Origin: a virus
Direction: 5' to 3' (one strand)
IMG/VR virus record: IMGVR_UViG_3300005253_000038
Span: 1-49,078 of that record
Length of the DNA: 49,078 nucleotides
The notes below the pieces were generated by a model. The model worked only from the letters and a program-made list of their open reading frames with translations, had not been told where the DNA came from and made no database searches. Shown piece after piece: positions 1 through 49,078 of the stretch. Every line of letters begins with the position of its first letter. The stretch's first letter is position 1. A program made the translations under genes and the position numbers.

Positions 1-121
1 AATCTCTCGGAGACAAACAGGACGATTTCGCAAGAATGCTTGAGGGCTTCGGAATAGACCCCAACATCACCCCCGAGAAGCTGTTTGAGATATTCGAGCC
101 CCTTGCCAAGGGGGGAATGCT
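1..121. repeat. Left copy of 121-bp terminal overlap
   Basis: These bases are identical to 48958-49078. The reading frame of the giant gene runs through the repeat without interruption, so this is the overlap of a circular assembly and not a duplicated segment. Unit genome length is 48,957 bp. Confidence 0.95.
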
Positions 122-3100
122 AAACACCGAGACCTTCACCGGAAGGTTAATCAACGAGATAGGCGACTTCGCCGCCAAAGGGGCCGCGGTCAAGTTCGGC
201 GTACCCACCAGAGGATTTATTTCCAAGATGGCGGACCTCATGAAGTCTGCCGAGTCAATGGCGTTCTTGAGAATCAACCCCGGTTACTTTGTTAGGAACT
301 TAGTAAATGGCGAGATGACGGGATTGGGAAGAATGGGCATTTTCTACCGCTTCGTTCCGGGCGGAATGCAGAAGATGCTCAACCGAATTGGTATCAGTCC
401 CACTCGATTGAGGGCTGGCTTCGGTATCGCGGGAGATGTTCCCGCTCACTACAAGAAGGTCGCCGGAGGACAGGAGGCCATTAAAGCCATTGATGATGTG
501 CTTCGCGGAATAGAGATGGGCGACCCGTCCGCGATGACGAACCTTGCCGAAAAGATACGCGGCGTGGATCTGCCCCTCGATTTCGGTGCGCTGTCTGCAA
601 AGGTGGAATCTAGCCAGTCCTATGCCTTAACTTCACGCGGCATCTTCGAGTACATGTCTTCTTACCACCAGGCCCCCGACATGCCTCCCGCTTTGATGAA
701 TGCTCTTGGCGATAGTCGCGCCGCTGCACTTAAGAAAGCAGTGGCAAGTTCATGGAATGACTTAGAAATTGACGATGTCTTTCTGAAACCTGCAGCTGCG
801 GGTTTGAATCCGCGGGCTGTTCTGGATGACGCCTCCGCTGCATTTGGCGAAGACATAATGCGAACCATTCCCGCGCCCGAAGCACAGGCAATGACCGACG
901 AGCTTATTGGGGCCTACAACAAGGGCGGCGCGACAGCGATGCGAGACACGGTCGAGAGACTGCGCGCCGAGACCGCATTACGCTACAGCGAAGCCCTCAA
1001 GGGCGCAACAGACGACATCACAAGAAACATCATTGACCACGTTCAAAATGGCGGAATTGACACTGCCCTGCACTATCACTCAGGAATGCTGGATGAGTTC
1101 TGGGGCACTGTCCACGGGAAGTACGTCGATGAATTCGGCGCCGTTTTTGAACAGATAAAGAATGCTGACCCGGCGGTAGCAGGCCCGTTGTGGAGCGCCG
1201 TTCGGACCAGAACAAGGACGTACTGGGATGAGAGCTGGGAATTATTCGAGGCGCAAGAGAAGGCCATCACGAAGGGCTTAAGGGCCTGGGGCAAAGACGC
1301 CGGAAATCCATTCCCCCACCTGGATGATTACGGAAGGTCATTCAAGGAGTGGCGTAAGGGGTGGAACGGTTTTTGGAAGACTCGCGACAACTTAATAGAC
1401 GAGTGGGTAGAAGCACGTAAGGCTGGCAAGCCCATTGACTACGAAGTAGTCAGAGGCCAGATTGACGAAGCCTACAAGGTCGCCATAGGGAACGAGGATG
1501 CAGCCTTCCGCCGGATGGACGAACTGATGGCGGGATACGCTCCCGGGGAGTTCCGCCCCCTCTACATGGCGGGCAGGAACGAAGTCGCTGGAACACGGCA
1601 GGTCATGCGCGAGCACGTCCAGAACTTCATGAACGACCCCCTTGGGGATGGTAGAGCCTACATCGACCTTACTAAAGACGAGCAGATTGGAGCCTTCCAG
1701 AGGTTCTGGAAAGACCGCAAGATTTACATAGACGAAATCTCTCAGGCAGAAGACAAGACCAGAGCAGCCATGTTTGGAGACCTTGAGGCTCGGGCAAGCT
1801 ACGACTCCATAATCCGCAACAATCAAGCAGTAGATGATGCTGTTGGCATCTGGGATCTGATGCGGCAGGAAGGTGATTTGCCCAGTCAGGTGGTCAAAGA
1901 GGGCGCGGAGGCAGCAGAAGAAATTGCAGAGGACGCATTTGGGCAGGCCCTCAAGAAAGCCCGCGCCGCCTGGAATGCTGGCGAGCGCGACCTCAATGTA
2001 CTCAGGGGCGAGTTTGACGAGGGCATGATAGGTGCTATGGAGCGGGCCGCCGCGGGTACAGATCCCGACGACTTCTTGAAGACCATGCTCAATGCGCCGG
2101 GAGAGGGAATAGCACACGAGGGCCAATTCGCCGGACAGGCTATCTCGGACGCCGAAGGGGTTATCGGCAGGATCGTTCCTGTTGAAAAGGGCCTTTACGA
2201 ACTCTGGAATATGAAGGGCTCCAAGGCATTAGACGCAATTGGCGAGTCGGTTATCAACCGTGGCAAGCTGCCTCCTATCAAGCTGGACGACCTGGATGAC
2301 GCAGCAAAGGCAGGCGTTCGCTCCTACATAGGCCAGTCCAAAGCCAACCTCACATCCTCCCGGTATCAAGCTATCAAGTTCGGGGAGTGGAAGCGGGACT
2401 CTGGCTTGCTGAATTACAGCCGCCGTCTTAATTACAACACGTGGCTGGGGACCGTCATGCCGTTCGAGTTCTGGACGACTACCTCCATTCGCAAGTGGGT
2501 GCTCCACACACTCAATAGACCCACGATGACCTCGTTTTATCTCAGAACACAGGACTTCTTAGAGAAGGGCTTTCGGCCAGAGGCGGGACTACCACAGAGG
2601 CTGGAGGGGCAAATCCGCATCAATGCGCCAATGCTGCCCGACTTCCTGGGGAATCAAATCTTTGCAGATCCCCTCAGTCTTGCTTTGCCATTCAAGCAAT
2701 GGGAGTACGCGCTGGACTCTTTGACGCAGGACGAGCAACGAGATGTCGGTAGAGCGCGTCGCGTTTTAGAAGAACTTTTACAGGACGGCGAGATTTCAGA
2801 CCAGCAGTATGCACTTGCTTTAGAGAACGAATCAGGCCCTGCGTGGGAGCGAGCAATAACACTCGCGAGGCTGGATGATACCGAGGGCCGTACCAGCATG
2901 TTCGATTTCATGTCGATGCTAACGGCTCCCCATGCCCCTATTTCGTGGGCGCATCAATTGCTGAAGGGCAAGAAAGAGGAGATAAGGACGTTCTTGCCTC
3001 TTACCCGCACAGTTAAAGGCGTCACTGCCCTCTTAGGTGTTGGCCCTGCAGGGGGGGTCAACATCGAGGGCAACATTAGAGAACACCTTGGCTTACCTCG

Positions 3101-5174
3101 CGTAGACCAGTATGACGACTACAGAACAAATCGTATGCTGGCGAACATGGTTGCGACCCTGGAGATTACGGCACAGGAAGCTGGCCTTGCAATGACCAGC
3201 CAACAAGGGGAACACTACGAAGAGGCTAAAAGACGTGCCGGAATTGAGTACGGGATAGGGGCCCTTGGGTCTACATTGGGCATGCCGATGAAAGCCTATC
3301 CTCCTGGCGAAGAGCATTTGAGGAAACTCAAAGATGACTACGAGGCGGCATGGGAACTGTACGAGTCGGGGGACGACACTGCCTTAAATGACTTCTATCG
3401 GGAGAACCCCGATTACGAGTCTCGTCAACTGGCGCTGGAGTTTGAACCCGAACAGCAGCTGCAGAAGTTCTTGATAGACGAGATATGGAACAAGTGGAAT
3501 GACTTGCCTGTCCAGCACAAGCGGGATGTAGCAGACGGCTTAGGCGAGGTCTTCCAGACTGCGTTTCTCAACAAAGACACGCACTCCACGGATAACTTAA
3601 GCACTGACATGCTGCAGGGGTGGCTGCAGATTATGGGCGGGGAAACTCCCGGCAAAGCAGAGTGGGACCAGGGTTTACATCCGATAGAGCTGACGGACCC
3701 TGCTATCGCGAAGCGTTTGGACGTCTTCTATCTCACGCGCAGTCAGAACTTTAGATACAACGAGAACGTCGCGCCATTATGGGACACCTACTTCAAACTG
3801 GATAAGCCCGCAAGGAAGAAGTTCTTCCGCGAGAACCCCATCCTGCAGCAGTACATCGACTGGCGCAACAACTTCATGTTTAGAAACCCAGAGCTTGCGC
3901 CGTATATCGAGGACGACCCCGACAAACTGCCCGTCTTTGAAAGCCTGGAGGAGCTGCAGGAGGCCCAGCAAGCGCAGCCTGACTTCACCTGGATGGAGTG
4001 GCAGAACGTACTGACGATGCCCATGTGGCGCCTGACAAGAGACATGATGCGCTACGGCGACACCTTGGGAGACTCCGAAATCGAGGAGCTGATGGACATC
4101 TCCGAGGGTATGGGCATTGAGGTTGAGGAGTTGTTGTTCAGGTTAGAGGGTGCCTACGAGGAGGCGGAGGGGGTGCAAAACGGAGGCCCATCGCCGTTAG
4201 CAGTAGACCAACAGAGCGCACCGGGGAACTTGGATGGTGGATTACCGTCTCTCCCCGGCGATGCTCCGCCCCAGGATTTGGTTCCTCTTCCGAACGAGGA
4301 TCAAGCCTCGTTTCTCCGCAGGGTACAGGAAGCGCAGGGAAGAGCGCTTACTGGAACTCTAGGATTAGGTGGCGAAAAACTTACCGGCAAAGCGAAGATA
4401 GACAGGGCCATATCGAGGATGAAAGAAGTCTTTCCCGGTTTGAAGCCGTGGATATTCAAGCACGCCCAACCAGCCATTGAGAACATAGACATCCGCGGAG
4501 AATTTGGTGGACTAGCACATAGGGATTTCCGCGTCGTGCGTACAGGACAGCGCTTCAGCGAGCAAGAGATTCCCAGTCTTATAGAGCTTGCTTATGGCAA
4601 CGATATATCCACATTCCTGCACGAACTCGCTCACCAGCTTGATACTGTGGGTGTTGGGCAAAGACTCTCCAAGAGTGTTAGCTTCAGGAAGGCCGTGGAA
4701 GAGGTTCTTTCTGATCCCTCTAGGGCTACTCCAGAGCATGTAGGTATGATTAACTTAATACGTCAATTCCCCGGTATAGCAGATGTTCCTCTTGATGTAA
4801 TACCGGAAGGGCAGTGGGGTGGAGAGGTTGAGCTTTTCGCCTCACTCATGGCTCAGTCTGGTGGTGATCTAGGGAAAATTCCAGAGCCACTAAAGCCATT
4901 CTATAGTCGCTTTATGGAGGACGCTCCGCCTGTCATTCTCCCCTCACAAGTTATTCCAGAGGGAGCCATTGAAGAAATAGGAACAATACTTGGAGAGAAC
5001 ACCGCATTCTTCATTGGCGAGAGAATAGGAGTATCCCAAGGTGGAGTATCTCAAGGTGATATACAAATATCAGACGGCGCGTTGGATGCGATACGATCCC
5101 GTGCTAGGGAGCTGGGCCTTGATCCAGAAGAAACCGTCGAAGACATACTCCGAATACTGGGAATTGATTTCTAA
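1..5174 (+). CDS. Giant polyvalent virion protein, C-terminal part with HEXXH peptidase domain
   Basis: This is the remainder of the gene begun at 47544; the in-frame ATG at 36 is internal. Near residue 2012 of the joined protein (4620-4634) is a HELAH zinc-peptidase motif preceded by STFL and followed by Gln-Leu-Asp. About 60 residues later comes an E-x-E-L-F-A segment that could supply the third zinc ligand, the arrangement seen in metallopeptidase domains of phage polyvalent proteins. A segment around 2450-2480 (PFEFW, then a TTTS/IRKW stretch) resembles another conserved block of such proteins. The middle is long, helical and repeat-poor. Likely an internal or ejected virion protein carrying a protease. 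Codon use matches the neighbours; no frameshift is seen. Confidence 0.85.
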   Translation, partial: SLGDKQDDFARMLEGFGIDPNITPEKLFEIFEPLAKGGMLNTETFTGRLINEIGDFAAKGAAVKFGVPTRGFISKMADLMKSAESMAFLRINPGYFVRNLVNGEMTGLGRMGIFYRFVPGGMQKMLNRIGISPTRLRAGFGIAGDVPAHYKKVAGGQEAIKAIDDVLRGIEMGDPSAMTNLAEKIRGVDLPLDFGALSAKVESSQSYALTSRGIFEYMSSYHQAPDMPPALMNALGDSRAAALKKAVASSWNDLEIDDVFLKPAAAGLNPRAVLDDASAAFGEDIMRTIPAPEAQAMTDELIGAYNKGGATAMRDTVERLRAETALRYSEALKGATDDITRNIIDHVQNGGIDTALHYHSGMLDEFWGTVHGKYVDEFGAVFEQIKNADPAVAGPLWSAVRTRTRTYWDESWELFEAQEKAITKGLRAWGKDAGNPFPHLDDYGRSFKEWRKGWNGFWKTRDNLIDEWVEARKAGKPIDYEVVRGQIDEAYKVAIGNEDAAFRRMDELMAGYAPGEFRPLYMAGRNEVAGTRQVMREHVQNFMNDPLGDGRAYIDLTKDEQIGAFQRFWKDRKIYIDEISQAEDKTRAAMFGDLEARASYDSIIRNNQAVDDAVGIWDLMRQEGDLPSQVVKEGAEAAEEIAEDAFGQALKKARAAWNAGERDLNVLRGEFDEGMIGAMERAAAGTDPDDFLKTMLNAPGEGIAHEGQFAGQAISDAEGVIGRIVPVEKGLYELWNMKGSKALDAIGESVINRGKLPPIKLDDLDDAAKAGVRSYIGQSKANLTSSRYQAIKFGEWKRDSGLLNYSRRLNYNTWLGTVMPFEFWTTTSIRKWVLHTLNRPTMTSFYLRTQDFLEKGFRPEAGLPQRLEGQIRINAPMLPDFLGNQIFADPLSLALPFKQWEYALDSLTQDEQRDVGRARRVLEELLQDGEISDQQYALALENESGPAWERAITLARLDDTEGRTSMFDFMSMLTAPHAPISWAHQLLKGKKEEIRTFLPLTRTVKGVTALLGVGPAGGVNIEGNIREHLGLPRVDQYDDYRTNRMLANMVATLEITAQEAGLAMTSQQGEHYEEAKRRAGIEYGIGALGSTLGMPMKAYPPGEEHLRKLKDDYEAAWELYESGDDTALNDFYRENPDYESRQLALEFEPEQQLQKFLIDEIWNKWNDLPVQHKRDVADGLGEVFQTAFLNKDTHSTDNLSTDMLQGWLQIMGGETPGKAEWDQGLHPIELTDPAIAKRLDVFYLTRSQNFRYNENVAPLWDTYFKLDKPARKKFFRENPILQQYIDWRNNFMFRNPELAPYIEDDPDKLPVFESLEELQEAQQAQPDFTWMEWQNVLTMPMWRLTRDMMRYGDTLGDSEIEELMDISEGMGIEVEELLFRLEGAYEEAEGVQNGGPSPLAVDQQSAPGNLDGGLPSLPGDAPPQDLVPLPNEDQASFLRRVQEAQGRALTGTLGLGGEKLTGKAKIDRAISRMKEVFPGLKPWIFKHAQPAIENIDIRGEFGGLAHRDFRVVRTGQRFSEQEIPSLIELAYGNDISTFLHELAHQLDTVGVGQRLSKSVSFRKAVEEVLSDPSRATPEHVGMINLIRQFPGIADVPLDVIPEGQWGGEVELFASLMAQSGGDLGKIPEPLKPFYSRFMEDAPPVILPSQVIPEGAIEEIGTILGENTAFFIGERIGVSQGGVSQGDIQISDGALDAIRSRARELGLDPEETVEDILRILGIDF

Positions 5175-5443
5175 TGTCGGAGACGCGCAAGCGGTTCCTT
5201 GAGCTAAAGAAGCAGAAGCAAGCAGAGAGAAAGCGCCTGAAAGGAATGGTAGTATGCCGCGGAAAGATAGAAAGACGAGGTGAAAAAGTGAAATGTGAAT
5301 ATGCACTGTTTCCAAGAAAGGACGCGGTTGACGCGGTGTTTACCTGCCACAGGTGCCACACCATTCACATCATGACGGTACATGGATGGCGCACCCTGAA
5401 AGAAGCGAACGCTAGCCGGATTGACAAAGGAGACGAACAATGA
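5174..5443 (+). CDS. Small basic zinc-ribbon-like protein
   Basis: This 89-residue protein starts at an ATG sharing one base with the stop of the giant gene (TAATG), so it is probably translationally coupled. The first 25 residues are Lys/Arg/Glu rich and helical. Cysteines at about 28, 40 and the pair in C-H-R-C-H near 57-60 suggest a single zinc ribbon, loosely like Com-type regulators of phage Mu. No enzyme motif is visible. It precedes another coupled gene, so the three form one transcription unit. Function unknown; nucleic-acid binding is a guess from charge and cysteines. Confidence 0.75.
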   Translation: MSETRKRFLELKKQKQAERKRLKGMVVCRGKIERRGEKVKCEYALFPRKDAVDAVFTCHRCHTIHIMTVHGWRTLKEANASRIDKGDEQ

Positions 5444-5991
5444 CCCAGATAAATACGTATGGGACGGGTAAGGTAACTGAAGCGGACAAGCGTGCAGCAG
5501 CAGAGCGCGCTAGGGAGGCGCAGCAGATTGCGGAGGCCGAACGCCTCGACACCGCGGTAGCAGGGGCGGACGCAGAGGCGGCCAAGCTCATCGCGGAGGA
5601 CATACTGAGGCGGGAGGAGAAACGCGTCCCCCCGCCCGAACCAGGGTCGCAAGCCGAAGCAGCCGAGCGCGAGGAGGACGAGGCGCGACTTGCTAAGCTG
5701 ATTGTTCAAGACAAGAGGAACACGAAAACCTTCTACAGCGGGATGAAGATGGCGATGGGCGCTGCCCTGAAGGCGTCCCCCCGCTCTGTTGAGGCGGGGC
5801 TGCTTTGCGGCAAGCATGGCTGGAACAACCCCCTCGCCGAGGGCTTGATGGGAATCAGCGATGCCGTCGGCGTTCCGCAAGATAAACTGAAATATCAGGA
5901 AGCTCTTCTGGAGAAATTCGCTCGCCTACTTCACGGCAATAACGGGACTATCGACAAAGATTATTTCGAGAATCCTCGAAGTTGGATGTAG
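5440..5991 (+). CDS. Hypothetical coiled-coil protein at end of the giant-protein operon
   Basis: 183 residues, ATGA overlap with the preceding stop. Residues 15-75 are an Ala/Glu/Arg-rich helix with heptad character, followed by a Pro-rich linker and a more compact C-terminal part (about 95-183). I do not recognise the family. Its position after the giant virion protein and before the capsid operon suggests a minor virion or assembly role. A strong hairpin follows 28 bases after the stop. Confidence 0.75.
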   Translation: MTQINTYGTGKVTEADKRAAAERAREAQQIAEAERLDTAVAGADAEAAKLIAEDILRREEKRVPPPEPGSQAEAAEREEDEARLAKLIVQDKRNTKTFYSGMKMAMGAALKASPRSVEAGLLCGKHGWNNPLAEGLMGISDAVGVPQDKLKYQEALLEKFARLLHGNNGTIDKDYFENPRSWM

Positions 5992-6018
5992 AATAGCCTT
6001 AGTAGGCCCTTGCTCCAC

Positions 6019-6055
6019 AAGCAGACAGCCCCTCGCGGGGCTGCTTGCTGTCTGG
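6019..6055. terminator. Convergent (bidirectional) hairpin terminator
   Basis: AGCCCC-TCGC-GGGGCT forms the inner stem, and CAAGCA/TGCTTG lies outside it with a small bulge. An alternative outer pairing, CAGACAGC with GCTGTCTG, shares the same bases. It lies between the stop of the rightward gene at 5991 and the end of the leftward gene at 6058, where a two-way terminator is expected. The U-tract is poor in both directions. Confidence 0.6.
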
Positions 6056-6057
6056 AC

Positions 6058-6249
6058 TCAGTATGGGGCGAAAACCAGAATGCCCACCACAAGCCCCACA
6101 ATAATCAGCAATGTCAAGATGCCCTTAAGCATAGGGTCCATATCGCCGGGCTTGACATCGTAGTTCGGGAAGCGGCTTGGCGCATGGGGGTCATACCCCG
6201 TCTTGGGGCTGTCGATATTTTTCATGATCTCGCGCTCGTGCTCATCCAT
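6058..6249 (-). CDS. Small single-span membrane protein, lone leftward gene in late region
   Basis: 63 residues. A hydrophilic N-terminus of about 40 residues is followed by one hydrophobic span (LKGILTLLIIVGLVVGILVF) ending almost at the C-terminus, a tail-anchored layout. The start at 6249 has a strong GGAGGAG ribosome site 2-3 bases upstream, and a TTGACT-18-TATACT promoter lies at 6275-6304. It points against all surrounding structural genes, so it is expressed separately, perhaps during lysogeny or as a small lysis or superinfection-exclusion protein. Function unknown. Confidence 0.75.
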   Translation of the reverse strand: MDEHEREIMKNIDSPKTGYDPHAPSRFPNYDVKPGDMDPMLKGILTLLIIVGLVVGILVFAPY

Positions 6250-6273
6250 GTCTCCTCCAAGAGGCGTTGCGTA

Positions 6274-6294
6274 TAGTATAATAACAACATAACC
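6274..6294 (+). promoter_or_regulatory. Repeated promoter-like element, copy A
   Basis: The element TAGTATAATAA-C-AACATAACC recurs at 20850-20870 with one base changed. It contains a perfect TATAAT (6277-6282) but no good -35 box at 16-18 bases. An intrinsic terminator begins about 35 bases further on. It lies upstream of the scaffold/capsid operon. Likely a late promoter, though a minus-strand promoter uses some of the same bases. Confidence 0.5.
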
Positions 6295-6304
6295 GAATAG
6301 TCAA
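6275..6304 (-). promoter_or_regulatory. Sigma70-like leftward promoter for the 6058-6249 gene
   Basis: On the minus strand TTGACT (6299-6304) is followed after 18 bases by TATACT (6275-6280). The predicted start is about 20 bases before the ATG at 6249. It overlaps the rightward TATAAT element in the same bases, so the two directions may compete. Confidence 0.6.
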
Positions 6305-6315
6305 ACGAGAGGCGC

Positions 6316-6345
6316 AAAGCCCCACCTAGCCGTGGGGCTTTTTTG
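6316..6345 (+). terminator. Intrinsic terminator directly after promoter copy A
   Basis: Stem AGCCCCAC/GTGGGGCT with a six-base loop is followed by six T, then GTCTTAA. The stem is preceded by GAGGCGCAA, as at 38230-38242. Placed about 30 bases after the likely transcription start and before the capsid operon, it would stop transcription unless modified. Confidence 0.75.
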
Positions 6346-6357
6346 TCTTAATTTCAT

Positions 6358-6425
6358 GGCGTGGCTCGGCAGGGCGGGGTTCGGTGCGGCAAGGCCTGGC
6401 GCGGTTTGTCTGGGCATGGCATGGC
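6358..6425. repeat. GGCNN pentanucleotide array (about 14 units)
   Basis: From 6358 the sequence reads as GGC or a one-base variant every five bases: GGCGT, GGCTC, GGCAG, GGCGG, GGTTC, GGTGC, GGCAA, GGCCT, GGCGC, GGTTT, GTCTG, GGCAT, GGCAT, GGCTA. It has no reading frame of note, lies just after a terminator and just before the capsid-operon promoter, and is strongly G-rich on this strand. Function unknown. Confidence 0.75.
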
Positions 6426-6439
6426 TAGCAATTATTAGG

Positions 6440-6468
6440 TTGCACATGATTGAAGATTAGGGTAAACT
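6440..6468 (+). promoter_or_regulatory. Sigma70-like promoter of scaffold/capsid operon
   Basis: TTGCAC (6440-6445), a 17-base spacer and TAAACT (6463-6468). It would start transcription near 6475, just ahead of the hairpin at 6489-6510 and the scaffold gene. The -35 and spacing are good; the -10 matches four of six bases. Confidence 0.5.
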
Positions 6469-6488
6469 AAACCTTGCAAGAGGAGCAG

Positions 6489-6518
6489 ATCCCTGCCATT
6501 CGGCGGGGATTTCGTCTT
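6489..6518 (+). terminator. Leader hairpin, terminator-like, upstream of scaffold gene
   Basis: ATCCCTGCC-ATTC-GGCGGGGAT forms a nine-base stem followed by TTCGTCTT. With its flanks (GCAAGAGG before, GTCTTAA after) it closely resembles the terminator at 38242-38274, so it belongs to the same leader family. The U-tract is weaker, so it may attenuate rather than stop transcription. Confidence 0.5.
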
Positions 6519-6536
6519 AAAAATCTAGGAGGCCTT

Positions 6537-7367
6537 ATGGCTGAAGAGACGCCTGCGGAGCCTCTCGTTGAGGAACCCGTTGCGCTGGCAAGCGCGACGC
6601 CTGAACCAGAGACTCCACCGGATTACGTTTCTGTGTCCGATTTTCAAGCGGCGCAGGAAGCACAGAAGGAAGAGCTGAAAGCGCAAGAAGATCGAATAGT
6701 AACCCGCTTGAAACAGAGTACCGGCGATAAGGTCAAAGCCGCCGTAACCAGTGAAGTTGCCGGGGTGCTGTCTGCGTACGATCAGGCTGCTGAGGATTTC
6801 CGCCCGTTCTTGAAAGAGGGCGCAGACCTCACAGAAATCAAACGCAATGCGGCCATCGACAAGCTTCTAGCGCAATCCACTTCGCCAGAACCGGAGTCGG
6901 AGCAGGAGACCCCACCACAGGTCGAAGCTCCCGAGCTTGCCAGCTCGCCCCCCGGAAGAGAGACGGAGATTGCGCAGATTTTGGAAACGACGGGTGTTTC
7001 GGGCAGCGAACCCGAGCTGACGGAGTATGCCGAGCAGAACAAGGGGAAGCCCTGGTTCCAGGTCGGCCAAGGATTTGAGGATTTAGCCAAGTCCATCGCA
7101 GCTCGCAGCGCCGGCACATCTGCCGGCGTGGTTCCGTCGCAAGGTCAGGTCGCGACAGAGGACCTGGCGAAAGAATTCCGACAGGAAGTTGACACCTATC
7201 TGTATCCAAAGGATTCAGAGGGCAAACTACTCGGGGGCGCAAGGCGAAATCCAAGTCAGCTCCGCCTACTACAGGCGAAGTATCGTGAGCTGGGCTTAAC
7301 AGAAGAGGATCTGAATATCAGCCCGCAAGGCAAAGCAGACCTCGACTGGAAACAAAGCCTCTATTAG
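6537..7367 (+). CDS. Putative capsid scaffolding protein
   Basis: 276 residues from ATG 6537, which has AGGAGG four bases upstream; an earlier in-frame TTG (6474) lies inside the leader and is unlikely. The first 40 residues are acidic and Pro/Glu rich, residues 35-80 are a charged helix, and a second Pro/Glu linker (about 110-140) separates a helical C-terminal part rich in Lys and Arg. Composition, size and position directly before the major capsid gene match phage scaffolding proteins, which assemble inside the procapsid and then leave. No protease domain is visible. The call rests on context; sequence similarity is not demonstrable by eye. Confidence 0.65.
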   Translation: MAEETPAEPLVEEPVALASATPEPETPPDYVSVSDFQAAQEAQKEELKAQEDRIVTRLKQSTGDKVKAAVTSEVAGVLSAYDQAAEDFRPFLKEGADLTEIKRNAAIDKLLAQSTSPEPESEQETPPQVEAPELASSPPGRETEIAQILETTGVSGSEPELTEYAEQNKGKPWFQVGQGFEDLAKSIAARSAGTSAGVVPSQGQVATEDLAKEFRQEVDTYLYPKDSEGKLLGGARRNPSQLRLLQAKYRELGLTEEDLNISPQGKADLDWKQSLY

Positions 7368-7399
7368 TCACTTCCCCTAAAAATTAAAAGGACAGAAAC

Positions 7400-8545
7400 A
7401 TGGCTACCCGAAAGGGACAGCAACCTACCTATTCGGCCACGATTCCTCAAAAGAGAGTCGTGACTGACAGAATTTTGTACACAGACGCCTGGGAAACCCC
7501 CGGCATTTTCGCTCTGGGGCTGAACAACGAGAGTTCGTTTGGCTTCGCGAATGGTCCCGGTGGACCCAACCAGCCGTACGAATGGCTATTGGATACGCGG
7601 CTGGATCGAACCGACGCCATCAACACCGCAGCTCTAACGAGTGATTCCACTTCAGTCACCATGACGGTGGACAGTGGTACGAACTTCCAGGTTGGAGACA
7701 TCGTGCTTGTCGATCTTGAGTACATGCACATCACTGCAATCTCCACCCATGCTCTAACCGTCACGCGAGCCTACGGAGGCACGCAGGCTACGCACGCGAA
7801 CAGCGCCGGAGTGACTATCGTTGGCCGGGCACGCGTCGAAGGTACGGATAGTACCGACTCAGCGTGGACCGAGGCAACCAGCGCCACGAACGCGACTCAG
7901 ATTTTCCACAAGGAAATCGACATCAGCCGGTCAGCTGCGAACCTGCAGCGATACGGCATTGGAAATCTAGTCGAGCGCGAAATCGACAAGGCGATGACGG
8001 AACTGCTTGGCCTGCTCAATCTGACGCTCTATCACGGTCAGCGCAAAGCAGGAAGCGCAAGCACGGTCTCTGCTATGGGCGGACTGGAGACCTACATCTC
8101 GACCAATATCAACACACTGAGTTCAACTCCAGCTTTGACCGAAGCAAATATCCAAGACGAGCTTCAAGACTGCTGGGATGCAGGAGGCGCACCGGATCTA
8201 ATTCTCTGCAACTCCTGGGGTAAGCGCAAGGTCGCTTCGTTCTATGCGGGTGCAATCCGCACCGAAAGGTCAGAGCGAATGGGCGGCATGGTCATCGACC
8301 GGATTCAAGGGTCGGTGGACGGCAACGAGCTGAACCTCGTGCTGGACCGACACTGCCCAACCGACAGTCTCTACATCTTGGACACCAGTACCTGTGGCTT
8401 TGTCACGATTGACCCGTTCTTCTGGGAGCCTTTGGGCAAAGTGGGCGACACCGCAGCTTTCGGGCAAGTCGTGGGCGAATACAGTTTCGTGCTCGCGCGA
8501 GAGAACTGGATGTCTGCCGTAGTCGGCTTTAGCACAAGCGCATAG
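7400..8545 (+). CDS. Major capsid protein, SU10-like (DUF5309) type
   Basis: 381 residues, ATG 7400 with AAAAGGA upstream. The order matches SU10-type capsid proteins: an N-terminal arm, a small beta-rich insertion (about 77-143, V/T/G rich with a GDIVLVDLEYMHI strand pair), then the block NATQIFHKEIDISRSAANLQ (164-183). After that come a long helix (191-209, VEREIDKAMTELLGLLN) and a beta-rich C-terminal domain. It follows the scaffold gene and precedes decoration-like genes. It should form the icosahedral shell. Length is normal for the family. No N-terminal prohead-protease cut site can be assigned. Confidence 0.8.
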   Translation: MATRKGQQPTYSATIPQKRVVTDRILYTDAWETPGIFALGLNNESSFGFANGPGGPNQPYEWLLDTRLDRTDAINTAALTSDSTSVTMTVDSGTNFQVGDIVLVDLEYMHITAISTHALTVTRAYGGTQATHANSAGVTIVGRARVEGTDSTDSAWTEATSATNATQIFHKEIDISRSAANLQRYGIGNLVEREIDKAMTELLGLLNLTLYHGQRKAGSASTVSAMGGLETYISTNINTLSSTPALTEANIQDELQDCWDAGGAPDLILCNSWGKRKVASFYAGAIRTERSERMGGMVIDRIQGSVDGNELNLVLDRHCPTDSLYILDTSTCGFVTIDPFFWEPLGKVGDTAAFGQVVGEYSFVLARENWMSAVVGFSTSA

Positions 8546-8554
8546 GAGGAAACA

Positions 8555-9190
8555 GTGGCTACTTCAACTAAAGCCCAGTTTCTGTTCCCCCCTGCGTATG
8601 GAGAAGGTGCCGGGAATGTCCTTCAGGCTTATGGCCCTGCCATGGCGCCTGAGGGTATGCCCGCCTGGTTATGGGGGCAGGGAACTCCCGGCGCTATCGT
8701 TCCCTTCACTACCGTAAACAAGGGGTCGCTTTATTCTGAGGTCAACACTACCGACGACGACCCCGCTTTGTGGTTCAAGGTCGATGAAGGCGGAGACGCC
8801 GCAGATTGGGTAAGCGTAGGCAAGACTGGCGTAGTTCATGTCAGGTCATCGCTATTCGACATCGACGCAGCCGACTCAGAGCAAGTGATGTTCCATGCCG
8901 TTACGGCGAGTGAAATCCTTGAGGTTGGAATACTCTGGGAAGAGGCCACCGGAACGTCCGGTGCCGTGCTGGGTGACATTACTATCGGCACGGCTACTGG
9001 CGGAGCTGAGATCGTAGCAGCAACAGCCTATGGCCTCTCACAGGCATCGGGCACCTACGTAACACTCACGCTGAAGGCGGCAGGGGCATCTCTGGCTGCA
9101 GGAACTTCCGTGTTTGCATCGCACGATGATGCTGGCACCAGCTTCAGTGGCACGTATCGGGTGTTGATGAAGATAAGAGTCGAGGCATAG
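8555..9190 (+). CDS. Decoration/head-fiber-like protein, copy 1 of tandem pair
   Basis: 211 residues, GTG 8555 with AGGAGGA five bases upstream. It is nearly all beta-strand and small residues, without cysteine. A block from about 43 to 85 (GTPGAIVPFTTVNKG, then DEGGDAADWV) and the C-terminal end (TSVFASHDDAG, LMKIRVEA) are repeated in the next gene. Many phages carry proteins of this kind directly after the capsid gene as head decoration or fiber subunits. Enzyme motifs are absent. The exact virion location is inferred. Confidence 0.7.
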   Translation: MATSTKAQFLFPPAYGEGAGNVLQAYGPAMAPEGMPAWLWGQGTPGAIVPFTTVNKGSLYSEVNTTDDDPALWFKVDEGGDAADWVSVGKTGVVHVRSSLFDIDAADSEQVMFHAVTASEILEVGILWEEATGTSGAVLGDITIGTATGGAEIVAATAYGLSQASGTYVTLTLKAAGASLAAGTSVFASHDDAGTSFSGTYRVLMKIRVEA

Positions 9191-9191
9191 A

Positions 9192-9815
9192 ATGGCCTCT
9201 TCAAATAAGGCTCTTGTCGTAGGACCCTCGGAGTATCCGGCAGCCGGAAGCAACTTTTCGGCTTATGGCTCTCCGCTGGCACCCGAGAATCAACCAGCAT
9301 GGCTGTGGGGGACAGGTACTCCCGCAGCCATCGCCCCATTTACAACCGTCAACAAGGGCGCAGTCTACTCCGAGGTTAATGCCGCGGATGACAACGCCTG
9401 TCTATGGATGAAGGTTGACGAGGGAGGCAATGCGGCGGACTGGGTGCGCCTGGGGAACACCGGCATCGTTATGGTCAAGTCGCTGTTGTATGACATCTCT
9501 CTGGCAGCCAGCGAGCAGGTGATCTTTAACGCAAGGACGGCTTGCGAGGTACTGGAGGCAGGCCTTATCTATAACGAAGCTACCGAAACATCGGGCGCAG
9601 CCGAAGGCGACATCACTATCGGCACCGCTACTGGCGGGGGCCAGATTGTGGCAGCTACGCCGTATGTTGCCGCGCAGGCAACAGGTTCTTACCAGGCCCT
9701 GGTGATTGCGGCGGGAGCCCTGGCTGCGGGAACATCTGTTTTCGCTTCGCACGATCAAGCAGCGTCAGCGGTTGGCACATGCTATCTACTGATGAAGATT
9801 CGGGTGGAAGCCTGA
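9192..9815 (+). CDS. Decoration/head-fiber-like protein, copy 2 of tandem pair
   Basis: 207 residues, starting one base after the stop of its paralogue. Around half of the positions appear identical to copy 1, most clearly in GTPAAIAPFTTVNKG, DEGGNAADWVRLG and the final LLMKIRVEA. The N-terminal PAWLWGTGTP block is also shared. The pair arose by tandem duplication and then diverged, mostly in the second half. Different surface roles are possible. It overlaps the next gene by up to 37 bases. Confidence 0.7.
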   Translation: MASSNKALVVGPSEYPAAGSNFSAYGSPLAPENQPAWLWGTGTPAAIAPFTTVNKGAVYSEVNAADDNACLWMKVDEGGNAADWVRLGNTGIVMVKSLLYDISLAASEQVIFNARTACEVLEAGLIYNEATETSGAAEGDITIGTATGGGQIVAATPYVAAQATGSYQALVIAAGALAAGTSVFASHDQAASAVGTCYLLMKIRVEA

Positions 9816-10489
9816 GAGCTTTCGTAATCGGCAACGGGCCGAGTTTAAACGACACGCCCGTAGACGGTTTGCGGAACGAGTTCACCATCGGCATGAATCG
9901 GTTCAACCTCTTGGGGTTGGACTGGGACCCCAACTGGTGGGTGATGGTAGATGTCAACCACGACGACGGTTGGTGGAACTGGGACGATCTGCTTTACCGG
10001 GATAGTACGTTTCTGTTCCGCGAGCACGACCGCGACTTGGTCGAGTCTTACAGAAAAGATGCCGTCTTTATAGATCACTGCATCCATCGCACATATCGAG
10101 GCGATGTGGACGAATGGGCCTGGCATCTTCCTGATCTATGTAGCAGGGGGGGAGGAGCAAGCATGGCGATACAGGTTGCCGCTTCTTTGGGTCATAACCC
10201 TATTTACCTTGTGGGCTGTGATCTGTATAAGTATCGCGGCCCAGACGATGTGGACGTGAATCACTTCGACCCTGATTACTGCCCCTACAAGATACGCAGG
10301 AGCACGGGCGAAGAGGTGATTGGTCCAGCAGATTGGGACAGGCTAAACAAGAGACTTATCAAGGCCCATACGATGGCCCGTGACTCTGCGGACAGTATGG
10401 GCCTTACTGTTGAGAACGCTACCGTGGGGGGACAGCTTGAGGTTTACCCGAGAGTTGACATCAACACGGTGCTGAATGGGAAGAATTAG
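9779..10489 (+). CDS. GNGPSL-motif GT42/DUF115-like protein, paralogue 1
   Basis: 236 residues from ATG 9779, or about 225 from a CTG at 9812 that follows a better GGTGGA site and places the motif near the N-terminus as in its paralogues. Features in order: VIGNGPSLN, then IGMNRFNLL, a central RGGGASMAIQVAA segment, IYLVGCDLY, NHFD and a C-terminal ENATVGGQLEVYPRVD. The G-N-G-P-S-L loop, the Asn of MNR and the S-x-x-M-x-x-x-A...G-x-D pattern occur in GT42 sialyltransferases and in MptE-like DUF115 proteins. Probably transfers or binds a nucleotide-linked group. Three relatives lie at 40.0-43.0 kb. Encoded straight after the decoration proteins, so glycosylation of virion protein is a reasonable inference. 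Confidence 0.65.
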   Translation: MLSTDEDSGGSLRAFVIGNGPSLNDTPVDGLRNEFTIGMNRFNLLGLDWDPNWWVMVDVNHDDGWWNWDDLLYRDSTFLFREHDRDLVESYRKDAVFIDHCIHRTYRGDVDEWAWHLPDLCSRGGGASMAIQVAASLGHNPIYLVGCDLYKYRGPDDVDVNHFDPDYCPYKIRRSTGEEVIGPADWDRLNKRLIKAHTMARDSADSMGLTVENATVGGQLEVYPRVDINTVLNGKN

Positions 10490-11219
10490 AAAGAAGCCCG
10501 ACACCGTTCCTGCGTCATCATCTCTTGGCAAGGCGAAGATTGCCGAAATAATCCAGGAGATGAAGGACAAGGGTGAGCTACCCGAGACGCACATCGAGGA
10601 GGACCGCGAAGAGATAACGATGGTGCGCGCCACCCCGATTTGCTGGGGGGTGTGCTTCGACGAAGTCGTCTTCGCAAGGTGGGCAAAGCACATGCTGGCA
10701 AGCGTGCGTGTCCAGCCGTGGGATGACGTTATCGTGGCCGGTAGCACGTACCTACCAGATGCAAGGAACCTTGTCCATGACCAGTTTCTGGACCGGAGCG
10801 ATGCCGAATACCTGTTCATGCTCGATAGTGACGTATTAATTCCGCCCACGGCTATCGCGAAGCTGCTCAAGCACATGGAGCGCAGAAAAGACGTGCGCAT
10901 AGTTGGAGGTTGGTACAAGAAGAAGGCAGAGCCCTATGGCCCTGTCGTGTATCACGAAAACGGTTGGGAGGACGGCATCGCGCAGTACACGCAGTATGGA
11001 CAGAACGAGATTGGCGAAGGATTGGAAAAGGTGGACGCCGCAGGGGCAGGGTTCTGGATGGTTCACAGGAGCGTAGTGGAAGCATTAGGTGAAAGCCCCT
11101 TCTGTATGGAGGAGGGTGGAGAAGACCTCGTCTTCTGTCGAAAGGTTCAAAAGGCAGGATTCGATTTGTTTATTGACTGGAGCCTAGCCGCGGCTCATTG
11201 TGGGGTTGCTGTCGCATAA
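10476..11219 (+). CDS. GT-A fold glycosyltransferase-like protein
   Basis: 247 residues, overlapping the GNGPSL gene by 14 bases. After a basic N-terminal tail of about 45 residues comes a glycosyltransferase core. YLFMLDSDV carries a D-x-D type metal and nucleotide-sugar motif (117-119), followed by VGGWYKKK (about 143) and a late G-E-D-L-V-F-C block in the position of the catalytic acid region. A terminal His sits in AAHCG. It likely transfers a sugar from a nucleotide donor. Overlap with its neighbour suggests both act in one pathway. Target could be capsid decoration proteins or host surface glycans; the sequence does not decide. Confidence 0.7.
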   Translation: MGRIRKKPDTVPASSSLGKAKIAEIIQEMKDKGELPETHIEEDREEITMVRATPICWGVCFDEVVFARWAKHMLASVRVQPWDDVIVAGSTYLPDARNLVHDQFLDRSDAEYLFMLDSDVLIPPTAIAKLLKHMERRKDVRIVGGWYKKKAEPYGPVVYHENGWEDGIAQYTQYGQNEIGEGLEKVDAAGAGFWMVHRSVVEALGESPFCMEEGGEDLVFCRKVQKAGFDLFIDWSLAAAHCGVAVA

Positions 11220-11235
11220 CTAAAAGGAGAATGAA

Positions 11236-11520
11236 ATGCCACCACTTTATCGCAGGGTCAATGTCACCGCCGACGCCGTAGTTTCTGCAACGCCGACCTC
11301 CCTGATGGGCGTACTCGTGAACGCAAACAATGCCGACTGGAAATTAGAATTGACGGATAGCGGAAGTTCCACGGGAACCAACGTTCTTGAACTCGCGGGG
11401 CAGCTAGAGGGAGGACAAACTTTTTTCGATTTCAGTAACTTCGAGGGCGTTCTTTTCCCGACCACGGGAATTTTTTGCGATTTGACCGGCGCAACGCACG
11501 TGACGTTCTGGCTTAAGTAA
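11236..11520 (+). CDS. Small beta-rich structural protein
   Basis: 94 residues, start preceded by AAAGGAGAATGAA. Mostly beta-prone with few charges (SATPTSLMGVLVN, LELTDSGSSTGTN) and ending in FWLK. I recognise no family. Its stop overlaps the next start (TAATG). Position among head/tail genes suggests a minor virion or head-completion protein. Confidence 0.65.
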   Translation: MPPLYRRVNVTADAVVSATPTSLMGVLVNANNADWKLELTDSGSSTGTNVLELAGQLEGGQTFFDFSNFEGVLFPTTGIFCDLTGATHVTFWLK

Positions 11521-11828
11521 TGGCGGAAGTCGAGAATATTCAATACGGAAACATCTGGACCGGCGAGCGCGCTGGGTCGGCAACCGCCGTCCAGCTTGCG
11601 GCTCGCAAATGCCGCATGGTGATGTTCGTGGCGCCCAACGGGAACGCCAGCGACGTGTATTTGGGCGGGTCCGGGGTGACGGTGGCCGCAGGTACGACCA
11701 CGACTACCGCTGGCTACGAACTGCAGCCCGGCGCCCAGACACCCTGGATACCCTGCTTCAACCTGAACCAGTTCTACATCATCTGTGACGCGAGTGACGA
11801 CGACATTCTATGGATGGCGGTGGAGTGA
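11520..11828 (+). CDS. Small structural protein
   Basis: 102 residues, coupled to the previous gene by one shared base. Strand-rich with a Gly/Thr segment (GSGVTVAAGTTTTTAG, about 58-73) and a hydrophobic C-terminal half (NLNQFYIICDASDDDILWMAVE). This pattern of two strands and an aromatic end is common in small phage virion proteins that follow capsid genes. No assigned function. Confidence 0.65.
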   Translation: MAEVENIQYGNIWTGERAGSATAVQLAARKCRMVMFVAPNGNASDVYLGGSGVTVAAGTTTTTAGYELQPGAQTPWIPCFNLNQFYIICDASDDDILWMAVE

Positions 11829-11876
11829 AGACGTGAGCGAAATCTTTAGTGCGGCAGAGCAGTGGAGGGATTACCC

Positions 11877-11945
11877 ATGAAGAAACTATGGGCGGCGACA
11901 GTCCCGGCGCTGGATCGGTGGGTGGAGGCAGATAGTGGCTCGTAA
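11877..11945 (+). CDS. Possible 22-residue peptide
   Basis: A short frame with a strong GGAGGG site seven bases before its ATG, encoding a peptide that begins MKKLWAATVPALDRWVE. Its end overlaps the GTG start of the lectin-like gene at 11935. A 15-residue frame (11833-11880) precedes it with an ATGA overlap. It may act only as a translational lead-in for the next gene. Confidence 0.3.
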   Translation: MKKLWAATVPALDRWVEADSGS

Positions 11946-12687
11946 GGGCAACGGTTCCAGCGACTACATTCTCTGCGATACGGTTTTTTCTACGCCGACC
12001 GCTTACAGTTTCCATTTCTGGTACAGGAATGACACCACCCAAATAGCAGTAATTAATCAGCCGTTTGCTATTGATCTTTCCGCTGGCACAGGGGCGGGCT
12101 TCTCATGGGACCATAGCAATGTCGATTTTCGGCAGGCAATCTTTCATCATACCGGATCGACTTGGACAAAGGCGAAGATTGCCTCGGCGCTTTCTGCCGA
12201 TACATGGTACGGGATCGGCGGTCGATGGAATGGGTCAAATTTACTAGAGGTCTTTTTGAATGGGGTGGCTGACGGAAGCGATACGCCAGACGGAATAACA
12301 TCTAGTGCTGCATATAAATTGGGCCTGTTTGCAAGCAAACACGGAACCGACGAGTTCGACGACGGCGAGCTTGCCGAGGTTGTTCTTTATTTAAATGTCG
12401 CTCTATCGGATGCCGAGATGCTGGCTTTGGGCAAGGGTGTTTCGCCCCTATTGGTTAGACCCGGCTCAATCACAAAACATCTAAAACTAATTCGACCAAT
12501 GAGTGAAGAATTCGGGGACACACTGACGATAAGCGGCACGACCGTTGTCGCTCATCCCCCCAAGATCATCTACCCCGCGCCGCCGTTTATCAGCTACCCA
12601 ACAGCCGCGGCACCGGCGGGAAACGCACCCACGGGCCACCTTCTGGGACCCCTCTACGGACCCCTCGGAGGCCCGATAGCAGTATAG
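11935..12687 (+). CDS. LamG/concanavalin-like lectin-fold protein, putative adhesion
   Basis: 250 residues, GTG 11935 with GGAGG upstream. Residues about 20-165 follow the LamG jelly-roll order: a YSFHFWYR strand, then WYGIGGRWNGSNLLEVFLNGV, then a DDGELAEVVLYLNVALSDAEMLAL segment. These are the usual hallmarks of LamG-3 domains, which bind glycans or proteins. The last 70 residues are Pro/Gly rich (LLGPLYGPLGGP), probably an attachment tail. Likely a virion-surface or receptor-contact protein. Confidence 0.7.
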   Translation: MARKGNGSSDYILCDTVFSTPTAYSFHFWYRNDTTQIAVINQPFAIDLSAGTGAGFSWDHSNVDFRQAIFHHTGSTWTKAKIASALSADTWYGIGGRWNGSNLLEVFLNGVADGSDTPDGITSSAAYKLGLFASKHGTDEFDDGELAEVVLYLNVALSDAEMLALGKGVSPLLVRPGSITKHLKLIRPMSEEFGDTLTISGTTVVAHPPKIIYPAPPFISYPTAAAPAGNAPTGHLLGPLYGPLGGPIAV

Positions 12688-12695
12688 GAGAAATC

Positions 12696-12950
12696 ATGGC
12701 AGCTTTACCAGACGCAGACCGAGTAGCAATTTGGAGAGAGTTCATGGAAGACCTCTCGAACAGACGAGAGGGTACGCCCTTCTCTAAGGGAGACCTCCGT
12801 GCGGGGGTGGACGCACTTGACGGCTGGCTGGACGCGAATGCCGCCTCAGCAAACACAGCTTTGCCCCAACCGTTCAGGGGTGCGGCCAGCGTCCAACAGA
12901 AAGCACTTCTTTTGCAGTTCGTAATACAGAAACGGTATCTAAGGAGTTAG
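12696..12950 (+). CDS. Conserved small phage protein (MAALPDADR type)
   Basis: 84 residues, RBS AGGAGAAATC. It opens MAALPDADRVAIWREFMEDLS, has a middle KGDLRAGVDALDGWLDANAAS, and ends with QQKALLLQFVIQKRYLRS. I recognise this pattern as a small all-helical protein widespread in phage structural operons without an assigned function. It usually lies among tail or adhesion genes, as here. Confidence 0.75.
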   Translation: MAALPDADRVAIWREFMEDLSNRREGTPFSKGDLRAGVDALDGWLDANAASANTALPQPFRGAASVQQKALLLQFVIQKRYLRS

Positions 12951-12952
12951 CG

Positions 12953-13714
12953 ATGGCATCAGGCGATACTCTAAATATCTTCACCGCTCTCCACAACATT
13001 CCTCCCGACTGGGAATGGGTGGCATTCACCAGTGGCTCGACAGAGCCAACAGCAGACGGCGACGGGACAGCCGTCATCTGGGGGGACTCCAGCAATGCCA
13101 CAGGCGTTCTGGAATTCCTATCACTGGAAAGCGGGACATGGGGTGGCACTGACGCGGCAGGCTACATGCTTCTGTCTAACCGAAACGCGACAGCTTGGAC
13201 TGCTGACGAGAACTTTACAGCAGATAGCGGTACTCCCGCAAACCACGGAACCTTGACGGGGTCCGCGGCGGGCTGCGCGGCAACGATTGACCTTAGAAAC
13301 AGCAAGCCCGTCCTCGACTTTGACGCCACCGTCAATGAACTGGCAGTGTTCTCTTCCGTCTTGCCAAGAAACTACGCGGGAGGTGGTGTAACCGCCACTA
13401 TTGGCTGGATGGCATCCAGCGCGACAACTAACGATACGTCGTGGAAGCTGAGGTGGAAGTCTGTCACAGACGATCTCGACGATTTGGATGTCAAGGTTTA
13501 CGCGGCGCCGCAAGCTAATGCTGCGGTAGATGTTGCGTCCGCTTCGGGCGAGGTGGACTACTTCACCATTGCGTTCACGGCTGGGGCACAGATGGACTCA
13601 ACCGCGGCGGGGGAACTCTTCTACATCATGCTAGAACGAGATGCCCAGGACGGAACCGCCGATGACATGGCTGGCGATGCCGAGTTTGTCTTTATGGAAC
13701 TACAGGAAACATAA
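12953..13714 (+). CDS. Beta-rich virion protein, DFD...LPRNYAGGG type
   Basis: 253 residues beginning two bases after the preceding stop. The N-terminal 90 residues are strand-rich with many Gly/Ser/Thr. The C-terminal part holds PVLDFDATVNELAVF and VLPRNYAGGGVTATIGWMA, a block recurring in phage structural proteins next to the small MAALPDADR-type gene. Predicted beta-sandwich and acidic. Probably a minor tail or fiber component; no catalytic residues are visible. Confidence 0.7.
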   Translation: MASGDTLNIFTALHNIPPDWEWVAFTSGSTEPTADGDGTAVIWGDSSNATGVLEFLSLESGTWGGTDAAGYMLLSNRNATAWTADENFTADSGTPANHGTLTGSAAGCAATIDLRNSKPVLDFDATVNELAVFSSVLPRNYAGGGVTATIGWMASSATTNDTSWKLRWKSVTDDLDDLDVKVYAAPQANAAVDVASASGEVDYFTIAFTAGAQMDSTAAGELFYIMLERDAQDGTADDMAGDAEFVFMELQET

Positions 13715-14941
13715 ATGAATTATCTCGGAGATTTTGCCCCTGGGTCAACTGTATTCGTGTGGTTCAACACATTCTCTAGTAACGACCCCTCTGCCTCGGT
13801 AACTGCGACGGACCTGGTTGACACGGACATCGTCATATACAAAGACGATAGCTTGACCCAGCGCGCAAATACCGCGGGCATGGCGATAGACGTGGACGTG
13901 GATACCTTTGCCGGTGTTCACAAGTTCACGATAGACACCGCGGACAATACCATAGGCGACTTCTGGGAAGCCGGTCACGACTACGCTGCTGTTGCTGTTG
14001 GGATAACAGTGGACGCGGGCGCCATCAACGCTGTCGTTGCTACGTTCAGCATCGCCAATCGGCGCACCGCTGGCCAGATGGCCCAGACCAGCATTGAGGG
14101 CCTTACTGACCAGAACACATTCACCCTGACAAGCGGTGAGGCATCTGGGGACAACGACGCATACAACGATTGCATCATCGTCGTTACAGATCAAGTCACG
14201 CAAATTCAAAAAGCTGTCGGGTACATCTCTGACTATACAGGGGCCAGCAGGACTGTTCAGTTATATGCTGACCCACTACAAACTGGTTTCACAATGGCGG
14301 TGGGGGATAGCGTGGAAATCTTCGCTACCTCTGCGTTCGCCAATGTTCACACCGTAAACAGAACGGCACAAACGGCGAACAACAACGGGGCTGATATTAA
14401 TACACTCATTACTCAAGTGGGCACTGCTGGTGATGGACTAACAGCTATCAATCTACCCAACCAGACAATGGATATTTCTGGAAGCCTGTCAGGTAGCGTG
14501 GGCAGTGTCTCTGGAGCTGTAGGTTCGGTGGCCGGGAATGTAGACGGTAGTGTTGGAAGTGTCACTGGCGCAGTCGGGAGTGTGTCGGGTGCAGTTGGTA
14601 GTGTGACAGGCGCAGTTGGTAGTGTCACGGGTCACACCAATCAGACTGCCGACCACACCGCAGCTCTTACCACCATTGACAACTTCCTCGACACAGAGGT
14701 TGCGGCCATCCTGGCGCTGCTGGATGACGCTCGCGGCGAACCGGGACAGGGCGCACCGCCTGTCAACCCTGACGCAATGACCAAGATTGACTACATCTAT
14801 AAGTTCCTGCGCAACAGAGTTACATCGACTGCCACGCTGATAACTGTCTTCAACGACGACACCACCACGGCGGGACAGAAGAGTACCGTATCAGACGACG
14901 GCACCACGTATGACCGTGAAGAGTTTGTAAGTGGAGCCTAA
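13715..14941 (+). CDS. Tail-fiber-like protein with GSV repeat stalk
   Basis: 408 residues starting directly at the end of the previous gene. Residues about 1-115 form a beta-sandwich-like head (FAPGSTVFVWFNT, then the DFWEAGHDY segment) and 125-215 a second strand-rich domain. Residues about 255-308 are a glycine/serine/valine stalk of seven-residue repeats of the form GSVTGAV. The last 95 residues include a helix and a KIDYIYKFLRNRVTST block. Such repeat stalks form trimeric fiber shafts. It likely contributes to the adhesion apparatus. Confidence 0.7.
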   Translation: MNYLGDFAPGSTVFVWFNTFSSNDPSASVTATDLVDTDIVIYKDDSLTQRANTAGMAIDVDVDTFAGVHKFTIDTADNTIGDFWEAGHDYAAVAVGITVDAGAINAVVATFSIANRRTAGQMAQTSIEGLTDQNTFTLTSGEASGDNDAYNDCIIVVTDQVTQIQKAVGYISDYTGASRTVQLYADPLQTGFTMAVGDSVEIFATSAFANVHTVNRTAQTANNNGADINTLITQVGTAGDGLTAINLPNQTMDISGSLSGSVGSVSGAVGSVAGNVDGSVGSVTGAVGSVSGAVGSVTGAVGSVTGHTNQTADHTAALTTIDNFLDTEVAAILALLDDARGEPGQGAPPVNPDAMTKIDYIYKFLRNRVTSTATLITVFNDDTTTAGQKSTVSDDGTTYDREEFVSGA

Positions 14942-15270
14942 TGAACCTCATAATTCCGGGCCTAATACTATGGGCGGCTGGTTCCGCGATAGGCATTGGC
15001 CTGGCGCATCTATTCAACTGGACAGCCACGTCCCTTCCTGTTGTCGGCGGGTTCTTCCCGATGGCGGTGGACACCCGGAACGAGAGGATGTCGATAAACC
15101 TCCTGATGCCGTGGAGAACGCAAGCTCCCGAGCCCGACGCAACGCCGGACCAGGCATACAGGCAGATGCACGCATGGAGCTACCCCGGAATACTGGCGGG
15201 TGCTGCTGTCCCGTCAACGCAGAGGACACCGATGACTGTGTTGAATAGTCTTCCGTGGGGGCCAATATGA
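14941..15270 (+). CDS. Small protein with N-terminal hydrophobic segment
   Basis: 109 residues, one-base overlap with the fiber gene. The first 35 residues hold a hydrophobic stretch (LIIPGLILWAAGSAIGIGLAHLF) that may span a membrane or pack in the virion. The rest is Pro-rich and polar. Not recognised. Confidence 0.6.
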   Translation: MNLIIPGLILWAAGSAIGIGLAHLFNWTATSLPVVGGFFPMAVDTRNERMSINLLMPWRTQAPEPDATPDQAYRQMHAWSYPGILAGAAVPSTQRTPMTVLNSLPWGPI

Positions 15271-15488
15271 TCTACCCGTTCGTATGTCCCAACGGACATA
15301 GCATGGAACACCGGCTACCGATAAGCGACCGGAACATCCCTCAGATATGCGATTGCGGCGAGCCGTCCACGCGGCAGTTCGCTGCACCGATGGCTGTCAT
15401 CTGGCAGGGCCGCTGGCGCGACCAGTGGAGAGATGCGCCGCTAGAAAGAGGCGGCCTAGATGACGGCTTAGGGAAACAGGCTGAATAG
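15267..15488 (+). CDS. FmdB-like zinc-ribbon protein
   Basis: 73 residues from ATG 15267, an ATGA overlap; a GTG 12 bases earlier is possible. It opens MIYPFVCPNGHSMEH and has a second knuckle ICDCGEPSTRQFAAP. Together they give the zinc-ribbon pattern of FmdB-family proteins, although the first knuckle has His in place of one Cys. The C-terminal half is Trp/Arg rich. Zinc ribbons of this type are frequent in phage structural operons, where their role is unknown. Confidence 0.7.
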   Translation: MIYPFVCPNGHSMEHRLPISDRNIPQICDCGEPSTRQFAAPMAVIWQGRWRDQWRDAPLERGGLDDGLGKQAE

Positions 15489-15496
15489 GAGAATAC

Positions 15497-16363
15497 ATGA
15501 GTTTAAGTGCTCCCAACCTTTTTGATATTTTGATGAGAGTCCATGATGAACTCGGAGGGCTTAAGTACGGCCTCGCCACCGGGGGGTCAAGTACGACCCT
15601 CGTAGACTCCGGGCTCGGTGGGGCAGACGACGACTGGAACGATGGGACGGTGTTTGTGGTAGAGGCAGACGGCGCGGCCCCAGAGGGCGAGTTTGCCGAG
15701 GTCACAGGCTACGCCTCGGGTACGGGGACGCTGACGTTCTCAAGTTCTGGAATTAACGGCATCAGTTCTGCGCCTGCAACACTTGACGAGTACGCCTTAG
15801 CCTCAAGTAAATACAAGCTCGACAAGATGCGGGGAGTTATCAACAGGGCGCTTTCTAAGCTGCCTGTTGAAACCACAGACGAGTCTTTAACCACAGCGGC
15901 CAACACCAAGGAATATACCTTTCCTGCTGTAACTGTTGACAGCATGCGGCGCGTCTATATTGCACAGACCTCCACGGCCTCAAACGAGGGCTGGGTAGAG
16001 ATGTTCAATTGGTATCCAGAGGGAAGCACCCTAATTTTCCGAAGCCAACCGCCAACGGGCAAGACCATCAAGCTCAAGTACATGGCTGCGCAGTCTCGCT
16101 TAGCCGCATATAGCGACACTCTCGATAATCAAATTCCGCTAAACAGGATCGTAGCCGAGGCTTACTTCCTGGCAGACGTGGAAAGAATTCGCAGGAAGGG
16201 CGGCAGAAGCGTAAGCATGAAGCGCAAGCTGGACGATGCGAAGGTAGACCTGGCAGCGGCCCGCAGACAGTGGAAGATATACGATCCCGGCACTCCCTTC
16301 AAGCCCATTCTTTCCGGCAAGAAGGGCAGACGAAGGCGACAAGCCTACGGGCGCTGGGTGTAG
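15497..16363 (+). CDS. Putative head-tail connector/neck protein
   Basis: 288 residues, RBS AGGAGAATAC. The N-terminal 100 residues are beta-rich. A conserved-looking middle follows (MRGVINRALSKLPVETTDE, about 110-130, then a long strand region). The C-terminal part is a strongly basic helix (about 215-288) ending GKKGRRRRQAYGRWV. It precedes the large tail protein and follows the fiber block, a position used by connector or tail-completion proteins. The basic tail could touch DNA. Function by context only. Confidence 0.6.
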   Translation: MSLSAPNLFDILMRVHDELGGLKYGLATGGSSTTLVDSGLGGADDDWNDGTVFVVEADGAAPEGEFAEVTGYASGTGTLTFSSSGINGISSAPATLDEYALASSKYKLDKMRGVINRALSKLPVETTDESLTTAANTKEYTFPAVTVDSMRRVYIAQTSTASNEGWVEMFNWYPEGSTLIFRSQPPTGKTIKLKYMAAQSRLAAYSDTLDNQIPLNRIVAEAYFLADVERIRRKGGRSVSMKRKLDDAKVDLAAARRQWKIYDPGTPFKPILSGKKGRRRRQAYGRWV

Positions 16364-18979
16364 ATGCCTACCGCTGGCGCAACGACCATTCAGCCGTCGC
16401 ATTTTGTGACACTTTTTGACGGAACTACCACAGTAGGGCTTATCCTCGTTGACCGCGAGGGGAACGACGACCCCACGGCCCTACAGAGGCGGGCGCAGAA
16501 CAGGACCTCTCTTAAAGGAAGCTCGGGCGAGGGCACCTACGCCGACTTCGAGCCTCCGTATATCCCCGTAGTTCAGAACGACTGGTCGGGAGGCAGAGGG
16601 CAGGAGGACTTCGAGCGCGACAGAAGTCGCTTCTTTGACTCCTACAGAACGAACACCTGGATGGCGAACCAGGTCATCTTGGGGCCTCAAGAGCAGTACA
16701 CCACAGGATACAGAGTAGACGACTACGTGATGCCGGGGTCCGTTACGTGGACCTCGCTACTCACGACCAACCGCTACCTTGCGCGGAGCTTCAGCGCACA
16801 AGGCGGAAACATGGACCGCGTGTACCTGTGGATACGAGTGGTAGGGACTCCCGGCGACCTCAAGGTAGAAATCAACAACACCAGCGGGGGCGACCCCGAC
16901 ACCGCAAGAGAGACCGTAACCCTTACTGCCGCGTCGTTTGGCACGGACACGGCAAGCGTTCTCTATTCATTCGATTGGTCGGGTACGAACACGCTTACAG
17001 GAAGCACCACCTACTGGGTAAAAATCTATGCTGCCTCGGCAGACTCAACAGCTAGCCACTGGGAGGTGGGAACAAGTTCTACCGCAGGCACAACTGAGAA
17101 GTCGTCAGACAACTCCTCGTGGAGCGCAGCCTCTGTAGGTTTGTACTTCCGACTGGTAGACGCAGACGACGACCGTGAAAGCCTCTTCTTTGAGTACAAG
17201 GAGGGCCAGTACATGGTGACAAAGCCCACGGATGGAAGTGCGGGGCAATTGTGGATAAATGGGGATAGGGGTGCGTCTACTGGGCACGTAGGAGACATGG
17301 CGAACTTAGAAGACACCAACAAATCATGGACAAACAATGTATGGATAGGCGCAGTAGTTATCATTACAGCAGGACCGGGCTCCGAAGAGATATATCCGTG
17401 GCGGGTGATAATAGACAACGATGCCGATTCTCTAGTTTGTTCGCCCGACTGGAATGTGTCTCACACTACATCTACCGAGTATGTCATAGTGGCCGACGAC
17501 ACATGGATTGAGATTTCAGGTACGGGCATAACCAAGCCCGTTACAGATGTTCTAGTAAGCAAGGACATCATCTACTTCGCGCAGGCCGACTCCACCAACA
17601 TCAGGAAGGCCAACTTCTACAACAACTCGGGTACATGGACTGCCCGCTACGCAGACGACAGCACAAACAAGGGAACCTTCCTTGAGCTGGTAGAAGATCC
17701 CGTAGACGGACAGCAGGTGTGGGTAGCCGACAACAGCACTACGACTGTGGCGAGAGCCAGCGCAGTAGCGTGGGGCTCGGATCTCTCATTGGGCACAGGG
17801 ATTGTTGTTGGTAATACCAACGTGCCTATTACCGGACTGGACAAGTACGGCTCGCCTGAGGTGCTGTGGGTGTTGAAAGAAGACTCCCAGTGGGCAGTGC
17901 AAAACGACATACCGGACCAGATACCGCTGAGAGAATACGCATCCGTTCGTTCTAGCAAGAACGGCAAGGCACACTTGGTACATGGTGTATATCTTTACAC
18001 ATCCCTTCTTCACTCATTAGAGCGGTACTTCCGAAACAACATGGATGATGTGGGACCTTCTCAAGATTTTGGCTTACCCGCGAACAGGCAGGGGCCAATC
18101 GTGGCGATGGAAGGCTATCCGGGTGTGTTTTTCTGTGCAGTGGATGGGGGCACCAGCAATTTCTCCTCCGTTCTTATTACGTCAGGCAGTCGAGACTGGC
18201 ATGAGCTGTATCGAGCGCCACAGACGGGGCAGCGCATCCGAAATCTCTTCTTCCAGGTCATCCCCGGCAGCACGGTAGACCGTCTCTGGTTCTCGCAGGG
18301 GACGGATGTTCTATGGCTGCCCTTCCCCTCGGACACACTAGACCCCTTCAGGGATAGCAATTATCTATTTACGCACGAGGGACATTTCATTACCTCGTGG
18401 ATGTACGCCGACATGCAATCAATCCAGAAATTCTTCAAATCCGTCAGGGTATTTGGTGAAGCCTACTCATCCAGCGCTATTTTTATCGAGTGCGATTACC
18501 AGACAGACGGGGACACAGAGACCTCCGCGTGGACCGCGGTAAACGGAACCTTCGATACTGTCCCCGTCGAGGAGATTGACCTTGTTTCTGATTCCGTAGC
18601 CAGCGCCGTTACAGGAAGACGAGTCAGGTTCCGCTACCGCTTCTACACAAATAGCAACTCCTCAACTCCGCGCATGAAAGCCACGGTGGCCGAGATGTTC
18701 GGCAAGATAGAAAGCAAGTACTCCTACAGCTTCAGCTTCAGAGCAATGGATTTCGATGAGGATCTGCAAGGCAGGTTAAGCTCAGACAGGGTGGAGGTGC
18801 TGACTAATAAGCTGGAAGACTGGGCAAGTTCGGCGCAGCCCCTCACCTTCGGTAACTGGCACAGTCCTTTTGACGGCAAGACCGTGTCTCTGGTTTCTGT
18901 TGAACTCGACCCTGTAGACGCAGATCCCGAGGCCCAAGAGGAGGAATTGTTGGGAAGTGCTACGGTGCTGGAGGTATGA
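16364..18979 (+). CDS. Large virion structural protein, tail/baseplate-like
   Basis: 871 residues starting directly at the previous stop. The chain is strand-rich throughout, with many short W/Y-containing repeats and Gly-Thr turns. It suggests a beta-sandwich (about 110-260) followed by propeller-like blades (370-650, for example LWVLKEDSQWAVQND and VYLYTSLLHSLERYF). The last 130 residues (YSYSFSFRAMDFDEDLQG) form another beta domain. Size, fold type and position fit a tail hub or stabilisation protein of a short-tailed phage. No tape-measure-like helix is present. Confidence 0.65.
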   Translation: MPTAGATTIQPSHFVTLFDGTTTVGLILVDREGNDDPTALQRRAQNRTSLKGSSGEGTYADFEPPYIPVVQNDWSGGRGQEDFERDRSRFFDSYRTNTWMANQVILGPQEQYTTGYRVDDYVMPGSVTWTSLLTTNRYLARSFSAQGGNMDRVYLWIRVVGTPGDLKVEINNTSGGDPDTARETVTLTAASFGTDTASVLYSFDWSGTNTLTGSTTYWVKIYAASADSTASHWEVGTSSTAGTTEKSSDNSSWSAASVGLYFRLVDADDDRESLFFEYKEGQYMVTKPTDGSAGQLWINGDRGASTGHVGDMANLEDTNKSWTNNVWIGAVVIITAGPGSEEIYPWRVIIDNDADSLVCSPDWNVSHTTSTEYVIVADDTWIEISGTGITKPVTDVLVSKDIIYFAQADSTNIRKANFYNNSGTWTARYADDSTNKGTFLELVEDPVDGQQVWVADNSTTTVARASAVAWGSDLSLGTGIVVGNTNVPITGLDKYGSPEVLWVLKEDSQWAVQNDIPDQIPLREYASVRSSKNGKAHLVHGVYLYTSLLHSLERYFRNNMDDVGPSQDFGLPANRQGPIVAMEGYPGVFFCAVDGGTSNFSSVLITSGSRDWHELYRAPQTGQRIRNLFFQVIPGSTVDRLWFSQGTDVLWLPFPSDTLDPFRDSNYLFTHEGHFITSWMYADMQSIQKFFKSVRVFGEAYSSSAIFIECDYQTDGDTETSAWTAVNGTFDTVPVEEIDLVSDSVASAVTGRRVRFRYRFYTNSNSSTPRMKATVAEMFGKIESKYSYSFSFRAMDFDEDLQGRLSSDRVEVLTNKLEDWASSAQPLTFGNWHSPFDGKTVSLVSVELDPVDADPEAQEEELLGSATVLEV

Positions 18980-19608
18980 AGACATGTGCCAAGTGCGGTG
19001 AGACAAAAGACCGCAACGGCTTTCATGTTCGTAGTGTCTCTTTAGACAGACTAGCTGCAAAGTGCAAAGAATGCGTCGCCGCTTATGACCGGAAGCGATA
19101 TTTGGTCCAAGGCGAGGAGATACGGCGACGTAGCGGTGATTGGTATTGGGCTAATAGAGAGGATGCTCGGGCGTGGGCTCGCGAACACCACAAGCACAAC
19201 GCAGAACGTATACGGGCAAAAACAAGGCGCTGGTATCAGGAGAATAAGGAATACGCAAACGCCTACAGTATGCAGTGGGAAAAAGATAACCCGGAGAAGC
19301 GGCGAGCAATTATTAAGCGGCGGGAAGCGCGAAAGCACTCGCTCCCAAGCACATTTACAAGCGATGAGTGGGAGGAAATATTAGAGATGTTCGGCAATAG
19401 GTGCATTTATTGCGGCAACCCAGGGAAGATGGAGCAAGATCATTTCCTGCCCGTTGCGTTGGGCGGCGGATATGTTCGCGGGAACATTGTTCCTGCGTGC
19501 AAGACATGTAATACAACAAAGAATAGCAAACACCCAAGACTGTTTGTCGAAGAAGGAAGGCTAAAGCAACCGTTTCGCCAGTTGCTTGTCAAACTATGCT
19601 ATGCCTGA
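18976..19608 (+). CDS. Free-standing HNH endonuclease
   Basis: 210 residues, ATGA overlap with the tail gene. An N-terminal zinc knuckle (C4, C7, C30, C33) is followed by a long, very basic helix (about 45-120) and an HNH core at 143-190. That core has CIYCG, an E-Q-D-H-F catalytic His at 156, Asn 170 and CKTC (175-178). All expected HNH and zinc residues are present, so it is probably active. Such genes act as mobile homing endonucleases, and it lies between tail genes without sharing their function. Next to it is a second nuclease gene. Confidence 0.85.
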   Translation: MKTCAKCGETKDRNGFHVRSVSLDRLAAKCKECVAAYDRKRYLVQGEEIRRRSGDWYWANREDARAWAREHHKHNAERIRAKTRRWYQENKEYANAYSMQWEKDNPEKRRAIIKRREARKHSLPSTFTSDEWEEILEMFGNRCIYCGNPGKMEQDHFLPVALGGGYVRGNIVPACKTCNTTKNSKHPRLFVEEGRLKQPFRQLLVKLCYA

Positions 19609-19957
19609 GATCAGAGGCAGAGGTGCTAGTGCCGAGGAAGAGCGTGTTGCAAAGGCGCTTGATAAATATGGGCATACATGGGACTTTCAATTCGAAATCT
19701 TCACCATTACGGGCGTCAAGGGATCATACGTGCTGGACTTCCTCGTGAAGAGCACGGTCCCGTTCTCCACCCCGTTGGAAGTTTTCGGTGCCTATTGGCA
19801 TAGCCCAGACATCAGCCGCGAGGACCAGCTGCGCTTGCAGAGAATCGAATTCGAGCTGGGCCCCAACATCAACGAGACTGTCATCCTGTTTGGCAAGGAA
19901 CTGCAAACGCAGGCGGCGGCTGACGAGGCGGTGCTGAGGACTGTGGGGAGGGCCTAA
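19601..19957 (+). CDS. Vsr/EDxHD-like PD-(D/E)XK endonuclease
   Basis: 118 residues from ATG 19601, overlapping the HNH gene by 8 bases; a TTG at 19586 is possible. Residues fit an E...D...x-H...D layout: Glu 12-14 in helix 1, Asp 46 in YVLDFLV, LEVFGAYWH with His 67, and Asp 70/75 in the following helix. This resembles very-short-patch-repair-type nucleases and the EDxHD homing endonucleases of phages. It may be a homing enzyme or a partner of the HNH protein. Activity is not certain. Confidence 0.6.
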   Translation: MPEIRGRGASAEEERVAKALDKYGHTWDFQFEIFTITGVKGSYVLDFLVKSTVPFSTPLEVFGAYWHSPDISREDQLRLQRIEFELGPNINETVILFGKELQTQAAADEAVLRTVGRA

Positions 19958-20715
19958 TGGGCAGACTTGCCGAACTGATCGCTCAGGAAGACCTTTCCAG
20001 CAATGAGCGAGAGGAACTCAAGGATCTTGTAGAAATACTGGAGGGCCTTCTTGCCGCGGTGGACATAGTGGATTCGTCAGGGCAGACGACGTTTCAGGGA
20101 CCGTCGCGTCACTACCGAGAGGCATTTTTCCATACCGATAGTTTCTCCCTGTCTGGCCGAGCGAAGGGCATCCGCATGATTAATTCAGCGAACACAGGTA
20201 TCTTAGGCTATATGGGAATGCGGGATAACGCCAACGGGGATTTACTTGTTGGGATAAATGATTCTGCAACAGGCGAAACAAGTATCGCGTTTTCACAGAC
20301 GGACGGCGGGCAAATATATCTAAACCCAGGGGGTGCCGAGGTTTTGCGAATACTCAAATTGCCTGCTGATGCTAACCATCAGGCTATTTGGGGATTTGCG
20401 GGCTCAACTGGTGGTCAACTAGCCCTTGCTGATAGTGCCGGTTTCGATGATGTATTTATTAGTTTCGGCGTGGGCGGAGGGGGCGAAGAAACAGTATTCA
20501 ATGACCGATCATACGATGTGGACTTCCGCATCGAGGGTGACACCGTAGACGATGTCTTCAAGGTAGACGCTGGCGAGGACAAAGTCATCATTGGAGGACC
20601 TAAATCCACAACCGGAGACCCGACAGGGCAGGAAGGGATGCTCTATATCAACACATTCGACAACGCCGTGAGGATGTATGCGGATGGAGCATGGAGAAGC
20701 CTAGCAACATGGTAG
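19957..20715 (+). CDS. Tail fiber / receptor-binding-like protein
   Basis: 252 residues, one-base overlap with the nuclease gene. A short helical N-terminus (about 1-35, acidic) precedes a strand-rich shaft. The C-terminal region carries VDFRIEGDTVDDVFKVDAG, then IIGG and finally DNAVRMYADGAWRSLATW, a closing pattern typical of phage tail-fiber tips. It ends the structural operon, before the lysis genes. Likely contacts the host receptor or supports another fiber. Confidence 0.7.
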   Translation: MGRLAELIAQEDLSSNEREELKDLVEILEGLLAAVDIVDSSGQTTFQGPSRHYREAFFHTDSFSLSGRAKGIRMINSANTGILGYMGMRDNANGDLLVGINDSATGETSIAFSQTDGGQIYLNPGGAEVLRILKLPADANHQAIWGFAGSTGGQLALADSAGFDDVFISFGVGGGGEETVFNDRSYDVDFRIEGDTVDDVFKVDAGEDKVIIGGPKSTTGDPTGQEGMLYINTFDNAVRMYADGAWRSLATW

Positions 20716-20746
20716 ACAGTCCTGAGTTCACGATGGCGAAGGTGGC

Positions 20747-20857
20747 ATGAGCGACGCGCTGGTGCTTTACTTATCTACGGCAATGTTGTTGGGTGGAGCA
20801 TCATATATTGCGTTGAGGGTGGGACGGGCGTTAGACAAGTTGCTTTATTTAGTATAA
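20747..20857 (+). CDS. Possible 36-residue membrane peptide
   Basis: A frame from ATG 20747, with GAAGGTGG upstream, encoding a peptide with a hydrophobic centre (LVLYLSTAMLLGGASYIAL) and a basic end. A 13-residue frame (20709-20750) precedes it with an ATGA overlap. Its stop lies inside promoter copy B. It may be a small lysis-related membrane peptide or a chance frame. Confidence 0.4.
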   Translation: MSDALVLYLSTAMLLGGASYIALRVGRALDKLLYLV

Positions 20858-20870
20858 TAAGAACATAACC
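20850..20870 (+). promoter_or_regulatory. Repeated promoter-like element, copy B
   Basis: TAGTATAATAA-G-AACATAACC matches copy A (6274-6294) at 20 of 21 bases and contains TATAAT at 20853-20858. No clear -35 box is present. It is followed by AAGGAGAG and then a terminator hairpin immediately upstream of the endolysin gene. Confidence 0.55.
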
Positions 20871-20885
20871 AAGGAGAGCCGCAAA

Positions 20886-20916
20886 GGCCCCTCAACCGAG
20901 GGGCCGCTTTTGTTTA
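20886..20916 (+). terminator. Intrinsic terminator between promoter B and endolysin start
   Basis: Stem GGCCCCTC/GAGGGGCC with an AACC loop, then GCTTTTGTTTA and directly the ATG at 20917. There is no ribosome site between hairpin and start codon; the nearest is AAGGAG (20871-20876), before the hairpin. Lysis genes would thus be silent unless transcription passes the hairpin. Confidence 0.7.
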
Positions 20917-21621
20917 ATGTCACACGAATTTCCAGGCGGGATAACCGTATTCGACAGCCGTTACTGGTCAGGGGTTCTCCCTATCGAGGGCCAGAAGTAC
21001 AGCGGCTACATAGCCAAGGCTACGCAGGGGGAGTGGACGACACCCGAGTTCCCGATTCAGTATCGGGCCGCCGAACTGTTATACGGCGATGCCCGCGGGG
21101 CCTACTGCTTCCATCGAGCCGCACAAGACCCGGTAGCTTCTGCCAGGCATTATCACCAGGCGGTGCTTTCGGTGGGGGGCTACGGAAAACTCCCGCCTAT
21201 ATTGGATTTAGAGGACACGCGTGCTCCTGGGAACCTCAAGACTGTAGATCACATGTGGGTGCAGTTGCAGGAGATGGAGCAGTTAGCAGGCGAAGAGGTG
21301 CTTTGTTACTCCGCCCAATGGATCTGGGCGCGCTGGGCACTCTATGTCCAGAGCCGACACGGGTTCTACGACCGGATGCTCTGGGAGGCAGACCCCGAGC
21401 CCGATACCAGAGAGCCAGGAGACTGGACGAAAGACAAGCTCGCTCTCATACAAACCAAGCTCGACTTCAATCCGGGGGGGTTCAATGCGGACATCGACGA
21501 AAGCTCGGTGAACCCCAACTGGTGGGCGGAGAGAATGGGGGATGAAGAGGAACTTATCACAGTGGAGTTTCCCACTGACACCTACAACGCGCTAAAGGAA
21601 CTGTTGTGTGACAGAGCTTGA
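20917..21621 (+). CDS. Endolysin, GH25 muramidase
   Basis: 234 residues. The GH25 (Chalaropsis-type lysozyme) order is clear: ITVFDSRYWSG with Asp 13 on strand 1, YIAKATQG (31-38), GAYCFHRA (61-68), then ILDLED with the D-x-E pair (97 and 99) expected for catalysis. No separate wall-binding domain is seen; the last 30 residues are acidic and helical. It should cleave beta-1,4 links between N-acetylmuramic acid and N-acetylglucosamine. No signal peptide, so export depends on the holin that follows. An overlapping frame at 20910 is not coding. Confidence 0.85.
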   Translation: MSHEFPGGITVFDSRYWSGVLPIEGQKYSGYIAKATQGEWTTPEFPIQYRAAELLYGDARGAYCFHRAAQDPVASARHYHQAVLSVGGYGKLPPILDLEDTRAPGNLKTVDHMWVQLQEMEQLAGEEVLCYSAQWIWARWALYVQSRHGFYDRMLWEADPEPDTREPGDWTKDKLALIQTKLDFNPGGFNADIDESSVNPNWWAERMGDEEELITVEFPTDTYNALKELLCDRA

Positions 21622-21781
21622 AGACATCAAAGACACACTGCGCAAGCTAAATCACTTTTCGGAAGAGATGCTGGAATGGAAAGGACAGGTGTCTACTGAA
21701 TTGAAATACATTCGCTGGATTCTCGGCGGCACATTCCTTGTGCTAAGTGCCGCATTTGTCCGTAGCTTAATAGGAGGATGA
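21608..21781 (+). CDS. XhlA-like small membrane protein (holin accessory)
   Basis: 57 residues from GTG 21608, overlapping the endolysin end by 14 bases. A charged amphipathic helix (ELEDIKDTLRKLNHFSEEM) and a second helix precede a single hydrophobic C-terminal span (WILGGTFLVLSAAFV). This is the arrangement of haemolysin XhlA-type proteins, which assist holins. The next gene's GGAGGATGA site lies within its final codons, showing tight coupling in the lysis cassette. Confidence 0.7.
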   Translation: MTELEDIKDTLRKLNHFSEEMLEWKGQVSTELKYIRWILGGTFLVLSAAFVRSLIGG

Positions 21782-21782
21782 A

Positions 21783-21980
21783 ATGAAGAAGTTCTATCAA
21801 TCGAAGACTGTTTGGTTCAACGCACTAGCTATCCTGCTGGCTGTACTCTTGCCAGTCCTTGAGGGTTTCGGCTACTCCGGTGAAGTACCGGCAGATGCCC
21901 AAATCTTCGTGTTCGCCGCCATCGCTGGGGTGAACCTCATCTTGCGCTATTTCTTCACGGGGCAACCCCTGAGGGAGTAG
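21783..21980 (+). CDS. Holin
   Basis: 65 residues, ribosome site AGGAGGATGAA. After a short basic start (MKKFYQSKTVWFN) there are two hydrophobic segments (about 13-30 and 42-57) joined by a loop with GYSGEVPAD, and a polar end GQPLRE. The K-T-V-W-F-N start and the V-N-L-I-L-R-Y-F motif are common in two-span phage holins. It should form the membrane lesion that releases the endolysin. Confidence 0.8.
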   Translation: MKKFYQSKTVWFNALAILLAVLLPVLEGFGYSGEVPADAQIFVFAAIAGVNLILRYFFTGQPLRE

Positions 21981-21990
21981 TCTCCTCCAA

Positions 21991-22014
21991 GGGGGCGGTG
22001 TAAAAGCCGCCCCC
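21991..22014 (+). terminator. GC-rich hairpin after holin gene
   Basis: GGGGGCGG-TGTAAAAG-CCGCCCCC, an eight-base perfect stem followed by ACAATCCC and the ATG of the phosphoesterase. There is no U-tract, so it may be a pause, processing or attenuation hairpin. Confidence 0.45.
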
Positions 22015-22022
22015 ACAATCCC

Positions 22023-22886
22023 ATGACTTTCAAAGTGCAGACCAAGGGACCCAACTCCCATGTCATAGCTTTTGACGCGCCTGACAAGGACTGGGACCAG
22101 TGGGTCATGCTCAGGGGTGACGTACACCACGACTCCGCGCTGTGTTTGAGAGACTTAGAACTCAAGCATCTTGAGATGGCCAAGAAGCGCAATGCCCCCA
22201 TCATCGACGTTGGGGATTTGTTCGACGTGATGCAGGGCAAGTTCGACCCCCGCAAAGACTACAAAGACCTGAGGCCAGAATACCTGGCTACCAACTACCT
22301 GGACTCTGTCTTAGACGAGGCAGAGGAGTTCTATAAACCATACGCAGAGAACTTTGCCCTCATAGCGATGGGCAACCACGAGACAGAGCTTGAGAGAAGG
22401 CAGGGAACGAACCTCACCCAGAGGCTGGTAGACAGGTTGAGGCGGGCAGGCTCGCAGGCGCAGGCTGGACAATACACGGGCTATGTCACGTTCCGCTTCA
22501 AGGTGCACAAAAGCGGCCGTCGAAGGATTGTGCTGAAGTACCACCACGGCATGGGCAGTGGGAGTGCGCCCGTTACCAGGGGCGTCATTCAGTCCAACCG
22601 GATGGCCGTGATGTTCCCCGATGCACGGATCGTCGTCTCAGGTCACAACCACGAAAGCTGGAGTATTCCCATCGCACAAGAAAAGATCAACCGCCAGCTC
22701 AAGATTGAAAAACAGGCGCAGTGGCACATCCGAGTCCCCTCTTATAAGGATGGCTGGCAAGACGGGAAGGGCTTTGATGTGGAGAAAGGATCTCCGAAAC
22801 CGAACGGGTGCGTGTGGCTGCGGTTCTTTATCGAGGACACAGAAGACGGGACGATTGGGTTCGAGTTAACCCAGATGGTGAAGTGA
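22023..22886 (+). CDS. Calcineurin-like metallophosphoesterase
   Basis: 287 residues. Metal-binding motifs appear in the standard order: GDVHH (32-36), GDLFD (64-68), GNHE (117-120), a His in KYHHG (about 173) and GHNH (207-210). These bind two metal ions and hydrolyse phosphoesters; substrates in this superfamily range from nucleic acids to cyclic nucleotides. The order and size resemble Mre11/SbcD-like or cyclic-nucleotide enzymes without extra domains. No SbcC partner is present. It may act in DNA processing or against nucleotide-based defence signals; this is inference. No ribosome site is visible upstream. Confidence 0.85.
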   Translation: MTFKVQTKGPNSHVIAFDAPDKDWDQWVMLRGDVHHDSALCLRDLELKHLEMAKKRNAPIIDVGDLFDVMQGKFDPRKDYKDLRPEYLATNYLDSVLDEAEEFYKPYAENFALIAMGNHETELERRQGTNLTQRLVDRLRRAGSQAQAGQYTGYVTFRFKVHKSGRRRIVLKYHHGMGSGSAPVTRGVIQSNRMAVMFPDARIVVSGHNHESWSIPIAQEKINRQLKIEKQAQWHIRVPSYKDGWQDGKGFDVEKGSPKPNGCVWLRFFIEDTEDGTIGFELTQMVK

Positions 22887-23177
22887 CAACTGCTATCGAA
22901 AACGACAATAGCCCGATCACTTATTGACACATAATGATCACTTTAAGTGACCATTATTGTCCTGTAACTGCAATGAATTACAGTGTTTTTGTCACAAATA
23001 GATTCTGCACACATCTGCAAGTGTTAGTGAATGGCTAACGATACATTCTTTATACAACCGACTGCTTTTTTAATAGGCGCTATCGGGTATACAACGTCGG
23101 TTTCGGGCTCTATTAGGGTCACTTTAGGGCACTATTATCGTCCCTGGCCGACAAAGCGGCAAGATCGGGTATAGAAG
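22887..23177. promoter_or_regulatory. AT-rich intergenic control region with dyad repeats
   Basis: No gene. It contains a 27-base near-palindrome centred on TCACTTTAAGTGA (22938-22950). A 27-base imperfect direct repeat pairs 22936-22962 with 23117-23143 (21 of 27 bases). Smaller dyads are CTGTAA/TTACAG (22962-22983) and GTTAG/CTAAC (23023-23039). ATCGGGTATA occurs twice (23082, 23164). It separates the late genes from the HNH gene and leftward operon. It could hold operators or an origin. Confidence 0.55.
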
Positions 23178-23507
23178 ATGAACTGTGAACTGGAGCCCTT
23201 CGGCCCCTGCGAGGGCGGCCTGCAGCGGCACCACATCATCCCGCGTGCTGCCCTCATGAAGAATAAGGGCGCCAAACGCTATGTCGAGCAGTCGCACCCA
23301 GAGGTCTTGATGGCGGACGTCTGCGCCAAGCACCACGAGAACGCGCAGACGAAATACAACAAGGCGCTGCTGATCTGGGGCAAGTGTGTGACCTACGGAG
23401 CGGAGTACGTGGGCGGGGTTTTAGAAGACCTGCAAGCAGAGTTCAAGGGGCCGAGGCCGGAGCTGGGTTTAGAGGCGATACTTCATTCCGGCGCGGTGAA
23501 GAGGTAG
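23178..23507 (+). CDS. Small HNH-type nuclease-like protein
   Basis: 109 residues. CEGGLQRHHIIPRAAL (about 11-26) carries the H-H-I-I-P core of HNH nucleases, and a later CAKHHENAQTKYN (about 49-61) supplies a further His pair. A zinc-binding Cys set is only partial (C3, C11, C49). The C-terminal third looks unrelated. It stands alone, reading toward the convergent leftward operon. No good ribosome site. Either a small nuclease or an HNH-derived DNA-binding protein. Confidence 0.65.
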   Translation: MNCELEPFGPCEGGLQRHHIIPRAALMKNKGAKRYVEQSHPEVLMADVCAKHHENAQTKYNKALLIWGKCVTYGAEYVGGVLEDLQAEFKGPRPELGLEAILHSGAVKR

Positions 23508-23522
23508 TCCTGAATCGAGTAG

Positions 23523-23711
23523 CTATTTAGTGGTTTCGCTAATGCTCTCAAATGCGCGACGGTAATGCTCGTAGTTCTCGAACTGGGGATATAAGTCTTT
23601 GCCCTCAATCTCCCATGCTGCCTCGTTGTAGTCAGGTAAGTGCAGGCGATAAACAGGAATTGTTTCAAGGGGACGCGGAGTAATGTGTACTACTTTGGTG
23701 GGCTTCTTCAT
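23523..23711 (-). CDS. Hypothetical small protein, last gene of leftward operon
   Basis: 62 residues, start at 23711 with GGAGGAGAC immediately upstream. A basic, Pro-rich N-terminus (KKPTKVVHITPRPLE) leads into an aromatic, acidic C-terminal part (DLYPQFENYEHYRRAFESI). Not recognised; last gene of the accessory operon. Confidence 0.6.
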   Translation of the reverse strand: MKKPTKVVHITPRPLETIPVYRLHLPDYNEAAWEIEGKDLYPQFENYEHYRRAFESISETTK

Positions 23712-23741
23712 GTCTCCTCCATGCCAAGTATAGCTGACGCT

Positions 23742-24083
23742 CTACTGCTCGCTAACAGGCTGCGCTAGGGCCGCTGTTGCCATGCCCGCAACTTCGGTGA
23801 TTACATGCCGCATGTTGCTCGCGCTTACGGCATCAAGCGTCATGCCGTTGTCTTTCAGAACCTTAGCGACCTTCTCGAAGTCCGGCTCAGGGAATACGTC
23901 TATCGGGTAAGCCTTAGACCATTCGACAATTTGCTCCAGCGCCTCCTCCATCTTCGAGAGCCTTGCTTCGAGGGCGAACTTTTCATCTTTGAGCCGTCTT
24001 ATTTCTTGACGATAAACGTCAGCCCGACAGCCGTTAGTTTTGCACCACGTTTCAATAATGATCGGATGTCTATCCTCACTCAT
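23742..24083 (-). CDS. Hypothetical coiled-coil protein
   Basis: 113 residues from ATG 24083, chosen because AGGAGAGAG precedes it; an ATG at 24104 lacks a site. Residues about 20-50 form a charged coiled coil (YRQEIRRLKDEKFALEARL). Two Cys in W-C-K-T-N-G-C lie before it, and a second helix (DFEKVAKVLKDNG) follows. No family recognised. Confidence 0.6.
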   Translation of the reverse strand: MSEDRHPIIIETWCKTNGCRADVYRQEIRRLKDEKFALEARLSKMEEALEQIVEWSKAYPIDVFPEPDFEKVAKVLKDNGMTLDAVSASNMRHVITEVAGMATAALAQPVSEQ

Positions 24084-24224
24084 CACTCTCTCCTGCTCTA
24101 CCATGTTTTGATAATGGAGCTTATCGCAACCAAAACGCCTCCAGGGGTACTACTCACGCCGTAAAACTCCACGAATTCAGCCGAATTTATGGACTCGAAG
24201 CCCATGAATTTCTTTAAGGTGCCT

Positions 24225-24563
24225 TTAGTCTCTCCGGTAGGCGGTAATTGCGTCCTGAAAATTGTCTAGCGCAATCTCATCGCCCACATGATAGAAGCCC
24301 TCATCGGCCGAACCGAATGGCGCAAGTGTTTGCTCGTAAGCAATCGCCATATTCACCACCGCCAACAGCGCATCACGGTCTCTCCGAGATTCTGCTACTT
24401 TCATCGCAGTCATTTCCGGGGCTAATGGATCGCCTCGAAGAAACGCAAGGATGTCGATGAATGTCGGCTTATAGTCGTCGGGCAATTCGTCAAATCTCTG
24501 CGCAAACAACTCGCCTAAATCCTCGACAAGCCCCTCCCGCATATCTGCCCACGGGTCACTCAT
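24225..24563 (-). CDS. Hypothetical acidic helical protein
   Basis: 112 residues from ATG 24563 (MSDPWADMREG), which has GGAGG seven bases upstream and overlaps the previous stop by 8 bases. Strongly acidic and helical, with repeated Leu/Ala faces (LGELFAQRFDELPDDY, then RDALLAVVNMAIAYEQ). Acidic small proteins of phage accessory operons can act as DNA mimics or inhibitors, but nothing specific is visible. Confidence 0.6.
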   Translation of the reverse strand: MSDPWADMREGLVEDLGELFAQRFDELPDDYKPTFIDILAFLRGDPLAPEMTAMKVAESRRDRDALLAVVNMAIAYEQTLAPFGSADEGFYHVGDEIALDNFQDAITAYRRD

Positions 24564-24765
24564 ACGGATACCTCCAGTCGCCGTACCATTCAACAAACCG
24601 CACCGGCACAGTATTCCAAAACCAATACGATAGCCGTCGCTTGATGCCCATCCTTCCCGTTGCGTCACAGTTTTGGCATGGAGTATATGGGCCGCCCTCT
24701 CCTGGCTCTAGGTCCACGTATTCTGTCCAGCCACCCGTGCCTTCACAAATCGGACACTCAAACAT
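24556..24765 (-). CDS. DnaJ-type zinc-knuckle protein
   Basis: 69 residues from ATG 24765 (TGATG overlap; GGAGG eight bases upstream). Two knuckles, CPICEGTGG and CQNCDATGR, give the C-x-x-C-x-G-x-G repeats of DnaJ zinc domains. A basic/aromatic tail follows (RRLSYWFWNTVPVRFVEWYGDW). No J domain is attached. Probably a zinc-binding adaptor of unknown target. Confidence 0.65.
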   Translation of the reverse strand: MFECPICEGTGGWTEYVDLEPGEGGPYTPCQNCDATGRMGIKRRLSYWFWNTVPVRFVEWYGDWRYPYE

Positions 24766-24959
24766 CAAAACGGCCTCCATCCCTGCTTTGCCACCTCGTC
24801 CCACCACGCGTCCCTGGTATCCCGCATCTCGGTGGCGAAGCTGCCCTCCGCGTTCCTGATAGCCGCCGGGAAGACCTCCAGCAGCAGCCACGACAGCTCG
24901 TCGGCTGTTAGCTTCAGCGTGTACGTTTCCACTTTCTTTTTCACGTCAGTCTTTAGCAT
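24765..24959 (-). CDS. Hypothetical small protein
   Basis: 64 residues from ATG 24959 with AAGGAG six bases upstream; longer in-frame starts overlap the upstream gene more. Basic first ten residues, then a helical body (LTADELSWLLLEVFPAAIRNAE) and an aromatic end (WWDEVAKQGWRPF). Not recognised. Confidence 0.6.
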   Translation of the reverse strand: MLKTDVKKKVETYTLKLTADELSWLLLEVFPAAIRNAEGSFATEMRDTRDAWWDEVAKQGWRPF

Positions 24960-25077
24960 CGGTCGCTCCTTGGTCTTCATCAAGGAACTGGGGTCCGTAA
25001 TACCATTCGAAGATTTCGGGATAGATTCGAAAGGCAATCCACCGTCTGAAATTGTGCCATCGACTGAATGTGTCCAT
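24946..25077 (-). CDS. Hypothetical small aromatic protein
   Basis: 43 residues from ATG 25077, with GGAGG seven bases upstream. Tryptophan and tyrosine rich (RWHNFRRWIAFRIYPEIFEWYYG) with an acidic end. Overlaps the next gene by 14 bases. A longer frame starting at 25140 lacks a ribosome site. Unknown function. Confidence 0.5.
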   Translation of the reverse strand: MDTFSRWHNFRRWIAFRIYPEIFEWYYGPQFLDEDQGATDAKD

Positions 25078-25153
25078 TTCGTTCCTCCAATAATTCAGGT
25101 GGGCGCAGGTCTCCTTCCGAGAGAGGCGGTCTCCCACCACCCTGCGCCCTTGG

Positions 25154-25669
25154 TTACGCTAGCTGTTCTTTTCGCTCCGCCGTGAAGTCCGGCTCATCCC
25201 AAACCTCGACCACAAAACGCCTTTGCACCCCCGGAACCTTGAAGGACAGAAAGGGGTCATTGGTGCGCCTATGTATGAAATGCTCAACCGAGAACTTGGC
25301 TTCGGGGATCGCTTGCTTGACGAGAAGCGCGGTGTCTATGGCAAACTCAGGAATCGGTTCATCGTATTCCTCGATAGGGGTTGTCCACCAGCTACCGCTG
25401 TTCCAGTTGTCATTCCTGACCTTGGTCTTGTAGCGACCGACATCCTTGTTATCGAAAATCTGAACGTCAGCTTGGCGCAGCCCCTCCTCGACATCTTGTA
25501 TCGTCAGTTGGGATCGCGTCTCGCCCACGGCAAGCGAAAGCTCTCGATAACCGAGCGCAAGTCGGGCAAGCGCAGCCCTTTTGATACGGCCCTTGGTGCT
25601 CTTAAGTTGCTCGGTTCCAGTGACGACTATCGCCGGTATTGCTACATAATCCTGCTTTACGAGTTCCAT
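25154..25669 (-). CDS. Hypothetical protein of the accessory operon
   Basis: 171 residues, strong ribosome site GGAGGAGGTAACG. Mixed alpha/beta with a basic region (KSTKGRIKRAALARLALGYREL, split around residues 23-44), a Trp-rich centre (WNSGSWWTTPIEEYDEP) and a late RRFVVEVWDEPDF strand. No catalytic signature I can assign. Among the largest proteins of the leftward operon. Confidence 0.65.
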   Translation of the reverse strand: MELVKQDYVAIPAIVVTGTEQLKSTKGRIKRAALARLALGYRELSLAVGETRSQLTIQDVEEGLRQADVQIFDNKDVGRYKTKVRNDNWNSGSWWTTPIEEYDEPIPEFAIDTALLVKQAIPEAKFSVEHFIHRRTNDPFLSFKVPGVQRRFVVEVWDEPDFTAERKEQLA

Positions 25670-25699
25670 CGTTACCTCCTCCGTGGCGTCGATTTACGC

Positions 25700-26335
25700 C
25701 TACTGAAATTCGATTACCTTCTTCGGATTGCCTTTGTCATTCAGGATGGCCTTAGCCTTCATGGCTTGCGGGGGCGCGAACTCGTGGCCCACGTCTAAGT
25801 CACCAATGGGGAACACGCCTTCCATGACCTCCTCCCACACGGTGACGCCAAACTTCTGCCACCGGCCACCGTACACCTTGGCCAGCTTCGTTCCGCTATC
25901 GGTGACGACAATCTTGAATTTGTCAACTTTGAAGATGTCGTACTCGTCCCCGTTGTCATCAATGGGGGTGCGCGTCTCTGTGGCAGGTGCCTCTTCTGCA
26001 GCCCGCCCGCCAGTAGGCGGCGGCTCTTCGGCGGGCGAATAGTCTCTGGCTGTCGCTTCGGCACCTCTATCGAATGCCGTGACCTCCGCACCTAACGCCT
26101 TAGCTATCTCGTCCACCGTGGGCTGGCCGTTGAGGAATGCGGCCGCCGCCTTCTCGGTATTCTCCTGGATCTTCTCGATGCACCATGTAGCCAAGCCAGC
26201 CTGGAAGCTGTCCTTGTCTACCCCGCTGGGCAGGTCCTTTTCGATCCCTACATCTGAAATGTAAGTATTGTGAGGCTTGCCCTGGTCGTCGTGCCACAGC
26301 TTCCTGCCAATCGAAACTCGTATTCGTTCAGCCAT
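25700..26335 (-). CDS. Hypothetical two-part protein with acidic Pro-rich linker
   Basis: 211 residues, ribosome site AGGTGGAGA, overlapping the previous stop by 8 bases. The N-terminal part (about 1-85) has strands then a helix (AGLATWCIEKIQENTEKAAAA, split). A linker rich in Pro/Glu/Ala spans about 90-125. The C-terminal part is strand-rich (FKVDKFKIVVTDSGTKLAKVYG), which could be a small beta-barrel. Single-strand DNA binding would fit the layout, but no signature supports it. Confidence 0.6.
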   Translation of the reverse strand: MAERIRVSIGRKLWHDDQGKPHNTYISDVGIEKDLPSGVDKDSFQAGLATWCIEKIQENTEKAAAAFLNGQPTVDEIAKALGAEVTAFDRGAEATARDYSPAEEPPPTGGRAAEEAPATETRTPIDDNGDEYDIFKVDKFKIVVTDSGTKLAKVYGGRWQKFGVTVWEEVMEGVFPIGDLDVGHEFAPPQAMKAKAILNDKGNPKKVIEFQ

Positions 26336-26528
26336 TCTCCACCTCCATTACTTGACTGCAATCGGAATGCGCGTACTTGTACGTTCGCGTGTACCCGCCC
26401 TCGGTCCTCTGTTGTTCGAAGTTGTATCGTTCTGCTACCTCTCGCGTCCACACCCCTCGCGTAATGTCGTCGCCCTTATAGATACGAAGGTTGCATATCG
26501 GGCAGCGACCAGCGAAGCGGGCTTTCAT
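26328..26528 (-). CDS. Zinc-finger protein (RFAGRCPICN type)
   Basis: 66 residues from ATG 26528, which overlaps the stop of the upstream basic peptide (ATGA); an earlier ATG at 26612 lies inside another gene. MKARFAGRCPICNLRIYKGDDI with a late H-S-D-C gives a C-x-x-C...H...C site, as in small phage proteins that open with K-A-R-F/Y-x-G-x-C-P-x-C. Probably zinc-binding, with DNA or protein as partner. Confidence 0.6.
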   Translation of the reverse strand: MKARFAGRCPICNLRIYKGDDITRGVWTREVAERYNFEQQRTEGGYTRTYKYAHSDCSQVMEVENG

Positions 26529-26590
26529 CGCTTTACCATCGTGGGTTTCTTGGTCGTCATGGCTCGCTTCCCGCTGTTGGGTTTCTTCAC
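26525..26590 (-). CDS. 21-residue basic KKP-repeat peptide
   Basis: GTG 26590 overlaps the upstream stop (GTGA) and its own stop overlaps the next start (ATGA), so it is held in a coupled chain. The peptide is nearly two 12-residue units of the form KKP-xxx-KRA-xxx (KKPNSGKRAMTT, KKPTMVKR). A related repeat, at DNA and residue level, lies at 28456-28563. Highly positively charged; nucleic-acid binding is likely if expressed. Confidence 0.4.
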   Translation of the reverse strand: MKKPNSGKRAMTTKKPTMVKR

Positions 26591-26748
26591 TCTTTTGGCT
26601 CGGTCTCGTCATCGCAGTAGGTGCACCAGTCCTCGCCCTCTACAAATTCGCTTATGTATAAATACTCGCCACATAAAACACACGTCTTGTTGATGACCTC
26701 AAGCAACTCGCCGTCGTAAGCCCAGGCGGCGACGATGGTTAGCGTCAC
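26587..26748 (-). CDS. Small four-cysteine zinc-ribbon protein
   Basis: 53 residues from GTG 26748, overlapping the previous stop (GTGA), with GGAGG six bases upstream. A short strand pair (TLTIVAAWAYDGELLEVI) is followed by CVLCG and CTYCD, a compact zinc ribbon. Acidic end. Not recognised further. Confidence 0.6.
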   Translation of the reverse strand: MTLTIVAAWAYDGELLEVINKTCVLCGEYLYISEFVEGEDWCTYCDDETEPKE

Positions 26749-27131
26749 CGGAAGCCTCCGTATTCTGGCTGGTCCGCATCCTCTTCCATTTCGCGGTGTA
26801 TGCGTTCTTCGTTGGTCTCCGCCTCCAGTGCGGATGCGTAGGCGCGAAGTTTTACAACCCTGCTCTTCCAATAAGCAACGGCCGACGCGCGTAGAGATGG
26901 AAATTTTGTGTCATGTATTGCCTCCCCCTGCATCGACATACAAGTATTAGAAAGCCTTTGAGCGTCATCCGCGCTCAACTGTTCGACGGCATTGAGGCGG
27001 CGCTCGATAGCGGTAGGCGATAGAAGTTCGCCACAAGCACAAGCGGCAAGTCCCACGATTGCGCTATATTGACACTTATCGCAATCTGGCCCCTCTACTT
27101 GCAATCGGAACGAATGCACATGCTCAGACAA
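26745..27131 (-). CDS. His/Cys zinc-binding protein, relative of the 36510 gene
   Basis: 128 residues, TTG start at 27131 directly after a long hairpin. EHVHSF, then CDKCQ and CACGELLSPTAIERRLN give an H-x-H plus Cys pattern. The rightward early gene at 36510 has the same order (EHRHEWW, CKHCELVLTPRLIDKRLN), so the two are divergent homologues in opposite operons. A long charged helix (about 75-120) follows. Role unknown. Confidence 0.6.
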   Translation of the reverse strand: MSEHVHSFRLQVEGPDCDKCQYSAIVGLAACACGELLSPTAIERRLNAVEQLSADDAQRLSNTCMSMQGEAIHDTKFPSLRASAVAYWKSRVVKLRAYASALEAETNEERIHREMEEDADQPEYGGFR

Positions 27132-27187
27132 CGGGGCACCGCTGTCCCTCTAGAGGTCTGCCGCCCCTGCGAATCAACGGTGCCCCG
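27132..27187 (-). other. Long stem-loop with conserved arm, copy 1
   Basis: On the minus strand CGGGGCACCGTTG pairs with CAGCGGTGCCCCG over 13 bases (one G-U), enclosing CCTCTAGAGG. The downstream arm plus two bases (plus-strand 27130-27144) is identical to 28031-28045 upstream of the RNA ligase gene. Its 5' arm covers the end of the 27174 gene. Possible RNase III site or translational control element. Confidence 0.6.
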
Positions 27188-27404
27188 AAATCCCATCCCA
27201 TAGCGCCATCGCCTCTACTAACGAAGTCTCCTGCGGATAATGACTCTTGATAGCCGCCAGGATGCTGCGGTCAAAGACCGCGGTAGCGGGCCAGCGTTCG
27301 CTGACGGCCCGGATGTAGAGATCCGCATCCGCTTTCGGAAGCTGGCCCTGGAGGACCAGCGCCGAGAGTTCGTTTATGAAGTCGTTGTGGATGGGGTCAG
27401 TCAC
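27174..27404 (-). CDS. Hypothetical helical protein, coupled to RNA ligase
   Basis: 76 residues from GTG 27404, overlapping the ligase stop by 8 bases, with AAGGA eight bases upstream. All-helical (FINELSALVLQGQLPKADADLY, split; SILAAIKSHYP). Its last codons form one arm of a long RNA hairpin. Not recognised; co-translation with the ligase hints at a shared pathway. Confidence 0.6.
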   Translation of the reverse strand: MTDPIHNDFINELSALVLQGQLPKADADLYIRAVSERWPATAVFDRSILAAIKSHYPQETSLVEAMALWDGISGHR

Positions 27405-28017
27405 TGGGGAAATCCTTGCTCTTTATCTTGGAAATAACGCGGCGTCCAGCACGATCCAATAACTCAACAGCGGGGCGCATTACCAGCCCCTCCGCAGCGA
27501 AGTCCCCGAACGTGGACTGGATACCGTCCTGAGCGAACCGGACAGCGGCCATTAGCGAACCCCCGCCCATGACTGGAGCCGTAGCTATGCCCATCTTGGT
27601 TGCGATGTCGTACACGTCGTCGCGACGCAGCCAGTAGTCTCCTATCCGCACGTCAAACAGAATGAACGAGACGCCATCTGGTATGTAGTTGCCGCCGCCC
27701 TTCTGGATCTTCGCACCATAGCCTTCGCCATAAAGACAGACGGACTCAAACTCACTGAACATCTCAGGGTTGAACATCTCGCCCAACTTCTCATAGAGAA
27801 ACGCGGGCAGTTGAGCCTTGTCAGTCTTGCCCCCAAACCGCAGCTGTCCGTCCCACATAATGCGAATGTTGGTTCCGTCTATTTTTTCAGTGAACCACCA
27901 CTGGCTATTAGCGAGATAGGCAAATTCAGGCGTGGCCCAATCCCCTTCGATCAACGTCTTGTAGTTGTTCTCGGGGTCACGCGTCCATGCAGTTGCTATT
28001 TTGTGATACTTATTCAT
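27397..28017 (-). CDS. RNA ligase (Rnl2-like nucleotidyltransferase)
   Basis: 206 residues, ribosome site GGAGGG four bases before the ATG. EKIDGTN gives motif I (nucleophile Lys 45), LRFGGK fits the following strand, GEGYGAKIQ and FILFDVRIG match motifs III/IIIa, EGLVMRP (176-182) motif IV and SKIKSKDF (196-203) motif V. These are the marks of ATP-dependent RNA ligases, which activate a 5' phosphate through an adenylate. It lacks an extra C-terminal domain. No kinase or phosphatase partner lies beside it. Phage RNA ligases commonly repair RNA cut by host defence nucleases. Confidence 0.8.
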   Translation of the reverse strand: MNKYHKIATAWTRDPENNYKTLIEGDWATPEFAYLANSQWWFTEKIDGTNIRIMWDGQLRFGGKTDKAQLPAFLYEKLGEMFNPEMFSEFESVCLYGEGYGAKIQKGGGNYIPDGVSFILFDVRIGDYWLRRDDVYDIATKMGIATAPVMGGGSLMAAVRFAQDGIQSTFGDFAAEGLVMRPAVELLDRAGRRVISKIKSKDFPSD

Positions 28018-28032
28018 CTATCCCTCCAGAAA

Positions 28033-28103
28033 CGGGGCACCGCTGGGCCGGGTACTAGCAGCGCCAATTTGGGACGCTGACCTACACAAACAGCGGCACC
28101 CCG
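28033..28103 (-). other. Long stem-loop with conserved arm, copy 2
   Basis: On the minus strand CGGGGTGCCGCTG pairs with CAGCGGTGCCCCG over 13 bases (two G-U). A smaller inner hairpin (AGCG...CGCT around 28060-28078) lies inside. It sits just before the ribosome site of the RNA ligase gene and shares a 15-base arm with the copy at 27130-27144. Confidence 0.6.
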
Positions 28104-28118
28104 GTTCGCGGCTGGTTG

Positions 28119-28304
28119 CTATCTGGCGAGCAGCACCAAGTTCTCGGGACGATTGTCAGTCAGATCACCGTTCTTGTGATGGATGTCAACGCCCTTGCGT
28201 GTTAGTCGTGCTAAGAATTCCTCTGCGCTGTACCTCATAGGTTCTATTTTCCGCGTGCGGTTTTGGAGCTGTACGTCTTTTTCTATTCTTTCTTCCCAGT
28301 TCAT
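28119..28304 (-). CDS. Truncated HNH-like protein
   Basis: 61 residues, ribosome site AAGGAGACAGAC. The C-terminal VDIHHKNGDLTDNRPENLVLL is the core of phage HNH nucleases (H-H, N, N-L). The chain ends where a downstream helix and zinc knuckle would be expected. The N-terminal half is charged and helical. It may be a minimal HNH domain or a decayed homing nuclease. First clear gene of the leftward operon. Confidence 0.6.
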   Translation of the reverse strand: MNWEERIEKDVQLQNRTRKIEPMRYSAEEFLARLTRKGVDIHHKNGDLTDNRPENLVLLAR

Positions 28305-28455
28305 GTCTGTCTCCTTTGCGCCCGTATGGCGCTATGTGCCGCACCTCAGTCCCGTGTTCGGTGCGGTCGTACGCAGCAAGTGTTTGCGTCGTGGTCCGCC
28401 ATCCAGTCCGGCTATCCCTACCACTGGCCTCTCCACCAACAAGCGGCGACGCTGC

Positions 28456-28563
28456 CGGGCCTGCGCTTCGCTTCCCTTCTACGGTTTCCTTAGTTTCAAT
28501 GGCTCGCTTCTCGCTGCTGGGTTTCTTACCCGCGCTGGCTCGCTTAGCGTCCCTGGGCTTCTT
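28456..28563 (-). repeat. Three 36-base repeats encoding KKP-xxx-KRA-xxx
   Basis: Minus-strand units begin at 28563, 28527 and 28491 (AAGAAGCCC, AAGAAACCC, AAGGAAACC) and each continues to a GAAGCGA or TAAGCGA block. In one frame they read KKPRDAKRASAG, KKPSSEKRAIET, KETVEGKRSAGP. The frame continues to the HNH-like gene, but no usual start codon follows the promoter at 28590-28617. This may be a gene remnant or unusual start. A related pair of units is at 26525-26590. Confidence 0.5.
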
Positions 28564-28589
28564 GACGTTACTGGCTTTATCGTGCCTAA

Positions 28590-28617
28590 AGTATACACCC
28601 AGCCTAACAAATGTCAA
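28590..28617 (-). promoter_or_regulatory. Leftward promoter of accessory operon
   Basis: On the minus strand TTGACA (28612-28617), 16 bases, TATACT (28590-28595). It faces away from the repressor gene at 28664, so operator sites for that repressor would be expected between 28590 and 28660. The stretch 28305-28663 otherwise holds only the KKP repeats. Confidence 0.75.
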
Positions 28618-28663
28618 GTAGAATACCCATATTGGTGGTACACTAGGAGGGAGGAAGGCAAAC

Positions 28664-28951
28664 TTGACAAAGAAGCGGCAGAGGCGTAAGATGTCCGAAC
28701 AAGGAGGCAAAGTGTTTGAGATGAAAAACGGGACCGTTCGTATCATGGTCCCCCAGCTCCGTGCCGAGAAGAAGGTGAAGGTGAACGACATCGCCAAGGC
28801 CCTCAACATCAGCAGACAGACAGCATCTCTGATCGCCAACGGCAAGCAGCTACCACAGAAGCCAGAGGATCTTCAGAAGCTATGCGATTTGTTTGGCGTT
28901 GGTATGGAAGACCTTGTGCGCTCGGAAAGCGGAGCACGGGAGGCCGCATAA
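28664..28951 (+). CDS. XRE-family repressor-like regulator
   Basis: 95 residues from TTG 28664, which has GGAGGGAGGAAGG just upstream; ATG 28691 is a weaker alternative (86 residues). A basic N-terminus precedes a helix-turn-helix domain (about 33-85: KVNDIAKALNISRQTASLIANGKQLP, split), the DNA-reading fold of CI/Cro-type regulators. No dimerisation or peptidase domain follows. Located between the leftward accessory promoter and the integrase, it is the best candidate for the lysogeny repressor or a Cro-like regulator. Confidence 0.8.
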   Translation: MTKKRQRRKMSEQGGKVFEMKNGTVRIMVPQLRAEKKVKVNDIAKALNISRQTASLIANGKQLPQKPEDLQKLCDLFGVGMEDLVRSESGAREAA

Positions 28952-28980
28952 ATGCACGGCCTCTTGAAAAGCAGTGTAAG

Positions 28981-29010
28981 TGCGCCACGTGGGAGTCGAA
29001 CCCACAACCT
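28981..29010 (-). other. attP-like copy of a tRNA 3' end
   Basis: On the minus strand AGGTT is followed by GTGGG-TTCGACT-CCCAC, a perfect five-base T-stem with a canonical T-loop, and then GTGGCGCA, a seven-base acceptor strand plus discriminator. No matching 5' half (GCGCCAC) exists upstream, so this is not a whole tRNA. It lies between the repressor and the integrase stop, the usual place of attP. A dyad (CTGC-GGCT/AGCC-GCAG) adjoins at 29010-29030. Confidence 0.75.
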
Positions 29011-29040
29011 GCGGCTAGTGAGCCTGCAGAGACAGGCGTG

Positions 29041-29907
29041 CTAGTCCCACAACAAGTTGGCGTAAGCCGTGAGCTTAGCCCCTTCTGTGTATTTCGCGAA
29101 GACCGAGTGGGTTCGCCATCCCCCCTGAGCCATTACCAACCTATCGGGCACGCCCCGCTCCACCGCGTGAGCGGCACCGCCGCGTCTGAAATCGTGCGGC
29201 GACACCCTGAAGCCGACGTGCTTATTGAGGCGCTTGATGACACAGCGGAACCCGCCCTGCGTGAGCTTGGTTCCTGTCATGCTAACGAAGAGATAGGGAT
29301 CTCCTTCGAGGGACCGCTGTTGACGGACGGCCAGCCATTCTCTTATTGCATCAGCAGTGCGGTCACTGAAGACTTTAGTCTCCCAGTTGCGGCCTTTGTG
29401 GTTGGTGGCTTTGGTGTCCACTCGGAGCATCTTCAGTGAAATGTCCAGGTGGTAGAGCTGAATACGCACGATTTCAGACGACCTTAGAAGTGTGTCCCAT
29501 AAAACCAGAAGCATGGCGCGATTACGTATCGCCATTATTTTGTGGCATTTGCCGCAAGATTCTAATAAGAGTTCAAGTTGGTCAGGACGTAGAAATCGTT
29601 GAGGTTCCGCCTGACGCCTGGGAATTCGAAAATCTTGTAAGGGGTGCTCATCACCCGCCCATCTCAGATAAGCCTTTAGCGCCGATAAGTTAAGGCGCTG
29701 GCTGGCGTTCGACCAGCTGTGGCTTGAAAGGAATTTATCGTAGTCGGCACGGTTGACTTTGCCAAGTTGAACACCTTCCTCATTTAAGTACTCCTGAATG
29801 TAGGCAAGGTGATGAGCGTAAGCACGCTTGGTTGATTCCTCAGCGTCGAACTCCAAAAGAAACAAACTGACTGACATCTTACACGATCTTCTCTTAATAA
29901 ATGGCAT
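29041..29907 (-). CDS. Tyrosine-type site-specific integrase
   Basis: 288 residues from 29907; an internal ATG at 29877 (MSVSLFLLEF) is an equally weak alternative start. The N-terminal core-binding domain spans about 20-100. Catalytic residues are visible: Arg 142 in LLRSSEI, a Lys in the KATNHKG turn, H-x-x-R at 238-241 in SPHDFRR, Trp 264 in GGWRT in place of His, and nucleophile Tyr 273 in AKYTEG. It should recombine the adjacent attP with a host tRNA gene. No excisionase was identified. Confidence 0.9.
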   Translation of the reverse strand: MPFIKRRSCKMSVSLFLLEFDAEESTKRAYAHHLAYIQEYLNEEGVQLGKVNRADYDKFLSSHSWSNASQRLNLSALKAYLRWAGDEHPLQDFRIPRRQAEPQRFLRPDQLELLLESCGKCHKIMAIRNRAMLLVLWDTLLRSSEIVRIQLYHLDISLKMLRVDTKATNHKGRNWETKVFSDRTADAIREWLAVRQQRSLEGDPYLFVSMTGTKLTQGGFRCVIKRLNKHVGFRVSPHDFRRGGAAHAVERGVPDRLVMAQGGWRTHSVFAKYTEGAKLTAYANLLWD

Positions 29908-29913
29908 TTGTCA
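29902..29913. promoter_or_regulatory. TGACA-N2-TGTCA-like dyad, degenerate copy
   Basis: TGGCATTTGTCA has one mismatch in the left half-site. It lies between the divergent integrase and membrane-protein genes, overlapping the first integrase ATG. Related dyads are at 30381 and 30481. Confidence 0.4.
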
Positions 29914-29933
29914 CAAAAAACGGAGGCTGAATC

Positions 29934-30383
29934 ATGAGCGTCGTATTAGCAAGGACGTTTCTTCTGTTCGGGATGGGCATGAATCTGCTTGTCATGGTGT
30001 TTATCACGGGGCTTACCAGCCACGAGTGGTTCTGGCCCCTGTTTGCGTTAGTCGTGTTCGAGTTCGCGCTTTTCATTATTGCCTTGTTCGGCTACCTGCA
30101 GGTGACACACCACCTGATCCATCCAGCCAAAGAGAACGTCCCTTATCTGGCGCGAGTAATGACGGACGAAATCATGTCGCCAAACGTAGACGTGCGCGTG
30201 CTGCTGCAGAACCTGCGCGCGTGGAAAGAGAACTATGAATACACGTTAGATCTTGTTGAGTTGCGGCTGGAAGATCAGTTCAACATATTCGGCCAGGTCC
30301 GTAGAGGAGAGAACATTACGGATCAGCCACGAGCCCCCAGGCCCCCATCTGATTCAACCAGAGGCAACGGGGATTCCCGATGA
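29934..30383 (+). CDS. Two-span membrane protein
   Basis: 149 residues, ribosome site CGGAGGCTGAATC. Two hydrophobic segments (about 5-28 and 34-58: WFWPLFALVVFEFALFII) are followed by a cytoplasmic part with a helical region (NLRAWKENYEYTLDLVELRL) and a Pro/Arg tail. It is divergent from the integrase and starts the rightward middle operon. A role in superinfection exclusion or membrane sensing is possible; nothing specific is visible. Confidence 0.65.
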   Translation: MSVVLARTFLLFGMGMNLLVMVFITGLTSHEWFWPLFALVVFEFALFIIALFGYLQVTHHLIHPAKENVPYLARVMTDEIMSPNVDVRVLLQNLRAWKENYEYTLDLVELRLEDQFNIFGQVRRGENITDQPRAPRPPSDSTRGNGDSR

Positions 30384-30392
30384 CATTTGTCA
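30381..30392. promoter_or_regulatory. Perfect dyad TGACATTTGTCA over a start codon
   Basis: Five-base half-sites separated by TT. The A of an ATG precedes it (30380), so the dyad overlaps the start of an 11-residue frame (30380-30415). That is followed by a GTGA-coupled 23-residue frame (30412-30483). Similar dyad at 30481-30492. Confidence 0.5.
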
Positions 30393-30411
30393 CTTTCAAG
30401 GTGAAAGTTGG

Positions 30412-30483
30412 GTGAACGACATACACATGCCTATGACTAAACCACTTACTAAAACGCGAGTTGTTTGTCACGAGTCCGCATGA
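30412..30483 (+). CDS. Possible 23-residue linking peptide
   Basis: GTG 30412 overlaps the stop of an 11-residue frame (GTGA) and its stop overlaps the next ATG (ATGA). The product would be basic, centred on MPMTKPLTKTRVV. The overlaps suggest a translationally coupled chain rather than chance, but the peptides show no motif. Confidence 0.3.
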   Translation: MNDIHMPMTKPLTKTRVVCHESA

Positions 30484-30740
30484 CAGGTGTCACTAAGCTC
30501 AAAGAGTGGGCCGAGCGCAACAAGCGGAAATACTGGTGGTTCTGGCTTATTTGGGCACTGGCATTCGTAGCGATAGAAACTTACGCGCTCGTCACCGACG
30601 AGAAGCAAGTGCCTACCCTCTCGCGGACTATCTGGTGGCTGAAGGACAGGTGGCGCTGGTTTGCCACCGCGCTCTTTTTGTTCTTGTTGTGGCTGGGAGT
30701 GCATTTGGTGGGAGGGGAGTGTTTCGCAGGGCTATGTTAA
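30480..30740 (+). CDS. Two-span membrane protein, Trp-rich
   Basis: 86 residues from ATG 30480. A basic amphipathic start (KLKEWAERNKRKYWW) is followed by a span (WFWLIWALAFVAIETYAL), an outer loop and a second span (FATALFLFLLWLGVHLVG). The tryptophan belts suggest membrane interfaces. Not recognised; belongs to the rightward middle operon. Confidence 0.6.
   Translation: MTGVTKLKEWAERNKRKYWWFWLIWALAFVAIETYALVTDEKQVPTLSRTIWWLKDRWRWFATALFLFLLWLGVHLVGGECFAGLC
30481..30492. promoter_or_regulatory. Perfect dyad TGACAGGTGTCA over a start codon
   Basis: Same half-sites as at 30381, with GG between. It overlaps the ATG at 30480 of the membrane protein that follows. A further half-site (TTTGTCAC) lies at 30463-30471. 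Confidence 0.5.
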
Positions 30741-30757
30741 TTCTCGAAGGACTTCAC

Positions 30758-30943
30758 ATGACAAAGGCGCGCCGCGTGAGGCGAGAGGTCACGAAGCATG
30801 GCAACGAACAAGTATACGCACATACGTTCGACGCCCTCGCCTGGCGTCCTGGCAGCGAGGCCGACGCCATGTGGTGGGAGCATAGCGTGGCGGTGTTCGG
30901 GGAGAAATTCAGAGAGGAATTGACACGTGCCAACGTGGCGTAA
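30758..30943 (+). CDS. Hypothetical small basic protein
   Basis: 61 residues from ATG 30758, preceded by GAAGGA; an ATG at 30734 overlapping the previous stop is possible. A basic N-terminus (MTKARRVRREVTKHGN) is followed by an aromatic, acidic C-terminal part (MWWEHSVAVFGEKFREEL). Overlaps the replication gene by 17 bases. Unknown. Confidence 0.5.
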   Translation: MTKARRVRREVTKHGNEQVYAHTFDALAWRPGSEADAMWWEHSVAVFGEKFREELTRANVA

Positions 30944-31367
30944 GTTACACACCAAGATAACGGAAAGCCTGGACTTCAACGGGATGCCTGACGACTTCAC
31001 GAGGCTGTTGTGGGTGTTGCTGCCGCTTGCCCTCGACAAGGAGGGCAGGTGCCTTGACCATGCCGGACTTATCAAGGCCAAGACCATGCCACTAAGAGAA
31101 GACGTGGAACTGGGCAAGATTGAAGAAGCGCTTCAGTGGTACGACCAGGCGGGAATGATACTGCGCTACGAGGCGGACGGCGTGCGCTACATCTGCATTC
31201 CCACATTCAACGAACATCAGGGCAAAAGAGAGCGGGAAGCGGAGTCCAAGATACCTCCACCACCACTCAATGAGCAGTCAACGCTAGATGTAGATGTAGA
31301 TGTAGAAGAGAGGAGAGGAGATGTAGATACGCCCACTCCCTCAGAACAAGGAGATTTTGTTCAATGA
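30927..31367 (+). CDS. Replication initiator-like protein (N-terminal winged-helix type)
   Basis: 146 residues from GTG 30927. The start (WRKLHTKITESLDFNGMPDDF, split) and the following helices (FTRLLWVLLPLALDKEGR, EEALQWYDQAGMI) with the strand YICIPTFNEHQGKRE match N-terminal DNA-binding domains of phage replisome organisers. The C-terminal 40 residues are acidic and disordered, with a DVDVDVEERRGDVD run encoded by GATGTA repeats. Likely binds the origin and recruits host replication proteins with the coupled next gene. Confidence 0.6.
   Translation: MPTWRKLHTKITESLDFNGMPDDFTRLLWVLLPLALDKEGRCLDHAGLIKAKTMPLREDVELGKIEEALQWYDQAGMILRYEADGVRYICIPTFNEHQGKREREAESKIPPPPLNEQSTLDVDVDVEERRGDVDTPTPSEQGDFVQ
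31285..31329. repeat. TAGATG hexamer repeats within initiator gene
   Basis: TAGATG occurs three times in tandem (31285-31302), followed by TAGAAG, a purine run and another ATGTAGATAC. Lambdoid origins lie as iterons inside the initiator gene, so this is an origin candidate. It may be only an acidic coding repeat. Confidence 0.4.
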
Positions 31368-31723
31368 TTGACGAATTACCCGAAGACCAGCGTGAACTTC
31401 TATTAGAGAGGTTAGGTGAGGAGTTGATAGAGGAGATAGCAGCGGAGGCTAAGAGTGTGACGTCTTTTTACAACTTGTGCATCAGGGCGGTGGGTTCGCC
31501 GCGGACTGTCAAGTCGAGGCGCATACCCACACCCATGAGTGCATGGGACGAGATATACGGCAAGAGGCGGGAGTCGGAGCCGGAGTTTTCACATCCCATG
31601 ATAGCCAAGGTGGTGAAGCATTTCGGAGGGTGGAGTCGTATGTGGTTGGACTTCAGTAAGAAGCGGGAAGAGAAGGCGAGGAATACTTTCATTATGAAAT
31701 TCAAGGATGCCATCGGTGGGTAA
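31364..31723 (+). CDS. Replication-associated helical protein (possible loader/partner)
   Basis: 119 residues, ATGA overlap with the initiator-like gene. An acidic N-terminal helix (ELLLERLGEELIEEIAAEA) is followed by a basic linker (VKSRRIPTPMSAWDEIYGKRR, split) and a C-terminal block, HPMIAKVVKHFGGWSRMW with NTFIMKFKDAI. That block resembles the C-terminal end of phage replication proteins. Together with the previous gene it may represent a split two-domain initiator or an initiator plus helicase loader. Confidence 0.5.
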   Translation: MIDELPEDQRELLLERLGEELIEEIAAEAKSVTSFYNLCIRAVGSPRTVKSRRIPTPMSAWDEIYGKRRESEPEFSHPMIAKVVKHFGGWSRMWLDFSKKREEKARNTFIMKFKDAIGG

Positions 31724-32702
31724 CGACATTATCAAAGCTATATCAACAGAGGAGTTCCAGGCTACACCCGTCGGGTTGGTGCTGCCCGAGAACAAGGTTG
31801 CTTACCAACAATGGGAGGAGTACGGGCATAGCTTGCGCGGTGTGGAGGGCGCGCTTCAGTGGGTGATTGGGGACTGGCTCAGGTATGGGGAGTTCGCCTA
31901 TGGGGAGAAGTATGCGCAGGCTGCTTCCGTCTGGCCCGACTCCAAGATAAACACGCTCATGGAGTACCAGAGGATAGCAAACGCCTATACGTATGCAGAA
32001 CGCTCCAGACGTCTGGACTGGTCACACTTTCAGGTTGCTGCTACTACGAAGAAGAAATTGAGGGGCCAGTTACTAGCTGATGCGGAGAACAACGAATGGA
32101 CAGTAAAGGAACTCAAAGCATCGGTTCGTAGGCACGAAATAGGGGAGATAAAAGAGGAAGAGATACAGGTAGCGGAGGGGCTATACAGCGCCATCTCCTG
32201 CGACCCGCCCTGGCCCTATGACCGAGCCAACCACAAGCAGCCGTGGGAAACATACGACCGAGCTGGTCGACGCGCTGCATCACCATACCCAGAGATGAGC
32301 CTGTTGGAGATAGCAGCCAACGCTCCCCCGGCTGCAGACGACAGCCTGCTGTTCTTGTGGACGACACATGCGTTCATGCGTGATGCCTATACGTTGCTGG
32401 ATCTGTGGGAGTTCAAGCCCAAGACGGTTATTACATGGGTCAAGGACCAGATGGGGCTGGGCGTGTGGCTCCGTAGCAAAAGCGAGTTCTGCATCATGGC
32501 CGTGAAGGGCAAGCCAAAGGTTGCATTGGTGAGTCAAACAACTGTTGTTGAGGGACCGCTGAGAGAACACAGCCGCAAGCCAGACGAATTCTACGAGATG
32601 GTGGATAGCTTAGTTCCGAACGAGTACCGCAAGCTCGACATGTATAGCAGGGAAAGCAGAGAGGGCTGGGACCAGTATGGTAACGAAGCAGATAAGTTTT
32701 AG
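31707..32702 (+). CDS. MT-A70 family adenine N6-methyltransferase
   Basis: 331 residues from ATG 31707, with GTG 31716 as an alternative. The C-terminal half is an MT-A70 catalytic domain: AISCDPPWPYD with DPPW at 166-169, LLFLWTTHAFM, VITWVKDQMGLGVWLRS (split) and a final KPDEFYEMVDSLVP. DPPW binds the target adenine. The N-terminal 150 residues are helical, with WVIGDWLRYGEFAYGEKY and a HFQVAA segment, probably a DNA-recognition or ParB-like part. It likely protects phage DNA from host restriction. No cognate nuclease is obvious. Confidence 0.85.
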   Translation: MPSVGNDIIKAISTEEFQATPVGLVLPENKVAYQQWEEYGHSLRGVEGALQWVIGDWLRYGEFAYGEKYAQAASVWPDSKINTLMEYQRIANAYTYAERSRRLDWSHFQVAATTKKKLRGQLLADAENNEWTVKELKASVRRHEIGEIKEEEIQVAEGLYSAISCDPPWPYDRANHKQPWETYDRAGRRAASPYPEMSLLEIAANAPPAADDSLLFLWTTHAFMRDAYTLLDLWEFKPKTVITWVKDQMGLGVWLRSKSEFCIMAVKGKPKVALVSQTTVVEGPLREHSRKPDEFYEMVDSLVPNEYRKLDMYSRESREGWDQYGNEADKF

Positions 32703-33213
32703 TAAGGGTGCTATAGGCCAGGGGTGTGTAGAGCAGATGTTCGCGGGTGAGGCCGTCTTTTATTGGACGGACGAGGAAACGTCGCATCCGTTCGACGGCA
32801 TTGCGCTTGAGTGGGAGACCTACGACATTATCGCCATTGAAATCAAGGCAAAGGCAGCACGGACATGGTATCGGGACACTGGCTTCGATGTAGCTCAGTG
32901 GGACAGGCTAACGAGAGCTAGAGAGGAGTACGGCAAGGACCCGTTCTGTGTATTTGTGGACGAGGCTATCGGCTGGGTATATGGAAACTATCTCTCTGTT
33001 CTGGAGAGACCGAGGCCGAGCGAGAGACCTGGCCGTGACCCTGATTATCCGTGTGTAAAAAACGGGATTGTGTACTTTCCGCTGCGCGCGATGAAGAAGC
33101 TGGGCGATATACCGGCAGACCAGCTCGCAGAATTGCGGCACTTATCGCAACGCAACGGGGACTTTGAATATCCGGACGCTGACCATTACGAGGATTTGGA
33201 GACCGATGCCTGA
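32677..33213 (+). CDS. PD-(D/E)XK nuclease-like protein
   Basis: 178 residues, overlapping the methylase by 26 bases. PFDGIA (Asp 40) and IAIEIKAKA (E55-I-K57) give the D...E-x-K core, with a following YRDTGFDVAQWDRL helix that often carries a further active-site Gln or Tyr. Similar proteins in phages act as DNA-end or structure-specific nucleases. The long C-terminal half is acidic. The overlap with the methylase could hint at a linked modification/cleavage role. Confidence 0.65.
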   Translation: MVTKQISFSKGAIGQGCVEQMFAGEAVFYWTDEETSHPFDGIALEWETYDIIAIEIKAKAARTWYRDTGFDVAQWDRLTRAREEYGKDPFCVFVDEAIGWVYGNYLSVLERPRPSERPGRDPDYPCVKNGIVYFPLRAMKKLGDIPADQLAELRHLSQRNGDFEYPDADHYEDLETDA

Positions 33214-33406
33214 ACTATTCCTCCTCAACAAAGATACACAGCTCTCGCATGTATTGGAGAGGTACCTGGAGAAGACAGGTGTACGTGCAACATACGTACA
33301 AGCGCGTCAAAAGACATTAGACGAACTGGATACCAATTTGCGAAAGGAGGTGGGTGCTGTGCCAGGAGGACACATCATCTTGGGACATGAGCGACAGGAA
33401 AGTTAG
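33206..33406 (+). CDS. Hypothetical small protein
   Basis: 66 residues from ATG 33206, overlapping the nuclease gene by 8 bases. Helical with mixed charge (LSHVLERYLEKTG, KTLDELDTNLRKEVG) and a Gly/His end. Not recognised. Confidence 0.55.
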   Translation: MPELFLLNKDTQLSHVLERYLEKTGVRATYVQARQKTLDELDTNLRKEVGAVPGGHIILGHERQES

Positions 33407-33761
33407 CGTCATTGTGTATGGGGCCTTCATTCTGGGAGGGCTGGCTATCGCGGGCGCCGCTGCCTACTTCGCGCTCAACAAGCCCGTGAGCGAGTGTGCG
33501 CCTGACATTGTGGTTTTGAGTGACCCCACGAGCCCCCTGCGGATAGTTGAGGCGCTGCTTATTTTGGAGGAAGAGGGTGTTATTACGACGGTTGATGATG
33601 CGCTGGATTCTTTGGAAAACGCCCAATACGTGTATGACCCTGATGAAGACTACGAGATTGAGTATTGGTTGTTCTTTGAAGGCGTAGCGGCCGAGTTCAA
33701 CATCGGGTGCCCGAAGGTAGAGGGTACGAACCTGGAATACGAGGGGACGAGAGGGCTGTGA
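33387..33761 (+). CDS. Membrane-anchored hypothetical protein
   Basis: 124 residues from ATG 33387. One N-terminal span (VSVIVYGAFILGGLAIAGAAA) is followed by a soluble acidic domain with Cys at about 42 and 112 that might pair outside the membrane. Helical centre (VEALLILEEEGVITTVDDAL, then EDYEIEYWLFFEG). Probably exposed on the outer face. Unknown function. Confidence 0.55.
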   Translation: MSDRKVSVIVYGAFILGGLAIAGAAAYFALNKPVSECAPDIVVLSDPTSPLRIVEALLILEEEGVITTVDDALDSLENAQYVYDPDEDYEIEYWLFFEGVAAEFNIGCPKVEGTNLEYEGTRGL

Positions 33762-33961
33762 GCTATCACACGAACGCGGGATACACGGTTGTCTCAGGAG
33801 GTGGTGTGTTCAAGGAAGGCGCGCAGTTTTTGATGGGACATTTCGACAGGTCTTTGAAGATGGGTGTATGGCCCGTTGGGATGATAGTCGAGAGAGACGG
33901 GCAGAAATACAAAGTGGTTTTGAGTTTGGTTGAGGAGAGTGGGCGTGGGGTTAAGGACTGA
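33758..33961 (+). CDS. Hypothetical small protein
   Basis: 67 residues from GTG 33758, overlapping the previous stop (GTGA). Strand-rich with Gly turns (YTVVSGGGVFKEG) and a strand pair MIVERDGQKYKVVLSLVEE. Not recognised. It ends just before a repeat-bearing gap. Confidence 0.5.
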   Translation: MSYHTNAGYTVVSGGGVFKEGAQFLMGHFDRSLKMGVWPVGMIVERDGQKYKVVLSLVEESGRGVKD

Positions 33962-33965
33962 CGCA

Positions 33966-34016
33966 TTATTCAGGAATATGAATAAAGCGCCGTGTTTATT
34001 CAGAATTATGAACAAA
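33966..34016. repeat. Two 21-base direct repeats with internal dyads
   Basis: 33966-33986 and 33996-34016 match at 18 of 21 positions and are spaced 30 bases apart, nearly three helical turns. The first contains TTATTCA...TGAATAA, a perfect seven-base dyad. They lie in front of a nuclease gene that lacks a ribosome site. Operator or promoter role likely. Confidence 0.5.
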
Positions 34017-34315
34017 TGACGCAATTTTCAAGGCGTCCACCTGCGTACGCGAAGCGGACTGATCCGAACCAAGCCGAGATAGTGGACGCGCTGAGGAAAG
34101 CGGGCGCCTGGGTGTACGTCGCGCACCAGCCTTTCGATTTGCTAGTCGCGTTTCGAGGTGAGTTGAATTTATTAGAGGTCAAGACAGACAAGGGGAGGCT
34201 GAACAAGAAGCAAAAGTGCATGATTGAAGAGATGAGAGTCAGGTCAGGTTGTTGCCCATTAGTGGTGAGGAGTGTTGACGAGGCATTAGGTGCGATAGGA
34301 GCTGCGCATGAGTGA
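34016..34315 (+). CDS. VRR-NUC/resolvase-like PD-(D/E)XK nuclease
   Basis: 99 residues from ATG 34016. RTDPNQAEIVDALRKAGA (14-31), PFDLLVAF with Asp 41, NLLEVKTDKG with E54-x-K56, and KKQ at 64-66 follow the usual order of small phage VRR/RusA-like nucleases. Those genes typically act on branched DNA late in replication. All core acidic and Lys residues are present. The ATG has no clear ribosome site. Confidence 0.7.
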   Translation: MTQFSRRPPAYAKRTDPNQAEIVDALRKAGAWVYVAHQPFDLLVAFRGELNLLEVKTDKGRLNKKQKCMIEEMRVRSGCCPLVVRSVDEALGAIGAAHE

Positions 34316-34514
34316 AATAAAAGCCGAACAGATACTAGAGATACATCCCGACAGCCGATATGTGCTGGTGCTAGCAGAAGAGGATTACGACGACGATATT
34401 CTGATAATGGCTGGAGACATCATAAGCGACTGGTGGCATGGGAGGGAAGAGCAAACGCCCATACTGCTACTTCCGGCAGGTACAAAGTTGAGGCTAGTGC
34501 GTGCCAACGACTGA
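34308..34514 (+). CDS. Hypothetical small acidic protein
   Basis: 68 residues, eight-base ATGAGTGA-type overlap with the nuclease. Two strands (RYVLVLAEEDY, ILLLPAGTKLRLV) around an acidic helix (DDDILIMAGDIISDWW). Not recognised. Confidence 0.55.
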   Translation: MSEIKAEQILEIHPDSRYVLVLAEEDYDDDILIMAGDIISDWWHGREEQTPILLLPAGTKLRLVRAND

Positions 34515-34719
34515 TCACGGCTGGGGTCATCATGCGCCCGGCTGGCTTGGCGGCAAGGGCTACAAGCCGAAGGGCAGCCAGCCGGATGCTGAGGTGCGGC
34601 GGTGGATTGCTGTATGTGAAAGCTACATGCAGCATGACCCGGAGGCAGACATCAGCAGGCCGCTGTGTTTTGCGGTGCATGATGGCGCAGTTTGCAGGAG
34701 GTTGGAGGGACATGGATAA
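34501..34719 (+). CDS. Hypothetical His/Gly-rich protein
   Basis: 72 residues from GTG 34501. The start is Gly/His/Trp rich (DHGWGHHAPGWLGGKGY), then a helix (AEVRRWIAVCESYM) and an end with LCFAVHDGAVCRRLEGHG, possibly zinc-binding. Overlaps the next gene by 8 bases. Unknown. Confidence 0.5.
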   Translation: MPTTDHGWGHHAPGWLGGKGYKPKGSQPDAEVRRWIAVCESYMQHDPEADISRPLCFAVHDGAVCRRLEGHG

Positions 34720-34885
34720 GGACAGATGCGTAACGTGCGGCAGCAAGATAGACGATCCATACGAGTGCGTCAATTGGCTAATTTGGAAGGGCGCGCCGGT
34801 GCCAGATGAGCGCAACGAGATTATCCGCAAGATTATGGACGGCGAAATTTACCTCCCTGACTTGGTGATAAGGCCATGTCCATAG
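34712..34885 (+). CDS. Small zinc-ribbon protein
   Basis: 57 residues from ATG 34712 with GGAGGGAC directly upstream. CVTCGSKIDDPYECVNW holds a C-x-x-C plus a third Cys, with the fourth near the C-terminus (RPCP). Helix NEIIRKIMDGE. Not recognised further. Confidence 0.55.
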   Translation: MDKDRCVTCGSKIDDPYECVNWLIWKGAPVPDERNEIIRKIMDGEIYLPDLVIRPCP

Positions 34886-35043
34886 TCAAGTGGCCGAATC
34901 TCTTTACCAAGGCAGAGGAGGAGACGCTATTCAAGGCGTGCGCCGAGGTGCGGAAGGCGGGGTTCGGCAGGGTATATATTGAGTACGAGAAGGGCAAGCC
35001 GAAGTTTATTGTAAGTAAGTCAGAGAGGCCGGTTGATGAGTGA
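34876..35043 (+). CDS. Hypothetical small protein
   Basis: 55 residues from ATG 34876, overlapping both neighbours (10 and 8 bases). It begins MSIVKWPNLFTKAEEE, with a helix (ETLFKACAEVRKAG), strand (RVYIEYEKG) and basic end. The nested overlaps support it as a real gene of the operon. Confidence 0.5.
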   Translation: MSIVKWPNLFTKAEEETLFKACAEVRKAGFGRVYIEYEKGKPKFIVSKSERPVDE

Positions 35044-35299
35044 GCTAAAAGTATTCAGCAATAGCGTTGATTTCGTTATAGCAGATAGCGTCGGCGATGC
35101 GATCTCGCTACTTCCATACGCGGGCGAGGATGTTTACGAAGATGAGTGGGGGGCCGAGTCAATGGATGGAAAATTCAGCATTTGGCTAGACCTAGATGGC
35201 GAGGTCGCTGAGCACGGAGTGGGAGATTTGATTGAGCGTAGTTGGGAGGAGTGGATCAAGACATTCGGGAAGGGATACCTATGCAAAACAGAGTATTAG
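35036..35299 (+). CDS. Hypothetical acidic protein
   Basis: 87 residues from ATG 35036 (ATGAGTGA overlap). Strongly acidic: VIADSVGDAISLLPYAGEDV (split) and SIWLDLDGEVAEHGVGDL. Such composition is seen in small inhibitor proteins, but no signature is present. Last gene of the rightward middle operon; it converges on the leftward regulator at 35332. Confidence 0.55.
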   Translation: MSELKVFSNSVDFVIADSVGDAISLLPYAGEDVYEDEWGAESMDGKFSIWLDLDGEVAEHGVGDLIERSWEEWIKTFGKGYLCKTEY

Positions 35300-35331
35300 C
35301 TGAATAGCGCAACCCGTGAGGCGTGGAGGAT

Positions 35332-35547
35332 TTAATCTAAATCGTCTGTTGTGAACACATCGAGGAAACGTAGCTCGGAGAGGTCCAGCTCCAGGGCGTG
35401 AAGGATGCGATACAGGGTAGCCAGGTCCACAGCTTTCACAGTCTCGGGTTCGTTCATGTACTGCAGCACGGTGGCATAGGTGACGCCGCTCTTCAGGTGG
35501 AGCTGATGCGCGTTCATGGTAGCGGGGAGCTTGCGAAGCTTGAACAT
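35332..35547 (-). CDS. XRE-type (Cro/CI-like) regulator with leaderless start
   Basis: 71 residues from ATG 35547. A helix-turn-helix domain fills most of the chain: HQLHLKSGVTYATVLQYMNE (helices 2-3, about 13-32), then DLATLYRILHALELDLSEL as the final helices. The TATAAT box lies only six bases before the ATG, so the message is probably leaderless, as for lambda cI from its maintenance promoter. It faces the early rightward promoter across about 40 bases, a classical switch layout. It probably represses that promoter. Confidence 0.75.
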   Translation of the reverse strand: MFKLRKLPATMNAHQLHLKSGVTYATVLQYMNEPETVKAVDLATLYRILHALELDLSELRFLDVFTTDDLD

Positions 35548-35553
35548 GCTTTC

Positions 35554-35583
35554 ATTATATACCAAGAGGTAGACACTTGTCAA
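35554..35583 (-). promoter_or_regulatory. Leftward promoter of the 35332 regulator
   Basis: On the minus strand TTGACA (35578-35583), 18 bases, TATAAT (35554-35559), both matching consensus exactly. Transcription should begin at or next to the ATG. Confidence 0.8.
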
Positions 35584-35594
35584 TATATTGGGGG

Positions 35595-35623
35595 TTGACA
35601 ACATACTCCCGCTAGTATATACT
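35595..35623 (+). promoter_or_regulatory. Rightward early promoter
   Basis: TTGACA (35595-35600), 17 bases, TATACT (35618-35623). Its -35 and that of the leftward promoter form the dyad TTGTCAA...TTGACAA (35577-35601), a likely operator. A TAGATAGGAG leader precedes the ATG at 35647 and recurs before the clamp gene. Confidence 0.85.
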
Positions 35624-35646
35624 CCTATATAGATAGGAGACTAGAC

Positions 35647-35925
35647 ATGCAGATAACAGAGGTAAGGCACACGGCGCTAGGAGATTTCACAATTGTGCAT
35701 GAAGTGAAGTCGCACAAGGCATGGCGCATACCGTCGCTGCCGAATGGCAAGAACCAGGCAGGCGGGCGCAAGGCGCACTGCCCAAAGACGGAGCGAGACA
35801 TACCGCGCCCTCCAAGTAGCGGATTGCCTGGTAGCGCAAAGTATGTGAAGGCATTGAAGCTACGTAATAGGCTGGTGTTCCTGAGGGCGTACAGGCTGCG
35901 GAACGAACTGGAGGCGAGACGATGA
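35647..35925 (+). CDS. First early-operon protein, basic, unknown
   Basis: 92 residues, ribosome site ATAGGAGACTAGAC. Basic throughout (KNQAGGRKAHCPKTERDIPRP, split; ALKLRNRLVFLRAYRLRNELEARR, split), with a C-terminal Arg-rich helix. As the first gene after the early promoter it may be a regulator; its high charge would suit RNA or DNA binding or antitermination, which is speculation. Confidence 0.65.
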   Translation: MQITEVRHTALGDFTIVHEVKSHKAWRIPSLPNGKNQAGGRKAHCPKTERDIPRPPSSGLPGSAKYVKALKLRNRLVFLRAYRLRNELEARR

Positions 35926-36185
35926 GTGAGCACAAATTGAGCGAAATGATACGTCTGTACAGCAATGGTGGCACGGTGCTCTTGCGCCTGGCCGACCAAG
36001 CCGAACGCATGGAAGCTGTGGTGGAGGTGGCGAAAGAACAGGACGAAACCAATCAGGCCACGGGAGGCCGTCCTGAAGAATGGCACAAGAGTAGTCCGGC
36101 ATGGAGACTCCATCAAGCCCTCGTGGCTGCGGAGGGCGATGATTACACTACAGGAGACACTAGCATTGTTGGGACTTGCTTCTAA
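35922..36185 (+). CDS. Hypothetical early protein
   Basis: 87 residues, ATGA overlap. An amphipathic helix (EMIRLYSNGGTVLLRLADQAER, split) and acidic middle, Trp-containing C-terminal part. Not recognised. Overlaps the next gene by 47 bases. Confidence 0.55.
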   Translation: MSEHKLSEMIRLYSNGGTVLLRLADQAERMEAVVEVAKEQDETNQATGGRPEEWHKSSPAWRLHQALVAAEGDDYTTGDTSIVGTCF

Positions 36186-36357
36186 GGCGGCATTGCTAGA
36201 AGAGACTGATGGAATATTTACAAATGACATGGAGCGAATGCAGTTTCTAGCCGCGGCCCAAGAAGTGAAGCCGATACTAGCGAGGGTAGACGCGGATAAT
36301 CCAGGGCTTGTTGCAATTCTGCATGACGGGGTAGCCTGGAAGGACCGTGCGGATTGA
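36139..36357 (+). CDS. Hypothetical early helical protein
   Basis: 72 residues from ATG 36139 with GGAGGGCG directly upstream. Helical and Ala/Leu rich (LQETLALLGLASKAALLEE, FLAAAQEVKPILARV). Unknown function. Confidence 0.5.
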   Translation: MITLQETLALLGLASKAALLEETDGIFTNDMERMQFLAAAQEVKPILARVDADNPGLVAILHDGVAWKDRAD

Positions 36358-36499
36358 CAAGCCGGAGTTTGTTAGCCAGTGCTACTTAGAAGATGACCTG
36401 GTGATGCAGATGGCTGAGTTCCCAAATGACTACACGTATCACAAGAATGGCGGCATTGTGTTTTACGTATGGAGTGCTATCGAGCACTTCTATAGCTGA
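36347..36499 (+). CDS. Hypothetical small early protein
   Basis: 50 residues from GTG 36347, AAGGA upstream, overlapping the previous gene by 11 bases. Acidic and aromatic (YLEDDLVMQMAEFPNDYTYH, then GGIVFYVWSAIEHFY). Not recognised. Confidence 0.45.
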   Translation: MRIDKPEFVSQCYLEDDLVMQMAEFPNDYTYHKNGGIVFYVWSAIEHFYS

Positions 36500-36509
36500 A
36501 AGGTGTCCA

Positions 36510-36809
36510 ATGATTGAGCATAGGCATGAGTGGTGGGTTGCAGCGATGGCGAAAGGCGAACCGTTCGCAAGCTGTAAGCATTGTGAGCTTGTGTTGACGC
36601 CGAGACTAATAGATAAGCGCCTGAATGATGCTGACGCGTTGTTGGCGGTGGTGAGGGCGGCAGAGGTGTGGAAAGAACTAGGCGGGTTTTATCCCGAGGT
36701 CAAATTTTGGGAAGCTCTCGCCGCTCTACCGGAGCATTTGAGAGCCGCGCGGATAGACAATCCTATAAGTGTTGTGGCAAGTGACGGTCCTGAGCAGTCG
36801 GATCGCTGA
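36510..36809 (+). CDS. His/Cys zinc-binding protein, relative of the 26745 gene
   Basis: 99 residues from ATG 36510, ribosome site AAAGGTG. EHRHEWW, CKHCELVLTPRLIDKRLNDADALL and a C-terminal helix repeat the order of the leftward gene at 26745-27131. A paralogue pair placed in two oppositely directed operons is notable. Zinc binding is likely; role unknown. Confidence 0.6.
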   Translation: MIEHRHEWWVAAMAKGEPFASCKHCELVLTPRLIDKRLNDADALLAVVRAAEVWKELGGFYPEVKFWEALAALPEHLRAARIDNPISVVASDGPEQSDR

Positions 36810-36820
36810 TAGGAGTAAAG

Positions 36821-37003
36821 ATGTTACAACCATTCAAGCTAGTAGACGAATTAGGAAGGTACCAGGCAATGGCGCGCATGGACTGGGAGCAGGTAGACAA
36901 AGAGAACCGCGCGCTGAGGGACAAGGGCAACGGGCGGCGGTGGGTGCCGGATCGCGACAGCTGGACAACGGCGAGGGACGCATACCGGGAGGCCAGGCGA
37001 TGA
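36821..37003 (+). CDS. Hypothetical small basic protein
   Basis: 60 residues, ribosome site ATAGGAGTAAAG. Charged helices (MARMDWEQVDKENRALRDKG, then RDSWTTARDAYREARR). Not recognised. Confidence 0.55.
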   Translation: MLQPFKLVDELGRYQAMARMDWEQVDKENRALRDKGNGRRWVPDRDSWTTARDAYREARR

Positions 37004-37311
37004 CAGCACCTACGGCAGGGCCGTGGACATTCAATGAGAATGCGCAAAGCTGGAATCCAGTAGAGCTATTCGGGCCTGGAGAGACGGTAGTGGTTAGAAC
37101 ATACGCGTGGGAGGGAACAGAGCAGGAGCGAATTGACGAATGTCTAGCCAACGCCCGCCTGATAGCGGCAGCGCCGGAGCTGCTGGATGCGTGCAAGGCA
37201 GTAGCAGATGAGCTGTCGGGTTACGTTGGCGAAGATGAACCAGGAGACAGCGGACTCGCTTGGTGCTTCGACAAACTGCGCGAGGCGATAGCGAAGGCGG
37301 AGGGGCGATGA
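37000..37311 (+). CDS. Conserved early phage protein (IAAAPELL type)
   Basis: 103 residues from ATG 37000 (ATGA overlap). It starts MTAPTAGPWTFNENAQS and has the block NARLIAAAPELLDACKAVADEL (split), a signature I know from many phage early operons (Ead/Ea22-like neighbours) without a firm function. Acidic C-terminal half. Confidence 0.65.
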   Translation: MTAPTAGPWTFNENAQSWNPVELFGPGETVVVRTYAWEGTEQERIDECLANARLIAAAPELLDACKAVADELSGYVGEDEPGDSGLAWCFDKLREAIAKAEGR

Positions 37312-37347
37312 GGGCGACTGTCATTAGCGGGGCGGCTTTGGCATGAT

Positions 37348-37548
37348 ATGACCAAGACGGTATTGGAAACGACAGTAGGGCGTTGTGTTTTGTGCGATAG
37401 GGCGGTAGCGGCGGGGAAGGATGAAGACAAATGGGGCATGTGGTGGGGTGGCGGGAAGTGGATTCATTACAAGTGTATTGAAAACGCTTACGAAGCTATG
37501 CGGCGAGTAAGGGGTGGAATTGAAAGAGAGCTGCATCCTACTACTTGA
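37348..37548 (+). CDS. Small Cys/His zinc-binding protein
   Basis: 66 residues from ATG 37348. CVLCDRAVAAGKDED, then a WIHYKC segment supply C-x-x-C...H...C. Trp-rich centre (WGMWWGGGKWIHY) and a basic end. A 12-residue frame (37308-37346) precedes it. No clear ribosome site. Confidence 0.5.
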   Translation: MTKTVLETTVGRCVLCDRAVAAGKDEDKWGMWWGGGKWIHYKCIENAYEAMRRVRGGIERELHPTT

Positions 37549-37573
37549 CAAGCTATACGCAATAGTGTATACT
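37545..37573 (+). promoter_or_regulatory. Promoter of clamp-like gene
   Basis: TTGACA (37545-37550), 17 bases, TATACT (37568-37573), consensus spacing. The leader TAGATAGGAGGCAAGACA resembles that after the early promoter at 35595, so both genes may be co-regulated. Confidence 0.85.
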
Positions 37574-37597
37574 TGACAGTAGATAGGAGGCAAGACA

Positions 37598-38119
37598 ATG
37601 ATAATCAAAGGTGATAAGGAAGCAAGCAAGGTTCTAAGATGGGTAGGGAAGGCAATAAGCAAGGATCGGTCCAGAGCGCAGCTGACTCATTTCCGATTTG
37701 ACAATGGGAACGTGATAGCAACGGACGGTTTCAGAATGCACGTTGCGAATAAGCCAGACTTGGAAGGCGCCGAGGATCTCCAGGGTAATGCTATTGGTAA
37801 GATCCCGGCTGGAGCATTTGTCACGGAGCTGGAGCAGCCAGACCAGGGTACGTACGATGCCAAGTATCCTGAATGGCGCGAGATCCTACCAAAGGCGCCA
37901 GGTCAGTTTGAAATATGCGTCAATGGAAAGTACCTGGCCGAGGCTATACGGGACCTGGGCGAAGTGCGATTGACCTTCTATGATTCGACAATGCCGATTC
38001 TGGTAACACCCACAAGTGATACAGATGGCGCCAAATTTGCGCTTGTAATGCCTTGTCACGATACGAAGTGCGATACGGCAGCTGGAGTATCTGGCGCAAG
38101 TGCAATAGTCCGGGATTGA
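37598..38119 (+). CDS. Half-size DNA polymerase sliding-clamp-like protein
   Basis: 173 residues, strong ribosome site AGGAGGCAAGACA. LTHFRFDNGNVIATDGFRMH (split), KIPAGAFVTEL, the proline-rich YPEWREILP, GKYLAEAIRDLGEVRL and a final LVMPCHD follow the strand/helix order of bacterial beta-clamp domains. The most telling is the a-T-D-G-x-R motif and the closing x-x-M-P. A bacterial clamp has about 370 residues and three domains; this has roughly one and a half, so a different oligomer or a decoy is possible. It may tether host polymerase III to phage DNA or block the host clamp. Confidence 0.65.
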   Translation: MIIKGDKEASKVLRWVGKAISKDRSRAQLTHFRFDNGNVIATDGFRMHVANKPDLEGAEDLQGNAIGKIPAGAFVTELEQPDQGTYDAKYPEWREILPKAPGQFEICVNGKYLAEAIRDLGEVRLTFYDSTMPILVTPTSDTDGAKFALVMPCHDTKCDTAAGVSGASAIVRD

Positions 38120-38180
38120 CAAGACTTATTAGTGTTGCTTCGCGCTGGGATGCCTGAGTAACCATGTCGCTGATATGGGG

Positions 38181-38190
38181 TAAAATACCA
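38181..38190 (+). promoter_or_regulatory. Promoter-like site of module C
   Basis: TAAAAT (38181-38186) followed by ACCAAGGAGA, which resembles the segment after promoter copy B. No good -35 at 16-18 bases. Transcription would run into the terminator at 38242. Confidence 0.3.
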
Positions 38191-38241
38191 AGGAGAAGGC
38201 AACACTGAGCTAACCTAACCAACCAACAAGCAAGAGGCGCA

Positions 38242-38274
38242 GAGCCCTGCAACCCAGCGGGGCTCTTTTGTCTT
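38242..38274 (+). terminator. Intrinsic terminator of module C
   Basis: GAGCCCTGC-AACCCA-GCGGGGCTC (one G-U) followed by TTTTGTCTTAA. It is preceded by CAAGAGGCGCA, matching the leaders at 6308 and 6478. It separates the clamp gene from the rightward block that leads to terminase. Confidence 0.75.
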
Positions 38275-38663
38275 AAGCCAGCAGGCGATCAGCTCGCTAA
38301 CGGCTGGCCAGGGGCAGAAGCAGAGGCGAGCAAGCAGCCGCGGTTGAATGTGCGAAGTGGGGACAAATGACGAAGCTCACGGCGTGGGCATCCCCACTCT
38401 CAGGGAACCCTCCTCCGTAAGCTTGCTCAGCAAGCGGGTGGCGCTGGCCCCCTGGCTTGCCGGGAGAAAGAATGGGAAAGCGGAGAGCGGGGGGAACAGG
38501 AAACGGTAGGCATGGGGGGTCTTCGTCTTCGTGTTGTGGTTTGGTTGGTATGGGTCCCGTGCTTGGGAAAAATTATGGAGTTTGAAGCCGTGGCAGTATG
38601 CCAGAACTGCCGTGAGCACCCGCCGGTGAGCGAGTAGACAATAATGCGTAGTTTACGGAGTAA
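38275..38663. other. Gap without convincing genes
   Basis: About 390 bases, GC-rich. I see only short frames: 17 residues at 38368-38421, a 37-residue Gly/Ser-rich frame at 38472-38585 with GGGAGAAAG upstream, and a 20-residue frame after it with CQNC. None shows a family signature. Leftward frames here look like shadows. Confidence 0.4.
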
Positions 38664-39107
38664 ATGATGGACCCCGTTAGCTGCAAGAAAGGCCACCTGA
38701 ACGACCCCTACCCCGAGAGTGGTAGGTGTGGCATTTGCAACAACTACCTACCTGGAAACCGCGACCGCTTCGACAGCAAAAGGGCATCGGCATCCCGAAA
38801 CCTACAGACAACAGGCGAGAAGGCGAACCTGGAAACCGCCATGCTGATCGTCGAAGACGACGGCTTCAAGTGGGACGAAATCGGGGAGGGCAACAGAACC
38901 CTCGTCACGCGATGGGTGGAGGCGAAAGATAGACCAGCCTATGAACTCTATCTGGAACAGATGAAAAGACGCCAGGCTCGCCCCAAAGCCACTGAAGAAA
39001 CCGAAGACACCGTCATCGAGGTTCACGTCTCAGATGCCCTTTTAGAGAGCTTGGAGGTGTTGCGTGAACTCCAGAGAGAGGCACCGAACGAAAGGATGAA
39101 CGAATGA
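38664..39107 (+). CDS. Zinc-knuckle protein with helical C-terminus
   Basis: 147 residues; ATG 38664 or 38667 after GGAG. CKKGHLNDP and CGICNNYLPGN form a Cys/His knuckle. A central W-D-E-I-G segment (about 70) and a charged helix (YELYLEQMKRRQARPKATEE) follow, then a strand-helix end. A zinc site before a basic helix would suit DNA binding. Upstream of the terminase block, so a small-terminase role can be imagined, but nothing confirms it. Confidence 0.55.
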   Translation: MMDPVSCKKGHLNDPYPESGRCGICNNYLPGNRDRFDSKRASASRNLQTTGEKANLETAMLIVEDDGFKWDEIGEGNRTLVTRWVEAKDRPAYELYLEQMKRRQARPKATEETEDTVIEVHVSDALLESLEVLRELQREAPNERMNE

Positions 39108-39310
39108 AACGCATCACCTATTGCTATGTGGATGGTTCAGGGAGCGAGCAAGTGAATCACGTATCCAACGAGAAAGGCGGGAGAGTCGGGTATGCAGTTG
39201 ATGAACACGCGGCCCGTATTTGGATGTCGAAAGAAGAGGAAAGCGAAACCAAGGTGTTTCCCCTCGACCGAATAGTGTTTATTCGGGAAATAACGTCGGT
39301 TATTAGCTAA
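39104..39310 (+). CDS. Hypothetical small protein
   Basis: 68 residues, ATGA overlap. Strand-rich: RITYCYVDGSG, VGYAVDEHAARIWM and VFPLDRIVFIREI. Looks like a small beta-barrel with a charged loop. Not recognised. Confidence 0.55.
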   Translation: MKRITYCYVDGSGSEQVNHVSNEKGGRVGYAVDEHAARIWMSKEEESETKVFPLDRIVFIREITSVIS

Positions 39311-39330
39311 GAGAGGTTCGGTGCCTCTTT

Positions 39331-39627
39331 ATGGAATTTCCAGAGACTGACCCCGCTACTTATAAGTTGTGGATGGACGAGGGGTGGCATGACTACGTTT
39401 TGAGAAAATTACGCGAATTGCTTCTGTTCGTCAGGACTCACGCTGTTTCGGGTTTAGGCGTCAAGCAAATCCGCAGCGTTGTCTTTGTTCCTTTCGAGGT
39501 CTCGTTCAACCGCAGGGCCAGCCTCCTGCTAGCAGAAATCGAGGCCAACCAGGCGCACTGGCAGATGCCGATTGACGAGGAAAAGTTTGACCGGGAGTAC
39601 AGGTTGAGTGGATTGGAGAGGCCGTGA
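39331..39627 (+). CDS. Hypothetical helical protein
   Basis: 98 residues; ATG 39331, weak ribosome site (GAGAGG further upstream). Two long helices (HDYVLRKLRELLLFVRTHAV; SFNRRASLLLAEIEANQAHW) around a strand. Acidic/basic mixture, no motif. Confidence 0.55.
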   Translation: MEFPETDPATYKLWMDEGWHDYVLRKLRELLLFVRTHAVSGLGVKQIRSVVFVPFEVSFNRRASLLLAEIEANQAHWQMPIDEEKFDREYRLSGLERP

Positions 39628-39767
39628 AATTTGCTATCAATGAAGCATACGACTATCCGATGCGATTTCCTTGGGTGACGGGCAGCATAGTAGCGGGCGG
39701 GACGTTCCTCGACTTATCGTTTGCGTTCCGCAATCACATCCGGCGCATATTTTGGAAGAGACCGTAG
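39624..39767 (+). CDS. Hypothetical small protein
   Basis: 47 residues from GTG 39624, overlapping the previous stop (GTGA). Aromatic and basic with a hydrophobic middle (VTGSIVAGGTFLDLSFAF) and an R-R-I-F-W-K-R end. Could sit on the membrane. Unknown. Confidence 0.45.
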   Translation: MKFAINEAYDYPMRFPWVTGSIVAGGTFLDLSFAFRNHIRRIFWKRP

Positions 39768-39776
39768 GAGGAGACG

Positions 39777-39968
39777 ATGGTTAATCTTACAAAGCAGATT
39801 AAGTTGGCTGTAGCAAAACAACGCGAATTGCTTATTTCCCTGCAGGAAGAAACCGAATGGGACAAGATCCTCATCCTCAAGGAGGACCTGCATTTCACAG
39901 AAGCACACGTCACCGACCTGCGGGAAATTATGGACCGATACAAGAACGTTGATTTGGATATACCGTGA
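39777..39968 (+). CDS. Hypothetical small coiled-coil protein
   Basis: 63 residues, strong ribosome site AGGAGGAGACG. One long helix (KQIKLAVAKQRELLISLQEE, then KEDLHFTEAHVTDLREIM). Not recognised; leads into the GNGPSL block. Confidence 0.6.
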   Translation: MVNLTKQIKLAVAKQRELLISLQEETEWDKILILKEDLHFTEAHVTDLREIMDRYKNVDLDIP

Positions 39969-40005
39969 CCTATTTCTCGGAACCAACCTACACCCTCTGG
40001 CCCCT

Positions 40006-40725
40006 ATGGACCGAATATTCCTGGTAGGGAACGGACCGTCGCTTTCGGAGACCGACCTCTCCAAAACAGAGGTCTCTTTCGGCATGAACCGGATTCACCT
40101 GATCTATCCTCATACCTCATGGCGGCCTACGCACTATATGTGGTCCGACCACCCACAACACCGGGTCCACGCCGAGGAGATTATTTCAGAACATATCTCT
40201 CAAGGATATGACGTGTGGCTAAGAGACGACGTGGCCGAAATCATTACTGGTGACTACGTGTGCACCTTTGGGGAACTGGAAAACGCCCTCGAAGAACTTC
40301 CCCCTCACGTCCACGCCTGGGAGAGGTGTGTAAAACATATCGCCGCCCACTATGACGACGACATGCGCCCCGATGAGTTCTGTGAAAGGTTTATCGACGA
40401 GAGAAAATTCTGTAAATACGGATCTGGTATGAGTTCCATGATCCAGCACGCGGTTGACTGGGGCTACAACGAATTAATACTGGTCGGCTGCGACCTTAAC
40501 TACAGAACCGACGTTGACGGTTATGACCCCAATCACTTCGACGGTTCTTATAACCCCATAGGTTTTTGGGACGAAGAGAACGTCCACAGACACTACGAAA
40601 CCATACGGCACGGCCACAAGCTGGCCTCTAAGTGGGCCAGGGAAAACAATATTCAAATCTTGAACGCTACTATTGGTGGGAATTTAGAAGAATACGAGAG
40701 AGTGGACTTCGACTCACTATTTTAG
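40006..40725 (+). CDS. GNGPSL-motif GT42/DUF115-like protein, paralogue 2
   Basis: 239 residues from ATG 40006 (no ribosome site; an upstream TTG at 39949 would add 19 residues). FLVGNGPSL, FGMNRIHLIYPHTSWRP, KYGSGMSSMIQHA, ELILVGCDLNY, NHFD and LNATIGGNLEEYERVDF match paralogues 1 and 3 in order. A His pair in RHGHKLA lies where GT42 sialyltransferases have their general base. Acidic centre (about 75-130) differs between paralogues and may define substrate. Probably a cytosolic transferase. Confidence 0.65.
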   Translation: MDRIFLVGNGPSLSETDLSKTEVSFGMNRIHLIYPHTSWRPTHYMWSDHPQHRVHAEEIISEHISQGYDVWLRDDVAEIITGDYVCTFGELENALEELPPHVHAWERCVKHIAAHYDDDMRPDEFCERFIDERKFCKYGSGMSSMIQHAVDWGYNELILVGCDLNYRTDVDGYDPNHFDGSYNPIGFWDEENVHRHYETIRHGHKLASKWARENNIQILNATIGGNLEEYERVDFDSLF

Positions 40726-40733
40726 GAGGAGAC

Positions 40734-40997
40734 ATGAATACTTTTCGTTCTGTTACGGATATAGCTAAAGCCTACGAGGGCAAAATCCCCGACACGCTTT
40801 TGGAATTGCACAGGTCGGGCGATGGCAATAAATCATTTGTCTCTCTCGTCGTCACGCAAGAAATGCCCGCAGAATTAGAACGCAAGCAAAGCGATTACGA
40901 ACTGAAGTTGCACCTCGCCGGGATAGCGTTGGCTTGGCGGTCGCATCTCGTGCTGGAAGAGATTCGCGGACCGGAACAACTGGATGCTGAAGCTTAG
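40734..40997 (+). CDS. Hypothetical protein within the glycan block
   Basis: 87 residues from ATG 40734, ribosome site AGGAGGAGAC. Mixed helix (VTDIAKAYEGKIPDTLLEL, split) and strand (SFVSLVVTQEM), ending in an acidic helix. Overlaps the methyltransferase by 14 bases. Not recognised. Confidence 0.6.
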   Translation: MNTFRSVTDIAKAYEGKIPDTLLELHRSGDGNKSFVSLVVTQEMPAELERKQSDYELKLHLAGIALAWRSHLVLEEIRGPEQLDAEA

Positions 40998-41526
40998 CGA
41001 ACTCAACATGATGATGGCGCGCGGCAGTGCGCTGTTAGAGGAGCACGATCCCGAAACTCTTTTTCAGGTGGCTTCAAAGGGCAGGACCTACGTGGAAATC
41101 GGGACACACTGGGGAGGCTCGGCTATCGTCGCGGGTTTGGCGGGCTGCGAGGTTCACTGCATCGACCCGTGGGAATCCACCGGGAATTTGCTTGCTCGTC
41201 CAGGCTGGGGAGCCGTTCAGCTGAACTGGAAACACGCGGGGCTCGATCCCCGCAAATTATTCATTCACAAACAAAAGCACCCTCCCTGGCCCGAGGCTAT
41301 CAAGTACCAAAATTTCGAGATTGGGCTGATTGACGGCGACCATGCCGAAGAATCCGTCCGGCTAGATTGGGAGGCAATGAAAATCCACATAACCAAGTAC
41401 GTTCTGTTTCACGATGTCGTTGCCTACGTCGATGTCCAGAAAGTCTATCGGGAGGCCGCCCAGGAATGGGAAGTATGGGAAGGCCCGTACATGAGCCAGT
41501 TCGGAGTTGTGAGGAGGATTCAATGA
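40984..41526 (+). CDS. Class I SAM-dependent methyltransferase
   Basis: 180 residues. YVEIGTHWGGSAIVAG (36-51) is the SAM-binding glycine loop, CIDPWE (Asp 61) the ribose-binding acid, and IGLIDGDHAEESVRLDW with YVLFHDV the later motifs. This is the order of small Methyltransf_24/CmcI-like enzymes that often methylate sugars or other small molecules. Placed among four glycosyltransferase-type genes, a glycan O-methyl cap is plausible; the substrate cannot be read from sequence. Confidence 0.8.
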   Translation: MLKLSELNMMMARGSALLEEHDPETLFQVASKGRTYVEIGTHWGGSAIVAGLAGCEVHCIDPWESTGNLLARPGWGAVQLNWKHAGLDPRKLFIHKQKHPPWPEAIKYQNFEIGLIDGDHAEESVRLDWEAMKIHITKYVLFHDVVAYVDVQKVYREAAQEWEVWEGPYMSQFGVVRRIQ

Positions 41527-41714
41527 TTGAGCCTGTAGCTGATTGGGATTACATTGACCCATATTATGTCCGTAGAACAGACGACCGGATTGGACGTCGC
41601 CGTGCCTATCTTCGCCCAAATAGATACGGAGCCCGGCGAAAGGTGATGCGCCGTTGGCAAAGAGCTGCCTCTGTTGCTTATCATTGGGAACTTTACGGAA
41701 GGCCAATTGACTAG
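41523..41714 (+). CDS. Small basic protein
   Basis: 63 residues, ATGA overlap. Arg/Tyr rich (RRTDDRIGRRRAYLRPNRYG, then RRKVMRRWQRAA). Overlaps the next gene by 8 bases. Could bind nucleic acid; unknown. Confidence 0.5.
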   Translation: MIEPVADWDYIDPYYVRRTDDRIGRRRAYLRPNRYGARRKVMRRWQRAASVAYHWELYGRPID

Positions 41715-42426
41715 AGCCTTCATTGTTGGGAATGGACCCTCGCTGAACGAAACACCATTGGAGCTGCTGAACGGGGAGCACAGCTGGGGCGTCAATCGGA
41801 TTCATTTGATTTATCCAAGAACTACATGGCGACCTACGTACATGGTTTACGGAGAGATGACAGCGGGCTCCCCGGACTGGTTTCCTAAAATCTGGGAGGC
41901 GGTAAGAGCGAACCCCCAGGCGGAGAAGTACGCACGAGACGACGCCTGGTGGTGGACTGAGGAAATGGAACAGTATGACATCACGCGCTTCAAAGCCTGC
42001 ACCCACCACGACCTCTTTGGCCGCTTCGGTCCAAGGATACCGGATGCATGGCACTTTCCCCCCGTCTGTAAATACGGGGGCGTTGTCCCGATGGCAATAC
42101 AGCTTGCGGTTCGGCACAGATGGTATAGGGAGGAAGATCGTCTTGAAGAACCTCCTAATGGAAAGTACGACGAAATCTACTTAGTAGGCTGCGACCTCGG
42201 GCACAAGCCGGGTAGCAGCAATCACTTTGACAAGGAATACGGTGCCTCTTCGGGAGCACTTGACGGTCTAAGCATCGACGAGCAGACGGCCAGGAAGCGC
42301 CGCGAAGGCAACCAGGCGGGGCACCAGTTGGCGTTTGAGAACTCACCGATTCCCATTTACAACGCCACCATTGGCGGAGAGCTGGATGTTTACCCAAGAG
42401 TGGAGTTCAGTGAACTCTTTGATTGA
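41707..42426 (+). CDS. GNGPSL-motif GT42/DUF115-like protein, paralogue 3
   Basis: 239 residues from TTG 41707 with GGAAGG upstream, which places the motif at residue 8 as in the relatives. AFIVGNGPSLNETP, WGVNRIHLIYPRTTWRP, KYGGVVPMAIQLA, EIYLVGCDLG, NHFD, GHQLAF and YNATIGGELDVYPRVEF are all present. It is closest to paralogues 1 and 2. Two insertions, a W-W-W-T-E-E region near 80 and a charged loop near 145, distinguish it. Confidence 0.65.
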   Translation: MTRAFIVGNGPSLNETPLELLNGEHSWGVNRIHLIYPRTTWRPTYMVYGEMTAGSPDWFPKIWEAVRANPQAEKYARDDAWWWTEEMEQYDITRFKACTHHDLFGRFGPRIPDAWHFPPVCKYGGVVPMAIQLAVRHRWYREEDRLEEPPNGKYDEIYLVGCDLGHKPGSSNHFDKEYGASSGALDGLSIDEQTARKRREGNQAGHQLAFENSPIPIYNATIGGELDVYPRVEFSELFD

Positions 42427-43027
42427 CGAGCTTTTTATGACGCACGAGGGAGAGACTGCATTAATCATAGGCAACGGTCCTTCCCTGAAGGAGATACCTG
42501 ACGAGCTTTTGAATAAATATGTGAGCTTCGGGTGTAACCGGATCTGGGAGCGGGAGGGCTTCGAGCCCGACTACCACGTAGCCGTAGACGGCTGGGTGCC
42601 GGAAGAAAACGAACTCGACTATCACGCACTGACGTCTGTCACCCTTCTGCCGTTGGACTTCTTAGGGAAATGGCAGGCGGACTACTACTTCACTCACGAC
42701 TATCACCCGATGTGGATTATGGAGAAAGACCTGAAACCAAGCTATCTGAGAAAGCCCGGAATCGGCTGGGTGGGCTGTCCGCACGCCATGTTACAGATTG
42801 CTTTCTTTATGGGGTTTGAGAAGTTCCTTTGCGTGGGGCTCGATAACACCGCGACAGGAAAACACTTCTACGAAAGAGAGACGGTTGACCGGCGAGTAGA
42901 TGCTGATTTATGGGAGTGGGGATTCGCCGTTTTGAGAGACTGCTTTATTCCGCGCGTCATTCTCAATATTTCTGACTACACCGAACTAGAGACATTACCG
43001 AGGGCAGATTGGCGAAACTTTCTGTAG
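42410..43027 (+). CDS. GNGPSL-motif GT42/DUF115-like protein, paralogue 4 (divergent)
   Basis: 205 residues from GTG 42410 (GGAG upstream); ATG 42437 would give 196. ALIIGNGPSLKEIP, FGCNRIWEREG, DYHVAVDGW, VGCPHAMLQIAFFMGF and LCVGLDN follow the family order, but the VGCDL block is altered to VGLDN and the C-terminal N-A-T-I-G-G block is lost. Shorter and more divergent, so it may have another substrate. Overlaps the terminase start by 19 bases. Confidence 0.6.
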   Translation: MNSLIDELFMTHEGETALIIGNGPSLKEIPDELLNKYVSFGCNRIWEREGFEPDYHVAVDGWVPEENELDYHALTSVTLLPLDFLGKWQADYYFTHDYHPMWIMEKDLKPSYLRKPGIGWVGCPHAMLQIAFFMGFEKFLCVGLDNTATGKHFYERETVDRRVDADLWEWGFAVLRDCFIPRVILNISDYTELETLPRADWRNFL

Positions 43028-44610
43028 AACAGCTGGATCAAATAAGGGAGATTGTCTACTCGGATATCCCCGAGGGGTTCATCTGGTGTTACTACTTCAT
43101 TGCTTACGAAAATCCACGAACGGGAGAGGCGTATCCCCTTCCCAAACACTGCATTAAGTTGATCGTCAAGTTCTACGAAGCTAAAAAGAAGGGAATGCAC
43201 TTTGCAATCGAGGCATTTCGTGAATCGCTGAAGACAACCGTTTTCTCGATCCTGATGCCCGTCTACCAGATTGGACTGCACCCGGAGCTAGAGACAATCA
43301 TCGTGCAGGCATCTGACGGGATGGCGAAACAAAATACGGGGGAAATTGCAAAAATCATTAAGAGCAACAAGGGCTTCCGTGCTCTGTTCCCCAATGTCCG
43401 CCCCGATCCTAAAAAATGGGGTGCTGAAGGCTATGACGTTGTAAATGCCGATCTTGACTACAGCGACTTCCTGCGACGCGGCTCAAAAACCCCCTCAATT
43501 ATGGGGGTGGGCTATAAGGGAGCTAATGTTCAAGGCCACCACCCCAGAATGTTCGGGATACTGGACGACATTAACAACTCGCGTAACTCTCGTCTTCCCC
43601 GAGAAATGATGGCAGTTAATGCCGCGGTGCAAAACGAGATTCAGCCCGCCTTCAAGAGCGCAATGAATATTGACGTCTTCACGCCCTGGAGGGACGGTGA
43701 TGTTGGCGACATTAATAGTCAACGAGAAAACACGCTTCATGTCCGTGTGCCTATTTTCAAGCTGGATGAAAACGGACAGCTAACGGACGAGCCAGTCTGG
43801 GACGACGTGTGGGACCCCGTGGCCAAAAAAGCGCTGAATAACGGCTGGCCGATTGAAAGGATTGAGCTGGAGCGCGCCAATATGCTGCCTCATGTTTGGG
43901 CGCGTATGTATCTCCTTGACCGCAAAGGCGCGCAGGGGAACGTCCTCAAGGAATCGTATATCCACTACGAGAATGCGGAAGACATCCCCGCCAATATTCC
44001 CGTGTATATCACCATTGATTACGCGAGCGTAGCCAAGGACCAGATACTGAAGGGCAGAGACTACTTCGCGCTATCGGTTGTTGGACATCATCCCAACGAC
44101 TATCTGATTCTATTGGACGGCGTGCGCAAGCACGTTGATTATGCCGAGGCCCAACAGATCGCCCTGAGCTATGGAGAGGACTATCAGAAACAAGGACGCC
44201 TCATTCGGATGGGCATTGAGAAGCAGGGGAAAGGCGAGGACTTTGGTAACGAGATAATGCGCCTGGCTTCCTGGCGGGTCAAGTTACTTACGCCCAGCAA
44301 TAAGAGCAAGAATTTCCGAATCGAGAACGAGCTTGCGACGCTAATGTTTAATCGAAGGTTGCGCATTACGAGCGAAAAAAACAATTACGTCGGCCATTAT
44401 ATAGATGAGTATTTATCGTGGGACGGACTGGGGACATACCCTAACGACTGTCTTGATTCCGTATATTACTCGTGCTTGTTAGCCAAAGGTTTCATCAAGT
44501 GGGCAGACGACACGGGGCTGTACGGTAGCCCAATAAAGAGAATCGTACAGAAGAACCCGCTACATAGATTTGCTAGAAGGAGTAGAAATGCCAGAAAACA
44601 AACCGCCTGA
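43009..44610 (+). CDS. terL: Terminase large subunit
   Basis: 533 residues from TTG 43009 (GAGGG upstream). AFRESLKTTVFS (69-80) is a divergent Walker A, MFGILDD (181-187) Walker B, followed by a coupling-type segment. ITIDYAS (Asp 337) begins the RNase H-like nuclease, with further acidic residues in MGIEKQGKGEDFG and YPNDCLDSVYYS near the end. It packages DNA into the prohead through the portal. No small subunit was identified with confidence. Whether packaging is headful or cos cannot be told. Confidence 0.85.
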   Translation: MAKLSVEQLDQIREIVYSDIPEGFIWCYYFIAYENPRTGEAYPLPKHCIKLIVKFYEAKKKGMHFAIEAFRESLKTTVFSILMPVYQIGLHPELETIIVQASDGMAKQNTGEIAKIIKSNKGFRALFPNVRPDPKKWGAEGYDVVNADLDYSDFLRRGSKTPSIMGVGYKGANVQGHHPRMFGILDDINNSRNSRLPREMMAVNAAVQNEIQPAFKSAMNIDVFTPWRDGDVGDINSQRENTLHVRVPIFKLDENGQLTDEPVWDDVWDPVAKKALNNGWPIERIELERANMLPHVWARMYLLDRKGAQGNVLKESYIHYENAEDIPANIPVYITIDYASVAKDQILKGRDYFALSVVGHHPNDYLILLDGVRKHVDYAEAQQIALSYGEDYQKQGRLIRMGIEKQGKGEDFGNEIMRLASWRVKLLTPSNKSKNFRIENELATLMFNRRLRITSEKNNYVGHYIDEYLSWDGLGTYPNDCLDSVYYSCLLAKGFIKWADDTGLYGSPIKRIVQKNPLHRFARRSRNARKQTA

Positions 44611-46435
44611 CCTAAATTGGTTTAAGGGTCGTTCCAATTACCTGGAGAGCCAGAACACCGACCGCGACAAGATGTACGAGGCGCTAGATTCGTACCGTCA
44701 CGGCGAGTGGTCAATGGACGAAGAGTTGCTTAAAATCGACTGGGTCTCTGAATCCAGAGATCCCATCTTCGCCCAGCAAACCGACTCCGCAAAATACATC
44801 CTTGCGGATGTAAGCCCCTCCATTTCTCTGACTCCCTACAATCCCGGCGACGATGGGACGGACATTGCCGATAGACACGAAAAAGGACTCAGATGGTTTT
44901 TGGCCGGTGCCTCCAAAAGGAGACAGGCCACCGTCGTTCAGGACACAGTTGCTTCGGCGGTGGACTATTCTGAAGTTACGGCCCAGGTAATGTATCTCCC
45001 TCAGCAAATCAAAGACGTAAAAGCTGCGGGGGGTAACGCAACGCGATACGAAGCCATGCAGAGGCAGGGTCCCTTCGCGACAATTTTCCATAACCCCAAA
45101 ACCGTTCACGCAAGATACTCGGATATGGGCGCGGAAGAGGTCCTGTTAGTAACAGAGGAAGACCCCCATAACATCATTGACCTCTGGGGAAAAAAGGCAG
45201 ACAAGCTCAAGAAGAAACTAAAGGACTCGGAAGGACGAGTAGAACCCGCAATCAAGAAAGACTACACCTCTTACGACTGGCGCTGTGTCTGGGTTGAGTG
45301 GGGCGGCGAGGACTACGAGATCGAAAGGAAAGAATGGCCGTGGCCGTTCTTGGGATGGACCTGTAGATATGGGGGGACCTCGCTAGAAGACAGAGGCGAC
45401 TTCCAGAGAAAGCCGATTCTGGCAAACGCGTACCACTTCGACCTCGTTGACGACATCAACACAGTGCGAAGTATGCGCCACTCAGAAATGATACGCACCA
45501 CCTCGCGCGCCAGAGATGTTTTTCAGTCCGACACTAGAACCTCGCCAGATATTGATGCTTCCTCTGGCGATCTCTATGTCCACATCGACACCGAGGAAAC
45601 GATTATTCCGCAGCCTCAAAATGTTCCCGATCCGGCCATGTCGGAACTCTATGCCGAACTGAGGGGAGATTTTCAGAAATCGGGGCTAAGCGACATGCTA
45701 TTGGGGAGCGACGTTCCGACTGGCGCGGCCTTCGCATCTATCAATATTGTCAGCGAATCAGCGATGAAAGTTCTCAGATCCCCTCAGGCGCTTGCGCAAA
45801 ATGCCCTAGCGGACATTCTGGAAACTATGTTGCTTTATATCCACTACACCGATAGCGAAGAGATTGCTTACGGGACAGGCAAGACAGACAGAGGCGAACA
45901 GTATCTGATTAAGGGAAGCGAGATTGATCCCAAGAACCTCTATGTAAGCGTGAAGCTGGAAGCGGACCTGCCAACGGACCACCAAGCCAAGACAGTTACT
46001 GGACGGGCACAGATTGACGCGGGCATCAATTCTCGCGAGGGCGTAATGGAGGATACCGGCATCAAGAATACCTCGGAGAGAATGGAACAAATTGCAAAGG
46101 AAAGACTTGAAGAAACGATGCTGGCCGTCAGATTAAAGAATATTGACTTTACCGAGGACATGCAGATGAAACAAGAGATGCAAGCGCAGCTCATGGAAGA
46201 ACTCAAGGCCAACCCAGAGCTGCTTATGCAAATGTTGCAAGAGATACAAGCCGCGCAATCGCCGAACGGCGCAGAACGTCGCCCAGGTGAGCCCCCAAGG
46301 GGCGTACAGGAGTTTCTGGGAGAAACACGAACTGAGAGTCTCGTACCCTCAGAAACCAACGCGGCAGAGGGCGAACCTTCAGGTGAGGTTTTCGCGCCAC
46401 AGGAAAACAGAGCGCGCCAGCAAGAGGGATTATGA
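44588..46435 (+). CDS. Portal protein
   Basis: 615 residues from ATG 44588 (AAGGAGTAGAA upstream), overlapping the terminase end by 23 bases. An N-terminal Tyr/Arg/Asp-rich segment (YEALDSYRHGEWSMDEELL) and a W/G-rich strand region with WVEWGGEDYEIERKEWP lead into DLVDDINTVRSMRHSEM, a portal-type helix. A stem-like segment follows. The C-terminal 90 residues are a charged helix (MQMKQEMQAQLMEEL), then a Pro/Glu tail. Position directly after terminase supports the call. It should form the 12-mer at the packaging vertex. Confidence 0.75.
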   Translation: MPENKPPDLNWFKGRSNYLESQNTDRDKMYEALDSYRHGEWSMDEELLKIDWVSESRDPIFAQQTDSAKYILADVSPSISLTPYNPGDDGTDIADRHEKGLRWFLAGASKRRQATVVQDTVASAVDYSEVTAQVMYLPQQIKDVKAAGGNATRYEAMQRQGPFATIFHNPKTVHARYSDMGAEEVLLVTEEDPHNIIDLWGKKADKLKKKLKDSEGRVEPAIKKDYTSYDWRCVWVEWGGEDYEIERKEWPWPFLGWTCRYGGTSLEDRGDFQRKPILANAYHFDLVDDINTVRSMRHSEMIRTTSRARDVFQSDTRTSPDIDASSGDLYVHIDTEETIIPQPQNVPDPAMSELYAELRGDFQKSGLSDMLLGSDVPTGAAFASINIVSESAMKVLRSPQALAQNALADILETMLLYIHYTDSEEIAYGTGKTDRGEQYLIKGSEIDPKNLYVSVKLEADLPTDHQAKTVTGRAQIDAGINSREGVMEDTGIKNTSERMEQIAKERLEETMLAVRLKNIDFTEDMQMKQEMQAQLMEELKANPELLMQMLQEIQAAQSPNGAERRPGEPPRGVQEFLGETRTESLVPSETNAAEGEPSGEVFAPQENRARQQEGL

Positions 46436-46698
46436 ACCAGCGCCGCATGGATCAGGTAGAGGTGCAGACGCGCCGAAGATTTAACGAAAAGTGGGAAAGA
46501 TTGGTTACAGCTTATTTAGGAAAGAGGGCAGATGGCATTCAAGATAGTCAACGGGAAATTAGTGCGGACGACGGACTTCGGGACGGCAGCCCAGAAGAAG
46601 GCGGGCCGCAAGATAACCGGGACGCTGGGAGTTATCTCGGGGCCGAAGACCAAGCAGGCCGCGGCGCGCAAAATCAGCGAAGTCTTCAGCCCGTCTGA
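46432..46698 (+). CDS. Short frame coupled to portal, overlapping next gene
   Basis: 88 residues, ATGA overlap with the portal stop. The first 33 codons (RRMDQVEVQTRRRFNEKWER) lie alone and look coding. The remaining 55 overlap the next gene in another frame and are polar and low-complexity. It may be a real basic protein or a coupling frame. Confidence 0.4.
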   Translation: MNQRRMDQVEVQTRRRFNEKWERLVTAYLGKRADGIQDSQREISADDGLRDGSPEEGGPQDNRDAGSYLGAEDQAGRGAQNQRSLQPV

Positions 46699-47551
46699 GC
46701 CCTCGCCGAGGCCGTCCTCAGAAATCCGGTTTGGGCCGGAAGCCCGGAAGCTCCTTGAGTCGGGCGAGCTGTCTGCGCCTACTGGAACACTGGGCTTAGG
46801 GCAGCCCGCTTCTCTCCGGTCTCCTCTTCTCCGGCCCCTTGAGGCTCCTCGTGCTCAACCGCGGTCAATAGGAGAAGCTCTTGCAGTGCAGGAGCCTGGG
46901 TCTCTTCGTTTTATGGCGGGAGGATCTCTTGCGGCAGAGGAAAGGAGTCGGGCGCCCTCACCCATTCAGCTCGGGCGGGGCGGATTTGGAGAAGCTGTTC
47001 CTCAAGCACAAGCCCGTCTCCAGCCCCCACCCAACATTATTCAAGGCACTGGTCCCTCTCCGATACAACTAGGCAACCCCTCCCAGACTCTCGGAGACAT
47101 CAGCCCTCTGTTCCCAGAAGGGACAGTCGTCGGGCGGGCCGGGGGGACTACCGCCGCCCAGCTCCCTGACGGAACCATCGTTGACTTAACAAGGGTGGAG
47201 ACCTACGGTCAACTGGCGGCAGAGTCTCTCTTCAGGTGGATGGACACCGGCAACCCGGACATGCGCCCCACCAACATTCGCGAAGAGTGGGCGATGTCGT
47301 TCAGGCATCTCTGGGAAGACAACTATGAAAACGTCAGCGACTTCCTTGAGTCGATGGGCTATCGCCAGGTCCCCGGAACAAACAACTGGATTCGGGAAAA
47401 CCCGATGGATCTCACCTCGCCCGGTTCGGGTGGGGGTTCAGGCGGAAGCCGGGTGATACAGGGTTCGCGGGGCGGCACATTCCAGCCTGCCGCTCGCAGC
47501 AATCGGTCTTCGTTTGGCCTTACTCAATGGGGGATAACTCCTGGTGCCTAA
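46532..47551 (+). CDS. P/G/S-rich virion-associated protein
   Basis: 339 residues from ATG 46532, ribosome site AGGAAAGAGGGCAG. A basic start (KIVNGKLVRTTDFGTAAQKK) is followed by a disordered Pro/Ser/Gly region with repeated SPIQLG segments (about 145 and 176). A folded part (about 200-285) contains LFRWMDTGNPD and WAMSFRHLWEDNYENVSDFL, and the tail has GSGGGSGGS. It lies between portal and the giant protein, whose GTG overlaps its stop. Probably a minor head or ejection protein; family unknown. Confidence 0.7.
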   Translation: MAFKIVNGKLVRTTDFGTAAQKKAGRKITGTLGVISGPKTKQAAARKISEVFSPSEPSPRPSSEIRFGPEARKLLESGELSAPTGTLGLGQPASLRSPLLRPLEAPRAQPRSIGEALAVQEPGSLRFMAGGSLAAEERSRAPSPIQLGRGGFGEAVPQAQARLQPPPNIIQGTGPSPIQLGNPSQTLGDISPLFPEGTVVGRAGGTTAAQLPDGTIVDLTRVETYGQLAAESLFRWMDTGNPDMRPTNIREEWAMSFRHLWEDNYENVSDFLESMGYRQVPGTNNWIRENPMDLTSPGSGGGSGGSRVIQGSRGGTFQPAARSNRSSFGLTQWGITPGA

Positions 47552-49078
47552 GACAACTGGAGGCCGCGGTGGCGGTCGCCCGAGGGCTCCCGCTCCTAAC
47601 CGCTTTGCCAAAGGCGAGGAACTACTAAGGGGCAAGGTTCTTGTTCCCGACGACCTCGGCGGTACGCTCACCCGCGATGAGCGTACCGACATCATCAGCT
47701 TCGATGACTGGAAGGGAACGGGCTCGTTTCCTGGTGGCTTCGGGACTGGCGATAGATCCTTATCAGACCTTCCCAACTACGAAAAGATGACCCGAACTGA
47801 ACGCTCTATTCAGGGCTTTCTGGCCGGTAACGCAGACAGCCCTGTCGCCAGGGTTCTGGGCAAACTGAACGAGGGCTTCCTCGGGAAGGTCTTTACGGTC
47901 TTAGATTCAGCTGCTGAATTTATCGAGCGCGGTGCTGGCTTGAGCGCGCAGGCTTTAGCTGCCGCGGGAGACGAAGAACACTGGGATGAGTTCACTCATA
48001 ACCTCAGAAGCGCGTGGGACGCGGGTACTTTCGCGGCGGACTTTACCAACCTCCCCATTAGAGAGAACGGACAGATTACATTCAATGAGGACCTGCCAGG
48101 CATAGATGGCGTAATCAACGCGCGCCAACGCCTCACAGAACTCGTTGAACTGGAAGGACTCTCCTATGACGACGCACTAGAACAGGTCAGGGCCGAGGTC
48201 TACGAAGACGCAGGGGCATTAGCATTAAGGATGCAGCTCCATGATGCGTTCGTCCATATCGTCGGAGACCCCATTAACTTATTCCTGCCCCGCCTCAAGC
48301 TGGTAGACGCGAAGAAGCTCGCCCTTCTCCAGCGTGCGACCGCGAAGAAGATTCCCGACCTCGCGGATGACGCTCTCAAGTTTATAGATGACGCCGTCAA
48401 AGTGGGCACGATGAAAGCAGACGATGCTGCAGGCGCGCGCGCATTCATCAATAAGATGCCCGAATTGACTCCCGCCGACGAGAGATGGATGAAGCTGTCG
48501 GGCGCACTGGAATTGAACGGAAGGCCGGGAGAGATTCTGGCGAAGAGCGAACTGACTGGACTGGACAAGTTCCTGCGGGGTCGCCTGAACCCCTTCGGCC
48601 TGACTGCCACATCCAGGGCGCATGGGTTAGCAGTTAACTTGACAGATAACGTGGTTGCTGCATTAGCACACATTGACGACCCCGAAGAGGCTATTCGCAT
48701 GATAGTGGCTGCGGCGGACGGGACATTCGACCCGCGTATCGCCCACATGGTCGTAACTCATGAGGGGGCGATGGCCCGCGGCTTGTTAGAGGGATTTTCT
48801 GCCGAGGCACAGAAGCTCGGTAATGCGTGGGGCGCTACGGCGAACAACCGCACCATCTTTAACTTCCTCAGAACCTCGATGGGAGACGATGGCGCAGACC
48901 TGCTCGCTCGAATGTTGAAGGCCGACGACATGCAGCCCATATTCACGCGGGCAATGGAATCTCTCGGAGACAAACAGGACGATTTCGCAAGAATGCTTGA
49001 GGGCTTCGGAATAGACCCCAACATCACCCCCGAGAAGCTGTTTGAGATATTCGAGCCCCTTGCCAAGGGGGGAATGCT
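47544..49078 (+). CDS. Giant polyvalent virion protein, N-terminal part (runs off window end)
   Basis: The gene opens with GTG at 47544, overlapping the TAA of the upstream gene by 8 bases, and has no stop before the window end. Joined through the circular break it continues to 5174 for about 2,195 residues. The start is glycine/proline/arginine rich, followed by long alpha-helical segments rich in Ala, Glu and Asp without a clear signal peptide. It sits directly after terminase, portal and a P/G-rich protein, so it is in the head/ejection module. Very large proteins at this position in short-tailed phages are usually internal virion proteins released with the DNA. That role is inferred from position and size, not from a motif in this part. 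Confidence 0.85.
   Translation, partial: MPKTTGGRGGGRPRAPAPNRFAKGEELLRGKVLVPDDLGGTLTRDERTDIISFDDWKGTGSFPGGFGTGDRSLSDLPNYEKMTRTERSIQGFLAGNADSPVARVLGKLNEGFLGKVFTVLDSAAEFIERGAGLSAQALAAAGDEEHWDEFTHNLRSAWDAGTFAADFTNLPIRENGQITFNEDLPGIDGVINARQRLTELVELEGLSYDDALEQVRAEVYEDAGALALRMQLHDAFVHIVGDPINLFLPRLKLVDAKKLALLQRATAKKIPDLADDALKFIDDAVKVGTMKADDAAGARAFINKMPELTPADERWMKLSGALELNGRPGEILAKSELTGLDKFLRGRLNPFGLTATSRAHGLAVNLTDNVVAALAHIDDPEEAIRMIVAAADGTFDPRIAHMVVTHEGAMARGLLEGFSAEAQKLGNAWGATANNRTIFNFLRTSMGDDGADLLARMLKADDMQPIFTRAMESLGDKQDDFARMLEGFGIDPNITPEKLFEIFEPLAKGGM
48958..49078. repeat. Right copy of 121-bp terminal overlap
   Basis: Exact copy of 1-121. An odd-length perfect overlap inside a coding sequence is typical of a graph assembler closing a circle; a packaged terminal repeat would more usually lie between genes. 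Joining 48957 to 1 restores one continuous gene. Confidence 0.95.

Follow-up and report, generated by a model that had tools for sequence, protein, structure and literature searches.

Sialyltransferase-type enzymes in a probable glycosylation cassette among the head and packaging genes of a phage

Two gene blocks in a very probably complete phage genome

Why does a phage carry, among its head and packaging genes, four open reading frames (ORFs) sharing the motif GNGPSL together with a glycosyltransferase and a methyltransferase, and what might their products modify? The window, that is, the whole 49,078-nt stretch of environmental viral DNA analysed here, begins and ends with an exact direct repeat of 121 bases (1-121 = 48958-49078), and its two ends align with different parts of one long protein in a related phage, so that it very probably represents a complete, circularly permuted genome. 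The presence of a tyrosine-type phage integrase (29041-29907, minus strand; PF00589, E 9e-28) indicates that the phage is probably temperate. We found no integrase match in the related records G001 and G004, the latter probably also a complete phage, with 91-base end repeats. The window also encodes a DNA methyltransferase-like ORF (31707-32702, plus strand; phrog_359, E 1e-46), probably the source of the MT-A70 family match among its ORFs, and a protein matching the RNA ligase family PF09414 (E 5e-16).

The first block runs in the order MCP, two paralogous decoration-like genes, copy A and GT2; the second comprises copy B, a small ORF, the methyltransferase, copy C, copy D and TerL:

7400-8545, plus strand: major capsid protein (MCP), SU10-type; phrog_1328, E 6e-41, with PF17236 (SU10_MCP) among the window Pfam matches
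8555-9190, plus strand: candidate capsid decoration protein 1, possible acceptor; paralogue of the 9192 product
9192-9815, plus strand: candidate capsid decoration protein 2, possible acceptor; paralogue of the 8555 product
9779-10489, plus strand: copy A, PF01973/GT42-like enzyme, 236 aa; PF01973 match and AlphaFold model
10476-11219, plus strand: GT-A glycosyltransferase (GT2, phrog_1574-like); PF00535, E 2e-6; phrog_1574, E 3e-13
40006-40725 (frame 39949), plus strand: copy B, PF01973/GT42-like enzyme; full-length homology to A and C
40984-41526, plus strand: SAM methyltransferase (Methyltransf_24); PF13578, E 1.2e-7
41707-42426 (frame 41674), plus strand: copy C, PF01973/GT42-like enzyme; full-length homology
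42410 or 42437 to 43027 (frame 42335), start uncertain, plus strand: copy D, PF01973/GT42-like enzyme of another clade; PF01973 match and AlphaFold model
43009-44610, plus strand: terminase large subunit (TerL), directly 3' of copy D; phrog_38, E 1.5e-45

Copy A overlaps both of its neighbours, by 37 bases with the 9192 gene and by 14 bases with GT2. The original prediction of a SAM methyltransferase flanked by further copies upstream of a terminase was borne out, and so was that of a GT-A enzyme placed after two decoration genes as far as the enzyme is concerned: it has the PF00535 domain, a DSD motif (within 'MLDSDV') and the expected position. The word 'decoration' has a different basis. 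The 8555 and 9192 products are mutual paralogues (E 3.5e-78) encoded directly after the MCP, no family match names either of them, and the label comes from this position. An antisense ORF of 251 aa (41362-42117, minus strand) spans the methyltransferase and copy C and is probably a side effect of the coding sequence on the opposite strand.

Three paralogues and one distant relative

Translated in all six frames, the window contains GNGPSL exactly four times, compared with a mean of 0 in 200 codon-shuffled windows, which excludes chance for its presence in the four ORFs. All four, at 9779, 40006, 41707 and about 42410 on the plus strand, encode small single-domain proteins (195-240 aa) and display the motifs that had been described for them: an x-N-R motif (MNR/MNR/VNR/CNR), a G-x-D block (GCD/GCD/GCD/GLD) and, in three copies, NATVGG/NATIGG/NATIGG, where the fourth has NISDY. 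They also have a conserved histidine in common. Pairwise BLASTP comparison nevertheless separates them, since copies A, B and C match one another over their full length (E 1e-18 to 1e-25), whereas copy D matches these three over 28-44 residues only (E 6e-5 to 2e-8). The set thus consists of three true paralogues and one distant relative rather than of four paralogues, as had been proposed.

The same division emerges from phylogeny. A 128-member tree places copies A, B and C within a virus-only clade of 17 rows (support 100/99), and copy D, on a long end branch, belongs to a separate clade of 13 rows (support 100/99). Syntenic orthologues were found for each of the first three: for copy A in G001 (L046:9235-9930), likewise after an MCP and a decoration-like pair; for copy B upstream of TerL in both G004 (L007/L047) and G001 (L004/L045); and for copy C upstream of TerL in G004 (L007:1697-2404). 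Since such orthologues exist in one related phage for copies A and C and in two for copy B, the paralogy of A-C is old and has been maintained, and the fact that the copies split before the phages did and were kept apart argues for separate functions. No gene of the copy-D clade was detected in the G001 and G004 records which, together with its placement in another clade, suggests that copy D was probably gained separately. A recent tandem duplication of all four genes can be rejected, given the separate orthologues of A, B and C in other phages and the different clade of D.

A search of viral contigs with the alignment of the four proteins retrieved 40 loci. In the full alignment of 46 sequences, no segment was conserved strongly enough to serve for a scan of the collection. 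Viral-contig searches with single proteins (copy A; TerL) gave no match, and neither did tblastn searches of 50,697 phage records with copies A and C, L040, L025, L020 and the methyltransferase. Several loci from large viral contigs (L015, L016, L018, L022, L024, L026 and L027, around 7900-9250) form a separate PF01973 clade; in L015 and L018 the PF01973 gene is located just before a ribonucleotide reductase gene, not next to capsid genes, and its role may differ.

Family, fold and nucleotide pocket

Copy D matches PF01973 (Maf_flag10/MptE-like, the old DUF115) with 35.8 bits, above the cut-off of 34.6. Copy A remains under the cut-off (E 4.6e-6), and copies B and C, with E-values of 0.067 and 0.039 when searched alone, are joined to the family through their full-length homology to A. 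On these sequence grounds, we assign all four to the PF01973 superfamily. The GT42 profile PF06002 (CST-I) was matched by copy D alone and only below its cut-off, with 11.8 bits against 25. PHROG 4603, annotated as 'alpha-2,3-sialyltransferase', matched copies A (E 0.003) and B (E 2e-4) weakly and copies C and D not at all. All PDB sequences were searched with a profile of the four copies and then, with better results, with one of 46 viral relatives. This blind search placed the sialyltransferase CstII first (E 1e-8), followed by CstI (6e-7) and 9c08 (1.5e-5), then by Maf (0.002) and MptE (0.59). For GT2 and the methyltransferase, the PDB yielded no useful sequence relative.

AlphaFold models of copy A (m9b6e95031241, pLDDT 87) and copy D (m7ad6f1c16fd2, pLDDT 83) pointed to the same group of proteins. 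Their best structural match was Maf (5mu5; Z 14.3 for A and 14.5 for D), followed by CstII (Z 12.7 and 14.0), CstI (Z 12.4 and 13.9) and MptE (8sd5; Z 10.9 and 10.8). They also matched animal sialyltransferases and thiamine pyrophosphokinases (Z 9-10, with one value of 9.6), with the related folds overall spanning Z values of about 8-14.5 and the first unrelated folds appearing at 4.3 and 5.6. A Maf/GT42/MptE fold is therefore well supported by the predicted structures of copies A and D, and would extend to B and C by full-length homology. This agrees with the reported resemblance of the Maf_flag10 domain (pfam01973) to Cst-II (PMC11339370).

The residues expected around a nucleotide are also well conserved in the 46 viral members: G18 in 44, N19 in 42, G20 in all 46, P21, S22 and L23 in 45, N40 in 45, G146 and D148 in all 46, H162 in 45 and N213 in 43. 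In the HMM alignment, GNGPSL and N40 coincide with the GNGPSL of CstII and with the asparagine of its 'FRCNQ' sequence. The suggestions that the motif loops resemble those of GT42 and DUF115 proteins, that the fold would do so too and that the nucleotide pocket would not be missing from all four copies thus agree with profiles, models and conserved positions alike. H162, the only histidine kept in nearly all 46 members, lies after the G-x-D block and is a candidate general base, although it is not paired in the HMM alignment with H188, the general base of CstII (PMC4202792), whose counterpart in CstI is H202. Divergence also affects the CstII pair N51/Q58: most of the copy-D clade retains it, with N-P-L-V-x-E-Q in place of the CstII N-P-S-L-F-F-E-Q (N51 to Q58, CstII numbering), whereas copies A-C lack it and have D or E instead of N51. 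Because PF06002 is matched under its cut-off and the catalytic base is a candidate, we file these proteins as GT42-like and not as GT42 proper.

Association with capsid and packaging genes in other phages

GT2 has orthologues with 70% identity in G004 and 50% in G001, and its dN of 0.25, far under a saturated dS, reveals clear purifying selection, as expected of a working gene. G001 repeats the block formed by the MCP, the decoration-like pair, copy A and GT2, and possesses three tandem copies upstream of TerL. In G004, GT2 lies behind the MCP, copy A and the decoration-like pair are missing, and a different methyltransferase (Methyltransf_23) sits between the PF01973 copies. As copy A and the pair are both present in G001 and both absent from G004, copy A may go with the 8555/9192 pair.

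The arrangement extends to phages with unrelated capsids. The order MCP, small protein(s), PF01973 gene is found in two unrelated MCP lineages, phrog_1328 (the window and G001) and phrog_1357 (L005, L010 and L011, with a single small protein). In L054, a further phage contig, an MCP (phrog_10), a PF01973 gene, a methyltransferase, a GT2 and a tail tube gene are all encoded within 8 kb, and methyltransferase relatives lie beside PF01973 genes in L050-L056. GT2 relatives occur directly after the MCP in Microcystis phage Mel-JY34 and, with one small gene in between, in MW202711. Counting one record per obvious duplicate group and treating records as independent, we found that 14 of the 19 records holding GT2 have it no more than 3 kb away from PF01973 (6.9 at random positions, P 4e-4), as do 8 of 10 for Methyltransf_24 (2.9 at random, P 2e-4). 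Glycosyltransferase genes are thus linked to capsid genes across phages, a property expected of a virion-glycosylation system. The recurrence of PF01973, GT2 and methyltransferase genes in related and unrelated phages, next to TerL or to an MCP and small protein, supports the original interpretation.

The donor sugar

No CMP-sugar synthetase (PF02348) was detected in the window genome or in G004; with an apparently complete phage genome devoid of this enzyme, any CMP-sugar donor must be supplied by the host. By contrast, sister virus branches (L050, L012/L014) do carry a CMP-sugar synthetase, which in L050 is directly 3' of a double-domain PF01973 member. The L012 region 840-12397 encodes a PF01973 protein, a GT29-like protein of 523 aa, a kinase-aldolase fusion, an SDR, nucleotidyltransferases and a CMP-sugar synthetase, a gene content that we interpret as a virus-borne CMP-sugar pathway. 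Among bacterial PF01973 loci, 14 of 58 have a CMP-sugar synthetase nearby, which in 11 cases is encoded on the same strand and no more than 3 kb away; one other nucleotidyltransferase query used as a control found 2 loci instead of 14, a rough comparison because the sensitivities of the queries differ. These gene neighbourhoods support a CMP-linked donor for the PF01973 family, although CMP sugars are not the sole sugars at the bacterial loci, which also hold GDP-mannose dehydratases. In several of them (L059, L060, L062, L065, L066, L102, L108 and others), a CMP-sugar synthetase, a 2-hydroxyacid dehydrogenase, an SDR, a cyclase or an HpcH-type aldolase recurs, possibly as part of an undescribed pathway for CMP-activated sugar acids.

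A possible virion glycosylation cassette and its alternatives

Sialyltransferase-type enzymes are probably part of a phage glycosylation cassette here. That the four copies, GT2 and the methyltransferase together glycosylate the virion, building a glycan on head proteins from a host CMP-sugar, is the interpretation that we favour, with evenly balanced confidence. Under it, the enzymes would be produced late, alongside the products of the head and packaging genes. GT2 would start the glycan by attaching a hexose to a capsid or decoration protein, or would extend it; copies A-D, each differing in acceptor or linkage, would then attach CMP-sugar residues, most likely by transferring a host-supplied, CMP-activated acidic sugar (nonulosonate- or other ulosonate-like); and the methyltransferase would cap the product, so that the virion would bear a glycan both charged and variable. 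For the window phage, we infer the late expression, the CMP-linked donor, the head-protein acceptor and the order of the steps.

The main rival, given the phage integrase, is that the enzymes act on the host surface, modifying lipopolysaccharide, capsule or another surface glycan, and so mask the receptor and shut out competing phages, as in lysogenic conversion or superinfection exclusion. We consider this rather unlikely, even if the phage is probably temperate, bacterial relatives occur in surface-polysaccharide-like clusters (with SDR, ABC transporter and GDP-mannose dehydratase genes) and the bacterial GT42 enzymes act on surface glycolipids (PMC4202792). In several phages whose capsids are unrelated, the genes lie inside the head and packaging block, share its orientation and overlap adjacent genes, whereas conversion genes usually stand apart. 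Moreover, the 12 Pfam families identified in the 53 other window proteins include no flippase or polymerase, and G004, probably complete and without integrase match, still keeps the set.

Two further readings would change the chemistry of the enzymes or their substrate. If the copies belonged to the MptE/thiamine pyrophosphokinase branch of the fold, they could be nucleotide-binding pyrophosphokinase-like enzymes or other transferases instead of glycosyltransferases, in keeping with the MptE-like name of PF01973, the structural matches to MptE and thiamine pyrophosphokinases and the D or E at the CstII N51 position in copies A-C. This seems improbable, considering that the E-values of the sequence profiles are seven orders of magnitude better for GT42 than for MptE, that structure favours Maf and CstII, that sugar and CMP-sugar genes are the neighbours, and that no pterin or folate family figures among the window Pfam matches. 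Some phages have glycosyltransferases that act on DNA (cited in PMC12619734), and GT2 and the PF01973 enzymes might add sugars to hydroxymethylated phage DNA. However, thymidylate synthase/hydroxymethylase (PF00303) is absent from the window genome and from G001, G004, G008, G022 and G007, and no base-hypermodification enzyme appears among the window Pfam matches; the absence of such genes makes this reading highly improbable, and we reject it.

To our knowledge, only a few phages are known to glycosylate their virions, the enzymes involved often being unclear, and a GT42/Maf-like type is not yet among them. Here, a recognisable sialyltransferase-type family is tied by its position to the capsid genes of several unrelated viruses, which makes a direct test possible through virion mass spectrometry and donor assays. 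The proposed activity would further provide small single-domain CMP-sugar transferases for glycoengineering, and it points to a reliance on host CMP-sugar in phages lacking donor synthesis.

Comparison with known systems

The GT42 enzymes CstI and CstII and their Pasteurella relative (1ro7, 2p2v, 9c08) are the best PDB sequence matches of the phage proteins (E 1e-8 to 1.5e-5) and match them structurally over the full domain, with the GNGPSL, N and G-x-D positions common to both. They differ in that the phage copies are only 13-16% identical to them, in that only the copy-D clade, for the most part, retains N51/Q58, and in genomic location, the phage genes being found in head operons and the GT42 genes in lipooligosaccharide loci. 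PHROG 4603 is comparable through its weak profile match to copies A and B, but not C and D. The MptE-type 6-hydroxymethylpterin pyrophosphokinase (8sd5) has the same Pfam family and fold but is a weaker match than GT42 and Maf in both sequence (E 0.59) and structure, and the phage genes have no pterin context. In mycobacteriophages, glycans occur on capsid and tail tube subunits and phage glycosyltransferases have been implicated (Freeman et al. 2023, cited in PMC12619734); unlike in the present case, no multi-copy GT42/Maf-like enzymes are described there, as far as the citing account goes.

The closest structural counterparts, with the top Z values and PF01973 in common, are the Maf flagellin glycosyltransferases (5mu5), which glycosylate a self-assembling structural protein using CMP-nonulosonates (PMC11339370). 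Maf, however, is a three-domain protein of about 630-670 residues, whereas the phage copies correspond to its central domain only, in 195-240 aa. Tentatively, the cassette may be a Maf-like phage system, in which several non-redundant single-domain CMP-ulosonate transferases would build an acidic, methyl-capped capsid glycan from a host donor, and which would have joined the head operons of unrelated phages independently.
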